This document shows, piece by piece, positions 1 through 64,000 of a DNA stretch of 64,000 nucleotides. Position 1 is the first letter of the stretch. Every line of letters begins with the position of its first letter. The notes beneath the pieces were generated by a model. It did no database searches. It was not told where the DNA came from and saw only the letters and a list, made by a program, of their open reading frames with translations. The translations under genes and the position numbers were made by a program. Source of the DNA: Streptomyces antibioticus (lineage in GTDB: Bacteria; Actinomycetota; Actinomycetes; Streptomycetales; Streptomycetaceae); assembly GCF_001514065.1 (NCBI RefSeq), contig NZ_KQ948427.1, positions 109,794 through 173,793 of the forward strand, written 5' to 3'.

Positions 1-244
1 CGGCGAGCAGCCGGGCGAAGACGAGGGTGCCGACGGGGCCGAGCAGCGCGAGCACCAGGGCGAGATCGACGTACGACGGCCGGGCGTACCCCTGGGACAG
101 CAGCAGGAGGGCTGGGCAGGCCAGCGCGGTCGACATGTTCTGGGCCACCACCCGGCGGCGCAGCGGACCGGTGGCGACTCCCCACAGGGCGGTGCCCAGG
201 CCCGTGCCGAGCGCGACGGTCGCGGCGAGGATCCAGCCGTTCAC
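1..244 (-). CDS. Mrp-type Na+/H+ antiporter subunit F (partial, 3' end outside window)
   Basis: Reading leftwards from a GTG at 244, 81 codons are visible before the window edge. The peptide starts MNGWILAATVALGTGLGTAL and has three hydrophobic stretches, with RRRVVAQNMSTA in between. That layout of a small protein with three membrane segments is typical of MrpF/MnhF/PhaF, a subunit of the multi-subunit monovalent cation/proton antiporter in the cytoplasmic membrane. The GTG overlaps the stop of the upstream subunit-E-like gene in a GTGA, so the two are translationally coupled, as expected for the E-F order of mrp operons. The stop codon, and any mrpG, lie outside the window. Confidence 0.6.
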   Translation of the reverse strand, partial: MNGWILAATVALGTGLGTALWGVATGPLRRRVVAQNMSTALACPALLLLSQGYARPSYVDLALVLALLGPVGTLVFARLLA

Positions 245-423
245 CGGGCACTCACCACCCGCCGGGCGGCGGTGGCCGCGAGCGCCGCCACACCCGCGAC
301 GCTCGCGCCGACCACGCGTTCCAGGGTGTCGACCGTGCTGATGAGGACCAGCCACAGCGCGGCGAGCGCACACCACCAGGCCAGGGCCTCGGCCGCGAGG
401 AGGAGCGTCGTACGCCGGTTCAT
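241..423 (-). CDS. Short Mrp antiporter subunit E-like membrane protein
   Basis: Sixty residues. I chose the ATG at 423 because GAGGAGG lies 7 nt upstream; a longer frame from 465 has no such site. There are two hydrophobic helices with LWLVLISTVDTLERVVGA between them, which resembles the first half of MrpE (usually about 160 aa). The C-terminal cytoplasmic half of canonical MrpE is missing. The overlap with the subunit-F-like gene downstream supports the assignment more than the sequence does. It could be an unrelated small membrane protein. Role if correct: a membrane subunit of the Na+(K+)/H+ antiporter complex. Confidence 0.5.
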   Translation of the reverse strand: MNRRTTLLLAAEALAWWCALAALWLVLISTVDTLERVVGASVAGVAALAATAARRVVSAR

Positions 424-642
424 GCGCCACCTCCTCGGGACCTGCCGGCACGGCTTGCGCGTCATCCAAACACCGTCCCGGCGACGGGTGGCGGCGGCGC
501 GCGCGGGTCTCAGCCCGGAGTGCCCCGCCCGTACGAAGGGAAACCGCGGGGCCCCGCGACCGGACCCGGGCGGCGCCGCATTCTCGGCGGGTTCGGGGGT
601 AATCGCCTTACGACGCAGGGAAGTTGAAGACTGGAGGATCGC

Positions 643-1191
643 ATGGCCCGAGCAGCGCTACGTCCGCGTTCCGCGTTCCGCCTGCGCACCACCAGGTCCG
701 ACAAGCCCGACAAGCCCGAACCCGAGCCGGCGGCCAAACCGCGGCGCAGCCCTCTCGCGGTCGTCCGCCGCGCGGTGGCGATGGTGGCCGCGTTCGCCTT
801 CATGGTCGCGTTCGCGGTGGTGCTGGCCCGGCTGACCCTGGAGCCGTCGCCCGCGTCGGAGGCACTGACCCATACCAATCTGCACCCGGGCCGCTCCCTG
901 CGGGCCTATCTCGACCAGCCCGAACTGCGGGACGCCGTCAAGCAGATCGGCGGCAACATCCTGCTGGGGGTCCCGTTCGGCGTCCTGGTGCCGATCCTCG
1001 CGCCGCGGACCCGCGGGGTGCTGCGGGTGCTCCTGCTGACGGCCATCGTGATGCTGCTGGTGGAGTTCGCGCAGGGCGCGCTGATCACGGGGCGGGCCTT
1101 CGACATCGACGACGTCATCCTGAACACCACGGGGGCGCTGATCGGCTACCTGCTGCTGGGGCGCCGGCTGAGCCGGGCGGTGCACCGCTGA
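643..1191 (+). CDS. VanZ-like membrane protein
   Basis: 182 aa, with GGAGG placed 5 nt before the ATG. A basic N-terminus is followed by a membrane helix (about residues 45-68). The VanZ-type core follows: a conserved GGNILLGVPFGVL helix, a helix with VEFAQGALITGRAFDIDD, and a last helix NTTGALIGYLLL. The acidic/aromatic pattern in EFAQ..-GRAFDIDDVI-NT.GA matches VanZ family proteins, whose name comes from a teicoplanin-resistance accessory factor. In Streptomyces, family members are common and mostly of unknown function, so resistance is not implied. It appears monocistronic and is convergent with the TauE/SafE gene. Confidence 0.8.
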   Translation: MARAALRPRSAFRLRTTRSDKPDKPEPEPAAKPRRSPLAVVRRAVAMVAAFAFMVAFAVVLARLTLEPSPASEALTHTNLHPGRSLRAYLDQPELRDAVKQIGGNILLGVPFGVLVPILAPRTRGVLRVLLLTAIVMLLVEFAQGALITGRAFDIDDVILNTTGALIGYLLLGRRLSRAVHR

Positions 1192-1194
1192 GGG

Positions 1195-1968
1195 TCAGCG
1201 CGTCGACAGCTGGACGACGGCCACGGTGCCGACCACCACGATGAGGGTGCGCAGGACCGCCGGACGCAACCGGCGGCCTGCCGCGGCCCCGAGCTGCCCG
1301 CCGGCGGCGGACCCGACCGCGAGCAGCGCGACGGCCGTCCAGTCGAAGTCGGCGGCGAAGAGGAAGAAGAGCGCGGCTACGGTGTTCACCAGGGCGACGA
1401 GGACGTTCTTGACGGCGTTGAGGCGTTGCAGACCGTCGTCGAGGCGCAGGCCCATCAGGGAGACGTAGATGATCCCCTGGGCGGCGGAGAAGTAGCCGCC
1501 GTAGACGCTCGCCAGGGTCAGCCCGACGAACAGCGGCGGGCCGCCGTCGGCCCGCACGGCGCTCCGGCCGGTGCCGCCGCGGCGCTCGCGGAGCCGTCGG
1601 CCGATGAGCGGCTGGAGGGCGACCAGCACGAGCGCGAGGCCCACCAGCACCGGCACGATCGTCTCGAACGCCGCGGCCGGCAGGACCAGCAACAGGGTGG
1701 CGCCCGTGAGACCGCCGAGCACGGCGCCGGCGCTCCACTTGAGCACCCGGCCGCGCTGTCCCACGAGTTCCTTGCGGTACCCGATGGCGGCGCTGATCGA
1801 GCCGGGGACCAGGCCGAGCGCGTTGGAGACGGCGGCGGTCACCGGGGGCAGGCCGGTCGCGAGCAGCACCGGGAAGCTGATGAGCGTGCCCGACCCGACG
1901 GCGGCGTTGACCGCACCGGCGCCGACGCCCGCGGCGAGGACGGCGAGTATCTCTCCGAGGCCTTCCAT
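1195..1968 (-). CDS. TauE/SafE family sulfite/organosulfonate exporter-like permease
   Basis: 257 aa with about eight hydrophobic segments. The N-terminal GAGVGAGAVNAAVGSGTLIS and NALGLVPGSISAAIGYR belong to the first TauE/SafE repeat, and SVYGGYFSAAQGIIYVS plus NAVKNVLVALVN belong to the second half. The family moves sulfur-containing anions or other small organic anions across the inner membrane. A TAAGAT-like -10 (TAAGAT, minus strand, 1980-1975) ends 6 nt before the ATG and there is no Shine-Dalgarno sequence, so the mRNA is probably leaderless. The substrate cannot be inferred from the neighbours. Confidence 0.85.
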   Translation of the reverse strand: MEGLGEILAVLAAGVGAGAVNAAVGSGTLISFPVLLATGLPPVTAAVSNALGLVPGSISAAIGYRKELVGQRGRVLKWSAGAVLGGLTGATLLLVLPAAAFETIVPVLVGLALVLVALQPLIGRRLRERRGGTGRSAVRADGGPPLFVGLTLASVYGGYFSAAQGIIYVSLMGLRLDDGLQRLNAVKNVLVALVNTVAALFFLFAADFDWTAVALLAVGSAAGGQLGAAAGRRLRPAVLRTLIVVVGTVAVVQLSTR

Positions 1969-1991
1969 GGGGCGATCTTAGGAACCGGAGG

Positions 1992-2009
1992 CTTCGGCGT
2001 CGGCCGAAG
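1992..2009. other. Perfect 7-bp hairpin in divergent promoter region
   Basis: CTTCGGC, loop GTCG, GCCGAAG. It lies between the divergent TauE/SafE and GH16 genes, next to the DasR-like site. With no transcript reading towards it, it may be an operator or simply a structured 5' region rather than a terminator. Confidence 0.35.
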
Positions 2010-2019
2010 TGTCAACTGC

Positions 2020-2031
2020 TGGTCTGTACCA
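2020..2031. promoter_or_regulatory. DasR-like operator upstream of GH16 gene
   Basis: TGGTCTGTACCA keeps the TGGTCT/ACCA ends and 10 of 12 positions of the DasR-responsive element core TGGTCTAGACCA. It lies immediately upstream of the predicted -35 box of the GH16 gene. DasR is the GntR-family regulator of aminosugar metabolism in Streptomyces. The match is inferred by eye. Confidence 0.4.
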
Positions 2032-2036
2032 AGGTA

Positions 2037-2065
2037 TTGACGGGCCCTTATCTCACTTCTTAAAT
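2037..2065 (+). promoter_or_regulatory. Predicted promoter of GH16 gene
   Basis: TTGACG (2037-2042), a 17-nt spacer and TTAAAT (2060-2065), giving a predicted start near 2072 and a leader of about 37 nt carrying a GGAAGGGAGA ribosome binding site. Confidence 0.4.
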
Positions 2066-2108
2066 CAAGAGGCGACGCCTTCAACCCCCACCTCAGGAAG
2101 GGAGAGCC

Positions 2109-3341
2109 GTGACAGCCCCACGCCTGCTCCGGAAGTGCCTGTTCGCCGCTCTGTCCGCCGTCCTCGTGGCCACCGCCGCCACCGGCTCCGCGCAGGCGCA
2201 GCAGCCTGCCGACGCCATCGCCGCGGCGGTGAGCTTCTCCGACACCTTCGACGGCCCCGCCGGCGCCTCCGTCGACACCTCGAAGTGGCAGATCGAGACC
2301 GGCGACAACGTCAACAACCACGAACGGCAGTACTACACGGCGGGCAACCGGAACGCCGCCCTCGACGGCCAGGGCCATCTGGTCATCACGGCCCGCCGCG
2401 AGAACCCCGCCAACTACCAGTGCTGGTACGGCACCTGCCAGTACACCTCGGCCCGGCTGAACACCTCGGGGAAGTTCACCGCGCAGTACGGGCACGTCGA
2501 GGCGCGCATGAAGATCCCGCGCGGGCAGGGCATGTGGCCGGCGTTCTGGATGCTCGGCACCCCGGTCAACTGGCCGGACTCCGGCGAGATCGACGTCATG
2601 GAGAACGTCGGCTTCGAGCCCTCCACCGTGCACGGCACGATCCACGGCCCCGGCTACTCGGGTTCCGGCGGCATCGGCGCGGCCTACAGCCTCCCGGGCG
2701 GGCAGGCCTTCGCGGACGCCTTCCACACCTTCGCCGTCGACTGGGCACCGGACTCGATCACCTGGTCCGTCGACGGCACCGTCTATCAGCGGCGCACCCC
2801 GGCCGACCTGGGCGGCCGCACCTGGGTGTTCAACAAGCCGTTCTTCCTGATCCTGAACCTCGCGGTCGGCGGCTACTGGCCCGGCGACCCCGACGGCTCC
2901 ACCGCCTTCCCGCAGCAGCTGGTGGTGGACCACGTCTCGGTGACCACCGGCGACACCGCCACCGGCGCCGCGATCAAGGGCCTCGCCGGCAAGTGCGTCG
3001 ACGTCGCCGGCGCGAATCCCGCGAACGGCACCCCCGTACAGCTCTACGACTGCAACGGCACCGCCGCCCAGCAGTGGACGGCCGGCGCCGACGGCACGCT
3101 CCGCGCGCTCGGCAAGTGCCTCGACGTGACGGGCGGCGCCACCGCGGACGGGACCGCCGTGCAGCTCTACGACTGCAACGGCACCGCCGCCCAGCGCTGG
3201 ACGGTCACCGCCGCGCACGACATCGTCAACCCGCAGGCCGACAAGTGCCTGGACGTGACCGGCAACAGCTCGGCCAACGGCACCCGGCTGCAGATCTGGA
3301 CCTGCACGGGCGGCGCCAACCAGAAATGGACGGTCGGCTGA
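2109..3341 (+). CDS. Secreted GH16 endo-beta-glucanase (laminarinase type) with ricin-B/CBM13 domain
   Basis: 410 aa from a GTG behind GGAAGGGAGA. A Sec signal peptide covers residues 1-30 (cut after GSAQA). The GH16 catalytic domain (about 41-280) has the family motif GEIDVMEN at 159-166, with E160 as nucleophile and E165 as acid/base. The ARMKIPRGQGMWPAFWML strand and the DWAPDSITWSVDG strand are typical of beta-1,3-glucanases. A C-terminal ricin-B-like trefoil (about 287-410) has three QxW endings (QQW, QRW, QKW) and repeated CVDVAG/CLDVTG starts. The protein should cleave beta-1,3(1,4)-glucans outside the cell. Exact specificity is not readable from sequence. Confidence 0.92.
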   Translation: MTAPRLLRKCLFAALSAVLVATAATGSAQAQQPADAIAAAVSFSDTFDGPAGASVDTSKWQIETGDNVNNHERQYYTAGNRNAALDGQGHLVITARRENPANYQCWYGTCQYTSARLNTSGKFTAQYGHVEARMKIPRGQGMWPAFWMLGTPVNWPDSGEIDVMENVGFEPSTVHGTIHGPGYSGSGGIGAAYSLPGGQAFADAFHTFAVDWAPDSITWSVDGTVYQRRTPADLGGRTWVFNKPFFLILNLAVGGYWPGDPDGSTAFPQQLVVDHVSVTTGDTATGAAIKGLAGKCVDVAGANPANGTPVQLYDCNGTAAQQWTAGADGTLRALGKCLDVTGGATADGTAVQLYDCNGTAAQRWTVTAAHDIVNPQADKCLDVTGNSSANGTRLQIWTCTGGANQKWTVG

Positions 3342-3356
3342 CCGGCCGGCCGCCGG

Positions 3357-3599
3357 TCAGGGCTGGTGCCGGGTCCAGGTGAACTTGTCGCCGCCCACCC
3401 AGCGGACCACGTCCGGGTCGTCCAGGTCGTGGACCGTGATGCCGAACGCGGCGGCGGCTTCCAGGACGTCGATGACGGTCTTCGCCTCACCGACCACTTC
3501 TCCATCGATCTCCACGATGCGGAACGGCGGCGTACCGGGCTGCACCCCGAGCACCAGGATCCGCGGGTGGGAGATGTGCGGACTCGCGACTTCGGTCAT
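3357..3599 (-). CDS. Small conserved hypothetical protein (80 aa)
   Basis: MTEVASPHISHPRILVLGVQ... ending GGDKFTWTRHQP. It has no membrane segment or known catalytic motif. The layout (beta strands, then VIDVLEAAAAFGITVHDLDD as a helix and loop) suggests a small alpha/beta fold. An in-frame ATG seven codons upstream is an alternative start; neither has a clear ribosome binding site. The gene is convergent with the GH16 gene and divergent from the PHP gene. I do not recognise a function. Confidence 0.65.
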   Translation of the reverse strand: MTEVASPHISHPRILVLGVQPGTPPFRIVEIDGEVVGEAKTVIDVLEAAAAFGITVHDLDDPDVVRWVGGDKFTWTRHQP

Positions 3600-3664
3600 G
3601 CAATAGAGCGTAGAACGCATTCCGGACAGGGGAACCCTGAAGGGGACGCCGCGGAGGTGGTGGC

Positions 3665-4705
3665 ATGGAGCCGGTGCAGGCGCTCGACCGGATCGCCTTC
3701 CTGCTGGAACGCTCCCTCGCGCCCACCTACCGGGTGCGCGCCTTCCGTACAGCCGCCCGGGTGCTGGCCGGCCTGCCGGAGGCGGAGCTGCGCGAGCGGG
3801 CGGCCGCCGGGACACTGGAAGCGCTGAAAGGCGTCGGTCCGAAAACCGCGCAGGTGGCGGTCGAGGCGCTGGCCGGGCGGGTGCCGGGCTACCTGGAGAA
3901 GCTGGAGGCCGAGGCGGCGAAACGGCCTGCCGTCCAGGGCGGCGAGAAGCTGCGGGCCCTGCTGCGCGGCGACTGCCATCTGCACTCCGACTGGTCGGAC
4001 GGGGGCAGCCCGATCGAGGAGATGGGCCGGACGGCGGCGGAACTGGGCCACGAGTGGGCCGTGCTCACCGACCACTCCCCGCGCCTGACCGTGGCCCGTG
4101 GCCTCTCCCCCGAGCGGCTGCGCGAGCAGCTGGACGTGGTGGCGGGGCTGAACGCGACCTGGGCCCCGTTCCGGCTGCTCACCGGCATCGAGTGCGACAT
4201 CCTCGACGACGGCTCGCTCGACCAGGAGGAGGAACTGCTGGAGCGGCTGGACGTCGTGGTCGTCTCCGTGCACTCCAAGCTGCGGATGGACGCCCGCTCG
4301 ATGACCCGCCGCATGGTGGCCGCCGTACGCAATCCGCACGCGGACGTCCTCGGGCACTGCACCGGACGGCTGGTCACCGGGCGCGGGCGGCCGGAGTCGG
4401 AGTTCGACGCGGACGAGGTGTTCGCCGCGTGCGCGGAGTCCGGCACGGCCGTGGAGATCAACAGCCGCCCCGAGCGGCTCGACCCGCCCCGCCGGCTGCT
4501 GCGCCGGGCCGTGGCCGCGGGCACGCTCTTCTCGATCGACACCGACGCGCACGCGCCCGGGCAGCTCGACTGGCAGATCCTCGGCTGCGCCCGCGCCGAG
4601 GAGTGCGAGGTGCCCGCCGAGCGGGTGATCACCACATGGTCCCTGGAGGAGCTGCTCACCTGGACCCGGGAGCGCCGGACGCCGCCCCGAGTGATCCGCT
4701 CGTGA
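3665..4705 (+). CDS. PHP-domain phosphoesterase with helix-hairpin-helix (PolX C-terminus-like)
   Basis: 346 aa. Residues 1-75 form an HhH domain of the polymerase-beta type (LEALKGVGPKTAQVAVEAL). From about 100 on is a PHP domain: metal-binding DCHLHSDWSDG (H105, H107, D112), TDHS (D136, H137), GIECDI, VSVHSK, GHCTGR and a final DTDAHA. This is the arrangement of family X DNA polymerases without the polymerase palm, so it is more likely a stand-alone 3' exonuclease/phosphoesterase acting on DNA ends than a polymerase. Histidinol-phosphatase activity is an alternative. The HAD phosphatase gene follows after 40 nt, possibly in one operon. Confidence 0.82.
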   Translation: MEPVQALDRIAFLLERSLAPTYRVRAFRTAARVLAGLPEAELRERAAAGTLEALKGVGPKTAQVAVEALAGRVPGYLEKLEAEAAKRPAVQGGEKLRALLRGDCHLHSDWSDGGSPIEEMGRTAAELGHEWAVLTDHSPRLTVARGLSPERLREQLDVVAGLNATWAPFRLLTGIECDILDDGSLDQEEELLERLDVVVVSVHSKLRMDARSMTRRMVAAVRNPHADVLGHCTGRLVTGRGRPESEFDADEVFAACAESGTAVEINSRPERLDPPRRLLRRAVAAGTLFSIDTDAHAPGQLDWQILGCARAEECEVPAERVITTWSLEELLTWTRERRTPPRVIRS

Positions 4706-4745
4706 AGTGGTACCCGTGCGGTGAAGCGAGGGAAGGACGGGGCGC

Positions 4746-5420
4746 ATGGAACGGGCGGCCGTGTTCGACGTCGACGGCACACTCGTCGACACCAACCATC
4801 TGCATGTGACCACCTGGTGGGAGGCCTTCCGCCAGGCGGGGCACCACGTGCCGATGCACGCCGTGCACCGCGCGGTGGGGCTCGGCTCCGAGGATCTGAT
4901 CGCGCATCTGCTCGGCGACGACCGCGACAAGGACCAGGACGAGCAGCTCAGCGCCGCACACAAGGCCCTCTACGGGCAGTACTTCGACCGGCTGCCCCCG
5001 CTGCGGGACGCCGGACGGCTGCTGCGGCGCCTGGACCACGAGGGCTGGGCCGTGGTGCTCGCGACCTCGGCGGGCGGCGCCGAGCTGTCCGCGCTGCGCC
5101 GGGCGATCGGCGCGGACGACGCGATCAGGGCGACCGCGAGCGCCGACGACGTCACGGAGGGCAAGCCCGCCCCGGAGCCCGTCGAGCACGCCCTGGAACT
5201 GGCGGGCGTCCCCGCCGAGCGGGCCGTCTTCCTCGGCGACACGGTCTGGGACATGCAGGCGGGCAGCCGGGCCGGGGTGCGTTGCGTGGGCGTCCTGTGC
5301 GGCGGCATCCCGCGCGCCGCCCTCGTCGGGGCGGGCGCGGAGGCGGTCTACGACGACCCCGCCGACCTGCTCTCCTCGCTCGCGGACAGCCCGTTCGCCT
5401 GGCTTCCGTTCGGCCAGTGA
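4746..5420 (+). CDS. HAD-superfamily phosphatase (phosphoglycolate phosphatase-like)
   Basis: 224 aa. Motif I FDVDGTLVDTN (D8, D10) is at the N-terminus, motif II LATSAGG in the middle, the lysine of motif III in EGKPAPEP, and motif IV FLGDTVWDMQAG. The helical cap between motifs I and II (residues about 15-80, HVPMHAVHRAVGLGSEDLI) is subclass IA. Likely reaction: hydrolysis of a small phosphate ester in the cytoplasm. A SD-like AAGGAC precedes the ATG. The substrate is unknown. Confidence 0.85.
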   Translation: MERAAVFDVDGTLVDTNHLHVTTWWEAFRQAGHHVPMHAVHRAVGLGSEDLIAHLLGDDRDKDQDEQLSAAHKALYGQYFDRLPPLRDAGRLLRRLDHEGWAVVLATSAGGAELSALRRAIGADDAIRATASADDVTEGKPAPEPVEHALELAGVPAERAVFLGDTVWDMQAGSRAGVRCVGVLCGGIPRAALVGAGAEAVYDDPADLLSSLADSPFAWLPFGQ

Positions 5421-5454
5421 CGTACCTCACGCCATAACGCGACAGTCCGGGGAA

Positions 5455-5645
5455 CACCCAGGGGTGGTTGCCCGTTGAACGACACGTGGGTACGGATGGG
5501 ACAGTGTCCCCGGGCCTCACCTTTTGCCCACAGGGACGATCGTTCGGCTGAAGCCCTGTGGAGCCTTTCGCCGAGAGGCGACCGCCGTCCGTGCCCACCA
5601 CAGACCGCCCCGACCGTGATTCCCCCGTCCGGTCGGGGCTTTCTC
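5455..5645 (+). ncRNA. ssrS: 6S-like regulatory RNA (candidate)
   Basis: A 289-nt gap between the HAD and SDR genes holds a nested RNA fold on the plus strand. The 12-bp closing stem pairs GTGGGTACGGAT (5486-5497) with GTCCGTGCCCAC (5587-5598), including two G-U pairs. A terminal stem pairs CCACAGGG (5528-5535) with CCCTGTGG (5554-5561). A small hairpin TCGCC-GAGA-GGCGA (5568-5581) sits on the 3' side of the large internal bubble. An intrinsic terminator with a T-rich tail ends it. Closing stem, open central bubble, terminal stem and 3'-side hairpin are the hallmarks of 6S RNA, which binds the RNA polymerase holoenzyme. As I recall, a 6S-like RNA in S. coelicolor also lies upstream of an oxidoreductase gene. 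The 5' end is estimated from the usual length. Confidence 0.6.
5607..5645 (+). terminator. Intrinsic terminator of the 6S-like RNA
   Basis: A perfect 10-bp stem GCCCCGACCG (5607-5616) / CGGTCGGGGC (5630-5639), with a C-rich loop, is followed directly by TTTCTCTT on the plus strand. It would also isolate the SDR promoter from upstream transcription. Confidence 0.75.
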
Positions 5646-5671
5646 TTGTCCGGTTCACCTGCGGCCCGCAC

Positions 5672-5702
5672 TTGACTTCGAGCGCACTCCAATTCGTAGC
5701 GT
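5672..5702 (+). promoter_or_regulatory. MerR-type promoter with 19-bp spacer driving the SDR gene
   Basis: TTGACT (5672-5677) and TAGCGT (5697-5702) are separated by 19 bp, not 17. The spacer contains the near-perfect dyad TTCGAG-cgca-CTCCAA. Overlong spacers with a central dyad mark promoters activated by MerR-family proteins. The -10 ends 7 nt before the SDR start codon, so the transcript should be leaderless. No merR gene lies in the window. Confidence 0.55.
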
Positions 5703-5709
5703 TCCGGGC

Positions 5710-6672
5710 ATGAGCACTGCACAGCACAAGATCGGTTCGGGGTACGACGCCCACAGCACGGCCGACGACGTCCTCGCCGGCATCGACCTGACCGGGAAGC
5801 TCGCCGTCGTCACCGGCGGCTACTCGGGACTCGGCCTGGAGACCACCCGTGCGCTCACCAAGGCGGGCGCCCGCGTGCTCGTCCCGGCCCGCCGCCCGGA
5901 CACCGCCCGTGAGGCGCTGGCGGGCATCGACGGCGTCGAGGTGGACACCCTCGACCTCGGTGACCTGGACAGCGTGCGCGCCTTCGCCGACCGCTTCCTC
6001 GCCTCCGGCCGCACCATCGACCTGATGATCGACAACGCCGGGATCATGGCCTGCCCCGAGACCCGGGTGGGCCCCGGCTGGGAGGCCCAGTTCGCCACCA
6101 ATCACCTCGGTCACTTCGCCCTGGTCAACCGGCTGTGGCCGGCGATCGCACCCGGCGGCGCCCGCGTGGTCTCGGTGTCCTCGCGCGCCCACCACTTCTC
6201 CGGGATGCGCTGGGACGACGTCCACTGGCGGCAGGGCTACGACAAGTGGGAGGCGTACGGGCAGGCGAAGACCGCGAACGTCCTGTTCGCCGTCCACCTC
6301 GACAAGCTCGGCGCCGACCAGGGCGTACGCGCCTTCTCGCTCCACCCCGGCGGCATCCACACCCCGCTCCAGCGCCACATCCCCAAGGAGGAGATGATCG
6401 AGCGCGGCTGGATCGACGAGGACGGCACCCTCCTCAACCCCGGCTCCTTCAAGACCCCGGAGCAGGGCGCGGCCACCCAGGTGTGGGCGGCGACGTCGCC
6501 GCAGCTGGACGGCCTGGGCGGGGTCTACCTGGAGGACTGCGACATCGCCGAGCCCGCCGTCGACGGCGATGTGAGCGGCGGCGTCAAGGCCTGGGCGATC
6601 GACCCGGAGCAGGCGGCGCGCCTGTGGGAGCTGTCGGCGGAGCTGACGGGCGTGAACGCCTTCGCCTCCTAG
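5710..6672 (+). CDS. Short-chain dehydrogenase/reductase (oxidoreductase)
   Basis: 320 aa, in the size class of WW-oxidoreductase/retinol-dehydrogenase-like SDRs. The Rossmann motif TGGYSGLGLE is at about residues 37-46, with the LARR-type arginines VPARRPD after beta-2 (NADP preference). DNAGIMA follows, and the catalytic S-x-Y-x3-K set is VSSRAHH with YGQAK. A C-terminal extension after 250 is usual for this group. The substrate is unknown. The start is set by the leaderless promoter rather than by a ribosome binding site. It ends 6 nt from the convergent Tap-like gene. Confidence 0.88.
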   Translation: MSTAQHKIGSGYDAHSTADDVLAGIDLTGKLAVVTGGYSGLGLETTRALTKAGARVLVPARRPDTAREALAGIDGVEVDTLDLGDLDSVRAFADRFLASGRTIDLMIDNAGIMACPETRVGPGWEAQFATNHLGHFALVNRLWPAIAPGGARVVSVSSRAHHFSGMRWDDVHWRQGYDKWEAYGQAKTANVLFAVHLDKLGADQGVRAFSLHPGGIHTPLQRHIPKEEMIERGWIDEDGTLLNPGSFKTPEQGAATQVWAATSPQLDGLGGVYLEDCDIAEPAVDGDVSGGVKAWAIDPEQAARLWELSAELTGVNAFAS

Positions 6673-6678
6673 ACGGCC

Positions 6679-8202
6679 TCAGTCGTCTTCCCCCGCGGCC
6701 GCGGGGTCGGGCTCCTCGCCGACGGTGTACGTGTCCTTGACCTTCACCTCGGAGACCCCGCGGCCCTCCGGGAAGACCCGCCGCCAGTCACCGATCACAT
6801 GCAGCTCGTCGGTGCCCATGGCGCGGACGACCGTGAGGCCCTCCTCGTGGGCCTTGAGCGCCTTCATCCAGAGGTTGGCGAAGGCCTGCGAGCGGATGAG
6901 GTGCATCCAGTCGGGGCGGTACAGCTCCCGGTTGTAGTTCGACTCCCCCATGGTGGAGACGAACTTGGAGTACATCGCCTTCACGTACTCCAGCGTCACG
7001 TCGTCGTCCTCGGCGATCGCCCGGTCCCGGGCCTCCTTCAGCGCGACCCGGAACTTCTCCAGCAGGCCTTCGGTGGCGCCTGAGGTGAACGACTCGTGGA
7101 TCTCCGGCGGGTCGCACAGCCCGTACTTCGGCCCCGACAGGCGCAGCAGGAGCCGCAGGGTCGGTTCGGTGACCCAGAGCGGGCCGGGCTCGTCGCGGTT
7201 GCCGATCGGGTTCGGCAGCTCGGCCTCGTGGTCCCAGGCCGGCGGGGTGATCAGATGGACGCCGGCGCGGCGGCGGTCGTGGTCGAAGCCGGTGGAGTGC
7301 TCCAGCTGACCGATCGGCAGATGGGTCTTGAGCGCCGACAGATACGCGCCGTTGATGTCGAGCGCGGTCACCTCGTGCAGGCCCGGCGGGAGTTCGGTGC
7401 GGGCCCACTTGGGGCGGGCCTCCCAGATGCGGTCGGCGCCGCGCGCGGTCTGCTTGCGCAGGATGTCCGGGATCCAGGGGTGCGCGACGACGTCGTACCG
7501 GCCGCCCTTGCGGGTCTCGTCCAGCAGCGCCATGGCGTCCGGGATGGCCTTCTTCACCAGCGCCGCGGTCGCGGCCTCCAGGTCCCCGCCGTGCTGGGCG
7601 AGGGCGCCGGCGACCGCGGAGGCGATGAGGTCGGGCTCCTGGGAGGCGGCGGCCTGCATACGGCGTCCTACGGGGACGACGCGGACGGGGGCGGGGGCGG
7701 GGGCCTGCTGCTTCTTCGGCTCGGGAACGGGCTCTTTCTGCGGCTCGGGTTCCGGAGCCGGCGCCGCCGGTGTCGTCGTACCGCAGTCGGCCGGGTCGAG
7801 GTGCTGCGGGAAGCCGGCAACCTGGTGGTGGGCGGGGGCCCCGCAGAGAACGCAGGGCTGCGGCGCGGCGAGGGCCTCGACCTCATCGGTCTCGCCCGTG
7901 TCCACCTCATCGGTCTCGGGCTCTACGTCCTCCTCGGCCGCCTTCTCCTCCTCCGCAGGGTCCGCCAGCTTGGCCTGGGCGCCCTCCAGGAAGTACGCGT
8001 ACTTCTCGCGCACCTCCCCGCTCGGGTCCCGCCCCGCCTCCCAGCCGCCCACGGTCGAGGGGCTCACCCCGAGGGCCTGGGCCACCTGGGCACGGGAGAG
8101 GTTGAGGCCCTCGCGCAGGGCGCGCCGTACGTCGACCGGCGGCAGCGGCACCTCCTGGCGGGCGCCGGCCAGCAGGGCGTCGATCGCGTCGAAGTCCGTC
8201 AT
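6679..8202 (-). CDS. Tap-like (telomere-associated-protein-like) XRE-domain protein
   Basis: 507 aa. Residues about 20-60 are an XRE helix-turn-helix (LSRAQVAQALGVSPSTVGGW). Residues 83-112 are strongly acidic. CVLC...HH...H...C at 117-140 looks like a zinc-binding knuckle, followed by a Pro/Ala/Lys linker (145-175). The long C-terminal domain contains ALDINGAYLSALKTHLP (280-296), reminiscent of the DxxxxY motif A of family-B polymerases, and resembles Streptomyces telomere-associated Tap proteins. Related core-genome proteins have been annotated as linked to morphological differentiation; that is from memory. It is coupled by an ATGA overlap to the small XRE gene upstream. Function unproven; DNA binding is likely. 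Confidence 0.6.
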   Translation of the reverse strand: MTDFDAIDALLAGARQEVPLPPVDVRRALREGLNLSRAQVAQALGVSPSTVGGWEAGRDPSGEVREKYAYFLEGAQAKLADPAEEEKAAEEDVEPETDEVDTGETDEVEALAAPQPCVLCGAPAHHQVAGFPQHLDPADCGTTTPAAPAPEPEPQKEPVPEPKKQQAPAPAPVRVVPVGRRMQAAASQEPDLIASAVAGALAQHGGDLEAATAALVKKAIPDAMALLDETRKGGRYDVVAHPWIPDILRKQTARGADRIWEARPKWARTELPPGLHEVTALDINGAYLSALKTHLPIGQLEHSTGFDHDRRRAGVHLITPPAWDHEAELPNPIGNRDEPGPLWVTEPTLRLLLRLSGPKYGLCDPPEIHESFTSGATEGLLEKFRVALKEARDRAIAEDDDVTLEYVKAMYSKFVSTMGESNYNRELYRPDWMHLIRSQAFANLWMKALKAHEEGLTVVRAMGTDELHVIGDWRRVFPEGRGVSEVKVKDTYTVGEEPDPAAAGEDD

Positions 8203-8480
8203 CGGGCCACCGCCCTCGGGCCACCGGAGCGGCGCTTCCGTACGGGCAGGGTCTCGCAGGCCCTGGTGGGGCCGGCGAGGAGGTCGAGGACGTCGATGCC
8301 GAAGTGCGCGGCGAGCGCGTCGCAGTCGGCCAGGCTCCAGGCGGCGCTGCCGGACTGGCGGCGGCTCACCTGCGCCTGGCTCACGCCGAGCGCGACGGCG
8401 ACGTCCGCCTGTGACTCACCCGTCGCGTGCATCAACGCGGCCACCGACGACCTCACCCGTTCTCCCAAGGACAGTCCCAC
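8199..8480 (-). CDS. Small XRE-family transcriptional regulator
   Basis: 93 aa from a GTG at 8480. I preferred this to an ATG at 8504 because the minus-strand box TAGGGT (8493-8488) ends 7 nt before it and no ribosome binding site is visible, implying a leaderless message. The helix-turn-helix is ESQADVAVALGVSQAQVSRR, and the following IDVLDLLAG is the typical last helix. The stop overlaps the start of the Tap-like gene (ATGA), so both are probably made from one transcript and act together. Confidence 0.75.
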   Translation of the reverse strand: MGLSLGERVRSSVAALMHATGESQADVAVALGVSQAQVSRRQSGSAAWSLADCDALAAHFGIDVLDLLAGPTRACETLPVRKRRSGGPRAVAR

Positions 8481-8606
8481 CCCGCCAACCCTACCCGGCC
8501 TCATGCGTCAGCCGTATGAAGCATGCCGTCCACGCATGGGCGCGTCGGGTCCGGCTGCCCGGGTACTCGGGTGCTCCCCCGCAGCGCAGGCCCGAGAGGA
8601 GCCAAG

Positions 8607-9635
8607 GTGAGCAGCACAACGGGCAGCAGGATCGTCGTCACGGGCGCCACCGGCAACGTAGGCACCAGTGTGGTGCGGCTCCTGTCGGAGGATCCGGACG
8701 TCGGTTCCGTGGTGGGGCTGGCACGCCGGGCCCCCGAGTGGTCGCCGCCGAAGACGGACTGGGTCACGGTCGACCTGTCCTCCGAGGAGACGGATCTGGC
8801 GGCGGAGTTCGCCGGTGCGTCCGCCGTGGTGCATCTGGCCTGGGCGTTCCAGCCGACGCATGATCCGGCGGTCACCTGGCGCACCAACGTCCTCGGGTCC
8901 ATCCGGGTGTTCGAGGCGGTGGCCGCGGCCAAGGTGCCGACGCTGGTGCACACGTCGTCGGTGGGCGCGTACTCACCGGGGCCGAAGGACGAGGCCGTGG
9001 ACGAGTCGTGGCCGACGCACGGCTGGCCGGATGCCGCGTACTGCCGGGAGAAGGCCTATCTGGAGCGGGCCCTGGACACGTTCGAGCGCGACCACCCCGA
9101 GGTGCGGGTGGTGCGGATGCGGCCGGCGTTCCTGTTCAAGCGGGAGTCGGCGAGCGAGCAGCGCCGTATCTTCGGCGGCCGTTTCCTGCCCGGGCCGCTG
9201 GTCCGTCCGGAGCTGCTGCCGTTCCTGCCGGACATCCCGGGCCTGCGGGTGCAGGCCCTGCACACGGACGACGCGGCCAAGGCGTACCGGCTGGCCCTGC
9301 GCTCAGAAGCCCGCGGCGCCTTCAACCTGGCCGCGGAGCCGCTGGTGGACGCGGAGCTGCTGGGCGAGCTGCTCGGCGCCCGCCCGGTCCGCCTGCCCCG
9401 CACCGCGGCCCGCTCGGCGATCGCCGCGGCCTGGGGCCTCCATCTGCTGCCCGCCTCTCCGCACCTCTTCGACGCGGTCCTGCGCCTGCCCCTCATGGAC
9501 TGCACCCGCGCCCGCACAGAACTCCGCTGGCGCCCGGACCACACGGCGACCGAGGTGCTGGAGGAGTTCCTGAAGGGGTTCCAACAGGGGGCCGGGGCGG
9601 ACACGGTGCCGATGCGGGGGCGGAAGGCGGGCTGA
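8607..9635 (+). CDS. NAD-dependent epimerase/dehydratase family protein
   Basis: 342 aa from a GTG with GAGAGGAG upstream; longer in-frame starts lack one. Extended SDR fold: nucleotide-binding VTGATGNVGTS at the N-terminus, ASAVVHLAWAF after beta-4, VHTSSVGAYSPG, and the YCREKAYLER helix in place of the YxxxK motif (Y then K with three residues between). The C-terminal half (LHTDDAAKAYRLAL, RARTELRW.P..TATEVLEEFL) is standard for sugar-nucleotide-epimerase-like proteins. It probably acts on an NAD(P)-bound small substrate. The context gives no clue to which. Confidence 0.83.
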   Translation: MSSTTGSRIVVTGATGNVGTSVVRLLSEDPDVGSVVGLARRAPEWSPPKTDWVTVDLSSEETDLAAEFAGASAVVHLAWAFQPTHDPAVTWRTNVLGSIRVFEAVAAAKVPTLVHTSSVGAYSPGPKDEAVDESWPTHGWPDAAYCREKAYLERALDTFERDHPEVRVVRMRPAFLFKRESASEQRRIFGGRFLPGPLVRPELLPFLPDIPGLRVQALHTDDAAKAYRLALRSEARGAFNLAAEPLVDAELLGELLGARPVRLPRTAARSAIAAAWGLHLLPASPHLFDAVLRLPLMDCTRARTELRWRPDHTATEVLEEFLKGFQQGAGADTVPMRGRKAG

Positions 9636-9708
9636 GGCGGCGCGCACGCAGCTGATCGCGGGCCGGGAGACCGGCTGAGCCCGGGCCCGCATCAGTGGAC
9701 GTTCTCCG

Positions 9709-9942
9709 TCAGTCGGACGGCTCCTGTGGTTCCGGATGTTCGGGGTGCACGGTGGCGGAGTGGGGTGCGCCCTGGCGGCCCGTGCCTGCCTGGTCCGTGT
9801 CGGGGACGTCGGTGGTGGGTTCGTTCTCGTCGGGCGGTTCGGGGGTCGCGTCCCAGCGGTCCTCGCCCTGTCCGGCCTGCTGGTCCGGCAGGTCCCTCGG
9901 GACGGGTTCGCCGTCCGGGCCCCGGCGGTGCTTGTCGGCCAC
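9709..9942 (-). CDS. Small acidic hydrophilic hypothetical protein (77 aa)
   Basis: Starts at a GTG with an excellent GAAGGGAGGA site 5 nt upstream and reads MADKHRRGPDGEPVPRDLPD..., then Glu/Asp/Pro/Gln-rich sequence to the end. There is no hydrophobic core, so it is probably intrinsically disordered. The same frame stays open far upstream through the ROK gene, but that part is a high-GC shadow; only the portion after the ribosome binding site is supported. Function unknown. Confidence 0.55.
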   Translation of the reverse strand: MADKHRRGPDGEPVPRDLPDQQAGQGEDRWDATPEPPDENEPTTDVPDTDQAGTGRQGAPHSATVHPEHPEPQEPSD

Positions 9943-10025
9943 GGCGTCCTCCCTTCGCGTCGTGGGGAGACACGCGAGTACCTCCGCCGGTCGCCGGTGA
10001 AACCCGGTGACCGGCATGCGGGCGC

Positions 10026-11315
10026 TCAGTGCGGGCTCCGCTCCTCCAGGGCCGTGCGCCAGGCGGGGTGCGGTCCCTCGGGGGCGGGTTCGGGGCGGCG
10101 GCCGCCGCGGGCGAAGAAGTCGGCGAGCGGCAGGATCGCGGCGCCGACGGTGACCGCGTCGGGGCCGAGCCGGCCGAGGTCGATGGTGACCTTCTCGGCC
10201 GGGTGCCGCAGGGCGTACGAGGCCGCGTGGCGGCGTACGGCGGGCAGGAAGCGGGTGCCCAGCTGGAGGCCCGCCCAGCCGCCGATGAGGATGCGCTCGG
10301 GCTGGAAGAGGTTGATCAGGTCGGACAGGCCCGCGCCCAGGTACTCGGCGGTCTCCTCCAGCACGGCCAGCGCGACCGGGTCGGCGGCGCTGTCGTCGGC
10401 CGGGTAGGCGGCGGCGAGCATCGCGGTCAGTGCCGTCTCCTCGTCGGTGCCCTCGGGTGGCCGGCCGCCCTCCTCGCGCCAGCGGTCGAGCAGCGACTCG
10501 GCGCCCGCGTACGCCTCCAGGCAGCCGAGCGCGCCGCAGCGGCAGCGGCGGCCCCGCACCCGTACCGTCAGATGCCCCCACTCGACCGCCCGGCCGTTCT
10601 CCACCTCGGGCGTGACCAGGCAGGCGCCGACGCCGGAGCCGAAGAGGACGACGACCGCGTTGTGCGCGCCGCGTCCGCCGCCGAACCACATCTCGGCCTG
10701 GCCGAGGGTCTTGGCGCCGTTGTCGATGAAGTACCGGACCGTATCGGGGAGTCGGGAGGTCGAGCGGAGCAGGGCCTCCAGCGGGACCGCGTCCCAGCCG
10801 ATGGTCTGGCCGTGGACCACCGCGCCCCGCTCGGGGGTGCGCTCCACGATGCCGGGGACACCGATGCCGACGCCGAGGAGCTGCTCGGGGGCGATGCCCG
10901 CGTCGGCGAGCACCTCGGCGACGCCGTCGCGGATGTGCCCGACGATGACCTCGACGTCGTAACGCTGCTGGGTCAACGGCCGTTCGGCGCGGGCCAGTTC
11001 GGTGAGCGTCAGGTCGAACAGCTCGACGCGGACCCGGGTCTCGCCGACGTCGACGCCGATCATGTGGCCGCTGCCGGGGGCCACGCGCAGCAGGGTGCGG
11101 GGGCGGCCGCCGTCGGAGTCGACGCTGCCCGCCTCCTCCAGCAGGCCGTCGGCGACGAGATCGGCGACGACGTTGCTGACCGAGCCGGAGCTGAGGCCGG
11201 TCGCCGGGCCGAGTTCGAAGCGGCTGAGGGGTCCGTCGAAGTAGAGCCGTTGCAGCACGGCTGTCCGGTTGGCCCGCCTCAGATCGCGTACCGTGCGCCC
11301 GTTCCGCCCCGCCAT
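10026..11315 (-). CDS. ROK-family transcriptional repressor
   Basis: 429 aa from the ATG at 11315 (GGAGGGGAG upstream); an ATG at 11351 is weaker. The N-terminal winged helix-turn-helix (LSRFELGPATGLSSGSVSNV) is followed by a ROK kinase-like domain: IGVDVGETRVRVELFDL, the zinc motif CRCGALGCLEAYAG, and IGGWAGL near the C-terminus. ROK repressors of this form (NagC/XylR type) bind sugars or sugar phosphates and control sugar genes. No sugar transporter is adjacent, so the target is probably elsewhere or the gene itself. Confidence 0.9.
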   Translation of the reverse strand: MAGRNGRTVRDLRRANRTAVLQRLYFDGPLSRFELGPATGLSSGSVSNVVADLVADGLLEEAGSVDSDGGRPRTLLRVAPGSGHMIGVDVGETRVRVELFDLTLTELARAERPLTQQRYDVEVIVGHIRDGVAEVLADAGIAPEQLLGVGIGVPGIVERTPERGAVVHGQTIGWDAVPLEALLRSTSRLPDTVRYFIDNGAKTLGQAEMWFGGGRGAHNAVVVLFGSGVGACLVTPEVENGRAVEWGHLTVRVRGRRCRCGALGCLEAYAGAESLLDRWREEGGRPPEGTDEETALTAMLAAAYPADDSAADPVALAVLEETAEYLGAGLSDLINLFQPERILIGGWAGLQLGTRFLPAVRRHAASYALRHPAEKVTIDLGRLGPDAVTVGAAILPLADFFARGGRRPEPAPEGPHPAWRTALEERSPH

Positions 11316-11390
11316 GTGGCTCCCCTCCGACCCCTGTCCGACCTGCAACATACCGCTGCGAGGGCACGAAAGGCGACTTTCCCCACCCTC

Positions 11391-12177
11391 TTAATTCACG
11401 ATGTGAACTATGACGGGGGTCTCCGTCTCACGCTCGGACTCCGCGACGGGGGCGCCGTAGCGGGCGAGGGTGTGCCAGACCATCTTCAGGTCCTGGAGGT
11501 CGTGGCGGCCGGTGCGGGCGGCGTTGCCGATGAGTCTCGGGTCGATGTGGCCGTCCTCGGCGATCCGGGCGCCGAGTTCGGCGTACTCCTCGCCCCGGTA
11601 GGCCGCACGCCGGCACAGCTCCGACACGCTGAGCCGGTAGCCGGGGTGCCATTCGACCGGGCAGGGCAGCAGCCGGGCCGCCGCCTCGACGGGCGTGCCG
11701 CGGTAGCAGGCGTCCAGCACGAGCGCCTCCACGTCCCCGGCGAGGGTGACGCCGCCGTGGATCTGGGCCTCGATGTAGTCGTTGAGGGCGTCCTGGTCGT
11801 CCGCCTCGGCCAGGGCGATGAGGGACATCCCGGCGGCCACACCGAAGTGGACCGGCTCGGCGGCGCTGTCCGGATAGCAGAAGGTGGCTCGGGGCAGCGC
11901 GGTGCCGGTCAGCCGGAAAGGATGCGGCTCTCCCAGCGCCAGCGGTCGCCACCCGGGTGCGCGGTGAGGCCGCCGTTGCTTGTGCCGGTCACGAACTGGG
12001 AGTGGTAGCTGCCGTCCCGCAACAGCGCCTCCAGGATGGGCAGCCCGCCGGTCAGCCGGTCGGGTGGAAGTTCAGCGTGATGCGTATGTCGGGGTCGACG
12101 GCCGGTCCCGACGACAGTGCCGCCACGTGCCGCAGCGCCGCCCGGGCCCTCGGTGACCGGATGCCCTCGAAATTCAC
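11391..12177 (-). pseudogene. Degraded DUF3626 gene (frameshift plus internal deletion)
   Basis: Three pieces in three frames read as one DUF3626 protein. Piece 1 starts at the GTG at 12177 (GAGGAGGAG upstream) and ends with LNFHP at about 12060. There CCGACCGGCTGA has lost one base compared with the expected HPDRLTGG, putting a stop in frame. Piece 2 (DRLTGGLPILEALLRDGSYH... to WRWESRI) ends at a stop at about 11909. Piece 3 (FRLTGTALPRATFCYPDSAA...VHFGVAAGMSL) continues in the third frame to 11391. The join between pieces 2 and 3 also lacks the roughly 30-40 residues expected there. Function of the family unknown. An alternative is sequencing error, but two separate lesions make real decay likelier. 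Confidence 0.75.
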
Positions 12178-12280
12178 TGGCTCCTCCTCGGGGGGGTCGA
12201 CTACCCTGGCGGAACCTAGGGGCACTAGGTAATTCGCCCACTTGTTTCGCATGAAGCAAGACTCCCAAGGAGGCTCTTCC

Positions 12281-12775
12281 ATGAGATCACTGACCGAGCA
12301 CGACATCCGCAATGCTTTCGTCAATTGCTCCAAAGGAGAGGCCAAGCGTCTGACCGTGCCGCGCGATCTCGACGAACGCCCTTGGGACGACCTGGACTTC
12401 CTCGGCTGGCGAGATCCCGGAGCGCCGGACCGCAGTTACCTGGTCGCCGAGCGGCGCGGGCGGCCCGTCGCCCTGAGCATGCGACTCGCGTCCGCGCACC
12501 GCGGCTTTCTGCACCGCAGCATGTGCTCGCTGTGCCTGACGACCCACCCGGGCGGCGGCGTCGCGCTGATGACCGCACGCAAGGCGGGCGCGGCCGGGCG
12601 CGACGGCAACTCGGTCGGCCTGTACATGTGCTCCGACCTGGCCTGTTCGCTGTACGTCCGGGGCAAGAAGGTGCCGCAGAGCACGCTGCGGATCGAGGAG
12701 AGCCTGACGCTGGACGAACAGATCGCCCGCACCACGGGCAATCTGTCCGCCTTCCTCGACAAGCTGGACGCCTGA
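12281..12775 (+). CDS. FBP-domain (FusB/FusC-like treble-clef zinc finger) protein
   Basis: 164 aa, with AAGGAGG 9 nt before the ATG. The N-terminal helix set (EHDIRNAFVNCSKGEAKRL) leads to a globular part with two cysteine pairs, CSLC at about 86-89 and CSDLAC at about 122-127, which would bind zinc. This is the FBP family, related to the C-terminal domain of the EF-G-binding FusB protein. It may bind elongation factor G and rescue it on the ribosome; fusidic-acid protection is known for staphylococcal FusB but not shown for actinobacterial homologues. It is convergent with the quinone reductase gene, one nucleotide apart. Confidence 0.72.
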   Translation: MRSLTEHDIRNAFVNCSKGEAKRLTVPRDLDERPWDDLDFLGWRDPGAPDRSYLVAERRGRPVALSMRLASAHRGFLHRSMCSLCLTTHPGGGVALMTARKAGAAGRDGNSVGLYMCSDLACSLYVRGKKVPQSTLRIEESLTLDEQIARTTGNLSAFLDKLDA

Positions 12776-12776
12776 C

Positions 12777-13778
12777 TCAGTCCAGGGCACCCACGGCCAG
12801 CACGATCTTGCCGCGGTTCGCCCTGTTCTCCAGCCGCTCGTGCGCGGTGCGCGCCTGCGCGAGCGGCAGCACCGTCTCGACCGGCACCCGGTACACGCCC
12901 GCGGCGACCCGGTCGGCCAGTTCCCGCAGGTCGGCCCGGGGGTCGTAGCCCTGCAACTGCCGGTTGGTGAGCTGGAAGCCGTGGATCGTCACGTTCTTCG
13001 GGTAGAAGTCGCGGGTGTCGATCGTGCTGGGCTCCAGCGCCACGTTGGCGAGCGCGACGACCCGGCCCCCCTGCCCGACCTGGCGCAGGCTCCGGCCGAA
13101 GGACGCGCCCCCGACGGTGTCGAGGACGACCTCGGCACCACGCCCGCCGGTCAGCCGCAGCACCTCCTCGACCTCGGCGTCTCCGGGGTGCGCGGAGGTG
13201 TCGAGGACGGCGTCCGCCCCGAACTCCCCGGCCCAGGCGGCCTTCTCGGCCGATCCGGCGAGCGCGATCACCCGGGCCCCCGCGTCGGCGGCGATCTGCA
13301 CGGCCGCGGTGCCGACCCCGCTCGCCGCGGCCTTCACCACGATGGTGTCGTCCTTGCCGACCCGGGCGAGGTGCCGCACGCAGTACCAGGCGGAGAGCCA
13401 CGCGATGGGCAGAGCGGCCGCCTCGACCAGGCTCACACCGTCGGGCAGCGCCACCACCTGGGTGGCGGGCACCACGGCCGACTCGGCGTAGAAGCCAGGG
13501 GACTTCCCCGCGTCCAGGGCGACGACCCGCTGCCCGGCCTCAAGCCCTTCCACGCCCTCCCCCAGCTCGGCGATCACACCGGACGCCTCGGCGCCCGGAA
13601 TCAGCGGGGGCTTGCCGGCGCGGTGATAGACACCGCGCCTGACGAGGGCGTCGGCGCGGTTCACGCCGGCCGCCGCGACCCGTAGGAGCACCTCCCCCGG
13701 TCCCGGCACCGGTTCCGGCACCTCGACCTCGACCAGCACCTCGGGCCCGCCGAACTCGTCGATCCGCACCGCACGCAT
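12777..13778 (-). CDS. NADPH:quinone reductase-like MDR-family oxidoreductase
   Basis: 333 aa from an ATG behind GGTGGGGT. The N-terminal GroES-like domain (MRAVRIDEFGGPEVL..., AGVNRADALVRRGVYH) lacks the zinc cysteines, marking the zinc-independent quinone-reductase branch of medium-chain dehydrogenases. A nucleotide fold ASGVGTAAVQIAADAGARVIA and the VVLDTVGG strand follow. It would reduce quinones or alpha,beta-unsaturated carbonyls with NADPH. It shares a 108-nt divergent promoter region with a CGNR regulator, which is the best candidate for its controller. Confidence 0.88.
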   Translation of the reverse strand: MRAVRIDEFGGPEVLVEVEVPEPVPGPGEVLLRVAAAGVNRADALVRRGVYHRAGKPPLIPGAEASGVIAELGEGVEGLEAGQRVVALDAGKSPGFYAESAVVPATQVVALPDGVSLVEAAALPIAWLSAWYCVRHLARVGKDDTIVVKAAASGVGTAAVQIAADAGARVIALAGSAEKAAWAGEFGADAVLDTSAHPGDAEVEEVLRLTGGRGAEVVLDTVGGASFGRSLRQVGQGGRVVALANVALEPSTIDTRDFYPKNVTIHGFQLTNRQLQGYDPRADLRELADRVAAGVYRVPVETVLPLAQARTAHERLENRANRGKIVLAVGALD

Positions 13779-13802
13779 ACCCCACCCGCTCTCACACGTC
13801 GC

Positions 13803-13853
13803 TGACACCTCTTGAACAGGTGTCACCTTGCGACACTGGTTCAAGGGGTGTCA
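13803..13853. promoter_or_regulatory. Large inverted-repeat operator between quinone reductase and CGNR regulator
   Basis: TGACACCTCTTGAAC (13803-13817) and GTTCAAGGGGTGTCA (13839-13853) match as an inverted repeat at 14 of 15 positions, 21 nt apart. The spacer contains further GGTGTCA and CGACACT half-sites, so the GTGTCA/TGACAC element occurs four times. It lies upstream of both divergent genes and covers a minus-strand TTGACA that could be the -35 box of the reductase gene. Confidence 0.6.
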
Positions 13854-13885
13854 AGGTCTGGCCCCCTGCGGGTAGGCTCGGCGTC

Positions 13886-14467
13886 GTGACCACGACCAGC
13901 CCCGACCCCGATCTCGTCTTCCCGTTCATCGGGGGCCGCCCCTGCCTGAACTTCGTCGCCACGCTCGGCAAACGGCACGCCACGCCCAAGGAGCGGCTGC
14001 CGGACACCGCCGCCCTGGCGCGCTGGCTGACCCAGGCGGAGCTGGCCGCGGGCGAGGAGCCGGTGCGGGTGACCTCACGGGATCTCGCGGACGCCCGGCT
14101 GCTGCGCGAGGCCGTCCACCGTTTCGTGCGGGCCGCCATGGCGGGGCAGGGGCCGGACGCGGCCGATGTCGGGCTGATCAACGCCACGGCGGCGCGGCCG
14201 GACCTGGCACCCCAGTGGGGCGCGGTGCGCTGGACGGCGCGGCATCCCGCGCGGGCGGCCCTGGCCACCGTCGCGCGGGATGCCGTACTGCTGGCGAGCG
14301 GGCCGCTGATGGCGCGGGTCAAGGAGTGTGAGAACCCGGAGTGTTCCCTGCTGTTCCTCGACGACTCCCAGGCCCGGCGGCGGCGTTGGTGCTCGATGGA
14401 GCGGTGCGGCAACCTCGCGAAGATCGCCGGCTACCGGTCCCGCAGCCGGGCCGTGGGCAGCGCCTGA
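13886..14467 (+). CDS. CGNR zinc-finger transcriptional regulator (ABATE domain)
   Basis: 193 aa. The GTG start is favoured because TAGGCT (13873-13878) lies 7 nt upstream and no SD is seen, suggesting a leaderless message. The N-terminal ABATE-like domain reads FPFIGGRPCLNFVATLGKR; the C-terminal zinc ribbon is CENPECSLLFLDDSQARRRRWCSMERCGNLAK, with four cysteines and the diagnostic CGN. These proteins are stress-type regulators whose ligands are unknown. Its position suggests control of the divergent quinone reductase and autoregulation through the shared inverted repeat. Confidence 0.88.
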   Translation: MTTTSPDPDLVFPFIGGRPCLNFVATLGKRHATPKERLPDTAALARWLTQAELAAGEEPVRVTSRDLADARLLREAVHRFVRAAMAGQGPDAADVGLINATAARPDLAPQWGAVRWTARHPARAALATVARDAVLLASGPLMARVKECENPECSLLFLDDSQARRRRWCSMERCGNLAKIAGYRSRSRAVGSA

Positions 14468-14477
14468 CCTCGGGGTT

Positions 14478-15062
14478 TCAGGGCTTCCAGTGCGGGTCGC
14501 GGCCGAGGAAGGCGAGCAGGGACTCGGCGTGTCCCGCGCCTTCCGGGACCTGCCGTGCCGGGGCGAACACCTGGTAGGCGTCGCGGAGATGGTCCACGAG
14601 GTGGTCCGCGACCGGCCGGATGCCCTCGGCCAGCTCCTCCGGGAGCGGCAGGTCCTGGCCCGTCGCGACGGCGATGTCCCAGGCGTGCACGGCCGCGTCC
14701 ATCGCGGCCGCCGCGGCGGCGAACGGCAGGGGCAGCGGGCCAAGGGGCGTGGGCACCGCCTCGCTGTCCGCGGGCAGCCCCGCGTAGGCGGCCGCCACCG
14801 CCCGCAGCACCTCGTCGAGCTGCGCCGACGGGTCCGCGGCGAGGGCGTCCTCGGGGTGGAAGGGATCGGAGTCGGGGCACCCGCCGGTGATCGCGAGACC
14901 GTAGCCCTGCTGGTCGATGCGCGCGTGGTTGAACACCTGGCGGGCCGTCCACTCGCTGCACGGCGTCGCCGCTCCCCACGCCACCGCCGGCACCCCCGCG
15001 ACCACCTCACGGAGATAGTCGTGCGCACCTGTGAGAACCTCGAACCCTCGGGTGTCCGCCAT
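14478..15062 (-). CDS. TIGR03086-type metal-binding protein (DinB/mycothiol-dependent isomerase-like)
   Basis: 194 aa, with AGGGGAGA upstream of the ATG at 15062. Four-helix-bundle protein with the metal-ligand pattern: CSEWTARQVFNHA (H47), then DAAVHAWDIAVATGQD with a second histidine. This belongs to the DinB/maleylpyruvate-isomerase N-terminal clan common in mycothiol-producing actinobacteria. Likely a thiol- or metal-dependent enzyme of unknown substrate. It is divergent from the FUSC exporter gene, with which it shares a 75-nt promoter region. Confidence 0.8.
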   Translation of the reverse strand: MADTRGFEVLTGAHDYLREVVAGVPAVAWGAATPCSEWTARQVFNHARIDQQGYGLAITGGCPDSDPFHPEDALAADPSAQLDEVLRAVAAAYAGLPADSEAVPTPLGPLPLPFAAAAAAMDAAVHAWDIAVATGQDLPLPEELAEGIRPVADHLVDHLRDAYQVFAPARQVPEGAGHAESLLAFLGRDPHWKP

Positions 15063-15115
15063 CACCGGTCTCCCCTCTTGCCGCCGATCTGCTGTTGCCA
15101 ACAATCTAGGCACCC

Positions 15116-15138
15116 TTGCGGACAGTTACGGTCCGCAA
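15116..15138. promoter_or_regulatory. Perfect dyad overlapping the FUSC start codon
   Basis: TTGCGGAC (15116-15123) and GTCCGCAA (15131-15138) are perfect inverted 8-mers around AGTTACG. The last A of the right arm is the A of the ATG. A TAGGCA box lies just upstream (about 15107-15112). The position suits a repressor operator or a hairpin that hides the start codon. Confidence 0.5.
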
Positions 15139-16415
15139 TGAGTACGACCCCGCACATGTGGAAGAGGAACAGCCTGAGGATGCTGGATGTACGTGAGTGG
15201 ATGACGCCCCTGCTGCGCTTCGTGAAGCGACGCAGAGACCCCGCGGTCGTCCACGCGGTGCGGTCCGCGGCCGCGGCGACGATCGCGTACGTCATCGCGC
15301 TGCGCCTGAGCCCGGAGCCGGCCCCGCTGACCGCGCCCCTGACCGCGCTGCTGGTCGTCCAGGTCACCCTCTACGCGACGCTCACCAACGGCATCCGCCG
15401 GGTCAACTCCGTGGTCGCCGGTGTGCTGGTCGCCATCGCCTTCAGCCTGCTGGTCGGACTGACCTGGTGGAGCCTCGGGCTGCTGATCCTGGCCTCGCTG
15501 GCGGTGGGGCATCTGGTGAAGGTCGACGAGTACGTGCCCGAGGTGGCGATCAGCGCGATGCTGGTCCTCGGGGTGACGACGGTCGGGGACACCGCGTGGG
15601 CGCGGGTGCTGGAGACGCTGATCGGGGCGGTCGTCGGCCTCGGCCTCAACCTGCTGTTCGCGCCACCGGTGTGGGTGGACGAGGCGGGCGAGTCGATCGA
15701 GGATCTGGCCCGCCGGGTACGCCAGTTGATGCTGCGCATGGGCGAGGAGGCCGCGGGCCGCACACCCGTGGAGCGCGCGCGGGAGCGGCTGCACGAGGCA
15801 CGCCGGCTCGACCACGACATCGTCGAGGTGGACGCCGCCCTGAGGCAGGCCGAGGACAGCCTGCGGCTCAATCCGCGCGTCCGGGAGGGACTGCTGCACC
15901 GGGTGGTGCTGCGCACCGGCCTGGACACACTGGAGATCTGCACGGTCGTGCTGCGGGTCCTCGCCCGCACCTTCGCCGACCTCGCCAAGGAACGCGACCC
16001 CGAGCCCTTGTTCGGCGCGCAGTCGGGCGCCGCCGTGGACCAGTTGCTGTCCGAGATCGCGGACGCCATCGTCAGCTTCGCGGTGCTGGTCACCGCCCAT
16101 GTCAGCCAGAGCGCCGAGTCGGCCGAGGAGCGGCTCGCCTCCGAGCTGCGGCAGGCCGCGGCCACCCGCGACAAGCTCGCCCAGCTGCTCCTGGAGGAGG
16201 TGCAGCGCGACGCCCGCCAGTGGCAGCTGCACGGGGCGGTGCTGACCGAGGTGAACCGCATCCTCGACGAGCTGGACACCGAGCACCGCTCGCGGCGGCT
16301 GCTGGAGGAGCTGGACCGCACCTCCCAGGAGCAGCGCGAGCGGCTGCCGCGGCTCACCAAGTTCCAGGAGCGTGTACGCAGGAACCGGCTCGCTCCCGCC
16401 AGGCGTTCCCGGTGA
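15138..16415 (+). CDS. FUSC-family (aromatic acid exporter-like) membrane protein
   Basis: 425 aa. After a basic amphipathic N-terminus there are about five to six membrane helices (residues 40-180: SAAAATIAYVIALRL, APLTALLVVQVTLYATL, VVAGVLVAIAFSLLVGLTWW, LGLLILASLAVGHLV, VLETLIGAVVGLGLNLLFAPP). A long cytoplasmic, helix-rich region follows (190-425) with many Leu/Glu/Arg heptads. This is the half-size FUSC layout of AaeB-like aromatic acid efflux proteins. No ribosome binding site precedes the ATG; in-frame ATGs six and 21 codons later are alternatives. The substrate is unknown. Confidence 0.82.
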   Translation: MSTTPHMWKRNSLRMLDVREWMTPLLRFVKRRRDPAVVHAVRSAAAATIAYVIALRLSPEPAPLTAPLTALLVVQVTLYATLTNGIRRVNSVVAGVLVAIAFSLLVGLTWWSLGLLILASLAVGHLVKVDEYVPEVAISAMLVLGVTTVGDTAWARVLETLIGAVVGLGLNLLFAPPVWVDEAGESIEDLARRVRQLMLRMGEEAAGRTPVERARERLHEARRLDHDIVEVDAALRQAEDSLRLNPRVREGLLHRVVLRTGLDTLEICTVVLRVLARTFADLAKERDPEPLFGAQSGAAVDQLLSEIADAIVSFAVLVTAHVSQSAESAEERLASELRQAAATRDKLAQLLLEEVQRDARQWQLHGAVLTEVNRILDELDTEHRSRRLLEELDRTSQEQRERLPRLTKFQERVRRNRLAPARRSR

Positions 16416-16506
16416 GATGACCGACAGGGGCGTGCGTGTGTTTGCGTACGGGACGCGGTTCGGGTCATGGTGGCCGACGACCGGGCAACCGACCTGAGGT
16501 GTGTGC

Positions 16507-17712
16507 ATGGGCAGGGGCGACTGGAGCAGGCGTCGGTTCGTCGGCGCGCTCGCGGGGACGGCCACGGTGACGGTGCTTTCCTCGTGCGACGACGCCGGGC
16601 CCGAGACGGCCCGGACGCCTCGGGCCGTGGCTCCCGAGGCGGGTCCGAGCACCGCAGGCCCGTCGCCCTCCCCCACCCCGTCCGGCCCCCGCCCCCTGGC
16701 CCTCGGCACCTACACCTCCGTCGAGGACGGCGGCACCGGCATCGCCTTCGCCACCTACGACACCGAGACGGGCGAGGTGACCGGCGGCAGCACGCTCACC
16801 GGCGTCGGCGACCCGTCGTATCTCGCCCTGCACCCCGACGGGCGCACGCTGTACGCGGTGAACGAGCGCGAGAAGGGCGCCGTGACCGCCGTACGGCTCT
16901 CCGACCGGGCGGTGCTGGGCAGCCGGAGCACCGGTGGCGGGGCGCCCTGTCATCTGTCGGTGCATCCGGGCGGGCGCTGGCTGCTGAGCGCGAACTACGA
17001 GGACGGCAGTGTGGCCGTGCATCCTCTCGACGCCTCGGGGGCGATCGGCGAGCGCGCGGACCTCGTCACGCACTCCTCACCGGAACCGGGGCCGGGGCAG
17101 GAGGGCCCGCACGCCCACCAGTTCGTCACGAGCCCGGACGGCGGTCATCTCCTCGCCGTCGACCTGGGCACGGACACGGTCTACACGTACCGCCTCGACG
17201 AGCGGAGCGGACAGCTCACCCAGGTCGCGCAGGCCCGCACCCGGCCGGGGGCCGGGCCGCGGCACCTCACGTTCCATCCCGGCGGCCGGTACGCCTACCT
17301 CGCCAACGAGGCCGACAACACCGTCGCCGTCTGCGCCTACGACGTCGGCACCGGGCGTCTCACCATCGGCGGGGCGCAGTCCACGGGCACCGGCTCGGGG
17401 ACCAGCTATCCGGCGCAGCTCGTGGTGACGCCGGACGGCCGGTACGCCTACCTCGCCAACCGGGGCCACAACAGCCTCACGCGCTACGCGGTGGAGGCGG
17501 ACGGCGCCCGGCTCAGGCTGCTGGACACGGTGCCGGTGGCCGGTGACTTCCCGCGGCAGATCGCCCTGTCGCCGGACGGCACGCTGCTGTTCGCGGCGAA
17601 CCAGCGGTCGGGCACGGTGAGCGTGTTCCGCGTGGACCCGGACAGCGGTCGGCTGCGGCTGGCGGGCAGGCCGTTCGCGTCACCCGTCGCCGTCTGTGCG
17701 CTGCCGCTGTAG
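16507..17712 (+). CDS. Exported lactonase-family beta-propeller lipoprotein (6-phosphogluconolactonase-like)
   Basis: 401 aa. The N-terminus SRRRFVGALAGTATVTVLSSC combines a twin-arginine signal with a lipobox (LSSC), so it is probably a Tat-exported lipoprotein. After a Pro/Ser/Ala linker (to about 60) comes a seven-bladed propeller of the lactonase family (GTYTSVEDGGTGI, DPSYLALHPDGRTLYAVNE, GPRHLTFHPGGRYAYLANE, DFPRQIALSPDGTLLFAANQ). The family includes cytoplasmic 6-phosphogluconolactonase, but an exported copy more likely opens other lactones. I used the ATG at 16507 rather than the GTG two codons earlier. Its 3' end overlaps the convergent DUF2470 gene by 33 nt. Confidence 0.87.
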   Translation: MGRGDWSRRRFVGALAGTATVTVLSSCDDAGPETARTPRAVAPEAGPSTAGPSPSPTPSGPRPLALGTYTSVEDGGTGIAFATYDTETGEVTGGSTLTGVGDPSYLALHPDGRTLYAVNEREKGAVTAVRLSDRAVLGSRSTGGGAPCHLSVHPGGRWLLSANYEDGSVAVHPLDASGAIGERADLVTHSSPEPGPGQEGPHAHQFVTSPDGGHLLAVDLGTDTVYTYRLDERSGQLTQVAQARTRPGAGPRHLTFHPGGRYAYLANEADNTVAVCAYDVGTGRLTIGGAQSTGTGSGTSYPAQLVVTPDGRYAYLANRGHNSLTRYAVEADGARLRLLDTVPVAGDFPRQIALSPDGTLLFAANQRSGTVSVFRVDPDSGRLRLAGRPFASPVAVCALPL

Positions 17713-18417
17713 CGCCCGCGGGCAGGAGGCCGAGGCGGCCTGGCCGAGCAGGACGTGCATGCGCTCGGTGAGCTGTCCGACGTCGTCGGCGGGCCGGTGG
17801 AAGGGCAGGCGTACGTCGCCGTGGGCCCGGACGCGTTCGATGCGCAGGGTCAGTCCGTGCCGGTCGATCGCGACGGGCTGGACCTTGACCGCGCCGTGCA
17901 GGCTGTCGGGTTCGACGAGCCGGGTGAGGCGCTCGACCGCGTCGGCGTGGCAGTCGGCGAGATGCGTCAGCAGGCGCGCCTCGGCTCCGGCCAGCGGGTC
18001 GGGTGCCGCGGCGGCGAACTCGTCGAGGCCGACGACGACGGCGCCGGACGGCTCCCGCAGGACGACCCGCGTCGCGGTGAACGCCAGCCGCTCGCCCTCG
18101 GGGGCGAACCAGCCGGCGAGCCACAGCCGGGCCCGGATACGGTTGCGCACGGGAACGGGCGAGACGTCGGCGAACTCCAGCACGGCGGACGGCTCTCCGC
18201 GCGGGGCGCAGATCGCGGCCGCGAGCAGCCCGCTGTCGTCGGGGACGTCGAGGTGCACCCGGCCGTCCTCGGCGACCGTGTGCGCGCCGACGAGTTCCTC
18301 GCGACCGCCGTCCGCGGTCACGGCGCACGACCACGCGGTGGCGAGCACCGAGCGCGCCCGCTCCGCCGCGGAAGGCGCGGCCGCCCAGCTGTGGCTGTCA
18401 CCGATCCCAGCACCCAT
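17680..18417 (-). CDS. DUF2470 protein, probably iron/heme-related
   Basis: 245 aa, with TAAGGAGG ideally placed before the ATG at 18417. An N-terminal split-barrel-like part (HLDVPDDSGLLAAAICAPRGEP...) resembles heme-utilisation/pyridoxamine-oxidase-fold proteins, and the DUF2470 helix pair (LLTHLADCHADAVERLTRLV) lies at about 165-190. DUF2470 occurs with HugZ/HutZ-type heme oxygenase-like proteins. A 19-bp iron box directly upstream argues for control by a DtxR/DmdR1-type repressor, so expression should rise in iron starvation. Heme degradation or storage is inferred, not shown. Confidence 0.75.
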   Translation of the reverse strand: MGAGIGDSHSWAAAPSAAERARSVLATAWSCAVTADGGREELVGAHTVAEDGRVHLDVPDDSGLLAAAICAPRGEPSAVLEFADVSPVPVRNRIRARLWLAGWFAPEGERLAFTATRVVLREPSGAVVVGLDEFAAAAPDPLAGAEARLLTHLADCHADAVERLTRLVEPDSLHGAVKVQPVAIDRHGLTLRIERVRAHGDVRLPFHRPADDVGQLTERMHVLLGQAASASCPRALQRQRTDGDG

Positions 18418-18428
18418 CCCAGACCTCC

Positions 18429-18447
18429 TTAGGTAAGCCTTGCCTAA
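18429..18447. promoter_or_regulatory. DmdR1/IdeR-type iron box
   Basis: TTAGGTAAGCCTTGCCTAA is a 19-bp palindrome matching the actinobacterial iron-box consensus TTAGGTTAGGCTAACCTAA closely. It lies 11 nt upstream of the DUF2470 start codon and overlaps the start of its ribosome binding site on the minus strand. Confidence 0.85.
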
Positions 18448-18501
18448 CCTATCGGAGTTCGGGGCGCACGCCAACCACCACCCCTGACCCTTCGCGAAAG
18501 T

Positions 18502-19110
18502 TCAGACGCCGAGGACGCCCAGCAGCGCGCGAGCACACAGGTCGCGCACCTGCTCCCGGGACAACTCCGAGCCCCGCAGCCACTCCAGACAGACCGCCGT
18601 GATGAAGGCCAGCCAGCCACGCACGGCAAGAGTGGTCTCGGGCCGCGCCTCGAAGCCGGCGCCGAACTCGGGGTCCGCGGCCAGCGCCGCCAGGATCTGG
18701 CGTTCCTGCGCGGCCAGGGCCTGCTGATACACCTTGCGCACGGCCTGGTCCCCGGCCGCGTCGGCCCGGTGGAAGGCGCGGAAGCCGTGCGCGTGGGCCT
18801 CGACGTACTCCAGGAACGTGTCGAGTCCCGCGGCCAGTTGCTCGCGCACCGGGACGCCGGGGACCGCCGCCGTCATGCGCAGCATCCGCCCGCTCTCGCG
18901 CTCGACGACCGCCGCGAAGAAATCCCGCTTGTTCGGGAAGTAGTGGTAGAGCAGCCCGCGTGAGACGCCGGCGATCTCGGCGACGCGCTCGATCCACACG
19001 TCGTCGTACGGGCTCTCCGAGAACAGCCGCGCACCGACGGCCAGGAGTTGCTCCCGGCGCTCCTCGGTGCTGAGCCGGCGGCGGGTGCGCTCCCCCTGGT
19101 TGGCGGCCAT
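18502..19110 (-). CDS. TetR-family transcriptional regulator
   Basis: 202 aa. The N-terminal HTH reads RREQLLAVGARLFSESPYDDVWIERVAEIAGVSRGLLYHYFPNKRDFFAAV, with the diagnostic GLLYHYFPNK recognition helix. The C-terminal ligand domain is unremarkable. It is divergent from the CYP102-type P450 gene with 129 nt between them, and is probably its regulator. It could also read through to the DUF2470 gene 84 nt downstream. Confidence 0.9.
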   Translation of the reverse strand: MAANQGERTRRRLSTEERREQLLAVGARLFSESPYDDVWIERVAEIAGVSRGLLYHYFPNKRDFFAAVVERESGRMLRMTAAVPGVPVREQLAAGLDTFLEYVEAHAHGFRAFHRADAAGDQAVRKVYQQALAAQERQILAALAADPEFGAGFEARPETTLAVRGWLAFITAVCLEWLRGSELSREQVRDLCARALLGVLGV

Positions 19111-19143
19111 GACCGCACCTTATCCCGGCCGCGGTTCCTTTAC

Positions 19144-19158
19144 TTGACGCCGGTTCAA
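19144..19158. promoter_or_regulatory. Possible TetR operator between TetR and P450 genes
   Basis: TTGACGCCGGTTCAA is an imperfect palindrome (TTGA/TCAA ends) located 33 nt from the tetR start and upstream of the P450 promoter. A related half-site TTGAA occurs again at about 19185-19189. Confidence 0.3.
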
Positions 19159-19172
19159 CAGCGGGACCAGAC

Positions 19173-19201
19173 TTGAGCACGTTATTGAACCCACGTACAA
19201 C
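19173..19201 (+). promoter_or_regulatory. Predicted promoter of the P450 gene
   Basis: TTGAGC (19173-19178), 17-nt spacer, TACAAC (19196-19201); start expected near 19208, followed by an AAGGGAGA ribosome binding site. Confidence 0.4.
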
Positions 19202-19239
19202 ACGCCCCAACCCGCCCCCGTACCAAGGGAGATCGCGTC

Positions 19240-20844
19240 ATGGCGGAGAGCACCCAGGCGACGCTGCCGAAGGGGTTCCGCAGCGCCGAGCAGGGCTGGC
19301 CCGAGCTGCACCGCATCCCGCATCCGCCGCGCCGGCTGCCCCTCCTCGGCGATGTGCTCGGGGCGAACCGGCGCACCCCGCTCCAGGACTCCCTCAAGTA
19401 CGCCCGTCAGCTGGGGCCGATCTACCGCCGCAAGGCCTTCGGCCGGGAGTTCGTGTTCGTCTGGGGCGCCGAGCTGGCCGCCGACCTCGCGGACGAGACG
19501 CGGTTCGCGAAGCATGTGGGGCTCGGGGTGGCCAATCTGCGGCCGGTCGCCGGGGACGGGCTGTTCACGGCGTACAACCACGAGCCGAACTGGCAGCTGG
19601 CGCACGACGTGCTCGCGCCCGGCTTCAGCCGGGAGGCGATGGAGGGCTACCACCCGATGATGCTGGCCGTGGCGGGGCAGCTCACGGACCACTGGGACGC
19701 GGAACTGGCGGCGGGCCGCACGGTGGACGTGCCCGGCGACATGACCAAGCTGACGCTGGAGACGATCGCGCGGACCGGTTTCGGCCACGACTTCGGCTCC
19801 TTCGAACGTTCGCGTCCGCATCCCTTCATCACGGCGATGGTGGGCACGCTGACCTATGCCCAGCGGCTCAACTCGGTTCCGTGGCCGGGGTTGTTGCGCC
19901 GGGCGGGGCGCCGGAACGAAGCCGACATCTCCTACCTGAACCGCACGGTCGACGACCTGGTGCGGGAGCGCCGGAAGGCCGACGGCGGCGACGGGGATCT
20001 CCTCGACCGGATGCTGGAGACCGCCCACCCGGAGACCGGGGAGCGGCTGTCCGCGGAGAACGTCCGCCGTCAGGTGATCACGTTCCTGGTGGCCGGGCAC
20101 GAGACCACCTCGGGCGCGCTGTCCTTCGCCCTGCACTACCTCTCCCGCCACCCGGACGTCGCGGCGCGCGCCCGTGCGGAGGTGGACCGGGTGTGGGGCG
20201 ACGCGGAGTCACCCGGCTACGACCAGGTGGCCCGTCTCCGCTACGTCCGCCGGGTGCTCGACGAGTCGCTGCGGCTGTGGCCGACGGCGCCGGCCTTCGC
20301 CCGCGAGGCCGTCGAGGACACGGTGCTGGCCGGGGAGCACCCGATGCGGCGCGGCGCGTGGACGCTCGTCCTCACGCCGATGCTGCACCGCGACCCCGAG
20401 GTCTGGGGCCCGGACGCCGAACGGTTCGACCCGGACCGCTTCGACCCGAAGGCGGTACGGCAGCGCGCCCCGCACACCTTCAAGCCGTTCGGCACGGGCG
20501 CCCGGGCCTGCATCGGCCGCCAGTTCGCCCTGCACGAGGCCACGCTGGTGCTGGGCCTGCTGCTGCGCCGCTACGACCTGCACGCCGACCCGGCCTACCG
20601 CCTGAGGGTGACCGAGCGGTTGACCTTGATGCCGGAGGGGTTGCGGCTGGGGTTGGAGCGGCGAGGGGCGGGGGTGCCGGTCGGCTCGGGGGTGGAGGCG
20701 GACGCGGGGGCCGAGGTCGCCTCGGGGGCCGGGGCGCGCTCAGGAGCTGAGGCGGGCTCGGCGGCTGAAGCGGGCTCGGGGGTCGAGACAGAGGTGGCGC
20801 CGGGGGCGGAGACGCGGTGCCCGGTGCACGGGGTCGGGGACTGA
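19240..20844 (+). CDS. Cytochrome P450, CYP102-type heme domain (no fused reductase)
   Basis: 534 aa. It matches the heme domain of P450 BM3: oxygen-binding I-helix AGHETTSG (about 284-291), ExxR in LDESLRLWP, VLTPMLHRDPEVWG, and heme-ligand loop FGTGARACIGRQFALHEAT (about 417). BM3 itself carries a fused reductase; this protein stops after the heme domain, as in Streptomyces CYP102B enzymes, so it needs separate ferredoxin or flavodoxin partners. Likely fatty-acid or related long-chain hydroxylation. The last 55 or so residues are an Ala/Gly/Glu-rich low-complexity tail ending CPVHGVGD, outside the fold. Confidence 0.9.
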   Translation: MAESTQATLPKGFRSAEQGWPELHRIPHPPRRLPLLGDVLGANRRTPLQDSLKYARQLGPIYRRKAFGREFVFVWGAELAADLADETRFAKHVGLGVANLRPVAGDGLFTAYNHEPNWQLAHDVLAPGFSREAMEGYHPMMLAVAGQLTDHWDAELAAGRTVDVPGDMTKLTLETIARTGFGHDFGSFERSRPHPFITAMVGTLTYAQRLNSVPWPGLLRRAGRRNEADISYLNRTVDDLVRERRKADGGDGDLLDRMLETAHPETGERLSAENVRRQVITFLVAGHETTSGALSFALHYLSRHPDVAARARAEVDRVWGDAESPGYDQVARLRYVRRVLDESLRLWPTAPAFAREAVEDTVLAGEHPMRRGAWTLVLTPMLHRDPEVWGPDAERFDPDRFDPKAVRQRAPHTFKPFGTGARACIGRQFALHEATLVLGLLLRRYDLHADPAYRLRVTERLTLMPEGLRLGLERRGAGVPVGSGVEADAGAEVASGAGARSGAEAGSAAEAGSGVETEVAPGAETRCPVHGVGD

Positions 20845-20889
20845 GTCCGCGGGCGCCACGGACGCCCGGCGGTCTTCGGGGGCAGGGAG

Positions 20890-21080
20890 CAGGCGGCCGC
20901 CACCCGACGCAGCTCAACCCAGCGGCCTTCGGAGCCGGACAGCAGGCCGCCACCAGCGGACGCAGTCACCCCAGCGGCCTTCAGAGCCGGACAACAGGGC
21001 CGCCGCCACCCGACGCAGCCCAACCCAACGGCCCTCGGAGCCGGACAGCAGGCCGCCGGCACCCGGCGCGGCTCAGCCCC
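20890..21080. repeat. Imperfect tandem repeat, 52-54 bp units, about 3.6 copies
   Basis: Units begin at 20890, 20943, 20995 and 21049, each starting CAGG(C/G)... with GACGCAG and CCAGCGGCC in the middle and GAGCCGGACA at the end. Units 1-3 are 53, 52 and 54 bp; the fourth is partial and runs into the 3' end of the pentapeptide gene. The array fills the gap between two convergent genes. Confidence 0.75.
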
Positions 21081-21888
21081 CCGCCCAGTGCCCCGGGCGT
21101 GTGACCGTCGTCGGCAACCGGGTGCCCGCGCTGCCCCGCGCCGCGTTCACCTGGGGCTGGGTCAGGAAGAAGGCGTCGGTGAGGTCCGCGTCCGTGAGGT
21201 CGGTGTCGCGGAGGTCGGCGCCGATCAGGTCCGCGCCGCGCAGGTCGGCGCCGGTGAGGTCGGCGGCGATGAGGTAGGCGCCGCGGAGGTTCGCGCCGCG
21301 CAGGTCGGCGTTGCGGAGGCGGGCGCCCATGAGGTCCGCGCCCCGGCGGTCCTTCTTCTTGCCGCGGGTGCCGGCCCGGACGAGTTCGCTGGTCCGCAGC
21401 AGGAGCACGTTGATCTCCTGGCGGTGCGCGCCCACATCCAGGGCGCCCAACTCCTCGGGGGGCAGGAGCGTGAGTTCCTCCGTCCGCTCCAGCATGCGGC
21501 GCAGGTCGGCGTGGACCGGGCGGGCGGCGGGGAGGGTGAGCGCCTCCGTGAGATACCAGAGCAGTTCGTGCAGCTGGCGCACGACCGGGAAGACGTCGAA
21601 CATACGGCGCGCATGCTCACGCCCGCCGGTCCGCCAGTCCGCGCCGCCGAAGGTCACCTGCGAGACCTTCTGCCCGGCGCCGAAGCAGTCGTAGACCGTA
21701 CAGCCGGTGAAGCCCTGCTGCCGCAGTCGGGCGTGGATGCCGCACCGGTGGTCGTCCCGGAGGTTGGCGCAGGGCTTGCCGGCCGGCTTGTCGACGGCGA
21801 AGTCCGTCGAGGCCGTGAAGGGCAGGGCGACGCAGCACAGCCCGAAGCAGTTCCCGCAGTCCCCGCGCAGGGCTGTGTGATCTTGCAT
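21073..21888 (-). CDS. Cysteine-rich pentapeptide-repeat protein
   Basis: 271 aa. The N-terminus has an unusual cluster of cysteines ([14 protein letters not shown] at 11-24, then C40, C49, GCTVYDC), suggesting metal or Fe-S binding. A helical middle part follows, and then pentapeptide repeats of the A(D/N)LxG type from about 185 to 240 ([20 protein letters not shown]). Repeats of this kind build a right-handed square helix. The minus-strand box TATCCT (21900-21895) ends 6 nt before the ATG and no SD is seen, so the mRNA is probably leaderless. Function unknown; not a canonical Qnr-type protein. Confidence 0.83.
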
Positions 21889-22028
21889 GTGTCCAGGATA
21901 CGGAACGAGAACTCACCGGTGAATTTTCCCCGGTGTGGGGGTCTCCACATACACAGGAAAACAAACTCGGCTACCACTGAGGTGCAGCCGACGGAAGCAG
22001 GAGCCACCCCGCATCGAGGAGAGACATC

Positions 22029-22229
22029 ATGTGCAGCCACCAGCCCGCATGCCCCACCGCCGAGAGCTCCGACCACCACGCCGCGGTGATCGTCTCGGCC
22101 CACCCCGAACAGGGCTGGAGCCTGCTGTGCAACGGCACCATCGTCTTCGACGACACCGGTGAACTCCTCCCGGACGGGCGGGCGGTGAGCCCACACCGCC
22201 CGGTCGGCGCGATGCTGGTGGCCGCCTGA
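22029..22229 (+). CDS. DUF5999 small protein
   Basis: 66 aa, with GAGGAGAGA 4-5 nt before the ATG. Starts MCSHQPACPTAES and contains HPEQGWSLLCNGTIVFDDTG and LLPDGRAVSPHRP, a pattern I recognise from the small Streptomyces family DUF5999. Two or three conserved cysteines and histidines suggest metal binding. Function unknown. It ends one nucleotide from the convergent sigma factor gene. Confidence 0.75.
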   Translation: MCSHQPACPTAESSDHHAAVIVSAHPEQGWSLLCNGTIVFDDTGELLPDGRAVSPHRPVGAMLVAA

Positions 22230-22230
22230 C

Positions 22231-23124
22231 TCAGCCCTCCGTGCCCGGGACGTCGAGGCGGGCGAGCCGCTCGGGGTCGGCCAGGATGTGCAGTTCGGTG
22301 ATCCGGCCGTCCACGACGGTGACGCCCATGACCGAGAGCAGCTGCCCCTCCTGCGCGTTGAACACCCCGATCGCGCCGTTGACCAGCACCAGCTCCGCGT
22401 ACTGCGCGAACTGCCGGAAGAGCACGGCCTGTTCGGCCACCGGCCTGGCTCCGCGCACCAGCTTGGACACCGCGGCCCCGCCGACCAGCGCACCGGAGTC
22501 GGCCCGCAGCACGACGTCCGGGTCCAGGACCGCGAGCAGGGCCTCGAAGTCCCCGCCGCGGGCGGCGCTCATGAAGGCCTCGACGACCTGCCGCTGCCGG
22601 CCGAGGTCGGGCTCGGCGGACGGGGTGGCGCCCTTGACCCGGCGCCGGGCGCGGCTGGCGAGCTGCCGGGTGGCGGCTGGACTCTTCTCCACGATCGCGG
22701 CGATGTCGTCGAACGGCACGGCGAACATGTCGTGCAGCACGAACGCGAGCCGTTCGGCCGGCTCCAGGGTCTCCAGGACCACGAGCAGGGCGAGGCCGAC
22801 GGAGTCCGCCTGGAGCACCTCCTGCTCGGGGTCGATCCGCGACAGCGGGGTGAGCACCGGGTCGGGGACGAAGGTGTCGTCCAGCGGGTCCTCGCGGCGC
22901 GTGGTGCGGGAACGCAGCATGTCGAGGCAGACCCGGCCGACGACCGTGGTGAGCCAGCCGCCGAGGTTGCGAATGTCGTCCGCGTCGCTCCGGCCGAGCT
23001 TCAGCCAGGCCTCCTGCACGGCGTCCTCGGCCTCGGCGAGGGAGCCGAGCATGCGGTAGGCGACCGCCTTGAGATGCGGCCGGTGCTCTTCGAAGCGGTC
23101 CGCCAGGACGTCGGTGTCGGTCAT
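22231..23124 (-). CDS. ECF sigma factor with SnoaL-like C-terminal domain (ECF41/SigJ type)
   Basis: 297 aa from the ATG at 23124 (GGGGGAG upstream). Sigma region 2 is at about 14-75 (FEEHRPHLKAVAYRMLGSLAEAEDAVQEAWLK), region 4 at about 115-165 (ERLAFVLHDMFAVPFDDIAAIVEKSPAATRQLASRAR), and a NTF2/SnoaL-like domain at about 185-297 ends ITELHILADPERLARL. In the ECF41 group this extension regulates sigma activity in place of an anti-sigma factor. The usual ECF41 target genes (carboxymuconolactone decarboxylase-like proteins) are not adjacent. The upstream PIG-L gene lies 28 nt away on the same strand. Confidence 0.88.
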   Translation of the reverse strand: MTDTDVLADRFEEHRPHLKAVAYRMLGSLAEAEDAVQEAWLKLGRSDADDIRNLGGWLTTVVGRVCLDMLRSRTTRREDPLDDTFVPDPVLTPLSRIDPEQEVLQADSVGLALLVVLETLEPAERLAFVLHDMFAVPFDDIAAIVEKSPAATRQLASRARRRVKGATPSAEPDLGRQRQVVEAFMSAARGGDFEALLAVLDPDVVLRADSGALVGGAAVSKLVRGARPVAEQAVLFRQFAQYAELVLVNGAIGVFNAQEGQLLSVMGVTVVDGRITELHILADPERLARLDVPGTEG

Positions 23125-23152
23125 GTTCTCCCCCGTTGTCGTCGTCACGTCG

Positions 23153-23896
23153 TCATCTGCTGAACAGTTCGAAGGCCACGGCCGGTGTCCCGCCGAAGCG
23201 TTCCGCCGTCTGCTCCGCGACGCCGGTGAGGAATCCGCGGACGTATGTCTCCGGGTCCTCGTCCGTCAACGCCTCGATGTACGCGCGGTGTTCGAGGAGC
23301 GAGTGCACCGCGCGTTCCAGACCGGGCGTCGCGTCCACGGCGTGGGTGGGCGAGGACGAGCCGGCCACGGCCACCCAGCGGACGCCGTTCCAGGGCTCCA
23401 GGCCCTGTTCCACCAGTTCCGGGAAGATCCAGCGGTTGCCCGCGTCGCCGGCCGCGTCGAGGGTGGCCCGGCCCACCGCGACATGGTCGGGGGTGTTCCA
23501 GGCGGTGCCGCCCCAGGTGTCGCGGTGGTTGAGGGTGATCACCAGCTCCGGCCGGTGCCGGCGGATCGCGGCGGCGATGTCCCGGCGCAGCGCGGTGCCG
23601 TACTCGATCACGCCGTCCCGGTGGTCCAGGAATTCCACGGCCGACACTCCCACGACCGCGGCACTGGCCCGCTGCTCCTGCTCGCGCAGCGGGCCGCACT
23701 TCGCCGGCTCCAGGGTGTCGATCCCCGCCTCGCCGCGGCTCGCCAGGACGTAGGCGACCGCGCGTCCCGCGTCGGTCCAGGCGGCGATCGCGGCCGAGCA
23801 GCCGTACTCCAGATCGTCCGGATGGGCCACCACGGCGAGGGCGCGCTGCCAGTCCTCGGGCATGGGCTGAAGCTGAATGATCGTCGGCTCGGTCAT
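23153..23896 (-). CDS. PIG-L family deacetylase
   Basis: 247 aa. The zinc motif AHPDDLEYG (about 24-32) and a second histidine in NTPDHVAVGRATLDA define the LmbE/PIG-L fold. Members deacetylate N-acetylglucosaminyl lipids or small GlcNAc conjugates, including the mycothiol enzymes MshB and Mca. Length is shorter than MshB (about 300), so it is probably a different branch with unknown substrate. Lies between the sigma factor and aminopeptidase genes on the same strand with gaps of 28 and 15 nt, so the three could be one operon. Confidence 0.85.
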   Translation of the reverse strand: MTEPTIIQLQPMPEDWQRALAVVAHPDDLEYGCSAAIAAWTDAGRAVAYVLASRGEAGIDTLEPAKCGPLREQEQRASAAVVGVSAVEFLDHRDGVIEYGTALRRDIAAAIRRHRPELVITLNHRDTWGGTAWNTPDHVAVGRATLDAAGDAGNRWIFPELVEQGLEPWNGVRWVAVAGSSSPTHAVDATPGLERAVHSLLEHRAYIEALTDEDPETYVRGFLTGVAEQTAERFGGTPAVAFELFSR

Positions 23897-23911
23897 GCCC
23901 GCACAGTAACG

Positions 23912-25213
23912 TCACACCTCGTCGCGCGTCAGCGCCAGCAGCCGGTCGAGGACGCGCGGGCCGCCGGCCCGGACGCCGTCGTGCTCGAACTCGTCGGTGA
24001 CCCAGGTGCGCAGGCCTCGGATGGTGCGGGCGGTCCGGAGGGAGTGGGTCGTGTCGACGTACATGTCGTCGTGGTAGACCGCCGCGGCGACCGGAACCTC
24101 GTTGGCGGCGAGGCGGGCGCTGTCGTAGAGCGGCTTCCAGTCGGTGCGGGCGGCGAGGAGTTCGGCGGTCTCCCGCAGGGGGCGCAGGGCCGGGTCCGTC
24201 TCGAACATCCAGGGGTGGATCGACTCGCCGGTGAACAGCAGCGGTCCGTCGCCGGTGAGCGTCTTGGCCGCGTCGAACTGCGGGAACTCGGCGCGGACGC
24301 GTTCCGCGGACCAGGCGGTGGGGCGGTCGTTCTGGCCGTAGATCGCCTCGTGGATGAGGGCGTACAGGGGGTGTCCGGCGTACGACAGGAGGGCCTGGAC
24401 CTCTTCCTGGAAGGCGTCGGAGAGCGCCGGGCCCTGCAGGGTGGGCACGAAGGCGTCTTCCAGGAGGAAGTGCAGACGGTGGCTGCCCTCGCCGCCGCCG
24501 AGGACGATGCCGAGGGACTGGAAGGCCTCGACGGTGAGACGGTAGCCGTTGGGGAGGACCACCTCGTGGCTGAGGAGGTGGTCGGCGATACGGCGGGCGC
24601 GCTCGACGTCCTGGGGGTAACGGGCGTAGTGGGCGGCGACCTTGCGTTCGATGCGCGGGTAGGCCGCCCGGTAGACGTCGTCGGCGTGGGCGTCGAGGGA
24701 GGGCAGGCCGCCGGTGATCACGGCGGCGCTGAGGCCCTCGGGGGCGGTGGAGAGGTAGTTGACCGCGCAGAAGCCGCCGAAGCTCTGGCCGAGGACGGTC
24801 CAGGGGGCGCCGCCGGTGAGCTGCGGGCGGATGGTCTCGCAGTCACGGACGATCGAGTCGGAGCGGAAATGCGTGAGGTAGTCGGCCTGTTCGGCGGCGC
24901 CGCCGCGCAGCGGGAGCGTCTGCCGGTTGGCGGGCGTGGAGTGGCCGGTGCCGCGCTGGTCGAGCAGGAGGACCCGGTACTCCTTCAGGGCGCGGCCGAG
25001 CCAGGCCGGCCTGCCGACGAAACGGTTGGCGCCGAAGCCCGGGCCGCCCTGGAGGTAGACCAGCCACGGCAGGTCCTGCCGCGCCTTGTCACCGGCGACC
25101 ACCTCACGGGCGTAGAGCTCGATCGTCTCCCCGTCCGGGGTGTCGTGGTCGAGCGGCACGGTGAAGTGGTGATCGGTGAGGACGACGCCGGGCTGGCGGT
25201 AGGTCGCGGTCAA
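23912..25213 (-). CDS. Proline iminopeptidase-like alpha/beta hydrolase (peptidase family S33)
   Basis: 433 aa if started at the TTG at 25213, which has GGGAG upstream and gives the family-like N-terminus MTATYRQPGVVLTDHHFTVP. Oxyanion motif YLQGGPGFG, nucleophile GQSFGG, and late VYHDDMYVDTTHSLRTA with the histidine. Length and the inserted helical cap match S33 prolyl aminopeptidases of the larger (about 430 aa) type. It would release N-terminal proline or other residues from peptides in the cytoplasm. It precedes the PIG-L gene by 15 nt. Confidence 0.85.
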   Translation of the reverse strand: MTATYRQPGVVLTDHHFTVPLDHDTPDGETIELYAREVVAGDKARQDLPWLVYLQGGPGFGANRFVGRPAWLGRALKEYRVLLLDQRGTGHSTPANRQTLPLRGGAAEQADYLTHFRSDSIVRDCETIRPQLTGGAPWTVLGQSFGGFCAVNYLSTAPEGLSAAVITGGLPSLDAHADDVYRAAYPRIERKVAAHYARYPQDVERARRIADHLLSHEVVLPNGYRLTVEAFQSLGIVLGGGEGSHRLHFLLEDAFVPTLQGPALSDAFQEEVQALLSYAGHPLYALIHEAIYGQNDRPTAWSAERVRAEFPQFDAAKTLTGDGPLLFTGESIHPWMFETDPALRPLRETAELLAARTDWKPLYDSARLAANEVPVAAAVYHDDMYVDTTHSLRTARTIRGLRTWVTDEFEHDGVRAGGPRVLDRLLALTRDEV

Positions 25214-25314
25214 CGGGGCTCCCGGGACGGACGGATGTGCGGACGCGTCCCAGTTCAGCACATGTCCGTCCGATATCCGATGCCTGGGATCATGAAATCG
25301 GACTGAACGGCGGA

Positions 25315-26340
25315 TCAGCGGGCGGAGAGGCTGGAGCGGCGTACGACCAGTTCGGGCTGGAGCACCACCCGGCGGTGCTCGTGCCGGCGCGGGGCGGTCT
25401 CCGCCTCCGTCTCCTCCAGCAGCAGTTCGGCGGCCAGGGCGCCCATGGTGACGGCGGGCTGGCGGACCGAGGTGAGCGGGACGGCCGCGGCGGCGGCGAA
25501 CTCGATGTCGTCGTAGCCGACGATGGCGAGGTCGTCGGGGACGTTGATCCCGGCCGCGTACATGGCCTGGAGGACGCCCAGGGCGAGCAGGTCGTTGGCG
25601 CAGAAGACGGCGGTGGGGCGGTCGGCGAGGCCGAGCAGGCGGGCGCCGGCGTCCCGTCCCGCGGCGACGTCGAGGCGCTCGGTGGGCAGTTCGCGCAGCA
25701 CGTCGGGGCTCAGGCCGGCCTCGGCGAGGGCGTTGAGGGCGCCGGTGCGGCGGTCGCGGACCTGGTTGAAGCCGGGCGGACCGCTGACGTACGCGATGCT
25801 GCGGTGTCCGGCGTCGATGAGATGCCGTACGGCCAGCGCGCCGCCGGCGACGTCGTCGACGGAGACCGAGCACTCCGTGGTGCCCTCGGCGACCCGGTCG
25901 ACGAGCACGAAGGGGATGCCGTGGCGGCGGAAGCTCTGGATGTTGCGGCCGGTCGCGTCGGCCGGGGTCAGCAGCACGCCGCGGACCCGCTGCTCGGCGA
26001 AGAGCGACAGATACTCGGCCTCCTCCCCCGGGCTCTCCGCGCTGTTGCAGACCATCACGCCGAGCCCGGCGTCCCGCGCGGCCCGTTCGGCGCCGCGGGC
26101 GACGTCGACGAAGAAGGGGTTGCCCATGTCGAGGACGAGCAGCCCCATGATCCGGCTGCGCCCGGCGCGCAGCTGGCGGGCGGACTCGCTGCGGACGTAG
26201 CCGAGCCGGTCGATCGCGGAGAGCACTCGCGCGCGTGTCTCGGTCGCGACGGAGTCCGGGCGGTTGATGACGTTGGAGACCGTGCCCACCGACACTCCGG
26301 CGGCGCGGGCCACGTCCTTGATACCCACCGACTGGGCCAT
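25315..26340 (-). CDS. LacI-family regulator, probable rhamnose repressor
   Basis: 341 aa, with TGGAGG 9 nt before the ATG. The N-terminal LacI HTH is IKDVARAAGVSVGTVSNVINRPDSV, then a hinge helix with the RQLRAG pattern, then a periplasmic-binding-protein-like sensor domain (GLLVLDMGNPFF, CANDLLALGVLQAMY, IVGYDDIEFA). As last gene of the minus-strand rhamnose operon it is the obvious ligand-responsive repressor of the LacI-type operators at 32965 and 33131. The effector (rhamnose or a pathway intermediate) is inferred from context. Confidence 0.88.
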   Translation of the reverse strand: MAQSVGIKDVARAAGVSVGTVSNVINRPDSVATETRARVLSAIDRLGYVRSESARQLRAGRSRIMGLLVLDMGNPFFVDVARGAERAARDAGLGVMVCNSAESPGEEAEYLSLFAEQRVRGVLLTPADATGRNIQSFRRHGIPFVLVDRVAEGTTECSVSVDDVAGGALAVRHLIDAGHRSIAYVSGPPGFNQVRDRRTGALNALAEAGLSPDVLRELPTERLDVAAGRDAGARLLGLADRPTAVFCANDLLALGVLQAMYAAGINVPDDLAIVGYDDIEFAAAAAVPLTSVRQPAVTMGALAAELLLEETEAETAPRRHEHRRVVLQPELVVRRSSLSAR

Positions 26341-26419
26341 CGGACAGGAACCTCCAGGTGAAAGAGGGGCGGCGGGCAGGCCATCACATTACCGGCACTC
26401 CACCCCGAAGCGATCCCGG

Positions 26420-27832
26420 TCAGGCGGGCAGCGCGAAGTCGACGACATGGAGCGCCGACGGCGTCGTACCGCTGGACTTCTCCTGGTACATCACCGACAG
26501 GACGTCGTCCTGGGCGATGCGCGTCTCGTCGATCACGACCTCGCCGAAGGCGTTGAGGCCGCTGCCGTCGTACAGGAGCGTCCAGTCGGTGTGGCCGGAC
26601 GCCTTGGAGGCGCCGGCGATCCGGCCGAACGGGAGGATCGCGTAGGCGTTGTCGTACTTGTCCAGGACCAGCTTGGTGCGCTGGCTGGAATTGAGGGGGA
26701 CCGGGATCTCGGTCTTCTGCCAGGTCCCCGAGGAGTTCTTGCGGACGTGGAAGGCGCGGCCGTTCGCTGTGCGGTCGGCCACGTAGTTGGTGGTGCACTG
26801 GCCGAAGCGGCCGGGGACGTAGCTGATGATCGCGTGCGGCAGGCCGGCGGAGTCGGTGAACTGGCTCTCCTGGTTCATCAGGGAGTGGTCCGGGTTCAGC
26901 GCGTCGATGACCAGGCCGGGGTCGGTGACGGCAACCTTGTCGGAGCCGCCGGTGGTGCCGACGACGGTGCCCGCGTTGTTGCGCCAGGTGCGGCCGCGGT
27001 CGTCGGACCAGACGTAGCCGGTGTCGTGGTTGGTGATGCCGCCGGAGGAGCACATGACGGCGCCGTTCTGCTCGCGCCAGGTGAAGAAGGCGTGCAGTCG
27101 GCCGTTCCTGTCGTAGTCGATGCCGTGCAGGTACATGTTGCGGGCCGTCGAGGAGCCGTGCTCGCTGGTGTACGTGCCGGTGGAGCTCGACCACTCCCCG
27201 AGGGCGGTCCAGGTCGAACCGTCGTACTCGGCGAGCGCGTTGCGGCCGTTGCCGGAGATCGCGACGCGGTAGCTGAGCTGCAGCTTGCCCTCGGGGGTGG
27301 AGACGAACTGCGGGTAGGTGAACTGCGACGTGAGGGCAAGGCCGTCCAGCGTGGACTGGGGAGCGCCGAAGCGGGCCGCCGTCCAGCTGAGTCCGGCCGG
27401 ATTGTCCAGGAGCCCGGCGACCGACTTGACGTAGGTGAAGCCGTCGCTGTGCGAGTCCATGTTGAGGTGGAGCCGGCCGTCGGTCCTGGAGACGCCCGTG
27501 GAGATGACGTTGTGGGAGTCGTCGGCCTTGAGCGTGTGGCCGACCCGGACCGTGGACCAGGTGCCGCCGCCGAGGGCGCGACGGCCGACGACGGCGTTCC
27601 TGTCGGCCGTGTACCAGACGGCGTACTGGTAGCCCTTGTAGGTCAGCAGGCCGTTCTTCTGGAACGAGTTGTTGTTGACCAGGCCGTCGTAGGAGACGAA
27701 GAAGACGGCCTGGCTGTCGAGGGTGGTGGTGCCCGTCAGGGTGACGGAGGGGCCGGGGACGGCGGCCCGCGCGATGCCCGGTGTTGCCACGGCGGCCAGT
27801 ATCGCGGACGCGAGGACGGTACGTCTCTTCAT
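26420..27832 (-). CDS. Secreted BNR_4 beta-propeller protein, candidate rhamnosyl-glycan lyase/hydrolase
   Basis: 470 aa. Sec signal peptide MKRRTVLASAILAAVATPGIARA (cut near 23). The rest is a propeller of the BNR_4 type: GYQYAVWYTADRNAVVGRR, DSHNVISTGVSRTDGRLHLNMDSH, LTYPQF-like FTYPQFVSTPEGKLQLSYR, YLHGIDYDRNGRLHAFFTWRE and NQESQFTDSAGLPHAIISY. Relatives include enzymes classed as GH145/PL42 that free L-rhamnose from rhamnosyl-glucuronate ends of plant gums. Position between the rhamnose mutarotase and the LacI regulator supports an extracellular rhamnose-releasing role. Activity and catalytic residues are inferred; annotations such as 'Sir2' for similar proteins are wrong. Confidence 0.65.
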   Translation of the reverse strand: MKRRTVLASAILAAVATPGIARAAVPGPSVTLTGTTTLDSQAVFFVSYDGLVNNNSFQKNGLLTYKGYQYAVWYTADRNAVVGRRALGGGTWSTVRVGHTLKADDSHNVISTGVSRTDGRLHLNMDSHSDGFTYVKSVAGLLDNPAGLSWTAARFGAPQSTLDGLALTSQFTYPQFVSTPEGKLQLSYRVAISGNGRNALAEYDGSTWTALGEWSSSTGTYTSEHGSSTARNMYLHGIDYDRNGRLHAFFTWREQNGAVMCSSGGITNHDTGYVWSDDRGRTWRNNAGTVVGTTGGSDKVAVTDPGLVIDALNPDHSLMNQESQFTDSAGLPHAIISYVPGRFGQCTTNYVADRTANGRAFHVRKNSSGTWQKTEIPVPLNSSQRTKLVLDKYDNAYAILPFGRIAGASKASGHTDWTLLYDGSGLNAFGEVVIDETRIAQDDVLSVMYQEKSSGTTPSALHVVDFALPA

Positions 27833-27855
27833 GGAGGCGGCTCCTGAGGGGGAGG

Positions 27856-28176
27856 TCAGGCGAGGTGGAACACTTCGGTGAGCGGTTTCATGGCCTCGTC
27901 GGGGCGGGCGCCGTCCAGCGACTCGAAGAACGGCGCCATCTCCTTCTGCCAGCGGGCGTTGACCTCGGTGGCCTCCATGCCGGCCTGGGCAGCGGCGAAG
28001 TCCTCGGTCTCCAAGTAGCCGACCAGCAGGCCGTCCTCTCTGAGGAAGAGCGAGTAGTTGTGCCAGCCGGTGGCCGAGAGCGCGTCCAGCATCTCCGGCC
28101 ACACGGCGGCGTGCCGCTCGCGGTACTCGTCCAGGCGGTCCGCACGGACCTTCAGAAGGAAGCACACGCGCTGCAT
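27856..28176 (-). CDS. rhaM: L-rhamnose mutarotase
   Basis: 106 aa, full family length, with GGAGGG before the ATG. Motifs: MQRVCFLLKVRADRLDEYRERHAAVWPEM, GWHNYSLFLREDGLLVGYLE and the C-terminal WQKEMAPFFE. The histidine of RHAAVWPE and the YSLF-tyrosine are the expected active-site residues. It interconverts alpha and beta anomers of L-rhamnose in the cytoplasm, supplying the form used by the isomerase. 17 nt downstream of rhaS, so in the same operon. Also called rhaU in rhizobia. Confidence 0.93.
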   Translation of the reverse strand: MQRVCFLLKVRADRLDEYRERHAAVWPEMLDALSATGWHNYSLFLREDGLLVGYLETEDFAAAQAGMEATEVNARWQKEMAPFFESLDGARPDEAMKPLTEVFHLA

Positions 28177-28193
28177 CAACGACCCTCCAGGGC

Positions 28194-29273
28194 CTAGAAG
28201 TTGAACTGGTCGATGTTCTTGGCGTCGAACACGGTCGGCTTGCCGAGGTTGATCACGCCGTCCTTGCCGATGGTGTACGTGGTGTCGCCGGCCTTGAAGG
28301 TCTCGCCCTCCTTGCCGGTGATCTGGCCGGACGCCAGGGCGACGGCGGTGCGGGCGGCGAGGTCGCCGAGCTTCGCCGGGTCCCACAGCTCGAACGCCTC
28401 GACGGTGCCGTTCTTGACGTACTTGCGCATGTCGTTGGGGGTGCCGAGGCCGGTCAGCTTGACCTTGCCCTTGTACTTGGAGCCCGACAGGTACTGGGCG
28501 GCGGCCTTGATGCCGACGGTGGTCGGGGAGATGATCCCCTTCAGGTTCGGGTACTGCTGGAGCAGGCCCTGGGTCTGCTGGAAGGACTTCTGGGCGTCGT
28601 CGTCGCCGTAGGCGACCTTGACGAGCTTGATGTCCTTGTACTTCGGGTCCTTCAGCTCCTCCTTCATGAAGTCGATCCAGACGTTCTGGTTCGTCGCGGT
28701 CTGCGCGGCCGACAGGATCGCGATCTCGCCCTTGTAGCCGATCTGCTCGGCGAGCAGCTGCACCTCGGTGCGGCCGAGGTCCTCGGCGGAGGCCTGCGAG
28801 ACGAAGGCGTTACGGCAGTCGGGCTTGGTGTCGGAGTCGTAGGTGACGACCTTGATGTCGTTCTTCATGGCCTGCTTGGTCGCGGTGCACAGGGCGCCCG
28901 GGTCCTGCGCGGAGATGGCCATCGCGTCGACCTGCTGCTGGGTGAGCGTGTTGACGTACGACACCTGGCCGGCGGTGTCGGTGGCGTTGGAGGGGCCGAC
29001 CTCCTTGTAGCTGGAGCCCAGCTCCTTCAGGGCCGCCTCGCCGCCCTTGTCGGCGGAGGTGAAGTAGGGGTTGTTGACCTGCTTGGGCAGGAAGCCGACG
29101 GTCAGGCCCTTCTTGGTGGCCGCGTTCGGGTCGGCCTTGGCGGTGGTGGCCGCGGAGGCGCCTTCGTTCTCCACGTCCTTCTTGGTGGTGCCGCCACAGG
29201 CGGTGAGCGCGAGGGCGAGAGAGGTCCCGGCGGCGAGGACCGCGGAGACACGGCGGAGGGATGACTTGCGCAT
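28194..29273 (-). CDS. rhaS: Rhamnose ABC transporter substrate-binding lipoprotein
   Basis: 359 aa. Lipoprotein signal SLALALTACGGT with the lipid-carrying cysteine at about 26. A type-I periplasmic-binding fold of the ribose/autoinducer-2 class follows (VGFLPKQVNNPYFTSADKGGEAALKELG, AMAISAQDPGALCTATKQAMKNDIKVVTYDSD, GIISPTTVGIKAAAQYL, LTGLGTPNDMRKYVKNG). The sequence order and neighbours (importer subunits and mutarotase) point to L-rhamnose as ligand, as for RhaS of rhizobia. RBS AAAGGAA. A 30-nt repeat lies in the gap before it. Confidence 0.9.
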   Translation of the reverse strand: MRKSSLRRVSAVLAAGTSLALALTACGGTTKKDVENEGASAATTAKADPNAATKKGLTVGFLPKQVNNPYFTSADKGGEAALKELGSSYKEVGPSNATDTAGQVSYVNTLTQQQVDAMAISAQDPGALCTATKQAMKNDIKVVTYDSDTKPDCRNAFVSQASAEDLGRTEVQLLAEQIGYKGEIAILSAAQTATNQNVWIDFMKEELKDPKYKDIKLVKVAYGDDDAQKSFQQTQGLLQQYPNLKGIISPTTVGIKAAAQYLSGSKYKGKVKLTGLGTPNDMRKYVKNGTVEAFELWDPAKLGDLAARTAVALASGQITGKEGETFKAGDTTYTIGKDGVINLGKPTVFDAKNIDQFNF

Positions 29274-29313
29274 GGCGGGGATTCCTTTGAAAGAAGGATG
29301 AGTGGAGGTACCT

Positions 29314-29343
29314 AGGGGCGCGGGGAACTGCGCGACCAGCCAC
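29314..29343. repeat. Streptomyces intergenic repeat, copy 1
   Basis: Thirty bases beginning AGGGGCGCGGGGAACTGCGC, in the 95-nt gap between the second permease gene and rhaS. An exact reverse complement occurs at 34397-34426. The sequence is a common dispersed repeat of Streptomyces intergenic regions (from memory) and contains a short CGCG...CGCG hairpin. Confidence 0.85.
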
Positions 29344-29368
29344 AGCGAACCCGCAGCGTCAAACGGCG

Positions 29369-30343
29369 TTAAGACGTGAGCCTTCGTGCCCTAGCGATCG
29401 CAATCTGCCGAGCTACACGCGGCCCGAGCACCGACAGCACCAGCAGGACACCGGTGACGACGATCTGCGACTGCGCCGAAACGTCCTGGAGGCTCATCAC
29501 GTTCTGAAGCGCCCCCAGCAGGAACACCCCAGCAATGGCCCCACCGAGCGTCCCCTTGCCCCCGTCAAAATCGATGCCACCGAGCAACACCGCCGCGATG
29601 ACGGACAGTTCAAGCCCGGTCGCGTTGTCATACCGAGCGGACGCGTAGTGCAGCGCCCAGAAGACGCCGGTGAGCGAGGCCATCAGGCCCGTCACCGTGA
29701 ACAGGACGAGCTTCTGCCGCTTGACGCGGATGCCGGCGAACCGCGCGGCCTCCTCGCTCGCGCCGATCGCGAACGTGGCCCGCCCGAACGCCGTGGCGTG
29801 CAGCACGATCACGGCGATCACGAGCAGCACGAGGAAGGGCACGAAGGCCTGCGGGACGAACGTGTCGCCGATCCGGCCGGCCGCGAAGTCCAGGTACTGG
29901 GTGGGGAAGTCGGTCACCGAGTCGGAGCCGAGCACGATCTGTGCGATGCCCCGGTAGGCGGCGAGGGTGCCGATGGTGACGGCGAGGGAGGGCAGCCCGA
30001 GCCGGGTGACGAGCAGGCCGTTGACGAGGCCACAGACCACGCCGAGCAGCAGGCAGACCGGGATGATCGTCTCGATCGTCATGCCCTGGTTCCACAGGTG
30101 GCCCATCACGGCGCCGGAGAGTCCGGCGGTGGAGGCGACGGAGAGATCGATCTCGCCCGAGACGACCAGCAGGGTCATCGGGAGGGCGACCAGGGCGATC
30201 GGAAGGGTGTTGCCGATCAGGAACGACAGGTTGAGCGCGTTCCCGAAACCGTCGACCGTTGCGAAGGACAGCAGGAGCACGACGATCAGAACGGCGCCGA
30301 CGACCGTGTCCCAGCGGACGGCTCGCGTCAGAGACTCAGACAT
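29369..30343 (-). CDS. rhaQ: Rhamnose ABC transporter permease
   Basis: 324 aa, with eight or more membrane helices of the ribose-type permease family (BPD_transp_2): LSFLIGNTLPIALVALPMTLLVVSGEIDLSVASTAGLS carries the typical GEIDLSV loop, and VLLGGIDFDGGKGTLGGAIAGV the conserved second signature. Its start codon overlaps the end of the preceding permease gene by 8 nt, so they are coupled. Forms a heterodimeric membrane channel with it in the rhamnose importer. Confidence 0.9.
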   Translation of the reverse strand: MSESLTRAVRWDTVVGAVLIVVLLLSFATVDGFGNALNLSFLIGNTLPIALVALPMTLLVVSGEIDLSVASTAGLSGAVMGHLWNQGMTIETIIPVCLLLGVVCGLVNGLLVTRLGLPSLAVTIGTLAAYRGIAQIVLGSDSVTDFPTQYLDFAAGRIGDTFVPQAFVPFLVLLVIAVIVLHATAFGRATFAIGASEEAARFAGIRVKRQKLVLFTVTGLMASLTGVFWALHYASARYDNATGLELSVIAAVLLGGIDFDGGKGTLGGAIAGVFLLGALQNVMSLQDVSAQSQIVVTGVLLVLSVLGPRVARQIAIARARRLTS

Positions 30344-31406
30344 GGCGGGCGTTCCTGTTCTTCGAGGTCGTCTTCTTCAGGGCCGTCTTCTTCAGGGCCG
30401 AGGCCACCCGCAGCGCGACGATCCGGTCGACCGCGATGGCGAGGATGAGCAGGATGCCGTTGATGGCGAGCACCCACACGGAGCTGACGCCGAGCGCGGG
30501 CAGCATGCTGTTGATGGAGGTCAGCAACATGGCGCCGAGGGCCGCTCCGTAGACGCTGCCGGAGCCGCCGGTGAAGACGACGCCGCCGACCACGACCGCG
30601 CTGACGACGGTCATCTCGTAGCCGGTGCCGGTGCCGGAGTCGACGTTGCCGAACCGGGCAAGGTAGAGCGCACCGGCGAGTCCGGCGAGGGCCCCGCAGC
30701 AGGTGTAGGCCGTCAGGATCCGTTTGCGCACCGGGATGCCCGCGAGGCGCGCGGCCTCGGGGTTGGAGCCGAGGGCGTACAGCTCGCGGCCGCTGCCGAA
30801 GTGCTTGAGGTAGTAGGCGGTGACCACCAGCACGGCCAGCGCGATGAGCGCGAGATACGGCACGGCGGAGACACCGCCGGAGCCGAAGTCGATGAACCCG
30901 TCGGGGAGGCCCGCGGCGGTGATCTGCCGGGAGCCGACCCAGATGGAGTCGATGCCGCGGACGATGTACATCGTGCCGAGGGTGACGACGAGCGCGGGTA
31001 CCTGGCCGAAGCTGACCAGCAGGCCGTTGAGCAAGCCGAAGCCGATGCCCAGCAGCACCGCGAGCAGCACGGCCACCCCGGCGTTGCCGCCGTCCTGGAG
31101 ATGGACGCCGGCCGCGAAGGCGCTGATCCCGAGGGTGGAGCCGACCGACAGGTCGACGTTCCGGGTGATGACGACCAGCGACTGGCCGGTGGCGACCAGC
31201 ACCAGGATCGTCGCGTTGAGCAGCAGGTCCTTGATGCCCTGTTCGGACAGGAACTCGCTGTTGCCGGCCTGGGTGATGGCGATCATCACCAGGAAGACGA
31301 CCAGGATGGCGAGTTCGCGCATCTTGAAGACGCGGTCGACGAGCCGGGTGCCGCTGGACTTGGGCACCCCGGTGGTCGAAGCGGGGTTGGGTGCGGTCAC
31401 CGTCAT
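30336..31406 (-). CDS. rhaP: Rhamnose ABC transporter permease
   Basis: 356 aa. Ribose-type permease with [30 protein letters not shown] and [22 protein letters not shown] signatures. The ATG at 31406 overlaps the stop of the ATPase gene in an ATGA. The C-terminus is an unusual Lys/Thr-rich repeat ([16 protein letters not shown]), predicted cytosolic. Assigned to rhamnose import by operon position between the ATPase, second permease and binding-protein genes. Confidence 0.9.
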
Positions 31407-32920
31407 GCGGCCGCCCTCCCCGTGGCTGCTGCCATCACGGTTTCCTCGGTTGCTTCGGAGCGCGGGATCTCGGCGGTGAGCCGGCCCTCGTGCATCACGA
31501 GCACGCGGTCGGCCATGCCGAGGATCTCGGGCAGGTCGGAGGAGATCATCAGTACGGCGACGCCGTCGGCGGCGAGTTCGCCGAGCAGCCGGTGCACCTC
31601 GGCCTTGGTGCCGACGTCGATGCCGCGGGTGGGCTCGTCGACGATCAGCACCTTGGGGCCGGTGGCGAGCCACTTGGCGAGGACGACCTTCTGCTGGTTG
31701 CCGCCGGACAGGGTGTTGACCGTGTCGGCGATGCGGGCGTACTTGACCTGGAGCTTGACGGCCCAGTCGAGGGACCGGCTGCGCTCGGCGCCGCGGTCCA
31801 TCAGGCCGGCCTTCACGGTCGTACGAAGTCCGGTGAGGCCGATGTTGCGCTCGATGGACATGTCCATCACCAGGCCCTGGGCGCGCCGGTCCTCGGGGAC
31901 GAGGGCGAGGCCCGCGGCCATGGCGGCGGAGGGGGCGCCGTTGGTCAGTGGCCTGCCGTCCACGGAGACATCGCCCGCGTCCCAGCGGTCGATGCCGAAG
32001 ACGGTCCGGGCGACCTCGGTGCGGCCGGCGCCGACGAGGCCGGCGAGGCCGACGATCTCACCGCGCCGCACCTGGAAGGAGACGTCGGTGAAGACACCCT
32101 CCCGGGTCAGGCGGTTCACCGTCAGGGCGACCTCGCCGGGGCGTACCTCCTGCTTCGGGTACAGCTCGTCGAGGTCGCGGCCGACCATGCGGCGCACGAG
32201 GTCGTCCTCGGTCATGCCGTCGATGGGCTCGCTGGAGATCCAGGCGCCGTCGCGGAGCGTGGTGACCCGTTGGCAGATCTGGAAGATCTCCTCCAGGCGG
32301 TGCGAGATGAACAGGACGGCCGCGCCCTGTTCGCGCAGGGTGCGCACGACGCCGAACAGGCGGGCCACCTCGCTGCCGGTGAGGGCGGCGGTCGGCTCGT
32401 CCATGATCAGGACGCGGGCCTCGAAGGAGAGCGCCTTGGCGATCTCGACGATCTGCTGGTCCGCGATGGACAGGCCTCGTGCGGGGCGGTCGGGGTCGAG
32501 CTCGACGCCGAGACGCCGCATCAGGGCGGCGGTGGCCGCGTGGGTGGCCTTGTGGTCGATCCGGCCGAGGGCCTTCCGGGGCTGACGTCCCATGAAGATG
32601 TTCTCGGCGATCGAGAGGTCGGGGAAGAGCGTGGGCTCCTGGTAGATCACGGCGATACCGGCGTCGCGGGCGTCGCCGGGGCCGTGGAAGACGACGGGCT
32701 CGCCGTCGAGGAGTACCTGACCGGCGTCCGGTCGGTGCACCCCGGCGAGGGTCTTGATGAGAGTCGACTTGCCCGCGCCGTTCTCGCCGGCGAGGGCGTG
32801 GACCTCGCCGGGCAACAGCTCCAGGGAGACGTCCCGCAGGGCGCGTACGGCTCCGAAGGACTTCGAGATGTCCTTGAGCGCCAGCACCGGGGCCGGTCCC
32901 GCATCGGACGGGTGGGTCAT
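31403..32920 (-). CDS. rhaT: Rhamnose ABC transporter ATP-binding protein (two ABC domains)
   Basis: 505 aa, with GAGGAG upstream of the ATG. Two tandem ABC domains as in sugar importers of the RbsA type. The first has Walker [13 protein letters not shown], signature [15 protein letters not shown] and Walker [12 protein letters not shown]. The second has a degenerate Walker A ([12 protein letters not shown]), signature [15 protein letters not shown] and [12 protein letters not shown]. The second site is probably catalytically weak, as usual in this family. First gene of the minus-strand rhamnose operon, directly behind the LacI-type operator. Confidence 0.92.
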
Positions 32921-32964
32921 GAGGGGCTCCTCGACAACGCCCGGGGACTGCCCTCACGGCGCCG

Positions 32965-32976
32965 TGAAAGGTTTCA
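32965..32976. promoter_or_regulatory. LacI-type operator of the rhaT operon
   Basis: TGAAAGGTTTCA, a palindrome with TGAA/TTCA ends, lies about 8-19 nt downstream of the predicted rhaT start point, a classic roadblock/repressor position. The same pattern (TGAATCGTTTCA) lies at the rhaI promoter. Confidence 0.65.
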
Positions 32977-32990
32977 ACTTGGTTGCCGGG

Positions 32991-33020
32991 ACGTTAGACA
33001 CGGCGCCCACATCGCGTCAA
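32991..33020 (-). promoter_or_regulatory. Predicted promoter of rhaTPQSM-bnr-lacI operon
   Basis: On the minus strand TTGACG (33020-33015), 18-nt spacer, TAACGT (32996-32991); start predicted near 32984. Confidence 0.5.
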
Positions 33021-33030
33021 TGGGTTCGTG

Positions 33031-33045
33031 TCGAAAAAATTTCGA
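33031..33045. promoter_or_regulatory. A/T-rich palindrome between divergent rhamnose promoters
   Basis: TCGAAAAAATTTCGA: perfect 6-bp arms TCGAAA/TTTCGA around AAA. The CGAAA-n-TTTCG type of palindrome is a known form of LacI-family site in sugar-hydrolase promoters of Streptomyces. It lies upstream of both promoters, so an activator or catabolite-control site is possible. Confidence 0.4.
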
Positions 33046-33094
33046 GACTCATAGGTCGCGGCCGAGTCACGAGCAACAGCCTTGGTCGCAGGGC

Positions 33095-33123
33095 TTGACA
33101 CCCCACCGGGCGCCTCATACTTT
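33095..33123 (+). promoter_or_regulatory. Predicted promoter of rhaI operon
   Basis: TTGACA (33095-33100), 17-nt spacer, TACTTT (33118-33123); start near 33130, directly abutting the operator. Confidence 0.55.
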
Positions 33124-33130
33124 CGCGTCT

Positions 33131-33142
33131 TGAATCGTTTCA
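33131..33142. promoter_or_regulatory. LacI-type operator of the rhaI operon
   Basis: TGAATCGTTTCA at about +1 to +12 of the predicted transcript. A second perfect palindrome, GAACCGGTTC (33147-33156), follows 4 nt later and could be a further half of a composite site. Confidence 0.65.
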
Positions 33143-33193
33143 CAGTGAACCGGTTCGGAAACCCTTCGGACCCGACGTCACAGGAGCCCTCAA

Positions 33194-34354
33194 GTGACCG
33201 AGCTCGCCGCGGTGAAGGCCGCGCTCAAGACCCAGGCAGTCGAGACGCCGTCGTGGGCGTACGGGAACTCGGGAACGCGCTTCAAGGTGTTCGCGCAACA
33301 GGGCGTCCCGCGTGATCCCTGGGAGAAGCTCGACGACGCCGCGCAGGTGCACGCCTTCACCGGGGTCGCGCCGACCGTGGCGCTGCACATCCCGTGGGAC
33401 AAGGTGGAGGACTATGCGGCGCTGGCGAAGCACGCGCAGGAGCGCGGGGTGAAGCTCGGCGCGATCAACTCCAACACCTTCCAGGACGACGACTACAAGC
33501 TGGGCAGCATCTGCCACCCGGATGCGGCGGTGCGCCGTAAGGCCGTCGATCACCTGTTGGAGTGCGTCGACATCATGGACGCGACCGGGTCGAAGGACCT
33601 GAAGCTGTGGTTCGCCGACGGCACGAACTATCCGGGGCAGGACGACATCCGGTCCCGGCAGGACCGGCTCGCCGAGGGCCTCGCCGAGGTGTACGAGCGG
33701 CTGGGTGACGGGCAGCGGATGCTGCTGGAGTACAAGTTCTTCGAGCCGGCCTTCTACTCGACGGACGTGCCGGACTGGGGGACGGCGTACGCCCACTGCC
33801 TCAAGCTCGGGGAGAAGGCGCAGGTCGTGGTCGACACGGGCCATCACGCGCCGGGGACCAACATCGAGTTCATCGTCGCGACGCTGCTGCGGGAGAACAA
33901 GCTCGGTGGGTTCGACTTCAACTCGCGGTTCTACGCGGACGACGACCTCATGGTCGGGGCCGCCGATCCGTTCCAGCTGTTCCGGATCATGTACGAGGTG
34001 GTGCGCGGGGGTGGGTTCACGCCCGGGGTCGCGTTCATGCTCGACCAGTGCCACAACATCGAGGCGAAGATTCCGGCGATCATCCGGTCGGTGATGAACG
34101 TGCAGGAGGCCACGGCGAAGGCGTTGCTGGTCGACCGGGATGCGTTGTCTGCTGCGCAGGCTTCGGGGGATGTGCTTGAGGCCAACGCCGTGATCATGGA
34201 TGCGTACAACACGGATGTGCGACCGCTTCTGCGGGAGGTGCGGGAGGAATTGGGGTTGGATGCCGACCCCATTGCTGCGTACCGGCGATCCGGGTGGGCC
34301 GAGAAGATCGTGGCTGAGCGAGTGGGTGGGCAGCAGGCCGGGTGGGGGGCGTAA
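33194..34354 (+). CDS. rhaI: L-rhamnose isomerase (TIM-barrel type)
   Basis: 386 aa from a GTG behind CAGGAG. Xylose-isomerase-like TIM barrel of the Pseudomonas/rhizobial L-rhamnose isomerase type. Expected metal ligands and active-site stretches are visible: [44 protein letters not shown] (glutamate), [13 protein letters not shown] (aspartate, histidines) and [16 protein letters not shown] (aspartates). Converts L-rhamnose to L-rhamnulose. First gene of the plus-strand operon. Confidence 0.93.
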
Positions 34355-34396
34355 ACGTCTGCCGGGTTCTGTCGTATGCGGGGTGCGGGCCGGTTC

Positions 34397-34426
34397 GTGG
34401 CTGGTCGCGCAGTTCCCCGCGCCCCT
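34397..34426. repeat. Streptomyces intergenic repeat, copy 2 (inverted)
   Basis: Exact reverse complement over 30 nt of the element at 29314-29343, here in the 109-nt gap between rhaI and rhaEW. Reads GTGGCTGGTCGCGCAGTTCC at its left end. Confidence 0.85.
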
Positions 34427-34463
34427 TGGAAACGCATCCCCTCTTTAAAAGGATCTGGAAGTC

Positions 34464-36503
34464 ATGGCAATCCATCCCGAAGCTGCTGCCCTCCTCTCCC
34501 GCTCCCACCGGCTCGGTGCCGACCCCCGTAACACCAACTACGCCGGTGGCAACGCGTCGGCGAAAGGTATCGACAGTGATCCCGTCACCGGGGGTGATGT
34601 GGAGCTGATGTGGGTCAAGGGGTCCGGTGGGGATCTCGGGACGCTGACCGAGGCGGGGCTTGCCGTGTTGCGGCTGGATCGGCTGCGGGCGCTCGTCGAT
34701 GTCTACCCGGGTGTCGAGCGCGAGGACGAGATGGTCGCCGCGTTCGACTACTGCCTGCACGGCAAGGGCGGGGCCGCTCCCTCCATCGACACCGCGATGC
34801 ACGGACTCGTCGACGCCGCGCACGTCGATCATCTGCACCCGGACTCCGGGATCGCGCTGGCCTGTGCGGCGGACGGCGAGAAGCTGACCGCCGAGTGCTT
34901 CGGCGACACCGTGGCCTGGGTGCCGTGGCGGCGGCCCGGGTTCCAGCTGGGGCTGGACATCGCCGCGATCAAGGAGGCCAACCCACAGGCGATCGGTGTC
35001 GTCCTGGGCGGGCACGGCATCACGGCGTGGGGCGCCACCGCCGAGGAGTGCGAGCGGAACTCGCTGCACATCATCCGGACGGCCGAGAAGTTTCTGGAGG
35101 AACGCGGCAAGGCCGAGCCCTTCGGGCCGGTGATCGAGGGGTACGAGGCTCTCGGCGAGCGTGAGCGACGCCAGCGGGCCGCCGCGCTGGCTCCCCACGT
35201 ACGGGCCATCGCCTCGCAGGACCGGCCCCAGGTCGGGCACTTCAACGACTCGGACGTGGTGCTGGAGTTCCTGGCCCGTGCCGAGCACCCGCGGCTCGCC
35301 GCGCTGGGCACCTCCTGCCCTGACCACTTCCTGCGCACCAAGGTGGCCCCGCTCGTCCTCGACCTGCCTCCGACGGCTCCCCTGGAGGAGGTCGTCGCGC
35401 GGCTCGGCGAACTGCACGCCGCCTACCGTGAGGAGTACGCCGCCTACTACCAGCGGCACGCGCTGCCCGACTCCCCCGCGATGCGCGGTGCGGACCCGGC
35501 GATCGTGCTGATCCCGGGGGTCGGGATGTTCTCCTTCGGGAAGGACAAGCAGACCGCCCGGGTCGCCGGCGAGTTCTACGTCAACGCGATCAATGTGATG
35601 CGGGGCGCCGAGGCCGTGTCGTCGTACGCGCCGATCGAGGAGTCCGAGAAGTTCCGCATCGAGTACTGGGCCCTTGAGGAGGCCAAGCTCCAGCGGATGC
35701 CGAAGCCGAAGCCGCTGGCCACCCGGGTCGCGCTGGTGACGGGTGCGGGCAGCGGGATCGGCAAGGCGATCGCGCAGCGGCTGGTCGCCGAGGGTGCGTG
35801 CGTCGTCATCGCCGATCTCCATGCCGAGAACGCCGCTGCCGTCGCCGAGGAACTCGGTGGGCCCGACAAGGCCGTCGCCGTCACCGTCGACGTGACCTCC
35901 GAGGAGCAGATCGCCGACGCCTTCAAGGCGGCCGTGCTCGCCTTCGGCGGGGTGGACCTGGTCGTCAACAACGCCGGGATCTCCATCTCCAAGCCGCTGC
36001 TGGAGACGTCGAGCAAGGACTGGGACCTCCAGCACGACATCATGGCCCGTGGCTCCTTCCTCGTCTCCCGCGAGGCGGCCCGGGTGATGATCGCGCAGCG
36101 ACTGGGCGGCGACATCGTCTACATCGCCTCCAAGAACGCCGTGTTCGCCGGTCCCAACAACATCGCCTACTCCGCCACCAAGGCCGACCAGGCCCACCAA
36201 GTGCGTCTGCTGGCGGCCGAGTTGGGTGAGCACGGCATTCGCGTCAACGGCGTCAACCCGGACGGTGTGGTGCGCGGTTCCGGGATCTTCGCCGGTGGCT
36301 GGGGTGCCCAGCGGGCGGCCGTGTACGGCGTGGCGGAGGAGAAGCTGGGCGAGTTCTACGCGCAGCGGACCATCCTCAAGCGCGAGGTGCTGCCGGAGCA
36401 CGTCGCCAACGCGGTCTTCGCGCTGACCGGTGGGGAGTTGACCCACACCACCGGTCTGCATGTCCCCGTCGACGCCGGCGTCGCGGCCGCCTTCCTGCGG
36501 TGA
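34464..36503 (+). CDS. rhaEW: Bifunctional rhamnulose-1-phosphate aldolase / L-lactaldehyde dehydrogenase
   Basis: 679 aa. Residues 1-400 form a class II aldolase/adducin domain (zinc site DHLHPDSGIALA, late GGHGITAWGATAEE). Residues 420-679 form an SDR (VTGAGSGIGKAIA at about 427, NNAGIS at about 503, YSATKAD at about 569, INGVNPDGVVRGS). The aldolase cuts rhamnulose-1-phosphate to dihydroxyacetone phosphate and L-lactaldehyde; the dehydrogenase oxidises the latter to L-lactate. The fusion has been described as RhaEW in other bacteria. RBS AAAAGGA. Stop overlaps the kinase start (GTGA). Confidence 0.92.
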   Translation: MAIHPEAAALLSRSHRLGADPRNTNYAGGNASAKGIDSDPVTGGDVELMWVKGSGGDLGTLTEAGLAVLRLDRLRALVDVYPGVEREDEMVAAFDYCLHGKGGAAPSIDTAMHGLVDAAHVDHLHPDSGIALACAADGEKLTAECFGDTVAWVPWRRPGFQLGLDIAAIKEANPQAIGVVLGGHGITAWGATAEECERNSLHIIRTAEKFLEERGKAEPFGPVIEGYEALGERERRQRAAALAPHVRAIASQDRPQVGHFNDSDVVLEFLARAEHPRLAALGTSCPDHFLRTKVAPLVLDLPPTAPLEEVVARLGELHAAYREEYAAYYQRHALPDSPAMRGADPAIVLIPGVGMFSFGKDKQTARVAGEFYVNAINVMRGAEAVSSYAPIEESEKFRIEYWALEEAKLQRMPKPKPLATRVALVTGAGSGIGKAIAQRLVAEGACVVIADLHAENAAAVAEELGGPDKAVAVTVDVTSEEQIADAFKAAVLAFGGVDLVVNNAGISISKPLLETSSKDWDLQHDIMARGSFLVSREAARVMIAQRLGGDIVYIASKNAVFAGPNNIAYSATKADQAHQVRLLAAELGEHGIRVNGVNPDGVVRGSGIFAGGWGAQRAAVYGVAEEKLGEFYAQRTILKREVLPEHVANAVFALTGGELTHTTGLHVPVDAGVAAAFLR

Positions 36504-37939
36504 GCGCGCTCGTGAAGTCGTACGCCGCGGTCGACCTCGGCGCGTCCAGCGGGCGTGTCATGGTCGGCCGCGTCGGCCCCGACAGCGTGGAGCTGGCCGA
36601 GGCGCACCGATTCGCGAACCGGCCGGTGCGGGTTCCGGAGGGGCTGCGCTGGGACGTTCTCTCGTTGTACGCCGGGGTGTTGGACGGGCTGAGAGCGGCA
36701 GGGCAGGTGGACTCCGTCGGCATCGACAGCTGGGCCGTGGACTACGGCCTGCTGGACGCCGACGGGGCGCTGCTCGGCAACCCGGTGCACTATCGCGACT
36801 CCCGTACCGAGGGTGTCGCGGAGAAGGTGTGGGCGACCGTGCCGGCGGCGGAGCTGTACGCCGCGACCGGTTTGCAGTACGCGCCGTTCAACACGCTGTA
36901 CCAGCTGACGGCCGATCATCTCGCGGGTGCCGAGCGCCTGTTGATGATCCCTGATCTGCTGACGTACTGGCTCACCGGCGAGCAGGGCACCGAACTCACC
37001 AACGCCTCCACCACCCAGCTCATCGATCCCCGGACGCGCGAGTGGTCGTACGACATCGCCTCCCGGCTGGGGATCGACCTCGGGCTGTTCGCGCCGCTGC
37101 GGCGGCCCGGTGACCCTGCCGGGGTGCTGCGGCCCGAGGTGCTGGAGGAGACGGGGCTGCGCGGGCCGGTGCCGGTGACGACCGTCGGTTCGCACGACAC
37201 CGCGTCCGCGGTGGCCGCCGTCCCGGCCACGGCCGGCGAACGGTTCGCGTACATCTGCACCGGCACCTGGTCGCTGGCGGGGCTCGAACTCGACGCCCCC
37301 GTACTGACGGAGGAGAGCCGGGCCGCCAACTTCACCAATGAGCTGGGGCTCGACGGTACGGTCCGTTATCTGCGCAACATCATGGGGCTGTGGCTGCTCC
37401 AGGAGTGTGTACGGGCCTGGGGCGAGCCGGAGTTGGGGGCGCTGCTCCTCGACGCGGCGAAGGCGCCGGCGCTGCGGTCGGTGGTGGACGCCTCCGATCC
37501 GGTGTTCCTTGCGCCGGGCCGGATGCCGGAGCGTATCGCCGAGGCGTGCCGTGCCTCGGGGCAGCCGGTGCCCCGGACGCCCGGGGAGATCACGCGCTGC
37601 ATCCTCGACTCGCTGGCGCTCGCGCACCGCAAGGCGATCGAGGAGGCCGGGCGGCTTGCCGACCGTCCCGTCGACGTCGTGCACATCGTCGGCGGCGGCA
37701 CCCGCAACGCGCTGCTGTGCCGGCTGACCGCCGACGCCTGTGGGCTGCCGGTGGTGGCGGGTCCGACGGAGGCCGCGGCCCTCGGGAACGTGCTGGTCCA
37801 GGCACGGACGCACGGGCTGGTCGGCGACCTCGCGGACGGGCGGGCGCTGCTCACCCGTACCCAGCCGCTGACCCGGTACGAGCCCCAGGGTGACACGGCG
37901 CCGTGGCGCGCGGCGGAGGCCCGGCTCGCCACAGGGTGA
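36500..37939 (+). CDS. rhaB: Rhamnulokinase
   Basis: 479 aa, FGGY-family kinase. N-terminal phosphate loop YAAVDLGASSGRVMVG, SVGIDSWAVDYGLLD with the catalytic aspartate, YRDSRTEGV, ICTGTWSLAGLELD, and the C-terminal ATP motif IVGGGTRNALLCRLTADACGLPV. Phosphorylates L-rhamnulose at C1. The GTG start overlaps the rhaEW stop, coupling kinase and aldolase synthesis; the aldolase thus precedes its substrate-making kinase in the operon. About 70 nt separate it from lutA. Confidence 0.93.
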   Translation: MSALVKSYAAVDLGASSGRVMVGRVGPDSVELAEAHRFANRPVRVPEGLRWDVLSLYAGVLDGLRAAGQVDSVGIDSWAVDYGLLDADGALLGNPVHYRDSRTEGVAEKVWATVPAAELYAATGLQYAPFNTLYQLTADHLAGAERLLMIPDLLTYWLTGEQGTELTNASTTQLIDPRTREWSYDIASRLGIDLGLFAPLRRPGDPAGVLRPEVLEETGLRGPVPVTTVGSHDTASAVAAVPATAGERFAYICTGTWSLAGLELDAPVLTEESRAANFTNELGLDGTVRYLRNIMGLWLLQECVRAWGEPELGALLLDAAKAPALRSVVDASDPVFLAPGRMPERIAEACRASGQPVPRTPGEITRCILDSLALAHRKAIEEAGRLADRPVDVVHIVGGGTRNALLCRLTADACGLPVVAGPTEAAALGNVLVQARTHGLVGDLADGRALLTRTQPLTRYEPQGDTAPWRAAEARLATG

Positions 37940-38011
37940 GCGGGGGTCTCCCCTCGGCGACGAGTCCGCATTACCCTGCACTCATCCGATGATCGATCAC
38001 AAGGAGCCGCG

Positions 38012-38767
38012 ATGCGTGTCGCCCTGTTCCTGACCTGTGTCAACGACACGCTCTATCCGGACACCGGCCGCGCCGTGGTGAAACTGCTGACCAGGCTGGG
38101 CGTCGAGGTCGATTTCCCGATGGCCCAGACCTGCTGCGGGCAGGCTCACTACAACACCGGCTATCGCCATGAGACGGAGCCGATGGCCCGGCATTTCTCC
38201 GATGTCTTCGGGGAGTACGAGGCGATCGTCACGCCGTCCGGTTCGTGCGGGGCGATGGTGCGGGAGCTGTATCCGCGGCTGGGCGAGCGGGCGCGGGCGG
38301 AGGGGCGTGGGGACGGGCTCGCGACCGCGCTGGCGCCCGTGGTGCCGAAGACGTACGAGCTCACGGAGTTTCTGGTGGACGTGCTGGGGGTGACCGACGT
38401 GGGCGCCTACTACCCGCACAAGGTGACCTACCACCCGACCTGTCACGGACTGCGCGGACTGGGGCTCGGTGACCGGCCCCGGCGGCTGCTCCAGGCCGTG
38501 AAGGGGCTGGAGTTGGCGGAGCTTCCGGGGGCGGAGGAGTGCTGCGGTTTCGGCGGCACCTTCTCCGTGAAGAACTCCGACGTCTCGGCGGCGATGGGCG
38601 CGGACAAAGTGCGCAACGCCGAGTCGACGGGTGCCGAGGTGCTGTGCGCGGCCGACAACTCCTGTCTGATGCACATCGGCGGCACCATGAGCCGACTCAA
38701 GGTGGACATGCGGCCGGTGCACATCGCGGAGATCCTGGCGAGCACGGAGGAGGAGCCGGCGGCATGA
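38012..38767 (+). CDS. lutA: L-lactate oxidation protein LutA (CCG-domain (Fe-S)-binding)
   Basis: 251 aa, with AAGGAG before the ATG. Two CCG domains: AQTCCGQAHYNTG and EECCGFGGTFSVK, with extra cysteines (VNDT-preceding C, GSCGAM, THPTC-like YHPTCHG, NSCLMHIGG). This is LldE/LutA, one subunit of the NAD-independent L-lactate dehydrogenase complex made by lutABC. It may start its own operon or continue from rhaB; L-lactate is the end product of the RhaEW reaction, which links the two operons metabolically. Confidence 0.92.
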   Translation: MRVALFLTCVNDTLYPDTGRAVVKLLTRLGVEVDFPMAQTCCGQAHYNTGYRHETEPMARHFSDVFGEYEAIVTPSGSCGAMVRELYPRLGERARAEGRGDGLATALAPVVPKTYELTEFLVDVLGVTDVGAYYPHKVTYHPTCHGLRGLGLGDRPRRLLQAVKGLELAELPGAEECCGFGGTFSVKNSDVSAAMGADKVRNAESTGAEVLCAADNSCLMHIGGTMSRLKVDMRPVHIAEILASTEEEPAA

Positions 38768-40239
38768 GCGGGACCTTTGTAGGGATGCCGGCCTTCCCGA
38801 AAGCCGCGCACGAAGCGGTCAACAACCCGACCCTGCGCGGCAATCTGCGCCACGCCACGCACACGATCCGCGCCAAGCGCGAGAAGGCCGTCGCCGAGGT
38901 CTCCGACTGGGCCGAGCTGCGCGAGGCGGGCAAGCGGATCAAGGACCACACCCTCCGTCATCTCGACGACTACCTAGTCCAGTTGGAGGAGTCGGTGACG
39001 GCGGCGGGCGGCATCGTCCACTGGGCGGCCGACGCCGAGGAGGCCAACCGGATCGTCACCGAACTGGTCAAGGCCACCGGCGAGTCGGAGGTCGTGAAGG
39101 TCAAGTCGATGGCCACGCAGGAGATCGGGCTCAACGAGGCGCTGGAGGAGGCGGGCATCCGCGCCTACGAGACCGATCTCGCCGAGCTCATCGTGCAGTT
39201 GGGCAAGGACCGGCCCTCGCACATCCTCGTTCCGGCCATCCACCGCAACCGGGGCGAGATCCGGGACATCTTCGAGCGGGAGATGAGCGAGTGGGGGCGC
39301 CCGGCCCCCCAGGGCCTCACCGACACGCCCGCCGAACTCGCCGAGGCCGCCCGCCTCCACCTCCGCGAGAAGTTCCTGCGCGCCAAGGTCGGCATCTCCG
39401 GCGCCAACTTCATGGTCGCCGAGACCGGCACCCTGGTGGTCGTCGAGTCCGAGGGCAACGGACGGATGTGTCTGACCCTGCCCGAGACGCTGATCTCGGT
39501 CGTCGGCATCGAGAAGATCGTGCCCACCTGGCAGGACCTGGAGGTCTTCCTCCAGACCCTCCCCCGCTCCTCGACCGCCGAGCGCATGAACCCGTACACG
39601 TCGACGTGGACCGGCACCACCGACGGCGACGGACCGAAGACCTTCCACCTGGTGCTCCTGGACAACGGCCGCACCGACACCCTCGCCGACGAGGTCGGCC
39701 GCCAGGCCCTGCGCTGCATCCGCTGCTCGGCCTGTCTGAACGTCTGCCCGGTCTACGAGCGGGCCGGCGGCCACGCCTACGGCTCGGTGTACCCGGGCCC
39801 GATCGGCGCCATCCTCAGCCCCCAACTCCGGGGCACGACAAGCGAGATCGACGCCTCCCTGCCGTACGCCTCGTCGCTGTGCGGTGCCTGCTACGAGGTG
39901 TGCCCGGTCGCCATCGACATCCCCGAGGTGCTGGTGCATCTGCGGGAGCGGGTCGTGCAGGGCGGTGAGGTGACGCGCGAGGGCAACAAGGTGGTGCTCA
40001 AGCCGGCCAAGGGGCATGCCGCCGAGCGGGCGGCGATGCGGGCGGCCCGCTGGGCGTTCGCGCGCCCCGGCGCGGTGCGCGCGGGCCAGCGCCTCGCCTC
40101 CCGCACCCGTCGGCTGCATCCGCGCCGTCTGCCGCTGCCGGGTCCCGGCAAGGCGTGGAGCGAGACACGGGATCTGCCACCCGTGCCCGCGGAGCCGTTC
40201 CGTGACTGGTGGCAGCGGACTCAGGGCAGTGCCAAGTGA
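38764..40239 (+). CDS. lutB: L-lactate oxidation iron-sulfur protein LutB
   Basis: 491 aa; ATGA overlap with lutA. An N-terminal LUD domain (about 60-300, ILVPAIHRNRGEIRDIF, MVAETGTLVVVESEGNGRMCLTLP) is followed by two 4Fe-4S clusters, CIRCSACLNVCP at about 319 and CGACYEVCP at about 373, and a basic C-terminal tail. LldF/LutB carries electrons from L-lactate oxidation towards the respiratory chain together with LutA and LutC. Confidence 0.93.
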   Translation: MSGTFVGMPAFPKAAHEAVNNPTLRGNLRHATHTIRAKREKAVAEVSDWAELREAGKRIKDHTLRHLDDYLVQLEESVTAAGGIVHWAADAEEANRIVTELVKATGESEVVKVKSMATQEIGLNEALEEAGIRAYETDLAELIVQLGKDRPSHILVPAIHRNRGEIRDIFEREMSEWGRPAPQGLTDTPAELAEAARLHLREKFLRAKVGISGANFMVAETGTLVVVESEGNGRMCLTLPETLISVVGIEKIVPTWQDLEVFLQTLPRSSTAERMNPYTSTWTGTTDGDGPKTFHLVLLDNGRTDTLADEVGRQALRCIRCSACLNVCPVYERAGGHAYGSVYPGPIGAILSPQLRGTTSEIDASLPYASSLCGACYEVCPVAIDIPEVLVHLRERVVQGGEVTREGNKVVLKPAKGHAAERAAMRAARWAFARPGAVRAGQRLASRTRRLHPRRLPLPGPGKAWSETRDLPPVPAEPFRDWWQRTQGSAK

Positions 40240-40913
40240 GCAGCAGGGAACGGATTCTGGGCCGGGTGCGGCGCGCGCTGGCCGACGCCCCGGGCGAGAA
40301 CACGCCGATCGAGCGCACGTATCTGCGCGAGCACGGTGACCGCAGTGTCGAGGAGACCACCGAACTCCTCGCCGAGAACCTCGCCGACTACCGTGCGATC
40401 GTGCACCGTTGCTCCCCGGACGACCTCGCGGTGACGCTCGCGGGGATGCTGGCCGCGCGCGGCGCGAAGACGGTGCTCGTGCCGCCGGGGCTCGACCCGG
40501 CGTGGCTCGCGGACGCCGACGCCGAGCAGGTCCCCGACCGGCCGGAGAGCACCCCGCACGAACTGGACCGGATCGACAGCGTGGTCACGGCCTGCGCGGT
40601 GGCCGTCGCCGAGACCGGCACGATCGTGCTGGACTGCGGCCCGGACCAGGGCCGCCGCCGGATCACGCTGGTTCCCGACCACCACATCTGTGTCGTCCGG
40701 GTCCCGGACCAGGTCGTCGGCTCGGTGCCGCAGGCCCTCGAACGCCTCGACCCGCTCCGCCCGTTGACGTGGATCTCCGGTCCTTCGGCGACCAGTGACA
40801 TCGAGCTGGACCGGGTGGAGGGGGTGCACGGTCCGCGCGCCCTGGAGGTGGTGCTGGTCGGCGCTCAGCCCGGCGCGGAGGCCAACCCGCCGCAGGAGGT
40901 CCCTTCGGCGTAG
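40236..40913 (+). CDS. lutC: L-lactate oxidation protein LutC (LUD domain)
   Basis: 225 aa from a GTG that overlaps the lutB stop (GTGA). LUD-domain core ACAVAVAETGTIVLDCGPDQGRRRITLVPDHHICVV and the C-terminal WISGPSATSDIELDRVEGVHGP, which is diagnostic for LldG/YkgG/LutC. Third subunit of the L-lactate oxidising complex. The operon ends here; 63 nt follow before the damaged ABC ATPase gene. Confidence 0.93.
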   Translation: MSSRERILGRVRRALADAPGENTPIERTYLREHGDRSVEETTELLAENLADYRAIVHRCSPDDLAVTLAGMLAARGAKTVLVPPGLDPAWLADADAEQVPDRPESTPHELDRIDSVVTACAVAVAETGTIVLDCGPDQGRRRITLVPDHHICVVRVPDQVVGSVPQALERLDPLRPLTWISGPSATSDIELDRVEGVHGPRALEVVLVGAQPGAEANPPQEVPSA

Positions 40914-40976
40914 TGAAATCCACCCTGGAGATCCTGCCGGAGGGCGTGATCAGGCGCGCGCCCTTAGCGTGAGGTC

Positions 40977-42127
40977 ATGATCCGGTTCGAGCAGGTCAGC
41001 AAGCGGTATCCGGACGGTACGACGGCCGTGGACGCGCTCAGTTTCGAGGTGTCCGAGGGGGAGCTCGTCACGCTCGTGGGCCCCTCCGGCTGCGGGAAGA
41101 CGACGACCATGATGATGGTCAACCGGCTGATCGAGCCGACCTCGGGCCGGATCTTCGTCGACGGCGACGACATCGCCACGGTCGACCCGGTACGCCTGCG
41201 GCGCCGCATCGGCTACGTCATCCAGCCGGCCTCTTCCCGCACCGCACGATCCTCGACAACACGGCGACCGTGCCGGCGCTCGTCGGCTGGAAGAAGACGA
41301 AGGCGCGGGCGCGCGCCGCCGAACTGCTCGACCTGGTGGGCCTCGACCTCAAGCGGTACGGGCCGCGCTACCCCGACCAGCTGTCCGGCGGGCAGCGCCA
41401 ACGGGTCGGCGTGGCGCGGGCGTTGGCCGCCGATCCGCCGGTGCTGCTGATGGACGAGCCGTTCGGCGCGGTCGACCCCGTGGTGCGGGAGCAGTTGCAG
41501 GACGAGTTCCTGCGGATGCAGGCCGCCGTGCGCAAGACGGTGCTGCTGGTCACGCACGACATCGAGGAGGCGGTGCGGCTGGGCGACCGTATCGCCGTGT
41601 ACGGACAGGGCCGCATCGAGCAGTTCGACACGCCCGGGGCGGTGCTCGGGGCACCGGCGACGCCGTACGTGGCCGGGTTCGTGGGCGCCGACCGCGGGCT
41701 GAAGCGGCTGTCGGTCACCGAGATCGAGGCTGACGACCTGGAGCAGCCGCCGCTGGCCCGCCTGGACGAGCCGACCGGGGCGGCGGCGGAACGGCTCGGG
41801 GCGGAGGGCGCGCGCTGGGCCGTCGTCCTCGACGACAGCGGCACCCTGCACGGCTGGATCGGCGCCGACGACCTCGCGGCGGACGGCACGGTCGCGGACC
41901 ACACGCACCGGATGAACGCCTGGGTGCCGGTCGGAGCGCCCCTCAAGCAGGCCTTCGGCGTGATGCTCCAGCACGACGCCGGGTGGGTCGCGGTCCTGGA
42001 CGGGGCGCGCTTCCTGGGCGTGCTCACCCCGGCGAAGCTGCACGAGGCACTGCGGCGGTCGGTGGACGCGGACGCGCTGGGGGTGGCGCGGGATCAGGTG
42101 CGGTTCGATTCGGTGGCGGACGCGTAG
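40977..42127 (+). pseudogene. Osmoprotectant-type (OpuC/ProV-like) ABC ATPase, frameshifted
   Basis: Reads as one glycine-betaine/carnitine/choline-type ATPase if a 4-nt loss is allowed at about 41224. Before it: MIRFEQVSKRYPDGTTAVDAL, Walker A GPSGCGKTTT and RRIGYVIQ. After it, in another frame: GLFPHRTILDNTATVPALVGW, signature LSGGQRQRVGVARAL, Walker B LLMDEPFGAVDP and a CBS-like C-terminal region. Intact relatives read IQQAGLFPH here; the DNA has CAGCCGGCCTC where CAG CAG GCC GGC CTC-like sequence is expected. Without correction the first frame stops after 157 codons at 41450. Matching permease and binding-protein genes are at 45636-47954. Confidence 0.8.
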
Positions 42128-42193
42128 GCGGGAGCCGACCGGCCCGGCCGGCAGACGGAAGCAGGCCCGCAGCAGGACCGCATACGAAAGGCA

Positions 42194-42260
42194 GGGAGTT
42201 CATCAACTCCCCGCCACTATCAACCTATAGCGCACCGGGGGGCTTGCCGCAAGGCCCCCC
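42194..42260 (+). terminator. Two hairpins, possible terminator after the damaged ATPase gene
   Basis: GGGAGTT-catc-AACTCCC (42194-42211), then GGGGGGCTTG-ccg-CAAGGCCCCCC (42237-42260, one bulge). There is no T-run after either, so termination strength is uncertain. Confidence 0.4.
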
Positions 42261-42317
42261 TCATGCCGCAGAATCTCCGGCCTGACCGCCTGGACCAGCG
42301 GAAACGGGAGTGTCGAA

Positions 42318-43553
42318 GTGCGTGTGTTGCTGATGTCGTACGGGTCGCGTGGGGACGTCGAACCGCTTGCGGGGCTGACGGCGGCGCTGCGGGAGCTCGA
42401 TGTGGAGGTGCGGGCGTGTGTGCCTCCGGACGAGGAGCTCGCGGCGCTGCTGACCGGTGCCGGTGCGGAGGTGGTGTCGTTCGGCTCGTCGGTGCGGGCG
42501 CTGGTGACGGGGGCGCGGGTGCCGTCCCCCGATCTCGCGTTCAAGGTCGCGGCCGAGCTGGTCGCCGGTCATTTCGGGGAGGTCGCCAAGGCGGCCGAGG
42601 GGTGTGACGCGCTGCTGGCGACCGGCCTGATGCCGGCCGGCGCGCGGTCGGTGGCCGAGCATCTGGGCATCCCCTACGTGCTCGCCTGCTTCCATCCGTG
42701 CGGGCTGCCGTCGTCGCGGTACGCGCCGCTGAAGCGGCCGGGCAAGCCGAACCCGCCGGGCGTGACCGACCTCAAGGAGCTGTGGCGCCTGGACGCGGAG
42801 CGCGTGAACGCGCTGTACGGCGAGGCCCTCAACACCCATCGGGCCGCCCTCGGGATGCCACCGGTGGACAACGTCCGCGACCACGTCCTCACCGAGCGGC
42901 CGTGGCTGGCGGCGGACCCGGCGCTGGGCCCGTGGCAGGAGATGACGGACCTCGAACTGGTGCCGACCGGCGCGTGGATCCGGCCGGACGACCGGCCGCT
43001 GCCGGCCGAGCTGGAGGCGTTCCTGGCCGCCGGTGCGCCGCCGGTGTACGTGGGGTTCGGCAGCATGGCCATGCATGCCGCGAGCGATGTCGGACCGGTG
43101 GCGATCGAGGCGGTCCGCGCGCAGGGGCGCCGGGTGCTGCTGGGGCGTGGCTGGGCCGACCTGGCGCTGGTGGACGGCCAGGACGACTGTTTCGCCGTCG
43201 GCGACGTCAATCACCAGTTGCTGTTCCCGCGGGTGGCCGCCGTCGTCCATCACGGTGGCGCGGGGACGACCACGACCACGGCGCGGGCCGGCGCTCCGCA
43301 GGTGATCGTGCCGCAGGTCGCGGACCAGCCGCTGTGGGCGGCCCAGGTGGCCGAGCTGGGCATCGGCGTGGCGCACGACGGCCCGACGCCGACCTTGGCG
43401 TCCCTGACGGCCGCGCTGGAGACGGCGCTGTCCCCGGAGACCCGTGAGCGGGCCGAGGCCGTGGCGGGCACGATGCGCACCGACGGGGCGATGGTGGCGG
43501 CGAAGCTGCTGATCGACGAGATCCGCCGGGGAGGGCCGAGCACGGCCGCGTAG
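42318..43553 (+). CDS. GT1-family glycosyltransferase (MGT/sterol-glucosyltransferase type)
   Basis: 411 aa from a GTG with CGGGAG upstream. N-terminal acceptor domain RVLLMSYGSRGDVEPLAGLTAAL, middle VYVGFGSMAM, and C-terminal nucleotide-sugar-binding motif VVHHGGAGTTTTTARAGAPQVIVPQVADQPLWAAQV, typical of GT-B fold family 1 enzymes. Transfers a sugar from an NDP-sugar to a lipophilic acceptor such as a macrolide, sterol or other natural product; it may serve self-protection by glycosylation. No biosynthetic cluster is adjacent, so the acceptor is unknown. Confidence 0.87.
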   Translation: MRVLLMSYGSRGDVEPLAGLTAALRELDVEVRACVPPDEELAALLTGAGAEVVSFGSSVRALVTGARVPSPDLAFKVAAELVAGHFGEVAKAAEGCDALLATGLMPAGARSVAEHLGIPYVLACFHPCGLPSSRYAPLKRPGKPNPPGVTDLKELWRLDAERVNALYGEALNTHRAALGMPPVDNVRDHVLTERPWLAADPALGPWQEMTDLELVPTGAWIRPDDRPLPAELEAFLAAGAPPVYVGFGSMAMHAASDVGPVAIEAVRAQGRRVLLGRGWADLALVDGQDDCFAVGDVNHQLLFPRVAAVVHHGGAGTTTTTARAGAPQVIVPQVADQPLWAAQVAELGIGVAHDGPTPTLASLTAALETALSPETRERAEAVAGTMRTDGAMVAAKLLIDEIRRGGPSTAA

Positions 43554-43603
43554 GAGACGTCGGCGCCGGGCCGTTGTCAGTGGCGCGTCCTAGTCTCGGG
43601 GGC

Positions 43604-44029
43604 ATGAGAGCTTCGGGAACGTTCAAGGTCGCGGACTTCACACCGGCCCCGGTGCCGGCGCCTGCCATCGAGACGGCGGTGCCGGTCGGGGTCGCCACGA
43701 TGGAGAAGACGTACGAGGGTGAGGTCACGGGGCGCTCGGCGACCCTGTTCACCGCCGCGTACGACCAGGGCACCGGGGTCGGTACGTATGTCGCGATGGA
43801 GTCCTTCGAGGGCTCGCTCGGCGGCCGGGCGGGCGCGTTCAACTTCGCCCACTCGGCGACGACCCTGGGCACGGACAGACAGAGCGAGTTCTTCGTCATC
43901 GTCCCGGGCAGCGGCACGGATGCGCTGGCCGGGATCACCGGGTCGGGCGGCATGGCGATCGACGCGGACGGCACGCACCGGGTGTGGTTCGAGTACGACC
44001 TCGACGCTGAACGGACCGCCGGCGCCTAG
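43604..44029 (+). CDS. DUF3224 protein
   Basis: 141 aa. MRASGTFKVADFTPAPV...TMEKTYEGEVTGRSATLF...VAMESFEGSLGGRAGAFNFAHS...DGTHRVWFEYDLD: an all-beta (allene-oxide-cyclase-barrel-like) pattern characteristic of DUF3224. TAGTCT (43591-43596) ends 7 nt before the ATG and there is no SD, so the message is probably leaderless. Function unknown. Its stop overlaps that of the convergent membrane protein gene by 4 nt. Confidence 0.82.
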   Translation: MRASGTFKVADFTPAPVPAPAIETAVPVGVATMEKTYEGEVTGRSATLFTAAYDQGTGVGTYVAMESFEGSLGGRAGAFNFAHSATTLGTDRQSEFFVIVPGSGTDALAGITGSGGMAIDADGTHRVWFEYDLDAERTAGA

Positions 44030-44952
44030 CCCTTGCTCTGCCGCCGTGCCGCGTCCCGCCCCAGGATGCCGAACGCCCACCGTTCGTTGAAGCCCGCCAG
44101 GAAACCGACGGCGCACCAGAAGCCCCAGAAGTCCGTGCCCTTGACCGGGGACCCGGGCTTCCCGGGCGCCGGGCAGATGTCGGCCGCCGTGGCGGGCACC
44201 TCGAAGATCGGCACGATGCCGCCGCTGAACAGGAAGTACACGGCCAGCGCGAGCACCCAGCCGACGAACACCCGGTAGAGGCCCTCGTGCCGCATGCTGC
44301 GGGCCATCTGCCCCGGGACGGCCAGACCCTCCCGGCCGTCGGTCTGCCGTCGCGCCAGCTGGTCCGCGCTGCCCCGCAGCCGTACCAGCACACTGAGCAC
44401 CGCGCCGAACGCGCCGACCCCGCCGCACACCACGGCGCCCAACAGGCTCCAGCGATTGGTGCAGTTGAGGGTGACGCCGAGCGTGCCGAGCAGGCCGACG
44501 CCGCCCAGCAGCGGCAGCGCGAGCAGCACGAGGCTCGCGGCGGAGCCCAGACCGAGGCCGATGTTCAGGCCCCGGCTGACGGCTGTCGCGCTGTCCTGCG
44601 CCAGCCGGCCCCGCAGGTCGGCGATCTCCTGGTCGAGATACTCGGTGAGGTGCTCGTTGGGCTTGGCGTCGCCGAGCCGCGGGTCGCTCAGCGCGTTGCC
44701 GAGCACCCGCAGCACGGTGACGCGGGCTGACACTCTCGTGTGCGGCTCGAAGGCGCTCTGCGAGGCGCCGTAGAGCAGTTGAAGCTGGAGCTGCTGTTCG
44801 GGATAGAGATCGCCGAACTGCACATAGGCCCGGTCCATTCCGACCGGCACCACATTGATGAGTCCCTCGGGCCGCAGCTCGCTGTCCGCCCGGTCGACCG
44901 ATGCACGCGTTCCCCGCCACCACGGGTGACGGTATCCCCCGTTGTCCCCCAT
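44026..44952 (-). CDS. Hypothetical four-helix membrane protein
   Basis: 308 aa. A cytosolic N-terminal part of about 140 residues (RPEGLINVVPVGMDRAYVQFGDLYPEQQ, then EYLDQEIADLRGRLAQD, a possible coiled coil) leads to four membrane helices: GLGSAASLVLLALPLLGGVG, LLGAVVCGGVGAFGAVLSVL, FVGWVLALAVYFLFSGGIVP and FWGFWCAVGFLAGF. I do not recognise the family. No clear ribosome binding site; the ATG at 44952 is preferred over one 16 codons upstream. Confidence 0.65.
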   Translation of the reverse strand: MGDNGGYRHPWWRGTRASVDRADSELRPEGLINVVPVGMDRAYVQFGDLYPEQQLQLQLLYGASQSAFEPHTRVSARVTVLRVLGNALSDPRLGDAKPNEHLTEYLDQEIADLRGRLAQDSATAVSRGLNIGLGLGSAASLVLLALPLLGGVGLLGTLGVTLNCTNRWSLLGAVVCGGVGAFGAVLSVLVRLRGSADQLARRQTDGREGLAVPGQMARSMRHEGLYRVFVGWVLALAVYFLFSGGIVPIFEVPATAADICPAPGKPGSPVKGTDFWGFWCAVGFLAGFNERWAFGILGRDAARRQSKG

Positions 44953-45035
44953 GGACTGGGTGTACCCGCCCGGGCGGACGCCGGGAAGGCCTGCCACCGC
45001 ACCAGTACGGTCACCGACGTCACGGAGCCGTCACG

Positions 45036-45605
45036 TCAGCCGAAGACGATCGGGCAGCCGCGGCGCAGGGAGTGCTGGGCGGCGCGGAGGTAGAGGGCGA
45101 CGTAGAAGGCGGCGGCCAGGTCCTCGGCCCAGGGGCCGGGGCGGGCGGCGGCGGTCTCCTCGGCCTGGCCGTCAAGGAACCAGTTGGTCAGGTCGAGGTT
45201 CGTGGCCGAGACCGGCAGCATGGGCGGCAGCCCGATCGCCGTCGCCAACCGCTGGGCGAGGGACAGCACTTGGGGCGCTCCCGCCACCACGGTCGTATCG
45301 GTGTAGGCGGAGCCCACGGACAGTTCGATCGTCTCGTCGAGCGGGACCGGCACCAGCACCGACCAGCCGCAGAGCATCTCTTCCTCGTCCGGGGTGAGAT
45401 GCGCGCGGCAGAGCTCGACGAAGCCGTCCATGGAGGGGCTGAGCTTCTCCTCGAACTCCAGTCCCTGGCATGCCGCGGGCACCTCGAACCGCGGCAGGCC
45501 TCGCGCACTCAGTCTCTCGTCGAGGGCCGCAGCGATCTCGCCGTACCCGCCCTCGTACCCGGCGCGCCAGTCCTCCGCGCCGACATCCACCAGATAGACA
45601 CCCAT
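45036..45605 (-). CDS. Hypothetical protein (189 aa)
   Basis: MGVYLVDVGAEDWRAGYEGGYGEIAAALDERL... ending LRRGCPIVFG. Mixed alpha/beta, no signal peptide or membrane segment. Contains PVPLDETIELSVGSAYTDTTVVAGAPQVLSLAQRLA. I do not recognise it, and no motif suggests an enzyme. Lies 30 nt downstream of the osmoprotectant binding-protein gene on the same strand, without an obvious ribosome binding site. Confidence 0.6.
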   Translation of the reverse strand: MGVYLVDVGAEDWRAGYEGGYGEIAAALDERLSARGLPRFEVPAACQGLEFEEKLSPSMDGFVELCRAHLTPDEEEMLCGWSVLVPVPLDETIELSVGSAYTDTTVVAGAPQVLSLAQRLATAIGLPPMLPVSATNLDLTNWFLDGQAEETAAARPGPWAEDLAAAFYVALYLRAAQHSLRRGCPIVFG

Positions 45606-45635
45606 GGCGGCAATCTACGAGGCCCCACTGACACT

Positions 45636-46571
45636 TCACTTCAGCAGCCCTTTGTCCTCCAGATAGGCCCGCGCCACGTCCCGCGCCAACCGCCGCCAGC
45701 TGTCCACCTGTTGGTTCATGGACGCGAGGTCGGCCGTCGTCAGGACGTCGTTGAGTCCGCCCAGCGCCTTGGTGACGCCCTCGCTGCCGGCGCGGGCGCG
45801 GTTGACGACCGGGACCACGTAGTCGGCGTTCTGGAGATGCTTGTCGTCGGCCAGCAGCACCAGCCCGAAGTCGCTCAGGGTGGCGTCGGTCGTGGTGGTC
45901 AGCACCATCTGGTCGTGACCGCTCTGCACGGCCCGCTTGGCCTGCGTGGTGCCGACGCCCTTCGGGTCGACGCCGGTGATGTCGATGCCGTAGGTCTTCT
46001 TCAACCCCGGCGCGCAGTAAGGTCGTTGCACGCACTCGTCGCCCGCGGCCAGCCGTACCTCCAGTCCCGAGGCGCCGAGGTCGCTCAGGGTCTTGAGGTC
46101 GTGCTCGCGGGCGTACGACGCGCTCACCGCGAAGGCGTTCTGGTCCACGGCCCTGCCGGGGTCGAGGACCGTCAGACCACGTGGCGTGGCCAGCCGGCGC
46201 AGGGCCGCCATCGTGGCGTCGAGGTCCGGGGAGCCGGCCGGGGCCGCGTCGGTGCCGTGGGTCTTGGCGTTGAGCCAGTCGGCGAAGGTGGCCGCGTATT
46301 CGGGGACGACGTCGATCTGGCCCGACTCCAGGGCCGGTTCGTACAGTTCGCGGTTGGCGACGGTCAGCAGGGACGTCCGGTAGCCGGCCTGGTCCAGCAG
46401 CAGGGCGTACATCTCGGCGAGCAGGTCGCTCTCGGTGAACCCGGCCGAGCCGACGGTCAGTTGGTGGCTGTCGCCGGGTGCGGCGGTGACGGCGTCCTGG
46501 TTCTCCAGCGACGGGCCGGTGGAACAGCCCGTCAGGAGCAGCGCGACGGCCACTCCCCACAGCCGCCTCAT
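45636..46571 (-). CDS. Glycine betaine/choline-type ABC substrate-binding lipoprotein
   Basis: 311 aa. Lipobox LLTGCS at about 13-18. OpuAC/OsmF-type fold: LTVGSAGFTESDLLAEMYALLLDQAGYRT, DVVPEYAATFADWLN, GVTKALGGLNDVLTTADLASMNQQVD. Binds quaternary amines such as betaine, choline or carnitine outside the cell. The start overlaps the preceding permease stop (ATGA), so it is the third gene of a permease-permease-binding protein operon. This gene is intact although its ATPase and first permease partners are damaged. Confidence 0.88.
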   Translation of the reverse strand: MRRLWGVAVALLLTGCSTGPSLENQDAVTAAPGDSHQLTVGSAGFTESDLLAEMYALLLDQAGYRTSLLTVANRELYEPALESGQIDVVPEYAATFADWLNAKTHGTDAAPAGSPDLDATMAALRRLATPRGLTVLDPGRAVDQNAFAVSASYAREHDLKTLSDLGASGLEVRLAAGDECVQRPYCAPGLKKTYGIDITGVDPKGVGTTQAKRAVQSGHDQMVLTTTTDATLSDFGLVLLADDKHLQNADYVVPVVNRARAGSEGVTKALGGLNDVLTTADLASMNQQVDSWRRLARDVARAYLEDKGLLK

Positions 46572-47239
46572 CGGCTTCCCCTCGCCCAGTGCGGCGCGAG
46601 CCGTTCCGCGATCTCGAAGACCCCCTCGACGATCAGCGCGAAGACGGCGACCAGTACCGCCCCGGCCACCACCTGCGGCGTACTGGCGAGGTTGAAACCG
46701 GCCGTGATGATCCGGCCCAGTCCTCCGCCGCCCGCCAGCGCGGCGATCGTGGCCGTCGCGACGAGCTGGACGGCGGCGATCCGGACCCCGTTGAGGATCA
46801 TCGGGAGCGCGAGGGGCACTTCCACCTGGACCATCGTCTGCCGCCCCGTCATCCCCATGCCGCGCGCCGCCTGGACGACGCTCCGGTCCACCTCGCGCAT
46901 GCCGACGTACGCGTTGGTGAGCAGGGGCGGCAGGGCGAACAGGACGAGCGCCACGACCGTGGGGCCTTCTCCCCAGTCGCCGATCGGGGTCAGGAGCAGC
47001 AGAACCAGCACGGCGAAGGTGGGGACCGCGCGCCCGATGTTGGAGATGTTGACCGCGAGCGCGCCGCCCTTGCCGAGGTGGCCCAGCACCAGGGCGATCG
47101 GCAGGGCGATCAGACAGCTGATCACCAGGCAGACGACGGTGAGGGCGAGGTGTTGCAGCAGCCGGTGCCAGACGCCGTCGTCGCCCGTCCAGTGCGCGGG
47201 GTCGGTGAGCCAGTCCCAGGCGTCGGTGAGGGTCGTCAT
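46568..47239 (-). CDS. Osmoprotectant ABC transporter permease (second)
   Basis: 223 aa. Five to six membrane helices of the OpuCB/OpuCD type, with the EAA-like loop NAYVGMREVDRSVVQAARGMGMTGRQTMVQVEVPLALPMILNGVR and final FALIVEGVFEIAERLAP. ATGA overlaps on both sides tie it to the first permease and the binding-protein gene. Appears intact. Confidence 0.88.
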   Translation of the reverse strand: MTTLTDAWDWLTDPAHWTGDDGVWHRLLQHLALTVVCLVISCLIALPIALVLGHLGKGGALAVNISNIGRAVPTFAVLVLLLLTPIGDWGEGPTVVALVLFALPPLLTNAYVGMREVDRSVVQAARGMGMTGRQTMVQVEVPLALPMILNGVRIAAVQLVATATIAALAGGGGLGRIITAGFNLASTPQVVAGAVLVAVFALIVEGVFEIAERLAPHWARGSR

Positions 47240-47954
47240 CCGCGCGTCGCCCTCGTCCAGGGGGTGAGCAGCCGCTGCACTCCGAGGAGCAGGACGTCGG
47301 CGAGGATCGCGATGACGACGCACAGGACGGAGGCGGTCAGGACCTGGGCCTTGAAGTAGGTGTTCATACCGGCGTAGATGAGGTTGCCGAGTCCGCCGTG
47401 GCCGACGATCGCGCCGACCGTCACCAGGGACACCGCGGACACCATGGCGATGCGGAGTCCGGCCATCGCGGCGGGCAGGGCGAGGGGCAGTTCCACGGTG
47501 AGCAGGAGGCGGATCGGGCCGTAGCCCATGCCGCGCGCGGCCTGCCGGGTCTCCTCGGGGACGGCCCGCAGGCCGGCCAGGATGTTCCGGACCAGCAGGG
47601 TGAGCGAGTAGAGGACGAGGCCCGCGACGACCAGGCTCGCGGAGAGCCCGTACACGGGCAGGAGCAGGGAGAACATCGCCAGGGACGGGATCGTGTAGAG
47701 GATCGTCGTGACGGCGAGGACGGGTCCGGCCGCCCAGCCCCAGCGGCGCGCCAGGACGGCGAGCGGCAGGGCGATGACGAGGCCGATGAGCACCGAGACC
47801 GCGGTCAGCTGAAGGTGCTGGACGACCGCGTCCCAGAGGATCTGGCGACGGGTGCTCAGATACTCGCCGCAGATCCTCCCCCAGTTCTCGGCTTCGCTCG
47901 AACCGGGGGGACCCCCTTGTTGCGCGCGAGGCAGTCGTCCGGGGGCGCGGTCAT
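47236..47954 (-). pseudogene. Osmoprotectant ABC permease (first), start region interrupted by a 44-nt repeat
   Basis: The ancestral start is the ATG at 47954, giving MTAPPDDCLARN. The expected continuation ICGEYLSTRRQILWDAVVQHLQL resumes only after 44 nt of palindromic repeat (47875-47918) and in a different frame; translation from the ATG stops after 32 residues. The remainder is a normal permease (helices ISVLIGLVIALPLAVLA-like, loop VPEETRQAARGMGYGPIRLLLTVELPLALPAAMAGLR). The permease frame is open upstream to 48093, so rescue from an upstream GTG with a foreign N-terminus is conceivable; I consider the gene damaged. Confidence 0.6.
47875..47918. repeat. Palindromic Streptomyces repeat inserted in a permease gene
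   Basis: 44 nt; on the plus strand it includes CCCCCAGTTC (47878-47887) and GAACCGGGGG (47900-47909), which pair as a stem with one mismatch around a CTTCG-containing loop, then ACCCCC. The same type of element is widespread between Streptomyces genes (from memory). Here it separates codons for CLARN and ICGEYL of a permease. Confidence 0.7.
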
Positions 47955-48122
47955 GGAGCCATTGGATCGGGCGGGGCAGCGGGTCGGCGCGTTCTGGTGA
48001 CCCGTACGGGGTGGTGCTGAGTACACCCTCGGATACGGGTTCTGCGCCCCGTGTGGCCTGGCCTTCGTCTCCGTAGCTTCGTTGGCGGGGCACAGGGGGT
48101 GCCCGACCGAGAGGTGATGACG

Positions 48123-48908
48123 ATGTTTCGCACAGGCTCGCGACGCAGGCACGACACGGGACCCGCCGCCGAGGCGCTGCGGCTGGTCAAGGTCACCAAG
48201 ACCTACGGCAGCGACGACAGCGCCGTGACCGCCCTGGACGGCGTCACGCTCGGGCTGGCCCGGGGCACCTTCACCGCGGTCATGGGGCCGTCGGGCTCCG
48301 GGAAGTCCACGCTGCTCCAGTGCGCGGCCGGACTCGACCGGCCCGATCACGGCATCGTGGTCGTGGACGGCACCGAGCTGACCGGCGGCACGGAGGCGGA
48401 GCTGACGAAGTTCCGGCGCGGGCGGGTCGGCTTCGTGTTCCAGCAGTACAACCTGCTGGACACGCTGACCGTCGCGCAGAACACGGTGCTGCCGCTGAGG
48501 CTGGCCGGGCGGCGCGTCGACCGCGGGCGGGCCCGGGAGATCCTGACCCAGGTCGGGCTCGGCGACCGGCTGGGCCACCGCCCCGACCAGCTGTCCGGTG
48601 GTCAGCGGCAGCGGGTCGCGATCGCCCGGGCGCTGGTCTGCGAACCCCGGGTGATCTTCGCCGACGAGCCGACCGGCGCTCTGGACACGCGCAGTGCGCG
48701 CACGGTGCTGCGGCTGCTCCAGGAGGCGGTGCGGGTGCACGGGCGGACCGTGGTGATGGTGACGCACGACCCGGTCGCCGCCAGTTACGCCGACTCGGTG
48801 CTGTTCCTCGCGGACGGCCGGCTGGCCGGCCGGCTGCACGCGCCGACGGCGGACGCGGTCGCCGAACGCCTCGCGCACCTGGGCGACGACGTGACGGCGG
48901 GGGTGTGA
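48123..48908 (+). CDS. MacB/LolD-type ABC transporter ATP-binding protein
   Basis: 261 aa. Walker A GPSGSGKST, Q-loop VFQQYNLLDTLTVAQN, signature LSGGQRQRVAIARAL, Walker B VIFADEPTGALD and H-loop VTHDPVAASYADSV. The start at 48123 is preferred because GAGAGG is then 8 nt upstream; an in-frame ATG two codons earlier is too close. Partners with the FtsX-like permease 3 nt downstream. Such pairs export or extract amphipathic compounds, often peptides or lipoproteins, or confer antimicrobial resistance. Confidence 0.9.
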   Translation: MFRTGSRRRHDTGPAAEALRLVKVTKTYGSDDSAVTALDGVTLGLARGTFTAVMGPSGSGKSTLLQCAAGLDRPDHGIVVVDGTELTGGTEAELTKFRRGRVGFVFQQYNLLDTLTVAQNTVLPLRLAGRRVDRGRAREILTQVGLGDRLGHRPDQLSGGQRQRVAIARALVCEPRVIFADEPTGALDTRSARTVLRLLQEAVRVHGRTVVMVTHDPVAASYADSVLFLADGRLAGRLHAPTADAVAERLAHLGDDVTAGV

Positions 48909-48911
48909 GCG

Positions 48912-50222
48912 ATGTTCACACTGGCCCTGCGGTCGATCCGGCAACGGCCCGGACGGTTCCTCGCGACGCTGCTGTCCGCCTTCCTCGGCGCGGCGATCAT
49001 CATGACGTTCAACTCGATGCACGACACGGCGGCCGGGAGCGGCGTCGACTCGGTGAGCTCGAACACGCTGACGACCGCGGCGAGCGTGGTCGGCGGTTAC
49101 GGCTCGCTGCTGGTGTTCTTCGCCGTCGCCTCCACTTTGACGGTGAACGTCCGTCAGCGGGCCGCCGAGCTGGAGCTGCTGCGCTGCTCGGGGGCGACTC
49201 CGGCGCAGCTGAAGCGGATGGTCGTCGGTGAGGCGCTGGCCGTCGCCCTGGTGGGTGCGGCGCTGGCGATCGGGCCCGCGATGCTCGGCGGGCGGGCGCT
49301 CCTTGATCTGTTCCAGGACAGCGGCCAGGTGGCGGAGTCGGTGGACTACTCGTTCGGTCCGATCGCGTTGCTGACGGGCGTCGACATCACCCTGGTCGCC
49401 GCGGTGGGCGCCGCGTTCCTCGCCGTGCGGCGGGCGACGCGGGGGCAGCGGCGGCGGGCCCGGGCGCGGACCTTCCTCGCGTACGCCACTCTGGCGACCG
49501 GCACCCTGGCGGTGTGCAGCACGTTCCTCATGAAGGCGACGGACGAGGCCTTGATGGCGCCGCCGGCCTACGGGGCGATCCTGCTGTCGGTGGGCTTCGC
49601 GCTGCTGGCGCCGCGGCTGCTGAAGGGGCTGCTGGACCGGCTGGCCCTGTCCGGGGCGAGCGGCTGGCTGGCGGTGCGCAATCTGCGGGAGCGGGCCGGG
49701 GAGCTCGCCGGGATCCTGATGTCGCTGATCCTGTTCACGGCGGTGGCCACGACCACGCTCACCGTGCAGGCCGTGGAGAGCGACGAGGTCGCGGCCTCGG
49801 GGCTGGTGAAGTCGGTGGACGCGAAGAACCTGGAGACGCTGAACTTCACGGTCGTCGGGATCATCGTGGTCTTCGTCTGCGTGATGCTGGTCAACTCGCT
49901 GTACGCGGCGACCACGTACCGCAGCCGGGAGTTCGGCCAGCAGCGGCTGGCCGGTGCGACGCCCGGGCAGGTGCTCGGCATGGTGGGCGCCGAGGGGCTG
50001 GTCCTCACGGTCGCCGGGGTCTTCTTCGGCACGGTCGCGGCGCTGGCGGGGATCGTCCCGTTCACCGTGGTCCGCAGCGACGCGGTGCTGCCGGGGCAGG
50101 CCGTCGGCATCTGGCTCGCGGTCGTGTCCGTCGCGGCGGCGGTGACGGTGGGGACAGGCCTGGCGACGGCCCGGAAGGTGCTGCGCACACCGGCGACGGA
50201 GGCGGTGACGCTGGCGGCGTGA
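48912..50222 (+). CDS. FtsX/MacB-like ABC transporter permease
   Basis: 436 aa. Two FtsX domains: first with helices at about 18-35 and 55-75 followed by NVRQRAAELELLRCSGATPAQLKRMVVGEAL; second with the same signature ATTYRSREFGQQRLAGATPGQVLGMVGAEGLVL at about 330-365. This is the tandem-repeat permease of actinobacteria, about half the size of some relatives and with short extracellular loops. 3 nt downstream of its ATPase; a strong terminator follows. Confidence 0.9.
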   Translation: MFTLALRSIRQRPGRFLATLLSAFLGAAIIMTFNSMHDTAAGSGVDSVSSNTLTTAASVVGGYGSLLVFFAVASTLTVNVRQRAAELELLRCSGATPAQLKRMVVGEALAVALVGAALAIGPAMLGGRALLDLFQDSGQVAESVDYSFGPIALLTGVDITLVAAVGAAFLAVRRATRGQRRRARARTFLAYATLATGTLAVCSTFLMKATDEALMAPPAYGAILLSVGFALLAPRLLKGLLDRLALSGASGWLAVRNLRERAGELAGILMSLILFTAVATTTLTVQAVESDEVAASGLVKSVDAKNLETLNFTVVGIIVVFVCVMLVNSLYAATTYRSREFGQQRLAGATPGQVLGMVGAEGLVLTVAGVFFGTVAALAGIVPFTVVRSDAVLPGQAVGIWLAVVSVAAAVTVGTGLATARKVLRTPATEAVTLAA

Positions 50223-50239
50223 ACAAACGGTCTGCGGGC

Positions 50240-50275
50240 GAGGAGGGGCGGCTGCCTGAGCAGCCGCCCCTCCTC
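50240..50275 (+). terminator. Strong terminator after the ABC exporter genes
   Basis: A 16-bp perfect stem: its core is GGAGGGGCGGCTGC (50242-50255), loop CTGA, GCAGCCGCCCCTCC (50260-50273), starting 18 nt after the permease stop. Being palindromic it could act in both directions; there is no T-run. Confidence 0.7.
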
Positions 50276-50324
50276 CGCTGCCGCATCGCTTCGGAAACCG
50301 ATCGGTCTACCGGGTGACAGGAGT

Positions 50325-50347
50325 CCTGAACAAGCGCTTAGATAGGT
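50325..50347. promoter_or_regulatory. Palindromic site (AAGCGCTT core) at the MoxR-VWA promoter
   Basis: CTGAACAAGCGCTTAGATAG with perfect core AAGCGCTT (50332-50339). This resembles TetR-type operators found before acyl-CoA metabolism genes in Streptomyces. TTAGAT (50338-50343) could serve as -10. A second palindrome, ACCGATCGGT (50297-50306), lies just upstream. Confidence 0.4.
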
Positions 50348-50392
50348 GGACCACCGCACGGCTCATGACCCGCCACCGCCCGGGAGGCCCCG

Positions 50393-51250
50393 TTGTTCAC
50401 TTCCGTCGACGACGTCTCCGTACGCCTCGCCGAGACCGGCTACCTCGCCTCGCCCTCGGTCGCCACCACCGTCTTCCTCGCGGACCGCCTCGGCAAGCCG
50501 CTCCTGGTCGAGGGCCCCGCCGGGGTCGGCAAGACCGAGCTCGCCAAGGCCGTCGCCGAGATCGCGGGGGCCGAGCTGGTGCGGTTGCAGTGCTACGAGG
50601 GCGTCGACGAGTCCCGGGCGCTGTACGAGTGGAACCACGCCAAGCAGCTGCTGCGCATCAGCGCGGGCCGCGACGAGACCTGGGACGAGACCCGCACCGA
50701 CATCTTCAGCGAGGAGTTCCTGCTCACCCGCCCGCTGCTGACGGCGATCCGGGGCGACGAGCCGAAGGTCCTGCTGATCGACGAGACCGACAAGGCGGAC
50801 GTCGAGGTGGAGGGCCTCCTCCTGGAGGTGCTCAGCGACTTCCAGGTGACGGTGCCCGAGCTGGGCACGATCACCGCCACCCGGCGCCCCTTCGTCGTCC
50901 TCACCTCCAACGCGAGCCGCGAGCTGTCCGAGGCACTGCGCCGCCGCTGTCTGTTCCTCCACATCGGTTTCCCCGAGGAGGAGTTGGAGCGCCGGATCGT
51001 CCGGCTGAAGGTGCCGGGCCTCGACGCGGCGCTGGCCGAGTCGGTGGTCCGCGTGGTGGGCGCGCTGCGCGCGATGGACCTGCGCAAGGTGCCGTCGGTG
51101 GCGGAGACCATCGACTGGGCGCGCACTCTGCTCGCGCTCGGCGCCGACTCGTTGGACGAGACCGTCGTACGGGCCACCCTGGGCGTTCTCCTCAAGCACC
51201 AGGACGACGTCCTGAAGGCGGCCGCGAAGCTCGACCTGGACGCGCTGTGA
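50393..51250 (+). CDS. MoxR-family AAA+ ATPase
   Basis: 285 aa from a TTG with GGGAGG upstream. Walker A GPAGVGKTELAKAVAE, Walker B VLLIDETDKAD, sensor 1 VLTSNASRELSEALRRRC. The lid domain follows (RKVPSVAETIDWARTLLALG). MoxR ATPases act as chaperones that assemble or activate complexes together with a VWA-domain partner, here encoded immediately downstream with a GTGA overlap, as in RavA-ViaA. The target complex is not apparent. Confidence 0.88.
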   Translation: MFTSVDDVSVRLAETGYLASPSVATTVFLADRLGKPLLVEGPAGVGKTELAKAVAEIAGAELVRLQCYEGVDESRALYEWNHAKQLLRISAGRDETWDETRTDIFSEEFLLTRPLLTAIRGDEPKVLLIDETDKADVEVEGLLLEVLSDFQVTVPELGTITATRRPFVVLTSNASRELSEALRRRCLFLHIGFPEEELERRIVRLKVPGLDAALAESVVRVVGALRAMDLRKVPSVAETIDWARTLLALGADSLDETVVRATLGVLLKHQDDVLKAAAKLDLDAL

Positions 51251-52599
51251 CCACGCCCGTCGCCGAGCGCCTCACCTCGCTCGTCGCCGCGCTGCGCGCC
51301 CATGGCATCCGGGTCGGGACGGGCGAGACCGTGGACGCGGCCCAGGCCATGGCGGCGCTCGGCTTCGAGGACCGGGAGCTGCTGCGCGAGGGGCTGGCCG
51401 CGACACTGCTGCACGGCATCGCCCAACGGCCGGTGTTCGACCCGGTCTTCGACCTGTACTTCCCGCGCGGTGTCGGCGCACCGGAGCCCGGGACGGCGGA
51501 CCGGGACGACCTGCGCGACCGGCTGGCGGCGGCTCTCGCGGCGAACGACGAGGCGCTGCTGGCACGGCTCGCGGCCGAGGCCGTCGACGGCTTCGGCGGC
51601 TACGGCTCCGCACCGGGCTCGGACGGCTGGTCGTCGTACCAGACCCTCGACCGGGTCCGCCCCCAGACGCTGCTCGCGCGGGTCCGCGCCGACGTCGGGG
51701 CGCGGAACGGGAGTTCGGGGTTCGCGGACCGGCTGCTCGACGACGAGATCCGGCGCCGCATCGAGGCGTTCCGGGGGCTGGTGGCCACGGAGGCGCGGCG
51801 GCGGGTCGCCGAGCGGCGCGACCGGGACCAGATCGCCCGCCGCGCGGTGGCGCCGACGGCGGACCGGGTCGATTTCCTGTTCGCCGGGAAGGACCGGCTG
51901 GCCGAGCTGCGCAGGACGGTTCAGCCGCTCGCCCGGAAGCTGGCGACGCGCCTGGCCGCTCGTCGGCGGCGGGCCGCCCGGGGCAGCATCGATCTGCGGC
52001 GGACCCTGCGCGGCTCGCTGTCCACGGGTGGGGTGCCGATGCGGCCGGTGCTGCGCCGGCGCCGCCCGGCCCGGCCCGAACTGGTGCTGCTGTGCGATGT
52101 GTCGGGCTCGGTGTCGGGGTTCTCCGACTTCACGATGCTGCTGGTGCAGGCGTTGCACGACCAGTTCAGCAAGGTGCGGGTGTTCGCCTTCGTCAACCGG
52201 ATCGACGAGGTGACGGGGCTCCTGGAGCACGGCGCCGCCGACGCGGCGGGGCTCGGCGCCCGGATCCAGGCGGAGGCGACGCTCACCGGCTGGCACGGCA
52301 GCAGTGACTACGGCGTCGCCCTCGGGGAGTTCGCGGAGCGGCACGGCGATGCCGTCGGGCCCCGTACGACGGTGTTCGTCCTCGGTGACGCGCGGACGAA
52401 CATGAGCGACCCGAACCTCGCGGCCGTCCGGCTCATCACGGAACGGGCCCGCCGGGTCCACTGGTTGAACCCCGAGCAGCGCTCACTGTGGGGCACGGGC
52501 GACTCCGCAGCGCCCGAGTACGCGGAGCTGGTGGAGATGCACGAGTGCCGCAACGTACGGCAGTTGGGCGCGCTCGTGGGAAGGCTGCTGCCGATCTAG
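51247..52599 (+). CDS. VWA-domain (CoxE-like) partner of the MoxR ATPase
   Basis: 450 aa from a GTG overlapping the ATPase stop. The N-terminal helical region is followed by a very basic stretch (ARKLATRLAARRRRAARG) and a CoxE-like VWA domain (about 270-450). The metal-ion-dependent adhesion site begins CDVSGSVSGFSDF, with later TGWHGSSDYG and VLGDARTNMSDP supplying the remaining ligands. CoxE-type proteins work with MoxR ATPases in cofactor insertion into molybdenum enzymes such as CO dehydrogenase, but no such enzyme lies here. Confidence 0.87.
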   Translation: MTTPVAERLTSLVAALRAHGIRVGTGETVDAAQAMAALGFEDRELLREGLAATLLHGIAQRPVFDPVFDLYFPRGVGAPEPGTADRDDLRDRLAAALAANDEALLARLAAEAVDGFGGYGSAPGSDGWSSYQTLDRVRPQTLLARVRADVGARNGSSGFADRLLDDEIRRRIEAFRGLVATEARRRVAERRDRDQIARRAVAPTADRVDFLFAGKDRLAELRRTVQPLARKLATRLAARRRRAARGSIDLRRTLRGSLSTGGVPMRPVLRRRRPARPELVLLCDVSGSVSGFSDFTMLLVQALHDQFSKVRVFAFVNRIDEVTGLLEHGAADAAGLGARIQAEATLTGWHGSSDYGVALGEFAERHGDAVGPRTTVFVLGDARTNMSDPNLAAVRLITERARRVHWLNPEQRSLWGTGDSAAPEYAELVEMHECRNVRQLGALVGRLLPI

Positions 52600-52628
52600 C
52601 CGACAGCAGCCTTTGCGTGCCGTGCCCG

Positions 52629-52994
52629 TCATCCCTCGGTGGGCCTGGCGTACTCGTTGGCCATGGTTCCCGCGAAGTCGTAGACCACGCACTGTTCGTC
52701 GCCGACCACCCAGGCGTCGTGGCCGGGCGAGATCACGAAGACGTCGCCGGGTCCCACCTCGGTCTCGCCGCCGCCGTCCATGACGACGTGCATGCGGCCC
52801 TGGACGACATAGCCGTTGTGGTGCACTTCGCAGCTCGTGGTCCCGACGATGGGTGCCACGGACTCGGACCAGCGCCATCCGGGCTCGAAGGTCCCCACCG
52901 CGAAGTCGAGGCCGGTGAGGTGCACCGCTTCCAGGTGGCCCCGGGGGAAGTCCCGCCGCTCGTCCGGCTTGTCGAGGGTCTTCGTCTCCAGCAT
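52629..52994 (-). CDS. Cupin-domain protein
   Basis: 121 aa from the ATG at 52994, AAGGGAGA upstream. Single cupin barrel with EVHHNGYVVQGRMHVVMDGGGETEVGPGDVFVISPGHDAWVVGDEQ; two histidines of motif 1 (HH), a glycine-rich turn and a late histidine fit metal binding. Small stand-alone cupins often act as dioxygenases, isomerases or sensors. Convergent with the VWA gene; function unknown. Confidence 0.8.
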   Translation of the reverse strand: MLETKTLDKPDERRDFPRGHLEAVHLTGLDFAVGTFEPGWRWSESVAPIVGTTSCEVHHNGYVVQGRMHVVMDGGGETEVGPGDVFVISPGHDAWVVGDEQCVVYDFAGTMANEYARPTEG

Positions 52995-53070
52995 GTCGGC
53001 TCTCCCTTCACCACACGCCCCGCACTCCATCGTCCGCCTGTCCACTCGGCCCCGCCATTCGAGTGAGGCG

Positions 53071-54051
53071 TCAGTCCCCCGCGGGGCCGCAGAGCTCGGC
53101 GAACCGTGCCGCGTCGACGTTCCCGCCGGAGACGATCACCCCGACGCGGCGCGGCAGCTCCGCCACCCGGCCGGACAGCAGCGCGGCCACCGGTGTCGCG
53201 CCGCTCGGCTCGACCACGATCTTCAGATGCTCGAAGGCGAAGCGCATCGCGTCCCGGATCTCGTCGTCGGTGACCAGCGAGATCGCGTCGACGAGCCGCT
53301 GGTTCACGGGGAACGTCAGCTCCCCGGGGATGTCGAGGGCCTGTCCGTCGGCGATGGTGCGGGGCACCGGGATCGCGACGCGCCGACCGGCCTCCAGCGA
53401 CCTCTTCGTGTCGTCCCCGGCCTCCGGTTCGATGCCGACCACGCGGACACCGGGATACAGCCCCTTGGCCGCGGTGGCACTCCCGGCGATGAGCCCGCCG
53501 CCACCCACGGGCACCAGCAGTGCGTCGAGCTCCCCTGTCTCCTCCAGGAGTTCCAGGGCCGCCGTCCCCTGTCCGGCCATGACGTGCGGATGGTCGTACG
53601 GCGGGATCAGGGCGAGCCCTCGCTCGGCGGCCAGCGCTTCGGCGATGGCCACGCGGTCGCCGGTGTAGCGGTCGTACGAGACGATCTCGGCGCCGTAGCC
53701 GGCGGTGGCGGCCCGCTTGGAGGGCGGGGCGTCCTCGGGCATGACGATCACCGCGGTGCTGCCGAGCTCACGGGCGGCGAGGGCGACCGCCTGCGCGTGG
53801 TTGCCGGACGAGTAGGCGGCGATGCCGCGGGCGAGCTGCTCGGGGGTGAGACGGGAGGCCGCGTTGTAGGCGCCGCGGAACTTGAAGGCGCCCACCCTCT
53901 GGAAGTTCTCGCACTTGAGGAAGACCTCGGCGCCGACGCGCGCGTCGAGGGTGCGCGAGCGCAGTACCGGGGTGCGGTGGGCGACGCCCTTGAGCCGGTC
54001 GGCGGCGGAGCGGATGTCGTCGAGGGTGACGGGCGGGGGCACGATGGTCAC
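53071..54051 (-). CDS. Threonine/serine dehydratase (PLP fold type II)
   Basis: 326 aa from a GTG that overlaps the regulator stop (GTGA). PLP lysine in GAFKFRGAYNA (about K58), SSGNHAQAVA, and phosphate-binding GGGGLIAGSA. It lacks the C-terminal ACT regulatory domain of biosynthetic IlvA, so it is the catabolic (TdcB-like) form. Deaminates threonine/serine to 2-oxobutyrate/pyruvate; a threo-3-hydroxyaspartate or other D/L-serine dehydratase role is possible. Controlled most likely by the coupled YheO-type regulator. Confidence 0.88.
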   Translation of the reverse strand: MTIVPPPVTLDDIRSAADRLKGVAHRTPVLRSRTLDARVGAEVFLKCENFQRVGAFKFRGAYNAASRLTPEQLARGIAAYSSGNHAQAVALAARELGSTAVIVMPEDAPPSKRAATAGYGAEIVSYDRYTGDRVAIAEALAAERGLALIPPYDHPHVMAGQGTAALELLEETGELDALLVPVGGGGLIAGSATAAKGLYPGVRVVGIEPEAGDDTKRSLEAGRRVAIPVPRTIADGQALDIPGELTFPVNQRLVDAISLVTDDEIRDAMRFAFEHLKIVVEPSGATPVAALLSGRVAELPRRVGVIVSGGNVDAARFAELCGPAGD

Positions 54052-54725
54052 GCGGGTCCTCCGGAAGGGTGGGAAGTCGTGGCGCGGGCCTGGGAGAGGT
54101 AGCTGTAGGCGGAGGCGCGGGAGATGCCGAGGCGGGCGGCGACCTGCTCGATGGCGCGGCGCACGGCGAAGACGCCGCGCTCGTCGAGGCCGCGGAACAG
54201 CGCGAGGCGGCCGGCGCGGTCGAGCGCGCCCCACGGCTGGTGCCGGTGGGAGTCGAGAATGACGTCGACGACGGAGTCGATGTCGTCGCCGAAGGTGGTG
54301 ACCGGCAGTTCGGCGGGGGCGGCGGCGCCTCCGGCCAGGAGGCCGAGCAGGGCGTGGGCCTCGCTGACGGCGGTCACGTCGAGGTTGACGCACAGGGCGC
54401 CGAACACGGTGCCCGTGGAGTCGCGCAGCACCATCGTGGACGACTTGACGGTTGCGCCGGTCCCCGTGCGCGTGACGTAGTTCAGCTCGTCGCGTGCCTC
54501 GTCGCCGCGGGCCACGATCCGCAGGCCGATCTCGCTCATCGCCCCGCCCACCGCGCGCCCGGTCACCGATCCGGCGAGGGCCACGACGGACCTCTCGGGG
54601 TTCCGGTAGTCATGCAGCACCACCTCGCACAGCGGCCCGAACGTCGCCACCAGCCCGTCGACGACCGGCGTCAGGGCGGCGACGATGGCGTCCCGCTCGG
54701 CTTCCAGGGCTCGCTCGGATGTCAT
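54048..54725 (-). CDS. YheO/DauR-type PAS-HTH transcriptional regulator
   Basis: 225 aa. N-terminal YheO PAS-like domain (FGPLCEVVLHDYRNPERSVVALAGSVTGRAVGGAMS, STGTVFGALCVNLDVTA) and a C-terminal HTH_22 (FAVRRAIEQVAARLGISRASAYSYLSQ). Members such as DauR regulate amino-acid catabolism. Operon with the threonine dehydratase (overlapping GTGA) supports a role as amino-acid-responsive regulator. The ATG at 54725 is used; the longer frame from 54830 runs into the pirin-side promoter region. Confidence 0.85.
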   Translation of the reverse strand: MTSERALEAERDAIVAALTPVVDGLVATFGPLCEVVLHDYRNPERSVVALAGSVTGRAVGGAMSEIGLRIVARGDEARDELNYVTRTGTGATVKSSTMVLRDSTGTVFGALCVNLDVTAVSEAHALLGLLAGGAAAPAELPVTTFGDDIDSVVDVILDSHRHQPWGALDRAGRLALFRGLDERGVFAVRRAIEQVAARLGISRASAYSYLSQARATTSHPSGGPA

Positions 54726-54771
54726 GACGTACCCCGCATTCTCACGACCGACCAGCACATCTAGACTACTC

Positions 54772-54796
54772 GTCCAATGCCTGGACGTACAGTCCA
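54772..54796. promoter_or_regulatory. TGGAC/GTCCA operator-like dyads upstream of the YheO-type regulator
   Basis: GTCCA-atgcc-TGGAC (54772-54786) shares its right arm with TGGAC-gtaca-GTCCA (54782-54796), giving two overlapping dyads 47-71 nt upstream of the regulator start. Likely autoregulatory site of the regulator/dehydratase operon. Confidence 0.45.
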
Positions 54797-54893
54797 ATCC
54801 AATCCGGGGTGCGGTGCGCTGCGCGCCCACGACAAAGCCGCCCGCCGTTTTCCCGTGGCGGGCGGCTCGCGCCGAGGCATGCGGAGGGCGAAG

Positions 54894-55859
54894 TCAGCGC
54901 ACCCTTCCGCGCGGCTTCAGCGGCAGAGGCGGCAGTTCCGGTGCGGGCAGCGGAGCCCCGTCGTACCCCTTCACCTCGCCGAAGCGGGTCCCCGTCATCC
55001 AGTCGGCGCGCGCCTGCTCGATCTCCTCCTGGGACCGCCCGATCCAGTTCCAGAACATGATCAGCTCCTCCTCGAACGGCTCGCCGCCGAGCAGCATCAG
55101 ACCCGCGTCCGACGCGGCCCGCAGCGGCAGTTCGGTGCGTCCGCAGCCGAGGTAGAGCATGGAGCCGGGCAGGACCGGGACGCCGTCCACATGGGCTTCG
55201 CCGGACATGGACAGCACGGCGTACTCGAAGTCCGGTACCAGCGGAAGGCGTACGTCCGCCCCGGCGGCGAGCGCCAGGTCGGCGCCGACGATCGGGGTGT
55301 ACGTCGTCCCGGGCGAGGTCGCGCCGTCGAGGTCGCCGAGGATGAGGGTGGCGGTCACGCCGGGCGCGGTGATCTGCGGCAGCTCGGCGTGGTGCTCGAA
55401 GCGCGGGTCGGTGTGGCGGTGGCCGTCCGGGAGGGCGACCCACAGCTGGGCGCCGTGCAGGAAGCGGGCGTGCGACCTGGGGCTCTCCTCGGAGTGGCTG
55501 ATGGCCCGTCCGGAGGTCATGAGGCCCAGCTCGCGCGGGCGGATCGTCTGGAGGCTGCCGGTCGAGTCGCGGTGCAGGACCTCGCCCTCGTGCAGCCAGC
55601 TGACCGTCTGCAGGCCCATGTGGGGATGCGGGGGCACCTGCATGCCGGGTTCGTCGGCGATGTCGTCGGGGCCGTAGTGGTCGACGAAGCACCAGGCGCC
55701 GACCATGCGGCGCCCGAGGTTGGGCAGCAGTCGGCGGACCTCGCTGGACTCGCCGAGTTTGACGGTGCGCGGGCTGAGGAGTTCGCGAACGGGCTCCGCC
55801 ACCACGAAGCCGCGGCCGCCGCACAGGGCGGGAGCCGCCTCGCGATCAAGATTGCTCAT
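54894..55859 (-). CDS. Pirin-family bicupin
   Basis: 321 aa. N-terminal cupin with metal ligands in VDHYGPDD and PPHPHMGLQTVSWLHEGEVLHRDS, plus ISHSEES; the C-terminal cupin is degenerate, ending with EPFEEELIMFWNWIGRSQEEIEQARADW, a signature of pirins. Some pirins are quercetin dioxygenases or redox-dependent co-regulators. It is divergent from a MarR regulator gene by 108 nt, so it may be a target of that regulator. Confidence 0.88.
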   Translation of the reverse strand: MSNLDREAAPALCGGRGFVVAEPVRELLSPRTVKLGESSEVRRLLPNLGRRMVGAWCFVDHYGPDDIADEPGMQVPPHPHMGLQTVSWLHEGEVLHRDSTGSLQTIRPRELGLMTSGRAISHSEESPRSHARFLHGAQLWVALPDGHRHTDPRFEHHAELPQITAPGVTATLILGDLDGATSPGTTYTPIVGADLALAAGADVRLPLVPDFEYAVLSMSGEAHVDGVPVLPGSMLYLGCGRTELPLRAASDAGLMLLGGEPFEEELIMFWNWIGRSQEEIEQARADWMTGTRFGEVKGYDGAPLPAPELPPLPLKPRGRVR

Positions 55860-55927
55860 GCCGCCCAACCTAGCCCCGCAGGCGGCGTCCCGTCAGTCCG
55901 TCGCCCTCGCTGTGGCCGCTTCCAAAA

Positions 55928-55957
55928 ATAGTAGCCATGTACATAGTAGCCATGTAC
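55928..55957. promoter_or_regulatory. Tandem 15-bp direct repeats at the marR promoter
   Basis: ATAGTAGCCATGTAC occurs twice without a gap (55928-55942, 55943-55957). Their junction also forms a dyad GTACAT...ATGTAC (55939-55944, 55952-55957). TACTGT (55955-55960) as -10 ends 7 nt before the marR ATG, so a repressor here would cover the promoter of a leaderless message. Confidence 0.6.
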
Positions 55958-55967
55958 TGTATCTGTC

Positions 55968-56459
55968 ATGAGCAAGGGCTACGAGAAGGCGACACCCGGT
56001 TTCCTGGTGTGGCGGCTGTCGATGAAGTGGCGGACCGCGGTCGACCGCGCGGTGGCCCCGCTGGGCCTCACGCACGCGCAGTACTCGCTGACCGCCTCCC
56101 TCTACGGCTTGCAGCGCGCCGGCGAGCGCCCCAGCCAGCGGCGCCTGGCCGACCAGACCGGCCTGGAACCGCTGTACGTGTCCAAACTGGCGCGCTCCCT
56201 GGAGTCGGCGGGCCTGCTCGAACGCACCCGGGACCCGCGCGATCCGCGCGCCGTCCAGCTGGCGCTGACCGAGCAGGGCCGAGACACCACCCGGCAGGCC
56301 ATCAAGGTCGTCCAGGGGCTGCTGGAGCAGCTCCTGGCACCGCTCGGCGGGCTCGACAGCCCACGCACCCGGGAGTTCAGCGCCGAACTCGTGACCCTGC
56401 TCGACGCACCTCTCGATCCACTCCCCGGCACCAGTGAGTCCGACAAGGAGCAGCCATGA
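55968..56459 (+). CDS. MarR-family transcriptional regulator
   Basis: 163 aa. Winged helix-turn-helix LTHAQYSLTASLYGLQRAGERPSQRRLADQTGLEPLYVSKLARSLESAGLLERTRDPRDPRAVQLALTEQG with the typical DPRD wing. Overlaps the next small winged-helix gene by ATGA. Probably autoregulated through the direct repeats at its promoter and may also control the divergent pirin gene. Confidence 0.9.
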   Translation: MSKGYEKATPGFLVWRLSMKWRTAVDRAVAPLGLTHAQYSLTASLYGLQRAGERPSQRRLADQTGLEPLYVSKLARSLESAGLLERTRDPRDPRAVQLALTEQGRDTTRQAIKVVQGLLEQLLAPLGGLDSPRTREFSAELVTLLDAPLDPLPGTSESDKEQP

Positions 56460-56905
56460 CCACCACCACACCTCCCCTGCTGAACCCGCGCGTCATAGCC
56501 CTGGCGCACTATGCGGCCCGAGCGGTCCTGGAGCAGGTGCTGGCCCGCCACGATGTGACGTTCCAGCAGTCCGTCTCCCTCCGCCTCGCCGCCGTCGCCG
56601 ACGGGCCGGTGGAGCGGGAGGACCTCGTCGACGGCGTCGTCGGCTCGCTGAAGATCGACGCCGCGGAGGCCTCAGCCGTCGTCGACGAGCTGATCGCCGC
56701 GCAGCTACTGGCGCCCCAGGAGCCGTCGTCGGTGCGGATCACGGACGCCGGACGGGAGCTGTACGACACGACGTCCGCCGAGACCGCTCCCATCAGCGCC
56801 CGCGTCTACGCCGACATCCCCGTGGAGGATCTCGCCGTCGCCGGACGGGTGCTGACGCTCATCACCGAGCGGGCGAACGCCGAACTCACCACCCTGAACG
56901 GTTAG
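56456..56905 (+). CDS. Winged-helix (MarR-like) protein coupled to the MarR gene
   Basis: 149 aa; ATGA overlap. MTTTTPPLLNPRVIALAHYAARAVLEQVLARHDVTFQQSVSLRLAAVADGP... with EREDLVDGVVGSLKIDAAEASAVVDELIAAQLL and VRITDAGRELYD as winged-helix pieces. The recognition region is acidic and looks poor for DNA binding, so it may dimerise with the upstream MarR or be a target rather than a repressor. Confidence 0.7.
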   Translation: MTTTTPPLLNPRVIALAHYAARAVLEQVLARHDVTFQQSVSLRLAAVADGPVEREDLVDGVVGSLKIDAAEASAVVDELIAAQLLAPQEPSSVRITDAGRELYDTTSAETAPISARVYADIPVEDLAVAGRVLTLITERANAELTTLNG

Positions 56906-56954
56906 TGGAATATTCAATCACCGCGCTCCGTTGACGGCCTCGAAGGAGGTCAGA

Positions 56955-57302
56955 GTGGACATGACGTACTACGACCACGGAACGCCGGCGGAGCGCTGGG
57001 AGCGCGCACGGATGTTCTTCGACGCCAAGGACTACGCCGCCGCGGCACGGGTCCTGGGCAAGCTGGTCGAGGAGGTGCCGGAGCAGACCGGACCGCGGCT
57101 GCTGCTGGCCCGCTCCTACTACCACTCGGCCCAACTGCGCCGCGCGGAGGCGGAGCTGCGCATCATCGTGGAGCGCGACCCGGTGGAGCACTACGCCCGT
57201 CTGATGCTGGGCCGCACGCTGGAGCGGCAGAGCCGGCACGAGGAGGCCGAGCCGCATCTGCGCCTGGCGTCCGCGCTGGCCGGCGACTTCGACGAGCTGT
57301 AG
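56955..57302 (+). CDS. Tetratricopeptide-repeat protein
   Basis: 115 aa from a GTG with AAGGAGG 5 nt upstream (ATG two codons later is an alternative). Three TPR-like helical pairs: ARMFFDAKDYAAAARVLGKLVEEVP, PRLLLARSYYHSAQLRRAEAELRIIVERDP, HYARLMLGRTLERQSRHEEAEPHLRLASAL. A small scaffold for protein interaction in the cytoplasm; the partner is unknown. Followed by a strong bidirectional terminator. Confidence 0.83.
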   Translation: MDMTYYDHGTPAERWERARMFFDAKDYAAAARVLGKLVEEVPEQTGPRLLLARSYYHSAQLRRAEAELRIIVERDPVEHYARLMLGRTLERQSRHEEAEPHLRLASALAGDFDEL

Positions 57303-57322
57303 ACGAACGCGCACCGCATGAC

Positions 57323-57355
57323 CGGGGCCCGGTTCCCTCACGGAACCGGGCCCCG
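57323..57355. terminator. Bidirectional terminator between TPR and PepSY genes
   Basis: Perfect 14-bp stem CGGGGCCCGGTTCC (57323-57336) / GGAACCGGGCCCCG (57342-57355) with loop CTCAC, between convergent genes. Confidence 0.75.
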
Positions 57356-57369
57356 TCCTCGTACCCGCG

Positions 57370-58755
57370 TCAGGCGTGGCTCTGCCGCCGGTGCGCGATC
57401 TCGCCCAGGACCACGTCGACCACGAGGAACGCGGCCAGCGGAATGCCGAGCAGCGGCACGAAGTAGCCGAGGACCGCGATGAGCGCGACGCACGGCAGCA
57501 GGATCTGCGGGGGCACCTTCTGCCAGGCGCCGCGCGGGATCGGACGGCCGAAGGCGTTGCCGCGGCCGCGCATCCACCACATGCGGTAGCCCCACACGAT
57601 CAGCAGGATCAGGGAGAGCGCCACGAGCATCAGGACGATCTGGTTGCCGAGGCCGAAGAGGGTGCCGGTGTGCAGGTCGATGCCCCAGCGGGTGAGCTTG
57701 GCGAGCACCGGGAAGTCGTCGAACCGCAGCACGTCGGTGACCTGGCCGGTGGCCGGGTCGACGGCGACCGCGTCCTGCTTCTCGGGCCAGCTGCGCTGGA
57801 TCTGCTTGACGACGTACGCCGACGACGCGTCGGCCGGCGGCACGATCTCGACGGGATCGCCGAGGCCTTCGGAGCGGGCCGCCGCCAGCACCTTGTCGAG
57901 GCCTACGCCGTGCTCGGCGTCCCCCGTCGAAGCGGCGGTGCCGTGCCCGGAGTGGTCGCCGCCGGCCGTCGCCGACACCGAGGGCGTGGTCTGGTTGAGC
58001 GAACTGCGCAGGTCGTCGATGCTCGCGCCGGCGTAGGTGGACCAGGTCAGACCGGTCACCGACAGGAAGAAGAAGCCGAGGGCGGCCCAGGCGCCGACGG
58101 TGGCGTGCAGCCCGAGCGTGCGGCGCCGCCCTTCGGTCCCGCGCACCTTGCGCCGGGCCCGGCGCCGGGTGAACCACAGCACCAGGCCGGCCCCGGCGAT
58201 GACCCACAGCCAGCTCGCCGCGAACTCCGAGTAGAGGCGGCCGGTTTCGCCGAGGTGCAGATTGCGGTGCAGCTCGGAGATCCAGGTGCGCAGCGGCAAC
58301 GCGCCCGTGGAGCCGTACTGTTCGAGGGCGCCCTCGACCTTGCCGGTGTACGGGTCGACGAAGACGGCGAGGGTGTGGTCGGGGTCGACGCCCTTGACGC
58401 CGGACAGCAGGACCCTGGTGGTCGCGTCGGCGGCCGGGGAGGGCCGGACGGCGCTGACGGAGCCCTCGGGGTGGGCCTCGCGGGCGGCGGTGACCTGCTC
58501 GGATATCGGCAGCTTGGCGTCGCCGACGGCGGAGACGGTCATCTCGTCGGCGTACAGGATCTTCTCGGCCTGGAACGAGGTGGCGTACAGGAATCCGGTG
58601 ACCGCGGCCACCAGCAGGAAGGGTGCGACGAACAGCCCTGCGTAGAAGTGCAGACGCAGCACCAGCGGGCGCAGCGGCGCCCAACTGCCGGATTGCGGGG
58701 GCGGGTCGGCGGCTTTCGGGGTCTCGTCGGCGGTCGTCGGCGGAGCGGAGGTCAT
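57370..58755 (-). CDS. PepSY-associated transmembrane protein
   Basis: 461 aa. Four membrane helices: LHFYAGLFVAPFLLVAAVTGFLYATSF (about 35-60), WLWVIAGAGLVLWFTRRR, LGFFFLSVTGLTWSTYAG and LMLVALSLILLIVWGYRMWW, plus a last pair near the C-terminus. PepSY-like segments lie outside the membrane. This is the PiuB/iron-regulated membrane protein family, proposed to act in siderophore iron reduction or related transport. I see no iron box upstream. Start at 58755 chosen over an ATG 11 codons earlier; neither ribosome binding site is convincing. Confidence 0.83.
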   Translation of the reverse strand: MTSAPPTTADETPKAADPPPQSGSWAPLRPLVLRLHFYAGLFVAPFLLVAAVTGFLYATSFQAEKILYADEMTVSAVGDAKLPISEQVTAAREAHPEGSVSAVRPSPAADATTRVLLSGVKGVDPDHTLAVFVDPYTGKVEGALEQYGSTGALPLRTWISELHRNLHLGETGRLYSEFAASWLWVIAGAGLVLWFTRRRARRKVRGTEGRRRTLGLHATVGAWAALGFFFLSVTGLTWSTYAGASIDDLRSSLNQTTPSVSATAGGDHSGHGTAASTGDAEHGVGLDKVLAAARSEGLGDPVEIVPPADASSAYVVKQIQRSWPEKQDAVAVDPATGQVTDVLRFDDFPVLAKLTRWGIDLHTGTLFGLGNQIVLMLVALSLILLIVWGYRMWWMRGRGNAFGRPIPRGAWQKVPPQILLPCVALIAVLGYFVPLLGIPLAAFLVVDVVLGEIAHRRQSHA

Positions 58756-58891
58756 CGGCGGCTTACTCCGGAGGGTGGGGACGTGCATGGCTTGTTTCGG
58801 TCGGTCCAGTAGTCGGGAGAAACACGCCCTGAGTTCCCGGCGGTTGAAGTGGCCTGCGTCACACGGGCGGAGGACATGGCATCCTGGCGCG

Positions 58892-59539
58892 ATGGCAACT
58901 CCCCCTGATCACGCGCCCCTTGCCGAGCTGGTCGAGGAACTCCTCGCCACCGACGGTCCGCTGCCGATCGTGGCGGCCGGTGATCCGGTGCTGCGACGCG
59001 GCACCGAGCGTTTCGAGGGCCAGCTGGACTCCACGCTGCTGGCCCGGTTCGTCGAGGCGATGCGTGTCACCATGCACGCGGCTCCCGGGGTGGGCCTCGC
59101 GGCGCCGCAGGTGGGGGTGCCGCTGCGGATCGCGGTGATCGAGGACCCGGCGCCGGTGCCGGACGAGATTCGGCTGGCGCGGGGGCGGGTGCCGCAGCCG
59201 TTCCGGGTGCTGGTCAATCCGTCCTACGAAGGGGTCGGTGCCGTGCGGGCCGCGTTCTTCGAGGGCTGTCTCAGCGTCCCGGGCTGGCAGGCGGTCGTGG
59301 ACCGGTTCGACCGAGTGCGGCTGACGGCCGAGGACGAGCACGGGCGGTCGGTGGACGAGGTGTTCTCCGGGTGGCCCGCGCGGATCGTGCAGCACGAGAC
59401 GGACCACCTGGACGGCACGCTGTACCTGGACCGGGCGGAGCTGCGCTCGCTGTCCTCGAACCAGGCGGTGGCGGAGCGCTGGGCGCAGCCGACACCCAGG
59501 GAGGCGGCTGCCTCCCTGGGTTTCCGGTTGCCGGACTGA
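58892..59539 (+). CDS. def: Peptide deformylase
   Basis: 215 aa. All three motifs present: GVGLAAPQVG (about 67), EGCLSVPGW (about 123) and QHETDHLDG (about 167), providing Cys and two His metal ligands and the catalytic Glu. Removes the formyl group from nascent N-termini. Streptomyces usually have several copies; this one is not beside fmt, so it is probably an additional rather than the main enzyme. CATCCT lies 6 nt upstream of the ATG and no SD is visible, suggesting a leaderless message. Confidence 0.93.
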   Translation: MATPPDHAPLAELVEELLATDGPLPIVAAGDPVLRRGTERFEGQLDSTLLARFVEAMRVTMHAAPGVGLAAPQVGVPLRIAVIEDPAPVPDEIRLARGRVPQPFRVLVNPSYEGVGAVRAAFFEGCLSVPGWQAVVDRFDRVRLTAEDEHGRSVDEVFSGWPARIVQHETDHLDGTLYLDRAELRSLSSNQAVAERWAQPTPREAAASLGFRLPD

Positions 59540-59556
59540 CTGTCTGCTGTCAGCTG

Positions 59557-60981
59557 TCAGCTGTCGCGGAACGTCTCCAGCAGGCGCAGCCACACCTCGC
59601 TGATCGTCGGGTAGGCCGGGACGGCGTGCCACAGCCTGCTGATCGGCACTTCTCCTGCGACGGCGACGGTCGCGGAGTGGATGAGCTCGCCGACGCCCGG
59701 GCCGACGAAGGTGACGCCGAGCAGGATCTCGCGTTCGAGGTCGACGACCATGCGGGCGCGGCCGCGGTAGCCCTCGCCGTACAGGCCGGCGCCGGAGACG
59801 TTGGCGAGGTCGTAGTCGACGGCGCGGACCCGGTGGCCGGCCTGTTCGGCCTCGGCGAGGGACAGGCCGACGGCGGCCGCCTCGGGGTCGGTGAAGACGA
59901 CCTGGGGTACGGCGGAGTGGTCGGCGGTCGCGGTGTGCGCGCCCCACGGGTCGGCCTGGACGTCCGTGCCGGAGGCGCGGGCGGCGATGGCGGCGCCGGC
60001 GATGCGGGCCTGGTACTTGCCCTGGTGGGTGAGGAGCGCGCGGTGGTTGACGTCGCCCACGGCGTAGAGCCAGTCGGTGCCGGTGACGCGGAGGCTGTCG
60101 TCGACGTCGAGCCAGGAGCCGGCTTCGAGGCCGACGGTGTCCAGGCCGATGTCGTCGGTGCGCGGGGCGCGGCCGGTGGCGAAGAGGATCTCGTCGGCCT
60201 CGATGCGGTCGCCGGTGTCGGTGACGGCCACGACGGTGCCGTTCTCCCGGGTCACCGACTGGATCGAGGTGCCGGTGCGGACATCGACGCCGGCCTCGGT
60301 GAGCGCCTCGGCGACCAGTTCGCCGGCGAACGGCTCCATGCGGTTGAGCAGGCCCTTGCCGCGCACCAGGAGGGTGACCCGGGAGCCGAGTGCCTGCCAG
60401 GCCGTGGCCATCTCGGTGGCGACCACTCCCCCGCCGACGACGATCAGCCGGCCGGGCGCGGCCTGGGCGCTGGTGGCCTCGCGGCTGGTCCAGGGCTTGA
60501 CCGCGTCGAGTCCGGGCAGGCCGGGCAGCACGGCGCGGGTGCCGGTGCAGACGGCGACGGCGTGCCGGGCGGTGAGGACCTTGTCGCCCACGGTCACGGT
60601 GCGCGGCCCGGTCAGGCGGCCGTGGCCGCGGTAGAGGTCGGCCCCGATGCTGTCGAGCCACCGGATCTGGCCGTCGTCCTTCCAGTGGGAGGTGTATTCG
60701 TCGCGGCGGGCGAGGACCGCGGCGGTGTCGAGGGGGCCTTGTACGGCGGGGGCGAGGCCGGGCAGTCGGCGGGCGTCGGCCTGGGCGATGACCGGGCGCA
60801 GCAGGGCTTTGCTGGGCATACAGGCCCAGTACGAACACTCGCCGCCGACCAGTTCGCTCTCCACGACCGCGGTGGAGAGGCCGGCCGCGCGCGTGCGGTC
60901 GGCGACGTTCTCCCCCACGGGCCCGGCTCCGAGCACCACTACATCGTAAGAGGAGTACACAGTGGATTCCGTTTCCGTCAT
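59557..60981 (-). CDS. FAD-dependent pyridine nucleotide-disulfide oxidoreductase
   Basis: 474 aa. FAD motif VVVLGAGPVGENVADR, redox disulfide C49/C54 in GGECSYWACMPSKALL (an unusual spacing partner to the usual GGTCLNVGCIPSK), NAD motif VVGGGVVATEMATAWQALG, second FAD motif WLYAVGDVNHRALLTHQG, and the C-terminal dimer region with VFTDPEAAAVGLS. The usual C-terminal HxxxxE base pair of lipoamide dehydrogenase appears as HAVPAYPTISE. Probably a mycothione-reductase/mercuric-reductase-like enzyme; it is divergent from thioredoxin, supporting a redox role. Confidence 0.88.
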   Translation of the reverse strand: MTETESTVYSSYDVVVLGAGPVGENVADRTRAAGLSTAVVESELVGGECSYWACMPSKALLRPVIAQADARRLPGLAPAVQGPLDTAAVLARRDEYTSHWKDDGQIRWLDSIGADLYRGHGRLTGPRTVTVGDKVLTARHAVAVCTGTRAVLPGLPGLDAVKPWTSREATSAQAAPGRLIVVGGGVVATEMATAWQALGSRVTLLVRGKGLLNRMEPFAGELVAEALTEAGVDVRTGTSIQSVTRENGTVVAVTDTGDRIEADEILFATGRAPRTDDIGLDTVGLEAGSWLDVDDSLRVTGTDWLYAVGDVNHRALLTHQGKYQARIAGAAIAARASGTDVQADPWGAHTATADHSAVPQVVFTDPEAAAVGLSLAEAEQAGHRVRAVDYDLANVSGAGLYGEGYRGRARMVVDLEREILLGVTFVGPGVGELIHSATVAVAGEVPISRLWHAVPAYPTISEVWLRLLETFRDS

Positions 60982-61103
60982 AGGGGTCAGTCTGCTGGGT
61001 GGTGTGCGCTCGGGCCACATGGGTACGCGCGCGGAATACCTACTCGGCAGGCCGTGTTAGTGCGCATGGCTAGGCCCCGACATCAGGAAGAGGGATGCAC
61101 GCC

Positions 61104-61490
<387 letters not shown>

Positions 61491-61495
61491 TGCCG

Positions 61496-61538
61496 CGGGA
61501 CTTGCCCTGGGGTGCTCACCGCTCCAGGGGAAGTCCCG
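61496..61538. terminator. Bidirectional terminator overlapping the pobA 3' end
   Basis: CGGGACTTGCCCTGG (61496-61510) and CCAGGGGAAGTCCCG (61524-61538) are inverted at 14 of 15 positions. The right arm lies within the last codons of pobA, so the coding sequence itself forms the terminator shared with trxA. Confidence 0.75.
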
Positions 61539-62694
61539 TGTAGTTCGCGGCCAGTTCGGCGGCGGCGTGCCGGGACGCGGTGATCCGCCGCAGCCGGGCG
61601 AGCTGGAGCCGGTCGTCGAAGGGGTCGGCGTCGGGGCGGGTGTGCAGCATCGTCGTCATGTCGTACGAGAACCGGGTGGCCTGCCAGACCCGGGCGAGGC
61701 AGGACGCGGAGTAGCGGTCGAGGAGCCGCTCGGAGCCGGTGCGGTGCAGTTCCGCGAAGGCGCGGGCGAGCAGACGGACGTCGGAGACCGCGAGGTTGAG
61801 GCCCTTGGCGCCGGTCGGCGGGACGATGTGGGCGGCGTCGCCCGCGAGCAGGAGCCGGCCGTGCCGCAGGGGTTCGTGGACGTGACTGCGCATCGGGGTC
61901 ACGGACTTGGCGGTGATCGGGCCGCGGTGCAGCGTCCAGTCGGCGTCGATGGCGAAGCGGGCGGCGAGTTCGTCCCAGATGCGGTCGTCGGGCCAGTCGT
62001 CAGGGTCTGTGCCGTTGGGGACCTGAAGGTAGAGGCGGGACACCTGCGCCGAGCGCATGCTGTGCAGGGCGAAGCCGCCCGCGCCGCGTGCGTAGATCAA
62101 CTCGTCGCAGGACGGGGCGACATCGGCGAGGATGCCGAGCCAGGAGTACGGGTAGGCGTGGGCGTAGGTCCGCCCCGTCCCGGCCGGGAAGGTGTCGCGG
62201 GCGATGCCGTGGAAGCCGTCGCAGCCGACGACCCAGTCGCAGTGCACCGTCTGCTCACGGCCCTCGTGCAGGAACCGTACGACGGGCGTCTGGGACTCGG
62301 GCTTCTCGATCGCCGCCGCCTCCGCCTCGAACAACAGCGGTGGCCCGTCGGCCAGTTGGAGGGCGACGAGGTCTTTGACGATCTCGGTCTGGGCGTAGAT
62401 CGTGACGGTACGGCCGCCCGTGAGGACCGGGAAGTCGATGTGATGGCGCTCCCGGTCGAAGCGCAGCTCGATGCCCTGGTGGACCAGGCCCTGCGCGCTC
62501 AGCCGGTCGGCCGCGCCGCACGCGCGCAGGGCGTCGACCGTGCCCTGCTCCAGCATTCCGGCGCGCTGGCGCTGCTCGACGTACTCCCGCGTGCGCGCCT
62601 CCAGGACGACGCAGTCGATGCCCGCGCGGTGCAGCAGGCGGGCGAGGAGCAGTCCGGCGGGGCCGCCGCCGATGATGCCGACCGTCGTGCGCAT
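61516..62694 (-). CDS. pobA: 4-hydroxybenzoate 3-monooxygenase
   Basis: 392 aa, the exact family size. FAD motif VGIIGGGPAGLLLARLLHRAG, RQRAGMLEQGTVDAL, DG motif VVGCDGFHGIARDTFP and GD motif LLLAGDAAHIVPPTGAKGLNLAVSDV, plus SYDMTTMLH near the C-terminus. Uses NAD(P)H and oxygen to make protocatechuate from 4-hydroxybenzoate. The ring-cleavage (pca) genes are not in the window. GAGGGGAGA precedes the ATG. A LacI-type regulator lies 39 nt upstream on the same strand. Confidence 0.93.
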   Translation of the reverse strand: MRTTVGIIGGGPAGLLLARLLHRAGIDCVVLEARTREYVEQRQRAGMLEQGTVDALRACGAADRLSAQGLVHQGIELRFDRERHHIDFPVLTGGRTVTIYAQTEIVKDLVALQLADGPPLLFEAEAAAIEKPESQTPVVRFLHEGREQTVHCDWVVGCDGFHGIARDTFPAGTGRTYAHAYPYSWLGILADVAPSCDELIYARGAGGFALHSMRSAQVSRLYLQVPNGTDPDDWPDDRIWDELAARFAIDADWTLHRGPITAKSVTPMRSHVHEPLRHGRLLLAGDAAHIVPPTGAKGLNLAVSDVRLLARAFAELHRTGSERLLDRYSASCLARVWQATRFSYDMTTMLHTRPDADPFDDRLQLARLRRITASRHAAAELAANYTGLPLER

Positions 62695-62733
62695 GGCCCG
62701 TCTCCCCTCGGTGAGCGGTTGCGCGACAGCCTT

Positions 62734-63768
62734 TCAGCTCGACTCGCGGTGCACCACCGCGGCTTCCAGCACCTTGTGGGTCTCGGGCGGCCCGGCGGGG
62801 TTGCGCACCGCGCGGTCGACGAGTTCGGCGAGGTCGCGGCCGGAGGGCAGCTCCAGGCGGACCGTGCTGAGCCGGGGGCGCAGCAGCCGGCCGAGCATGA
62901 GGTCGTCGGCGCCGATCACGGCGGTCTCGCCGGGGATGTCGATCCCCTGGTCCAGCAGGGCGCGCATCAGCAGCATCGCGTACTCGTCGTTGTACGCGAA
63001 CACCGCGTCGAGGCCGAGCTCGCGCCAGCGGGCGGCGAGCCGGGCGCCGGCCTCCTCGGTGTAGGCGAGGGGCAGGTCGGTGACGGTGGCGTCGGTGCCG
63101 CGCAGGGCGGCGCGTACGCCGGCGAGGCGGGGCAGCGAGAAGGCCTCCAGGCCCGCCTCCTCGGGGACGACGACGCCGATCCGGCGCCTGCCGCGCTCGC
63201 ACAGGTGGCGTCCGGCGCGGTGGCCGACGGCCTCGTGGTCCATGAGCAGGGCGTGGGCGCCCTCGACGGTGTCGGGGCCGAGGGTGACGACGGCCCGGGC
63301 GCCGGAGCGCTTGAGGACGGCGACGCCCTTCGGGCCGAGTCCGGCGCCGGGCACCAGGACGGCGACGGGCCGCAACTCGGCCCAGGCACGGGCGGCTTCG
63401 TCGCCGTGCAGACCGACACTGCCGTGCTGGACGACGGTGTAGTCGAGGCGGCTGAGCGCCCACTGGAGCTCGTTGATGAACTGGCCGTAGAGCTGGCCGA
63501 CGGGGATCGTCGGGGCGGGCATCAGGACCAGGCGGCTGTGTCCGGCGCGCAGGCTGCGGGCGGCCGCGTGCGGCACGTATCCCAGCTCCTTGGCGGCCTC
63601 GTGGACGCGGCGGCGGGTGGGTTCGCTGATCCGGACGGCGCTGGTGTTGTTCAGGACGTAGGAGACGGTCGCGCGCGAGACGCCTGCCAGGCGGGCCACA
63701 TCGGCGCTCGTGGGCACGGAGCGCGGTGCGGGGGCCCCGGGGGCGGGCGTTTTCGGTATCTGCACCAT
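62734..63768 (-). CDS. LacI-family transcriptional regulator upstream of pobA
   Basis: 344 aa from the ATG at 63768; another ATG four codons earlier is equally possible. HTH PTSADVARLAGVSRATVSYVLNNTSAVRISEPTRRRV, hinge with AARSLRAGHSR, and a sensor domain (VLVPGAGLGPKGVAVLKRSGARAVV, VFAYNDEYAMLLMRALLDQG, VIGADDLMLGRLLRPRLSTVRL). The sensor lacks some usual sugar-binding aromatic residues, so the ligand is uncertain. It may co-transcribe with pobA. Streptomyces pobA is known to be controlled by IclR-type PobR, so this is either a different system or an unrelated neighbour. Confidence 0.85.
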   Translation of the reverse strand: MVQIPKTPAPGAPAPRSVPTSADVARLAGVSRATVSYVLNNTSAVRISEPTRRRVHEAAKELGYVPHAAARSLRAGHSRLVLMPAPTIPVGQLYGQFINELQWALSRLDYTVVQHGSVGLHGDEAARAWAELRPVAVLVPGAGLGPKGVAVLKRSGARAVVTLGPDTVEGAHALLMDHEAVGHRAGRHLCERGRRRIGVVVPEEAGLEAFSLPRLAGVRAALRGTDATVTDLPLAYTEEAGARLAARWRELGLDAVFAYNDEYAMLLMRALLDQGIDIPGETAVIGADDLMLGRLLRPRLSTVRLELPSGRDLAELVDRAVRNPAGPPETHKVLEAAVVHRESS

Positions 63769-63818
63769 GACGTACGGCATCCTTGCAGAACCTGTGGAGA
63801 CGGCTCCCGGCGGGGCAC

Positions 63819-64000
63819 TCAGGCGGGCGGCGCGGTCCGCGTGACCCGGGCGACGAGGTCGACCCAGCCGGCCTCTAGCCGCTCCATGGGCATCCCGCAC
63901 TCCCTGGTCAGGTGGTGGATCTGGGCCGGGTCGAGGTACGCCAGCAGGGTCCGGGACAGCAGCTCGCAGTCGGCGTCCGGCACGATCTGGCGCAGCAGGA
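63819..64000 (-). CDS. TetR-family regulator, C-terminal fragment (5' end outside window)
   Basis: The last 60 codons are visible: ...LLRQIVPDADCELLSRTLLAYLDPAQIHHLTRECGMPMERLEAGWVDLVARVTRTAPPA-stop. The length after the start, helical character and the LVARVTR end resemble the ligand-binding domain of TetR regulators. No DNA-binding domain can be seen, so this is a likely but unproven assignment. About 50 nt separate it from the LacI gene. Confidence 0.45.
   Translation of the reverse strand, partial: LLRQIVPDADCELLSRTLLAYLDPAQIHHLTRECGMPMERLEAGWVDLVARVTRTAPPA

Follow-up and report, generated by a model that had tools for sequence, protein, structure and literature searches.

Does the rhamnose locus of Streptomyces antibioticus answer to a single regulator, or do the lactate genes at its end carry a switch of their own? 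The locus lies in a 64,000-nucleotide stretch of the genome (the window), and an earlier note on this DNA had described it as a complete route from a rhamnose polymer to pyruvate under one LacI code. Our analysis favours, with a probability of roughly two in three, two adjoining and separately switched catabolic units: a LacI-controlled rhamnose cassette (unit 1, 25315–37939) joined to a lactate operon that has a switch of its own (unit 2, 37972–40913).

Gene content and pathway

Between positions 25315 and 40913, lacI, the gene for a predicted secreted propeller enzyme, rhaM and rhaSPQT are divergent from rhaI–rhaEW–rhaB–lutABC, and NCBIfam and Pfam matches recovered every gene named in the earlier note, in the order it gave:

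25315..26340 (−): lacI-family regulator, probable RhaR (Pfam LacI and Peripla_BP_3)
26420..27832 (−): propeller enzyme, predicted PL42-like L-rhamnose-α-1,4-D-glucuronate lyase (PF15892 BNR_4, 5.8e-79)
27856..28176 (−): rhaM, L-rhamnose mutarotase (PF05336, 1.8e-33)
28194..29273 (−): rhaS, rhamnose-binding protein (TIGR02637, 483 bits against a cut-off of 342)
29369..30343 (−): rhaP, permease (sugar ABC permease families, below cut-offs; by position)
30336..31406 (−): rhaQ, permease (BPD_transp_2; start placed at 31406)
31403..32920 (−): rhaT, ATPase (RbsA/AraG-like, below cut-offs; by position)
33194..34354 (+): rhaI, L-rhamnose isomerase (TIGR02635, 678 bits against 531)
34464..36503 (+): rhaEW, rhamnulose-1-P aldolase/lactaldehyde dehydrogenase fusion (NF006188, 1386 bits against 1152; TIGR02632, 1102 against 568)
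36500..37939 (+): rhaB, rhamnulokinase (TIGR02627, 455 bits; FGGY_N/FGGY_C)
38012..38767 (+): lutA (two CCG stretches, Pfam)
38764..40239 (+): lutB (TIGR00273, 457 bits against 445)
40236..40913 (+): lutC (LUD_dom, Pfam)

The LacI-family protein matched 20 NCBIfam families, in each case below the cut-off, RhaM was above the Pfam cut-off and below the NCBIfam one (67 of 99.6 bits), and RhaB was below its NCBIfam cut-off (455 of 528), yet matched over its full length. For RhaP, RhaQ and RhaT the matches are to broad families of sugar importers, below the cut-offs of all those shown; these three are assigned to rhamnose because they share an operon with rhaS. RhaEW is a class II aldolase (PF00596) fused to a short-chain dehydrogenase (PF00106), and LutA (CCG), LutB (LUD, 4Fe-4S, LutB_C) and LutC (LUD) together have the domains of L-lactate oxidation.

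The route that the earlier note drew, from rhamnose to DHAP and L-lactate and from lactate to pyruvate, agrees with these gene families and with the RhaEW enzymology in the text of Rodionova et al. 2013 (PMC3870299), where RhaEW, an isomerase and a kinase converted rhamnose to lactate and DHAP in vitro. RhaSTPQ would thus import rhamnose, RhaM, RhaI, RhaB and RhaEW would convert it to DHAP and L-lactate, and LutABC would oxidise the latter to pyruvate.

The genes named lldEFG are presumably the same as lutABC. According to the text of Rodionova et al. 2013 (PMC3870299), lldEFG or lldD belong, in genomes with RhaEW, to the RhaR regulons of some Actinomycetales, with pyruvate inferred as an end product. 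The earlier note knew of no description of lutABC and rhaEW as a unit; as the pairing within RhaR regulons had been published in 2013, we discarded its novelty. Those regulons likewise comprise a LacI regulator, rhamnose isomerase, RhaEW and RhaB, and the pathway is predicted to end in pyruvate. Several genomes add a RhaSTPQ-type importer, some regulons include lactate dehydrogenase genes, and several contain putative rhamnosidases together with an ABC importer for oligosaccharides. The passages of that paper drawn on here mention neither a PL42-like lyase nor a separate promoter for the lactate genes. Two points of our analysis look new: the PL42-like identity of the propeller enzyme and the separate LutR-type switch at lutA.

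Identity of the propeller enzyme

The enzyme is a seven-bladed propeller whose closest solved structure, and top match by both sequence and fold, is FoRham1, described in the text of PMC8377490 and PMC10951650 as the PL42 L-rhamnose-α-1,4-D-glucuronate lyase of Fusarium oxysporum. FoRham1 and the Streptomyces protein (P0001) are identical at 127 of 376 aligned positions, and 12 of 13 active-site residues are retained. The PL42 triad H85, H105 and D83 and the neutraliser Arg166 correspond to H108, H129, D106 and R190 of P0001, and eight of the nine other site residues (Y26, N275, Q276, R331, E381, Y150, S170, Y202 and R220) are identical, the exception being Tyr26, a rhamnose contact that is replaced by Phe. 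Each of the 12 retained residues, including the His-His-Asp set, the Arg neutraliser and the rhamnose-binding Asn-Gln-Arg, is present in 80 or 81 of 81 aligned sequences.

The fold is common to PL42, the GH145 α-L-rhamnosidases and the ulvan lyases of PL24 and PL25, and a GH145-type hydrolase might be suspected from the sole NCBIfam match, the BT3686 α-L-rhamnosidase model (99 of 700 bits, far below its cut-off), and from the His found at the catalytic position in two of 80 loci. However, the catalytic His48 of BT3686, on the posterior face of that Rha-GlcA-active propeller according to the text of PMC8377490 and equivalent to the Tyr34 position of FoRham1, is Tyr66 in P0001, and across the 81 sequences this position holds Tyr in 76, His in two, Cys in two and a gap in one. 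GH145 membership was rejected on this ground; the conserved PL42 residues likewise argue against a hydrolase, and PL24 and PL25 lie about 10 Z units below FoRham1, so that either alternative seems distinctly improbable.

The sequence and fold comparison makes the enzyme look PL42-like and not GH145, that is, like an exo-lyase taking terminal L-Rha off GlcA in substrates such as gum arabic and arabinogalactan proteins, and its N-terminal stretch, judged by eye, reads like a secretion signal. A secreted lyase of this kind would release terminal L-rhamnose from α-1,4-linked glucuronate by β-elimination, which makes the ‘rhamnose polymer’ of the earlier note too broad a term. Conversion of rhamnosyl glycans to pyruvate, as also proposed there, is plausible for the rhamnose part and less so for the rest of the glycan: a profile search of the genome returned no PF07470 unsaturated glucuronyl hydrolase, the obvious candidate to act on what the lyase leaves behind. 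FoRham1 is fungal, whereas its Streptomyces homologue sits in a rhamnose catabolic locus. With propeller matches, some of them fragments, in 90 of 246 Streptomyces genomes sampled, the comparison offers a likely identity for an enzyme of about a third of them and predicts that soil actinomycetes remove rhamnose caps from arabinogalactan proteins.

Control regions of the rha and lut genes

The candidate control elements fall into two groups, one between rhaT and rhaI and the other between rhaB and lutA:

32965..32976: LacI-type operator 1, TGAAAGGTTTCA
33031..33045: inverted repeat TCGAAA-N3-TTTCGA
33095..33124 (+): rhaI promoter-like hexamers TTGACA ... CATACT, conserved in the alignment
33131..33142: LacI-type operator 2, TGAATCGTTTCA, between the hexamers and the rhaI start
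37972..37977 (+): TACCCT, resembling a −10 box, in a putative lutABC promoter
37982..37992: LutR-type operator TCATCCGATGA, 4 nt after TACCCT, exact Bacillus subtilis LutR consensus TCATC-N1-GATGA

Operator 1 is present in all of 75 intergenic regions and operator 2 in 71, the remaining four having the variant TGAATCGATTCA, while the inverted repeat recurs with a spacer of N2–4 in 63. The locus has both marks of a LacI-type RhaR regulon, a regulator gene of the LacI family and palindromic sites of LacI type beside the rha promoters, and RhaR would repress both divergent operons through the two palindromes. The LacI-type operators are confined to the rhaT–rhaI interval, set apart from the region upstream of lutA. 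Matches with two mismatches numbered five against 1.62 expected, but operators 1 and 2, each counted once per strand, make up four of them; the one at 27879–27890, in the end of rhaM and 47 bp ahead of the propeller gene, is compatible with chance and was set aside. A strict sigma-70 consensus scan of 32900–41000 called no promoter, the rhaI hexamers included.

The pattern TGAAWSGTTTCA occurs three times in the 10.1-Mb genome, the third site lying on contig C9, 37 bp before an operon of a CUT1 solute-binding protein and permease. The regulon might on this basis include an oligosaccharide importer, a weak indication given about 0.2 extra sites expected.

For the lutABC end of the locus, the text of PMC11734750 provides the closest parallel: lutABC of B. 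subtilis is controlled by LutR, whose TCATC-N1-GATGA operator follows the lutA promoter. The S. antibioticus locus has the same lutABC gene set and the same operator downstream of a putative lutA promoter; it differs in that lutABC is docked behind rhaIEWB, and a LutR-like regulator is predicted from the operator sequence. The site at 37982–37992 has the form and placement of a LutR operon-control site and occurs once in the window. TCATC-N-GATGA is found at two places genome-wide against about 1.4 expected from base composition, so its position and conservation, and not its count, are the evidence; the second place (contig C4) is surrounded by genes whose translations read as unrelated to lactate, which fits chance.

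Conservation was assessed at 61 rhaB–lutA junctions out of 114 linked genomes (20 chosen for diversity, the next 40 in the list and the window). Scored against the Bacillus consensus, 33 of 54 gapped junctions have an exact site and 45 a site with at most one mismatch, compared with 0.0001 and 0.0009, respectively, when the letters of these stretches are shuffled. A TA-N3-T box lies 3–5 nt upstream of the site in 39 of these 45 junctions, at 4 nt in 37. These figures bear on the model of the earlier note, in which a single LacI-controlled regulon includes lutABC as the switchless tail of the rhaI operon. Here rhaB and lutA share a strand across a gap of 72 bp in which our search found nothing like a terminator, so that read-through, and with it LacI control of lut, may well occur; moreover, in seven of the 61 junctions the two genes abut or overlap, the LutR-type site is absent and lut looks like a plain operon tail, and lldEFG falls within RhaR regulons in the text of Rodionova et al. 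2013 (PMC3870299). Against this stand the operator and the −10-like box that precedes it in most gapped junctions, and we consider a single regulon rather unlikely. The one LacI code thus fits the rha operons and would account for lutA at most in part, since lutA appears to carry its own switch, a putative −10 box followed by a LutR-type operator.

With separate switches, lutABC could be transcribed both by read-through from rhaB and from its own promoter, in which the −10 box is closely followed by the LutR-type operator, and external or internal lactate could switch it on without rhamnose. This would change the regulatory view of an established route: a Bacillus-like operator seems to belong to the lactate step itself, and the locus could serve lactate in its own right.

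Linkage across genomes and loci with missing rha genes

Among the matches listed, 114 of 145 Streptomyces genomes (those with a listed RhaEW match, of 160 over the cut-off) have LutB 2.3–3.6 kb downstream of RhaEW, and the two lie within 11 kb of each other in 20 of 80 other Actinomycetes (the first 80 of 91 genomes listed). The adjacency that the earlier note wished to see conserved is therefore widespread, and a linkage peculiar to this strain was rejected. Among the matches listed, a PL42-like gene and RhaEW are no more than 40 kb apart in 77 of the 145 Streptomyces genomes, all 77 being also lut-linked. In 80 named Streptomyces loci, which were found by DNA conservation of the propeller region and are biased to near relatives, gene order is identical in 72, seven of the other eight end at a contig end, and lacI comes after the propeller gene in all 80.

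Six syntenic loci have rha-type lutABC with the rha block absent or truncated, and five of them keep the LutR-type site (at most one mismatch), which again speaks against a single LacI-controlled regulon. Homology to the window starts exactly at the TACCCT box in three of the six, and intermediate stages exist in which lacI and a remnant end of rhaB precede lutA (L243, G106) or rhaEW is cut at its start (L242, G117). In the LutB tree, 34 of 35 linked sequences fall on one side, together with nine ‘unlinked’ ones, and one linked sequence (G129) is on the opposite side. Two of the 23 sequences labelled ‘unlinked’ (G117, G106) have truncated or remnant rha genes ahead of them; of the nine on the rha side, six were examined further and four (G023, G192, G225, G176) have no LutR-type site.

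That lutABC remains beside common flanking genes where rha genes are absent or truncated, under a lactate-type operator, could also mean that adjacency reflects descent alone, rha genes having settled beside an ancestral lut locus with no functional coupling. We hold this to be improbable, since seven other families show the linkage too, with several gene arrangements and spacings, and the pathway's product is the lut substrate. Two coupled but separately switched units remain the preferred reading. Its wider form is a Streptomyces two-switch relay, in which a LacI-controlled PL42 rhamnose-cap cassette would feed L-lactate to lutABC with its own Bacillus-type LutR operator, lut being the stable part and the rha cassette deleted in some lineages; for this we regard the odds as even.

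In 31 of the 145 Streptomyces genomes RhaEW has no lut neighbour among the matches listed, and 20 of these loci were inspected for replacement genes. Ten proteins were run against Pfam: six encoded in lut-less loci, one in a lut-linked locus and three in the genome's own C9 operon. The six included no lactate dehydrogenase and one GH78 rhamnosidase (L114), and the protein from the lut-linked locus (L093) also proved to be GH78.

Conservation of the rha–lut block

In this 10.1-Mb genome the block has a leftward arm, rhaT-rhaQ-rhaP-rhaS-rhaM-propeller-lacI, and a rightward arm, rhaI-rhaEW-rhaB-lutA-lutB-lutC (lutABC being genes that we take to be the same as lldEFG); gene content and order were recovered, and the block coordinates in the earlier note were correct. 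The order as far as rhaB was found again in 72 of 80 named Streptomyces loci (of the other eight, seven end at a contig edge, and L023 and L067 lack the importer), and the propeller gene followed by lacI in all 80. The 10-kb flanks of these loci end just short of lutA in nearly all, and lutABC was scored in L023 alone.

Of 246 Streptomyces genomes, 160 had a match scoring above the RhaEW cut-off. Among 145 Streptomyces genomes with listed positions, LutB lay on the same strand 2293–3627 bases downstream of RhaEW in 114, and 31 had RhaEW without such a LutB. Outside Streptomyces, we sampled 80 of the 91 RhaEW-bearing Actinomycetes genomes; 35 encoded a LutB (E 1e-50 or better), which lay within 11 kb of RhaEW in 20 of them, in seven families and several arrangements. 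The rha–lut adjacency, for which the earlier note had proposed a survey, is thus conserved, in counts that represent genomes of common ancestry and not independent events. Only the window copy matched LutB in this genome.

The pairing, which the earlier note took to be undescribed as a unit, is not new: Rodionova et al. (2013; PMC3870299) had assigned lldEFG/lldD, in RhaEW-bearing genomes, to the RhaR regulons of some Actinomycetales, with pyruvate as an inferred end product, and describe the RhaR of this order as LacI-type. Among titles and abstract openings, nothing else was found on this locus in Streptomyces. The locus is well conserved and its pathway essentially known. Two refinements merit testing, namely a front-end enzyme that is a PL42-like lyase and, for the back end, a LutR-type switch of its own.

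Putative operators of the two arms

26420–27832, minus strand: propeller gene, PL42-like L-rhamnose-alpha-1,4-D-glucuronate lyase
37972–37977: TACCCT, −10-like box upstream of lutA
37982–37992: LutR-type operator upstream of lutA

Two palindromes, putative RhaR operators, lie between rhaT and rhaI. All 75 rhaT–rhaI intergenic regions contained TGAAAGGTTTCA; the second palindrome reads TGAATCGTTTCA in 71 of them and TGAATCGATTCA in four. TGAA-N4-TTCA (0.12 expected in the 64-kb window) occurs there only at these two palindromes, so that whole-window scanning found none at lutA, none at lacI and none at the propeller gene. The 'one LacI code' proposed earlier holds in part: within the window, LacI-type sites lie only between rhaT and rhaI, and lutA has a LutR-type site. 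A two-mismatch match upstream of the propeller gene was consistent with chance. TGAANSSNTTCA was present somewhere in 19/20 lut-linked and 20/20 lut-less rha loci fetched. Elsewhere in the genome, one more, perfect copy of TGAAWSGTTTCA precedes by 37 bp an operon for a CUT1 solute-binding protein and permease (L133 4631–5968, contig C9), a candidate rhamnosyl-oligosaccharide importer. Between the two LacI-type sites is an inverted repeat, TCGAAA-N3-TTTCGA (33031–33045), whose N2–4 form occurs in 63/75 intergenic regions.

The rhaB–lutA junction reads TACCCT-GCAC-TCATCCGATGA, in which TCATCCGATGA matches exactly the LutR operator consensus of B. subtilis, TCATC-N1-GATGA (PMC11734750). We sampled 61 Streptomyces junctions from the 114 linked genomes. 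In the 54 junctions whose gap was 50 bp or more, 33 had the exact site and 45 had it with no more than one mismatch; the corresponding values after shuffling the letters of these stretches were 0.0001 and 0.0009. None of the seven junctions in which rhaB abuts or overlaps lutA had the site. Box-to-operator spacing was 4 nt in 37/45 junctions.

LutB phylogeny and locus history

Of 58 LutB sequences placed in a tree, 35 were rha-linked rows; 34 of these lay to one side of a branch along with nine other rows, and the linked rows did not form one clade. The linkage label changed 8 times versus 18.3 with shuffled labels (0/500 shuffles as low). Five of 20 lutA genes initially classed as not rha-linked had the LutR-type site within one mismatch: 5/9 on the rha side of the tree and 0/11 on the other. 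On the rha side, G023, G192, G225 and G176 were without it.

Comparison with the window covered six of those nine 'unlinked' rows. Genes to the right of lutABC were shared by all six loci, and those to the left by five. Left homology stops at 25262 in G093 and 25208 in G103, restarting in both, as in G205, at 37972, the −10-like box; in G176 it restarts at 38002. Truncated or remnant rha genes precede two of the five site-bearing 'unlinked' lutA genes: G106 keeps lacI, then a piece starting at 37613 (rhaB end), and G117 keeps the stretch from 35136, within rhaEW. In these two loci rha genes look to have been deleted; the other four would fit gain as well as loss.

Propeller protein variants and neighbouring genes

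At the GH145 catalytic position (His48 in BT3686) the window's propeller protein has Tyr. Two PL42-like proteins among loci L003–L082 have His there and keep the PL42 site, offering a natural experiment on dual active sites. PL42-like matches in G169, G111, G077, G172 and G086 were short or interrupted, possibly decaying copies. GH78 alpha-L-rhamnosidase genes occur in two other Streptomyces, within a lut-less rha locus (L114 11526–14729) and in a rha locus with lutABC and a PL42-like gene (L093 4583–7768, G184).

Downstream of lutC, a glycine betaine/proline-type ABC ATPase gene with a CBS domain (40977–42127) is split over two frames, with an apparent frameshift near 41225; a homologue in a single frame occupies the corresponding position in a different genome (L244 9283–10446). 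At 42318–43553 is a glycosyltransferase gene like that for rifamycin-inactivating Rgt, scoring 570 bits, below the curated cut-off of 800.
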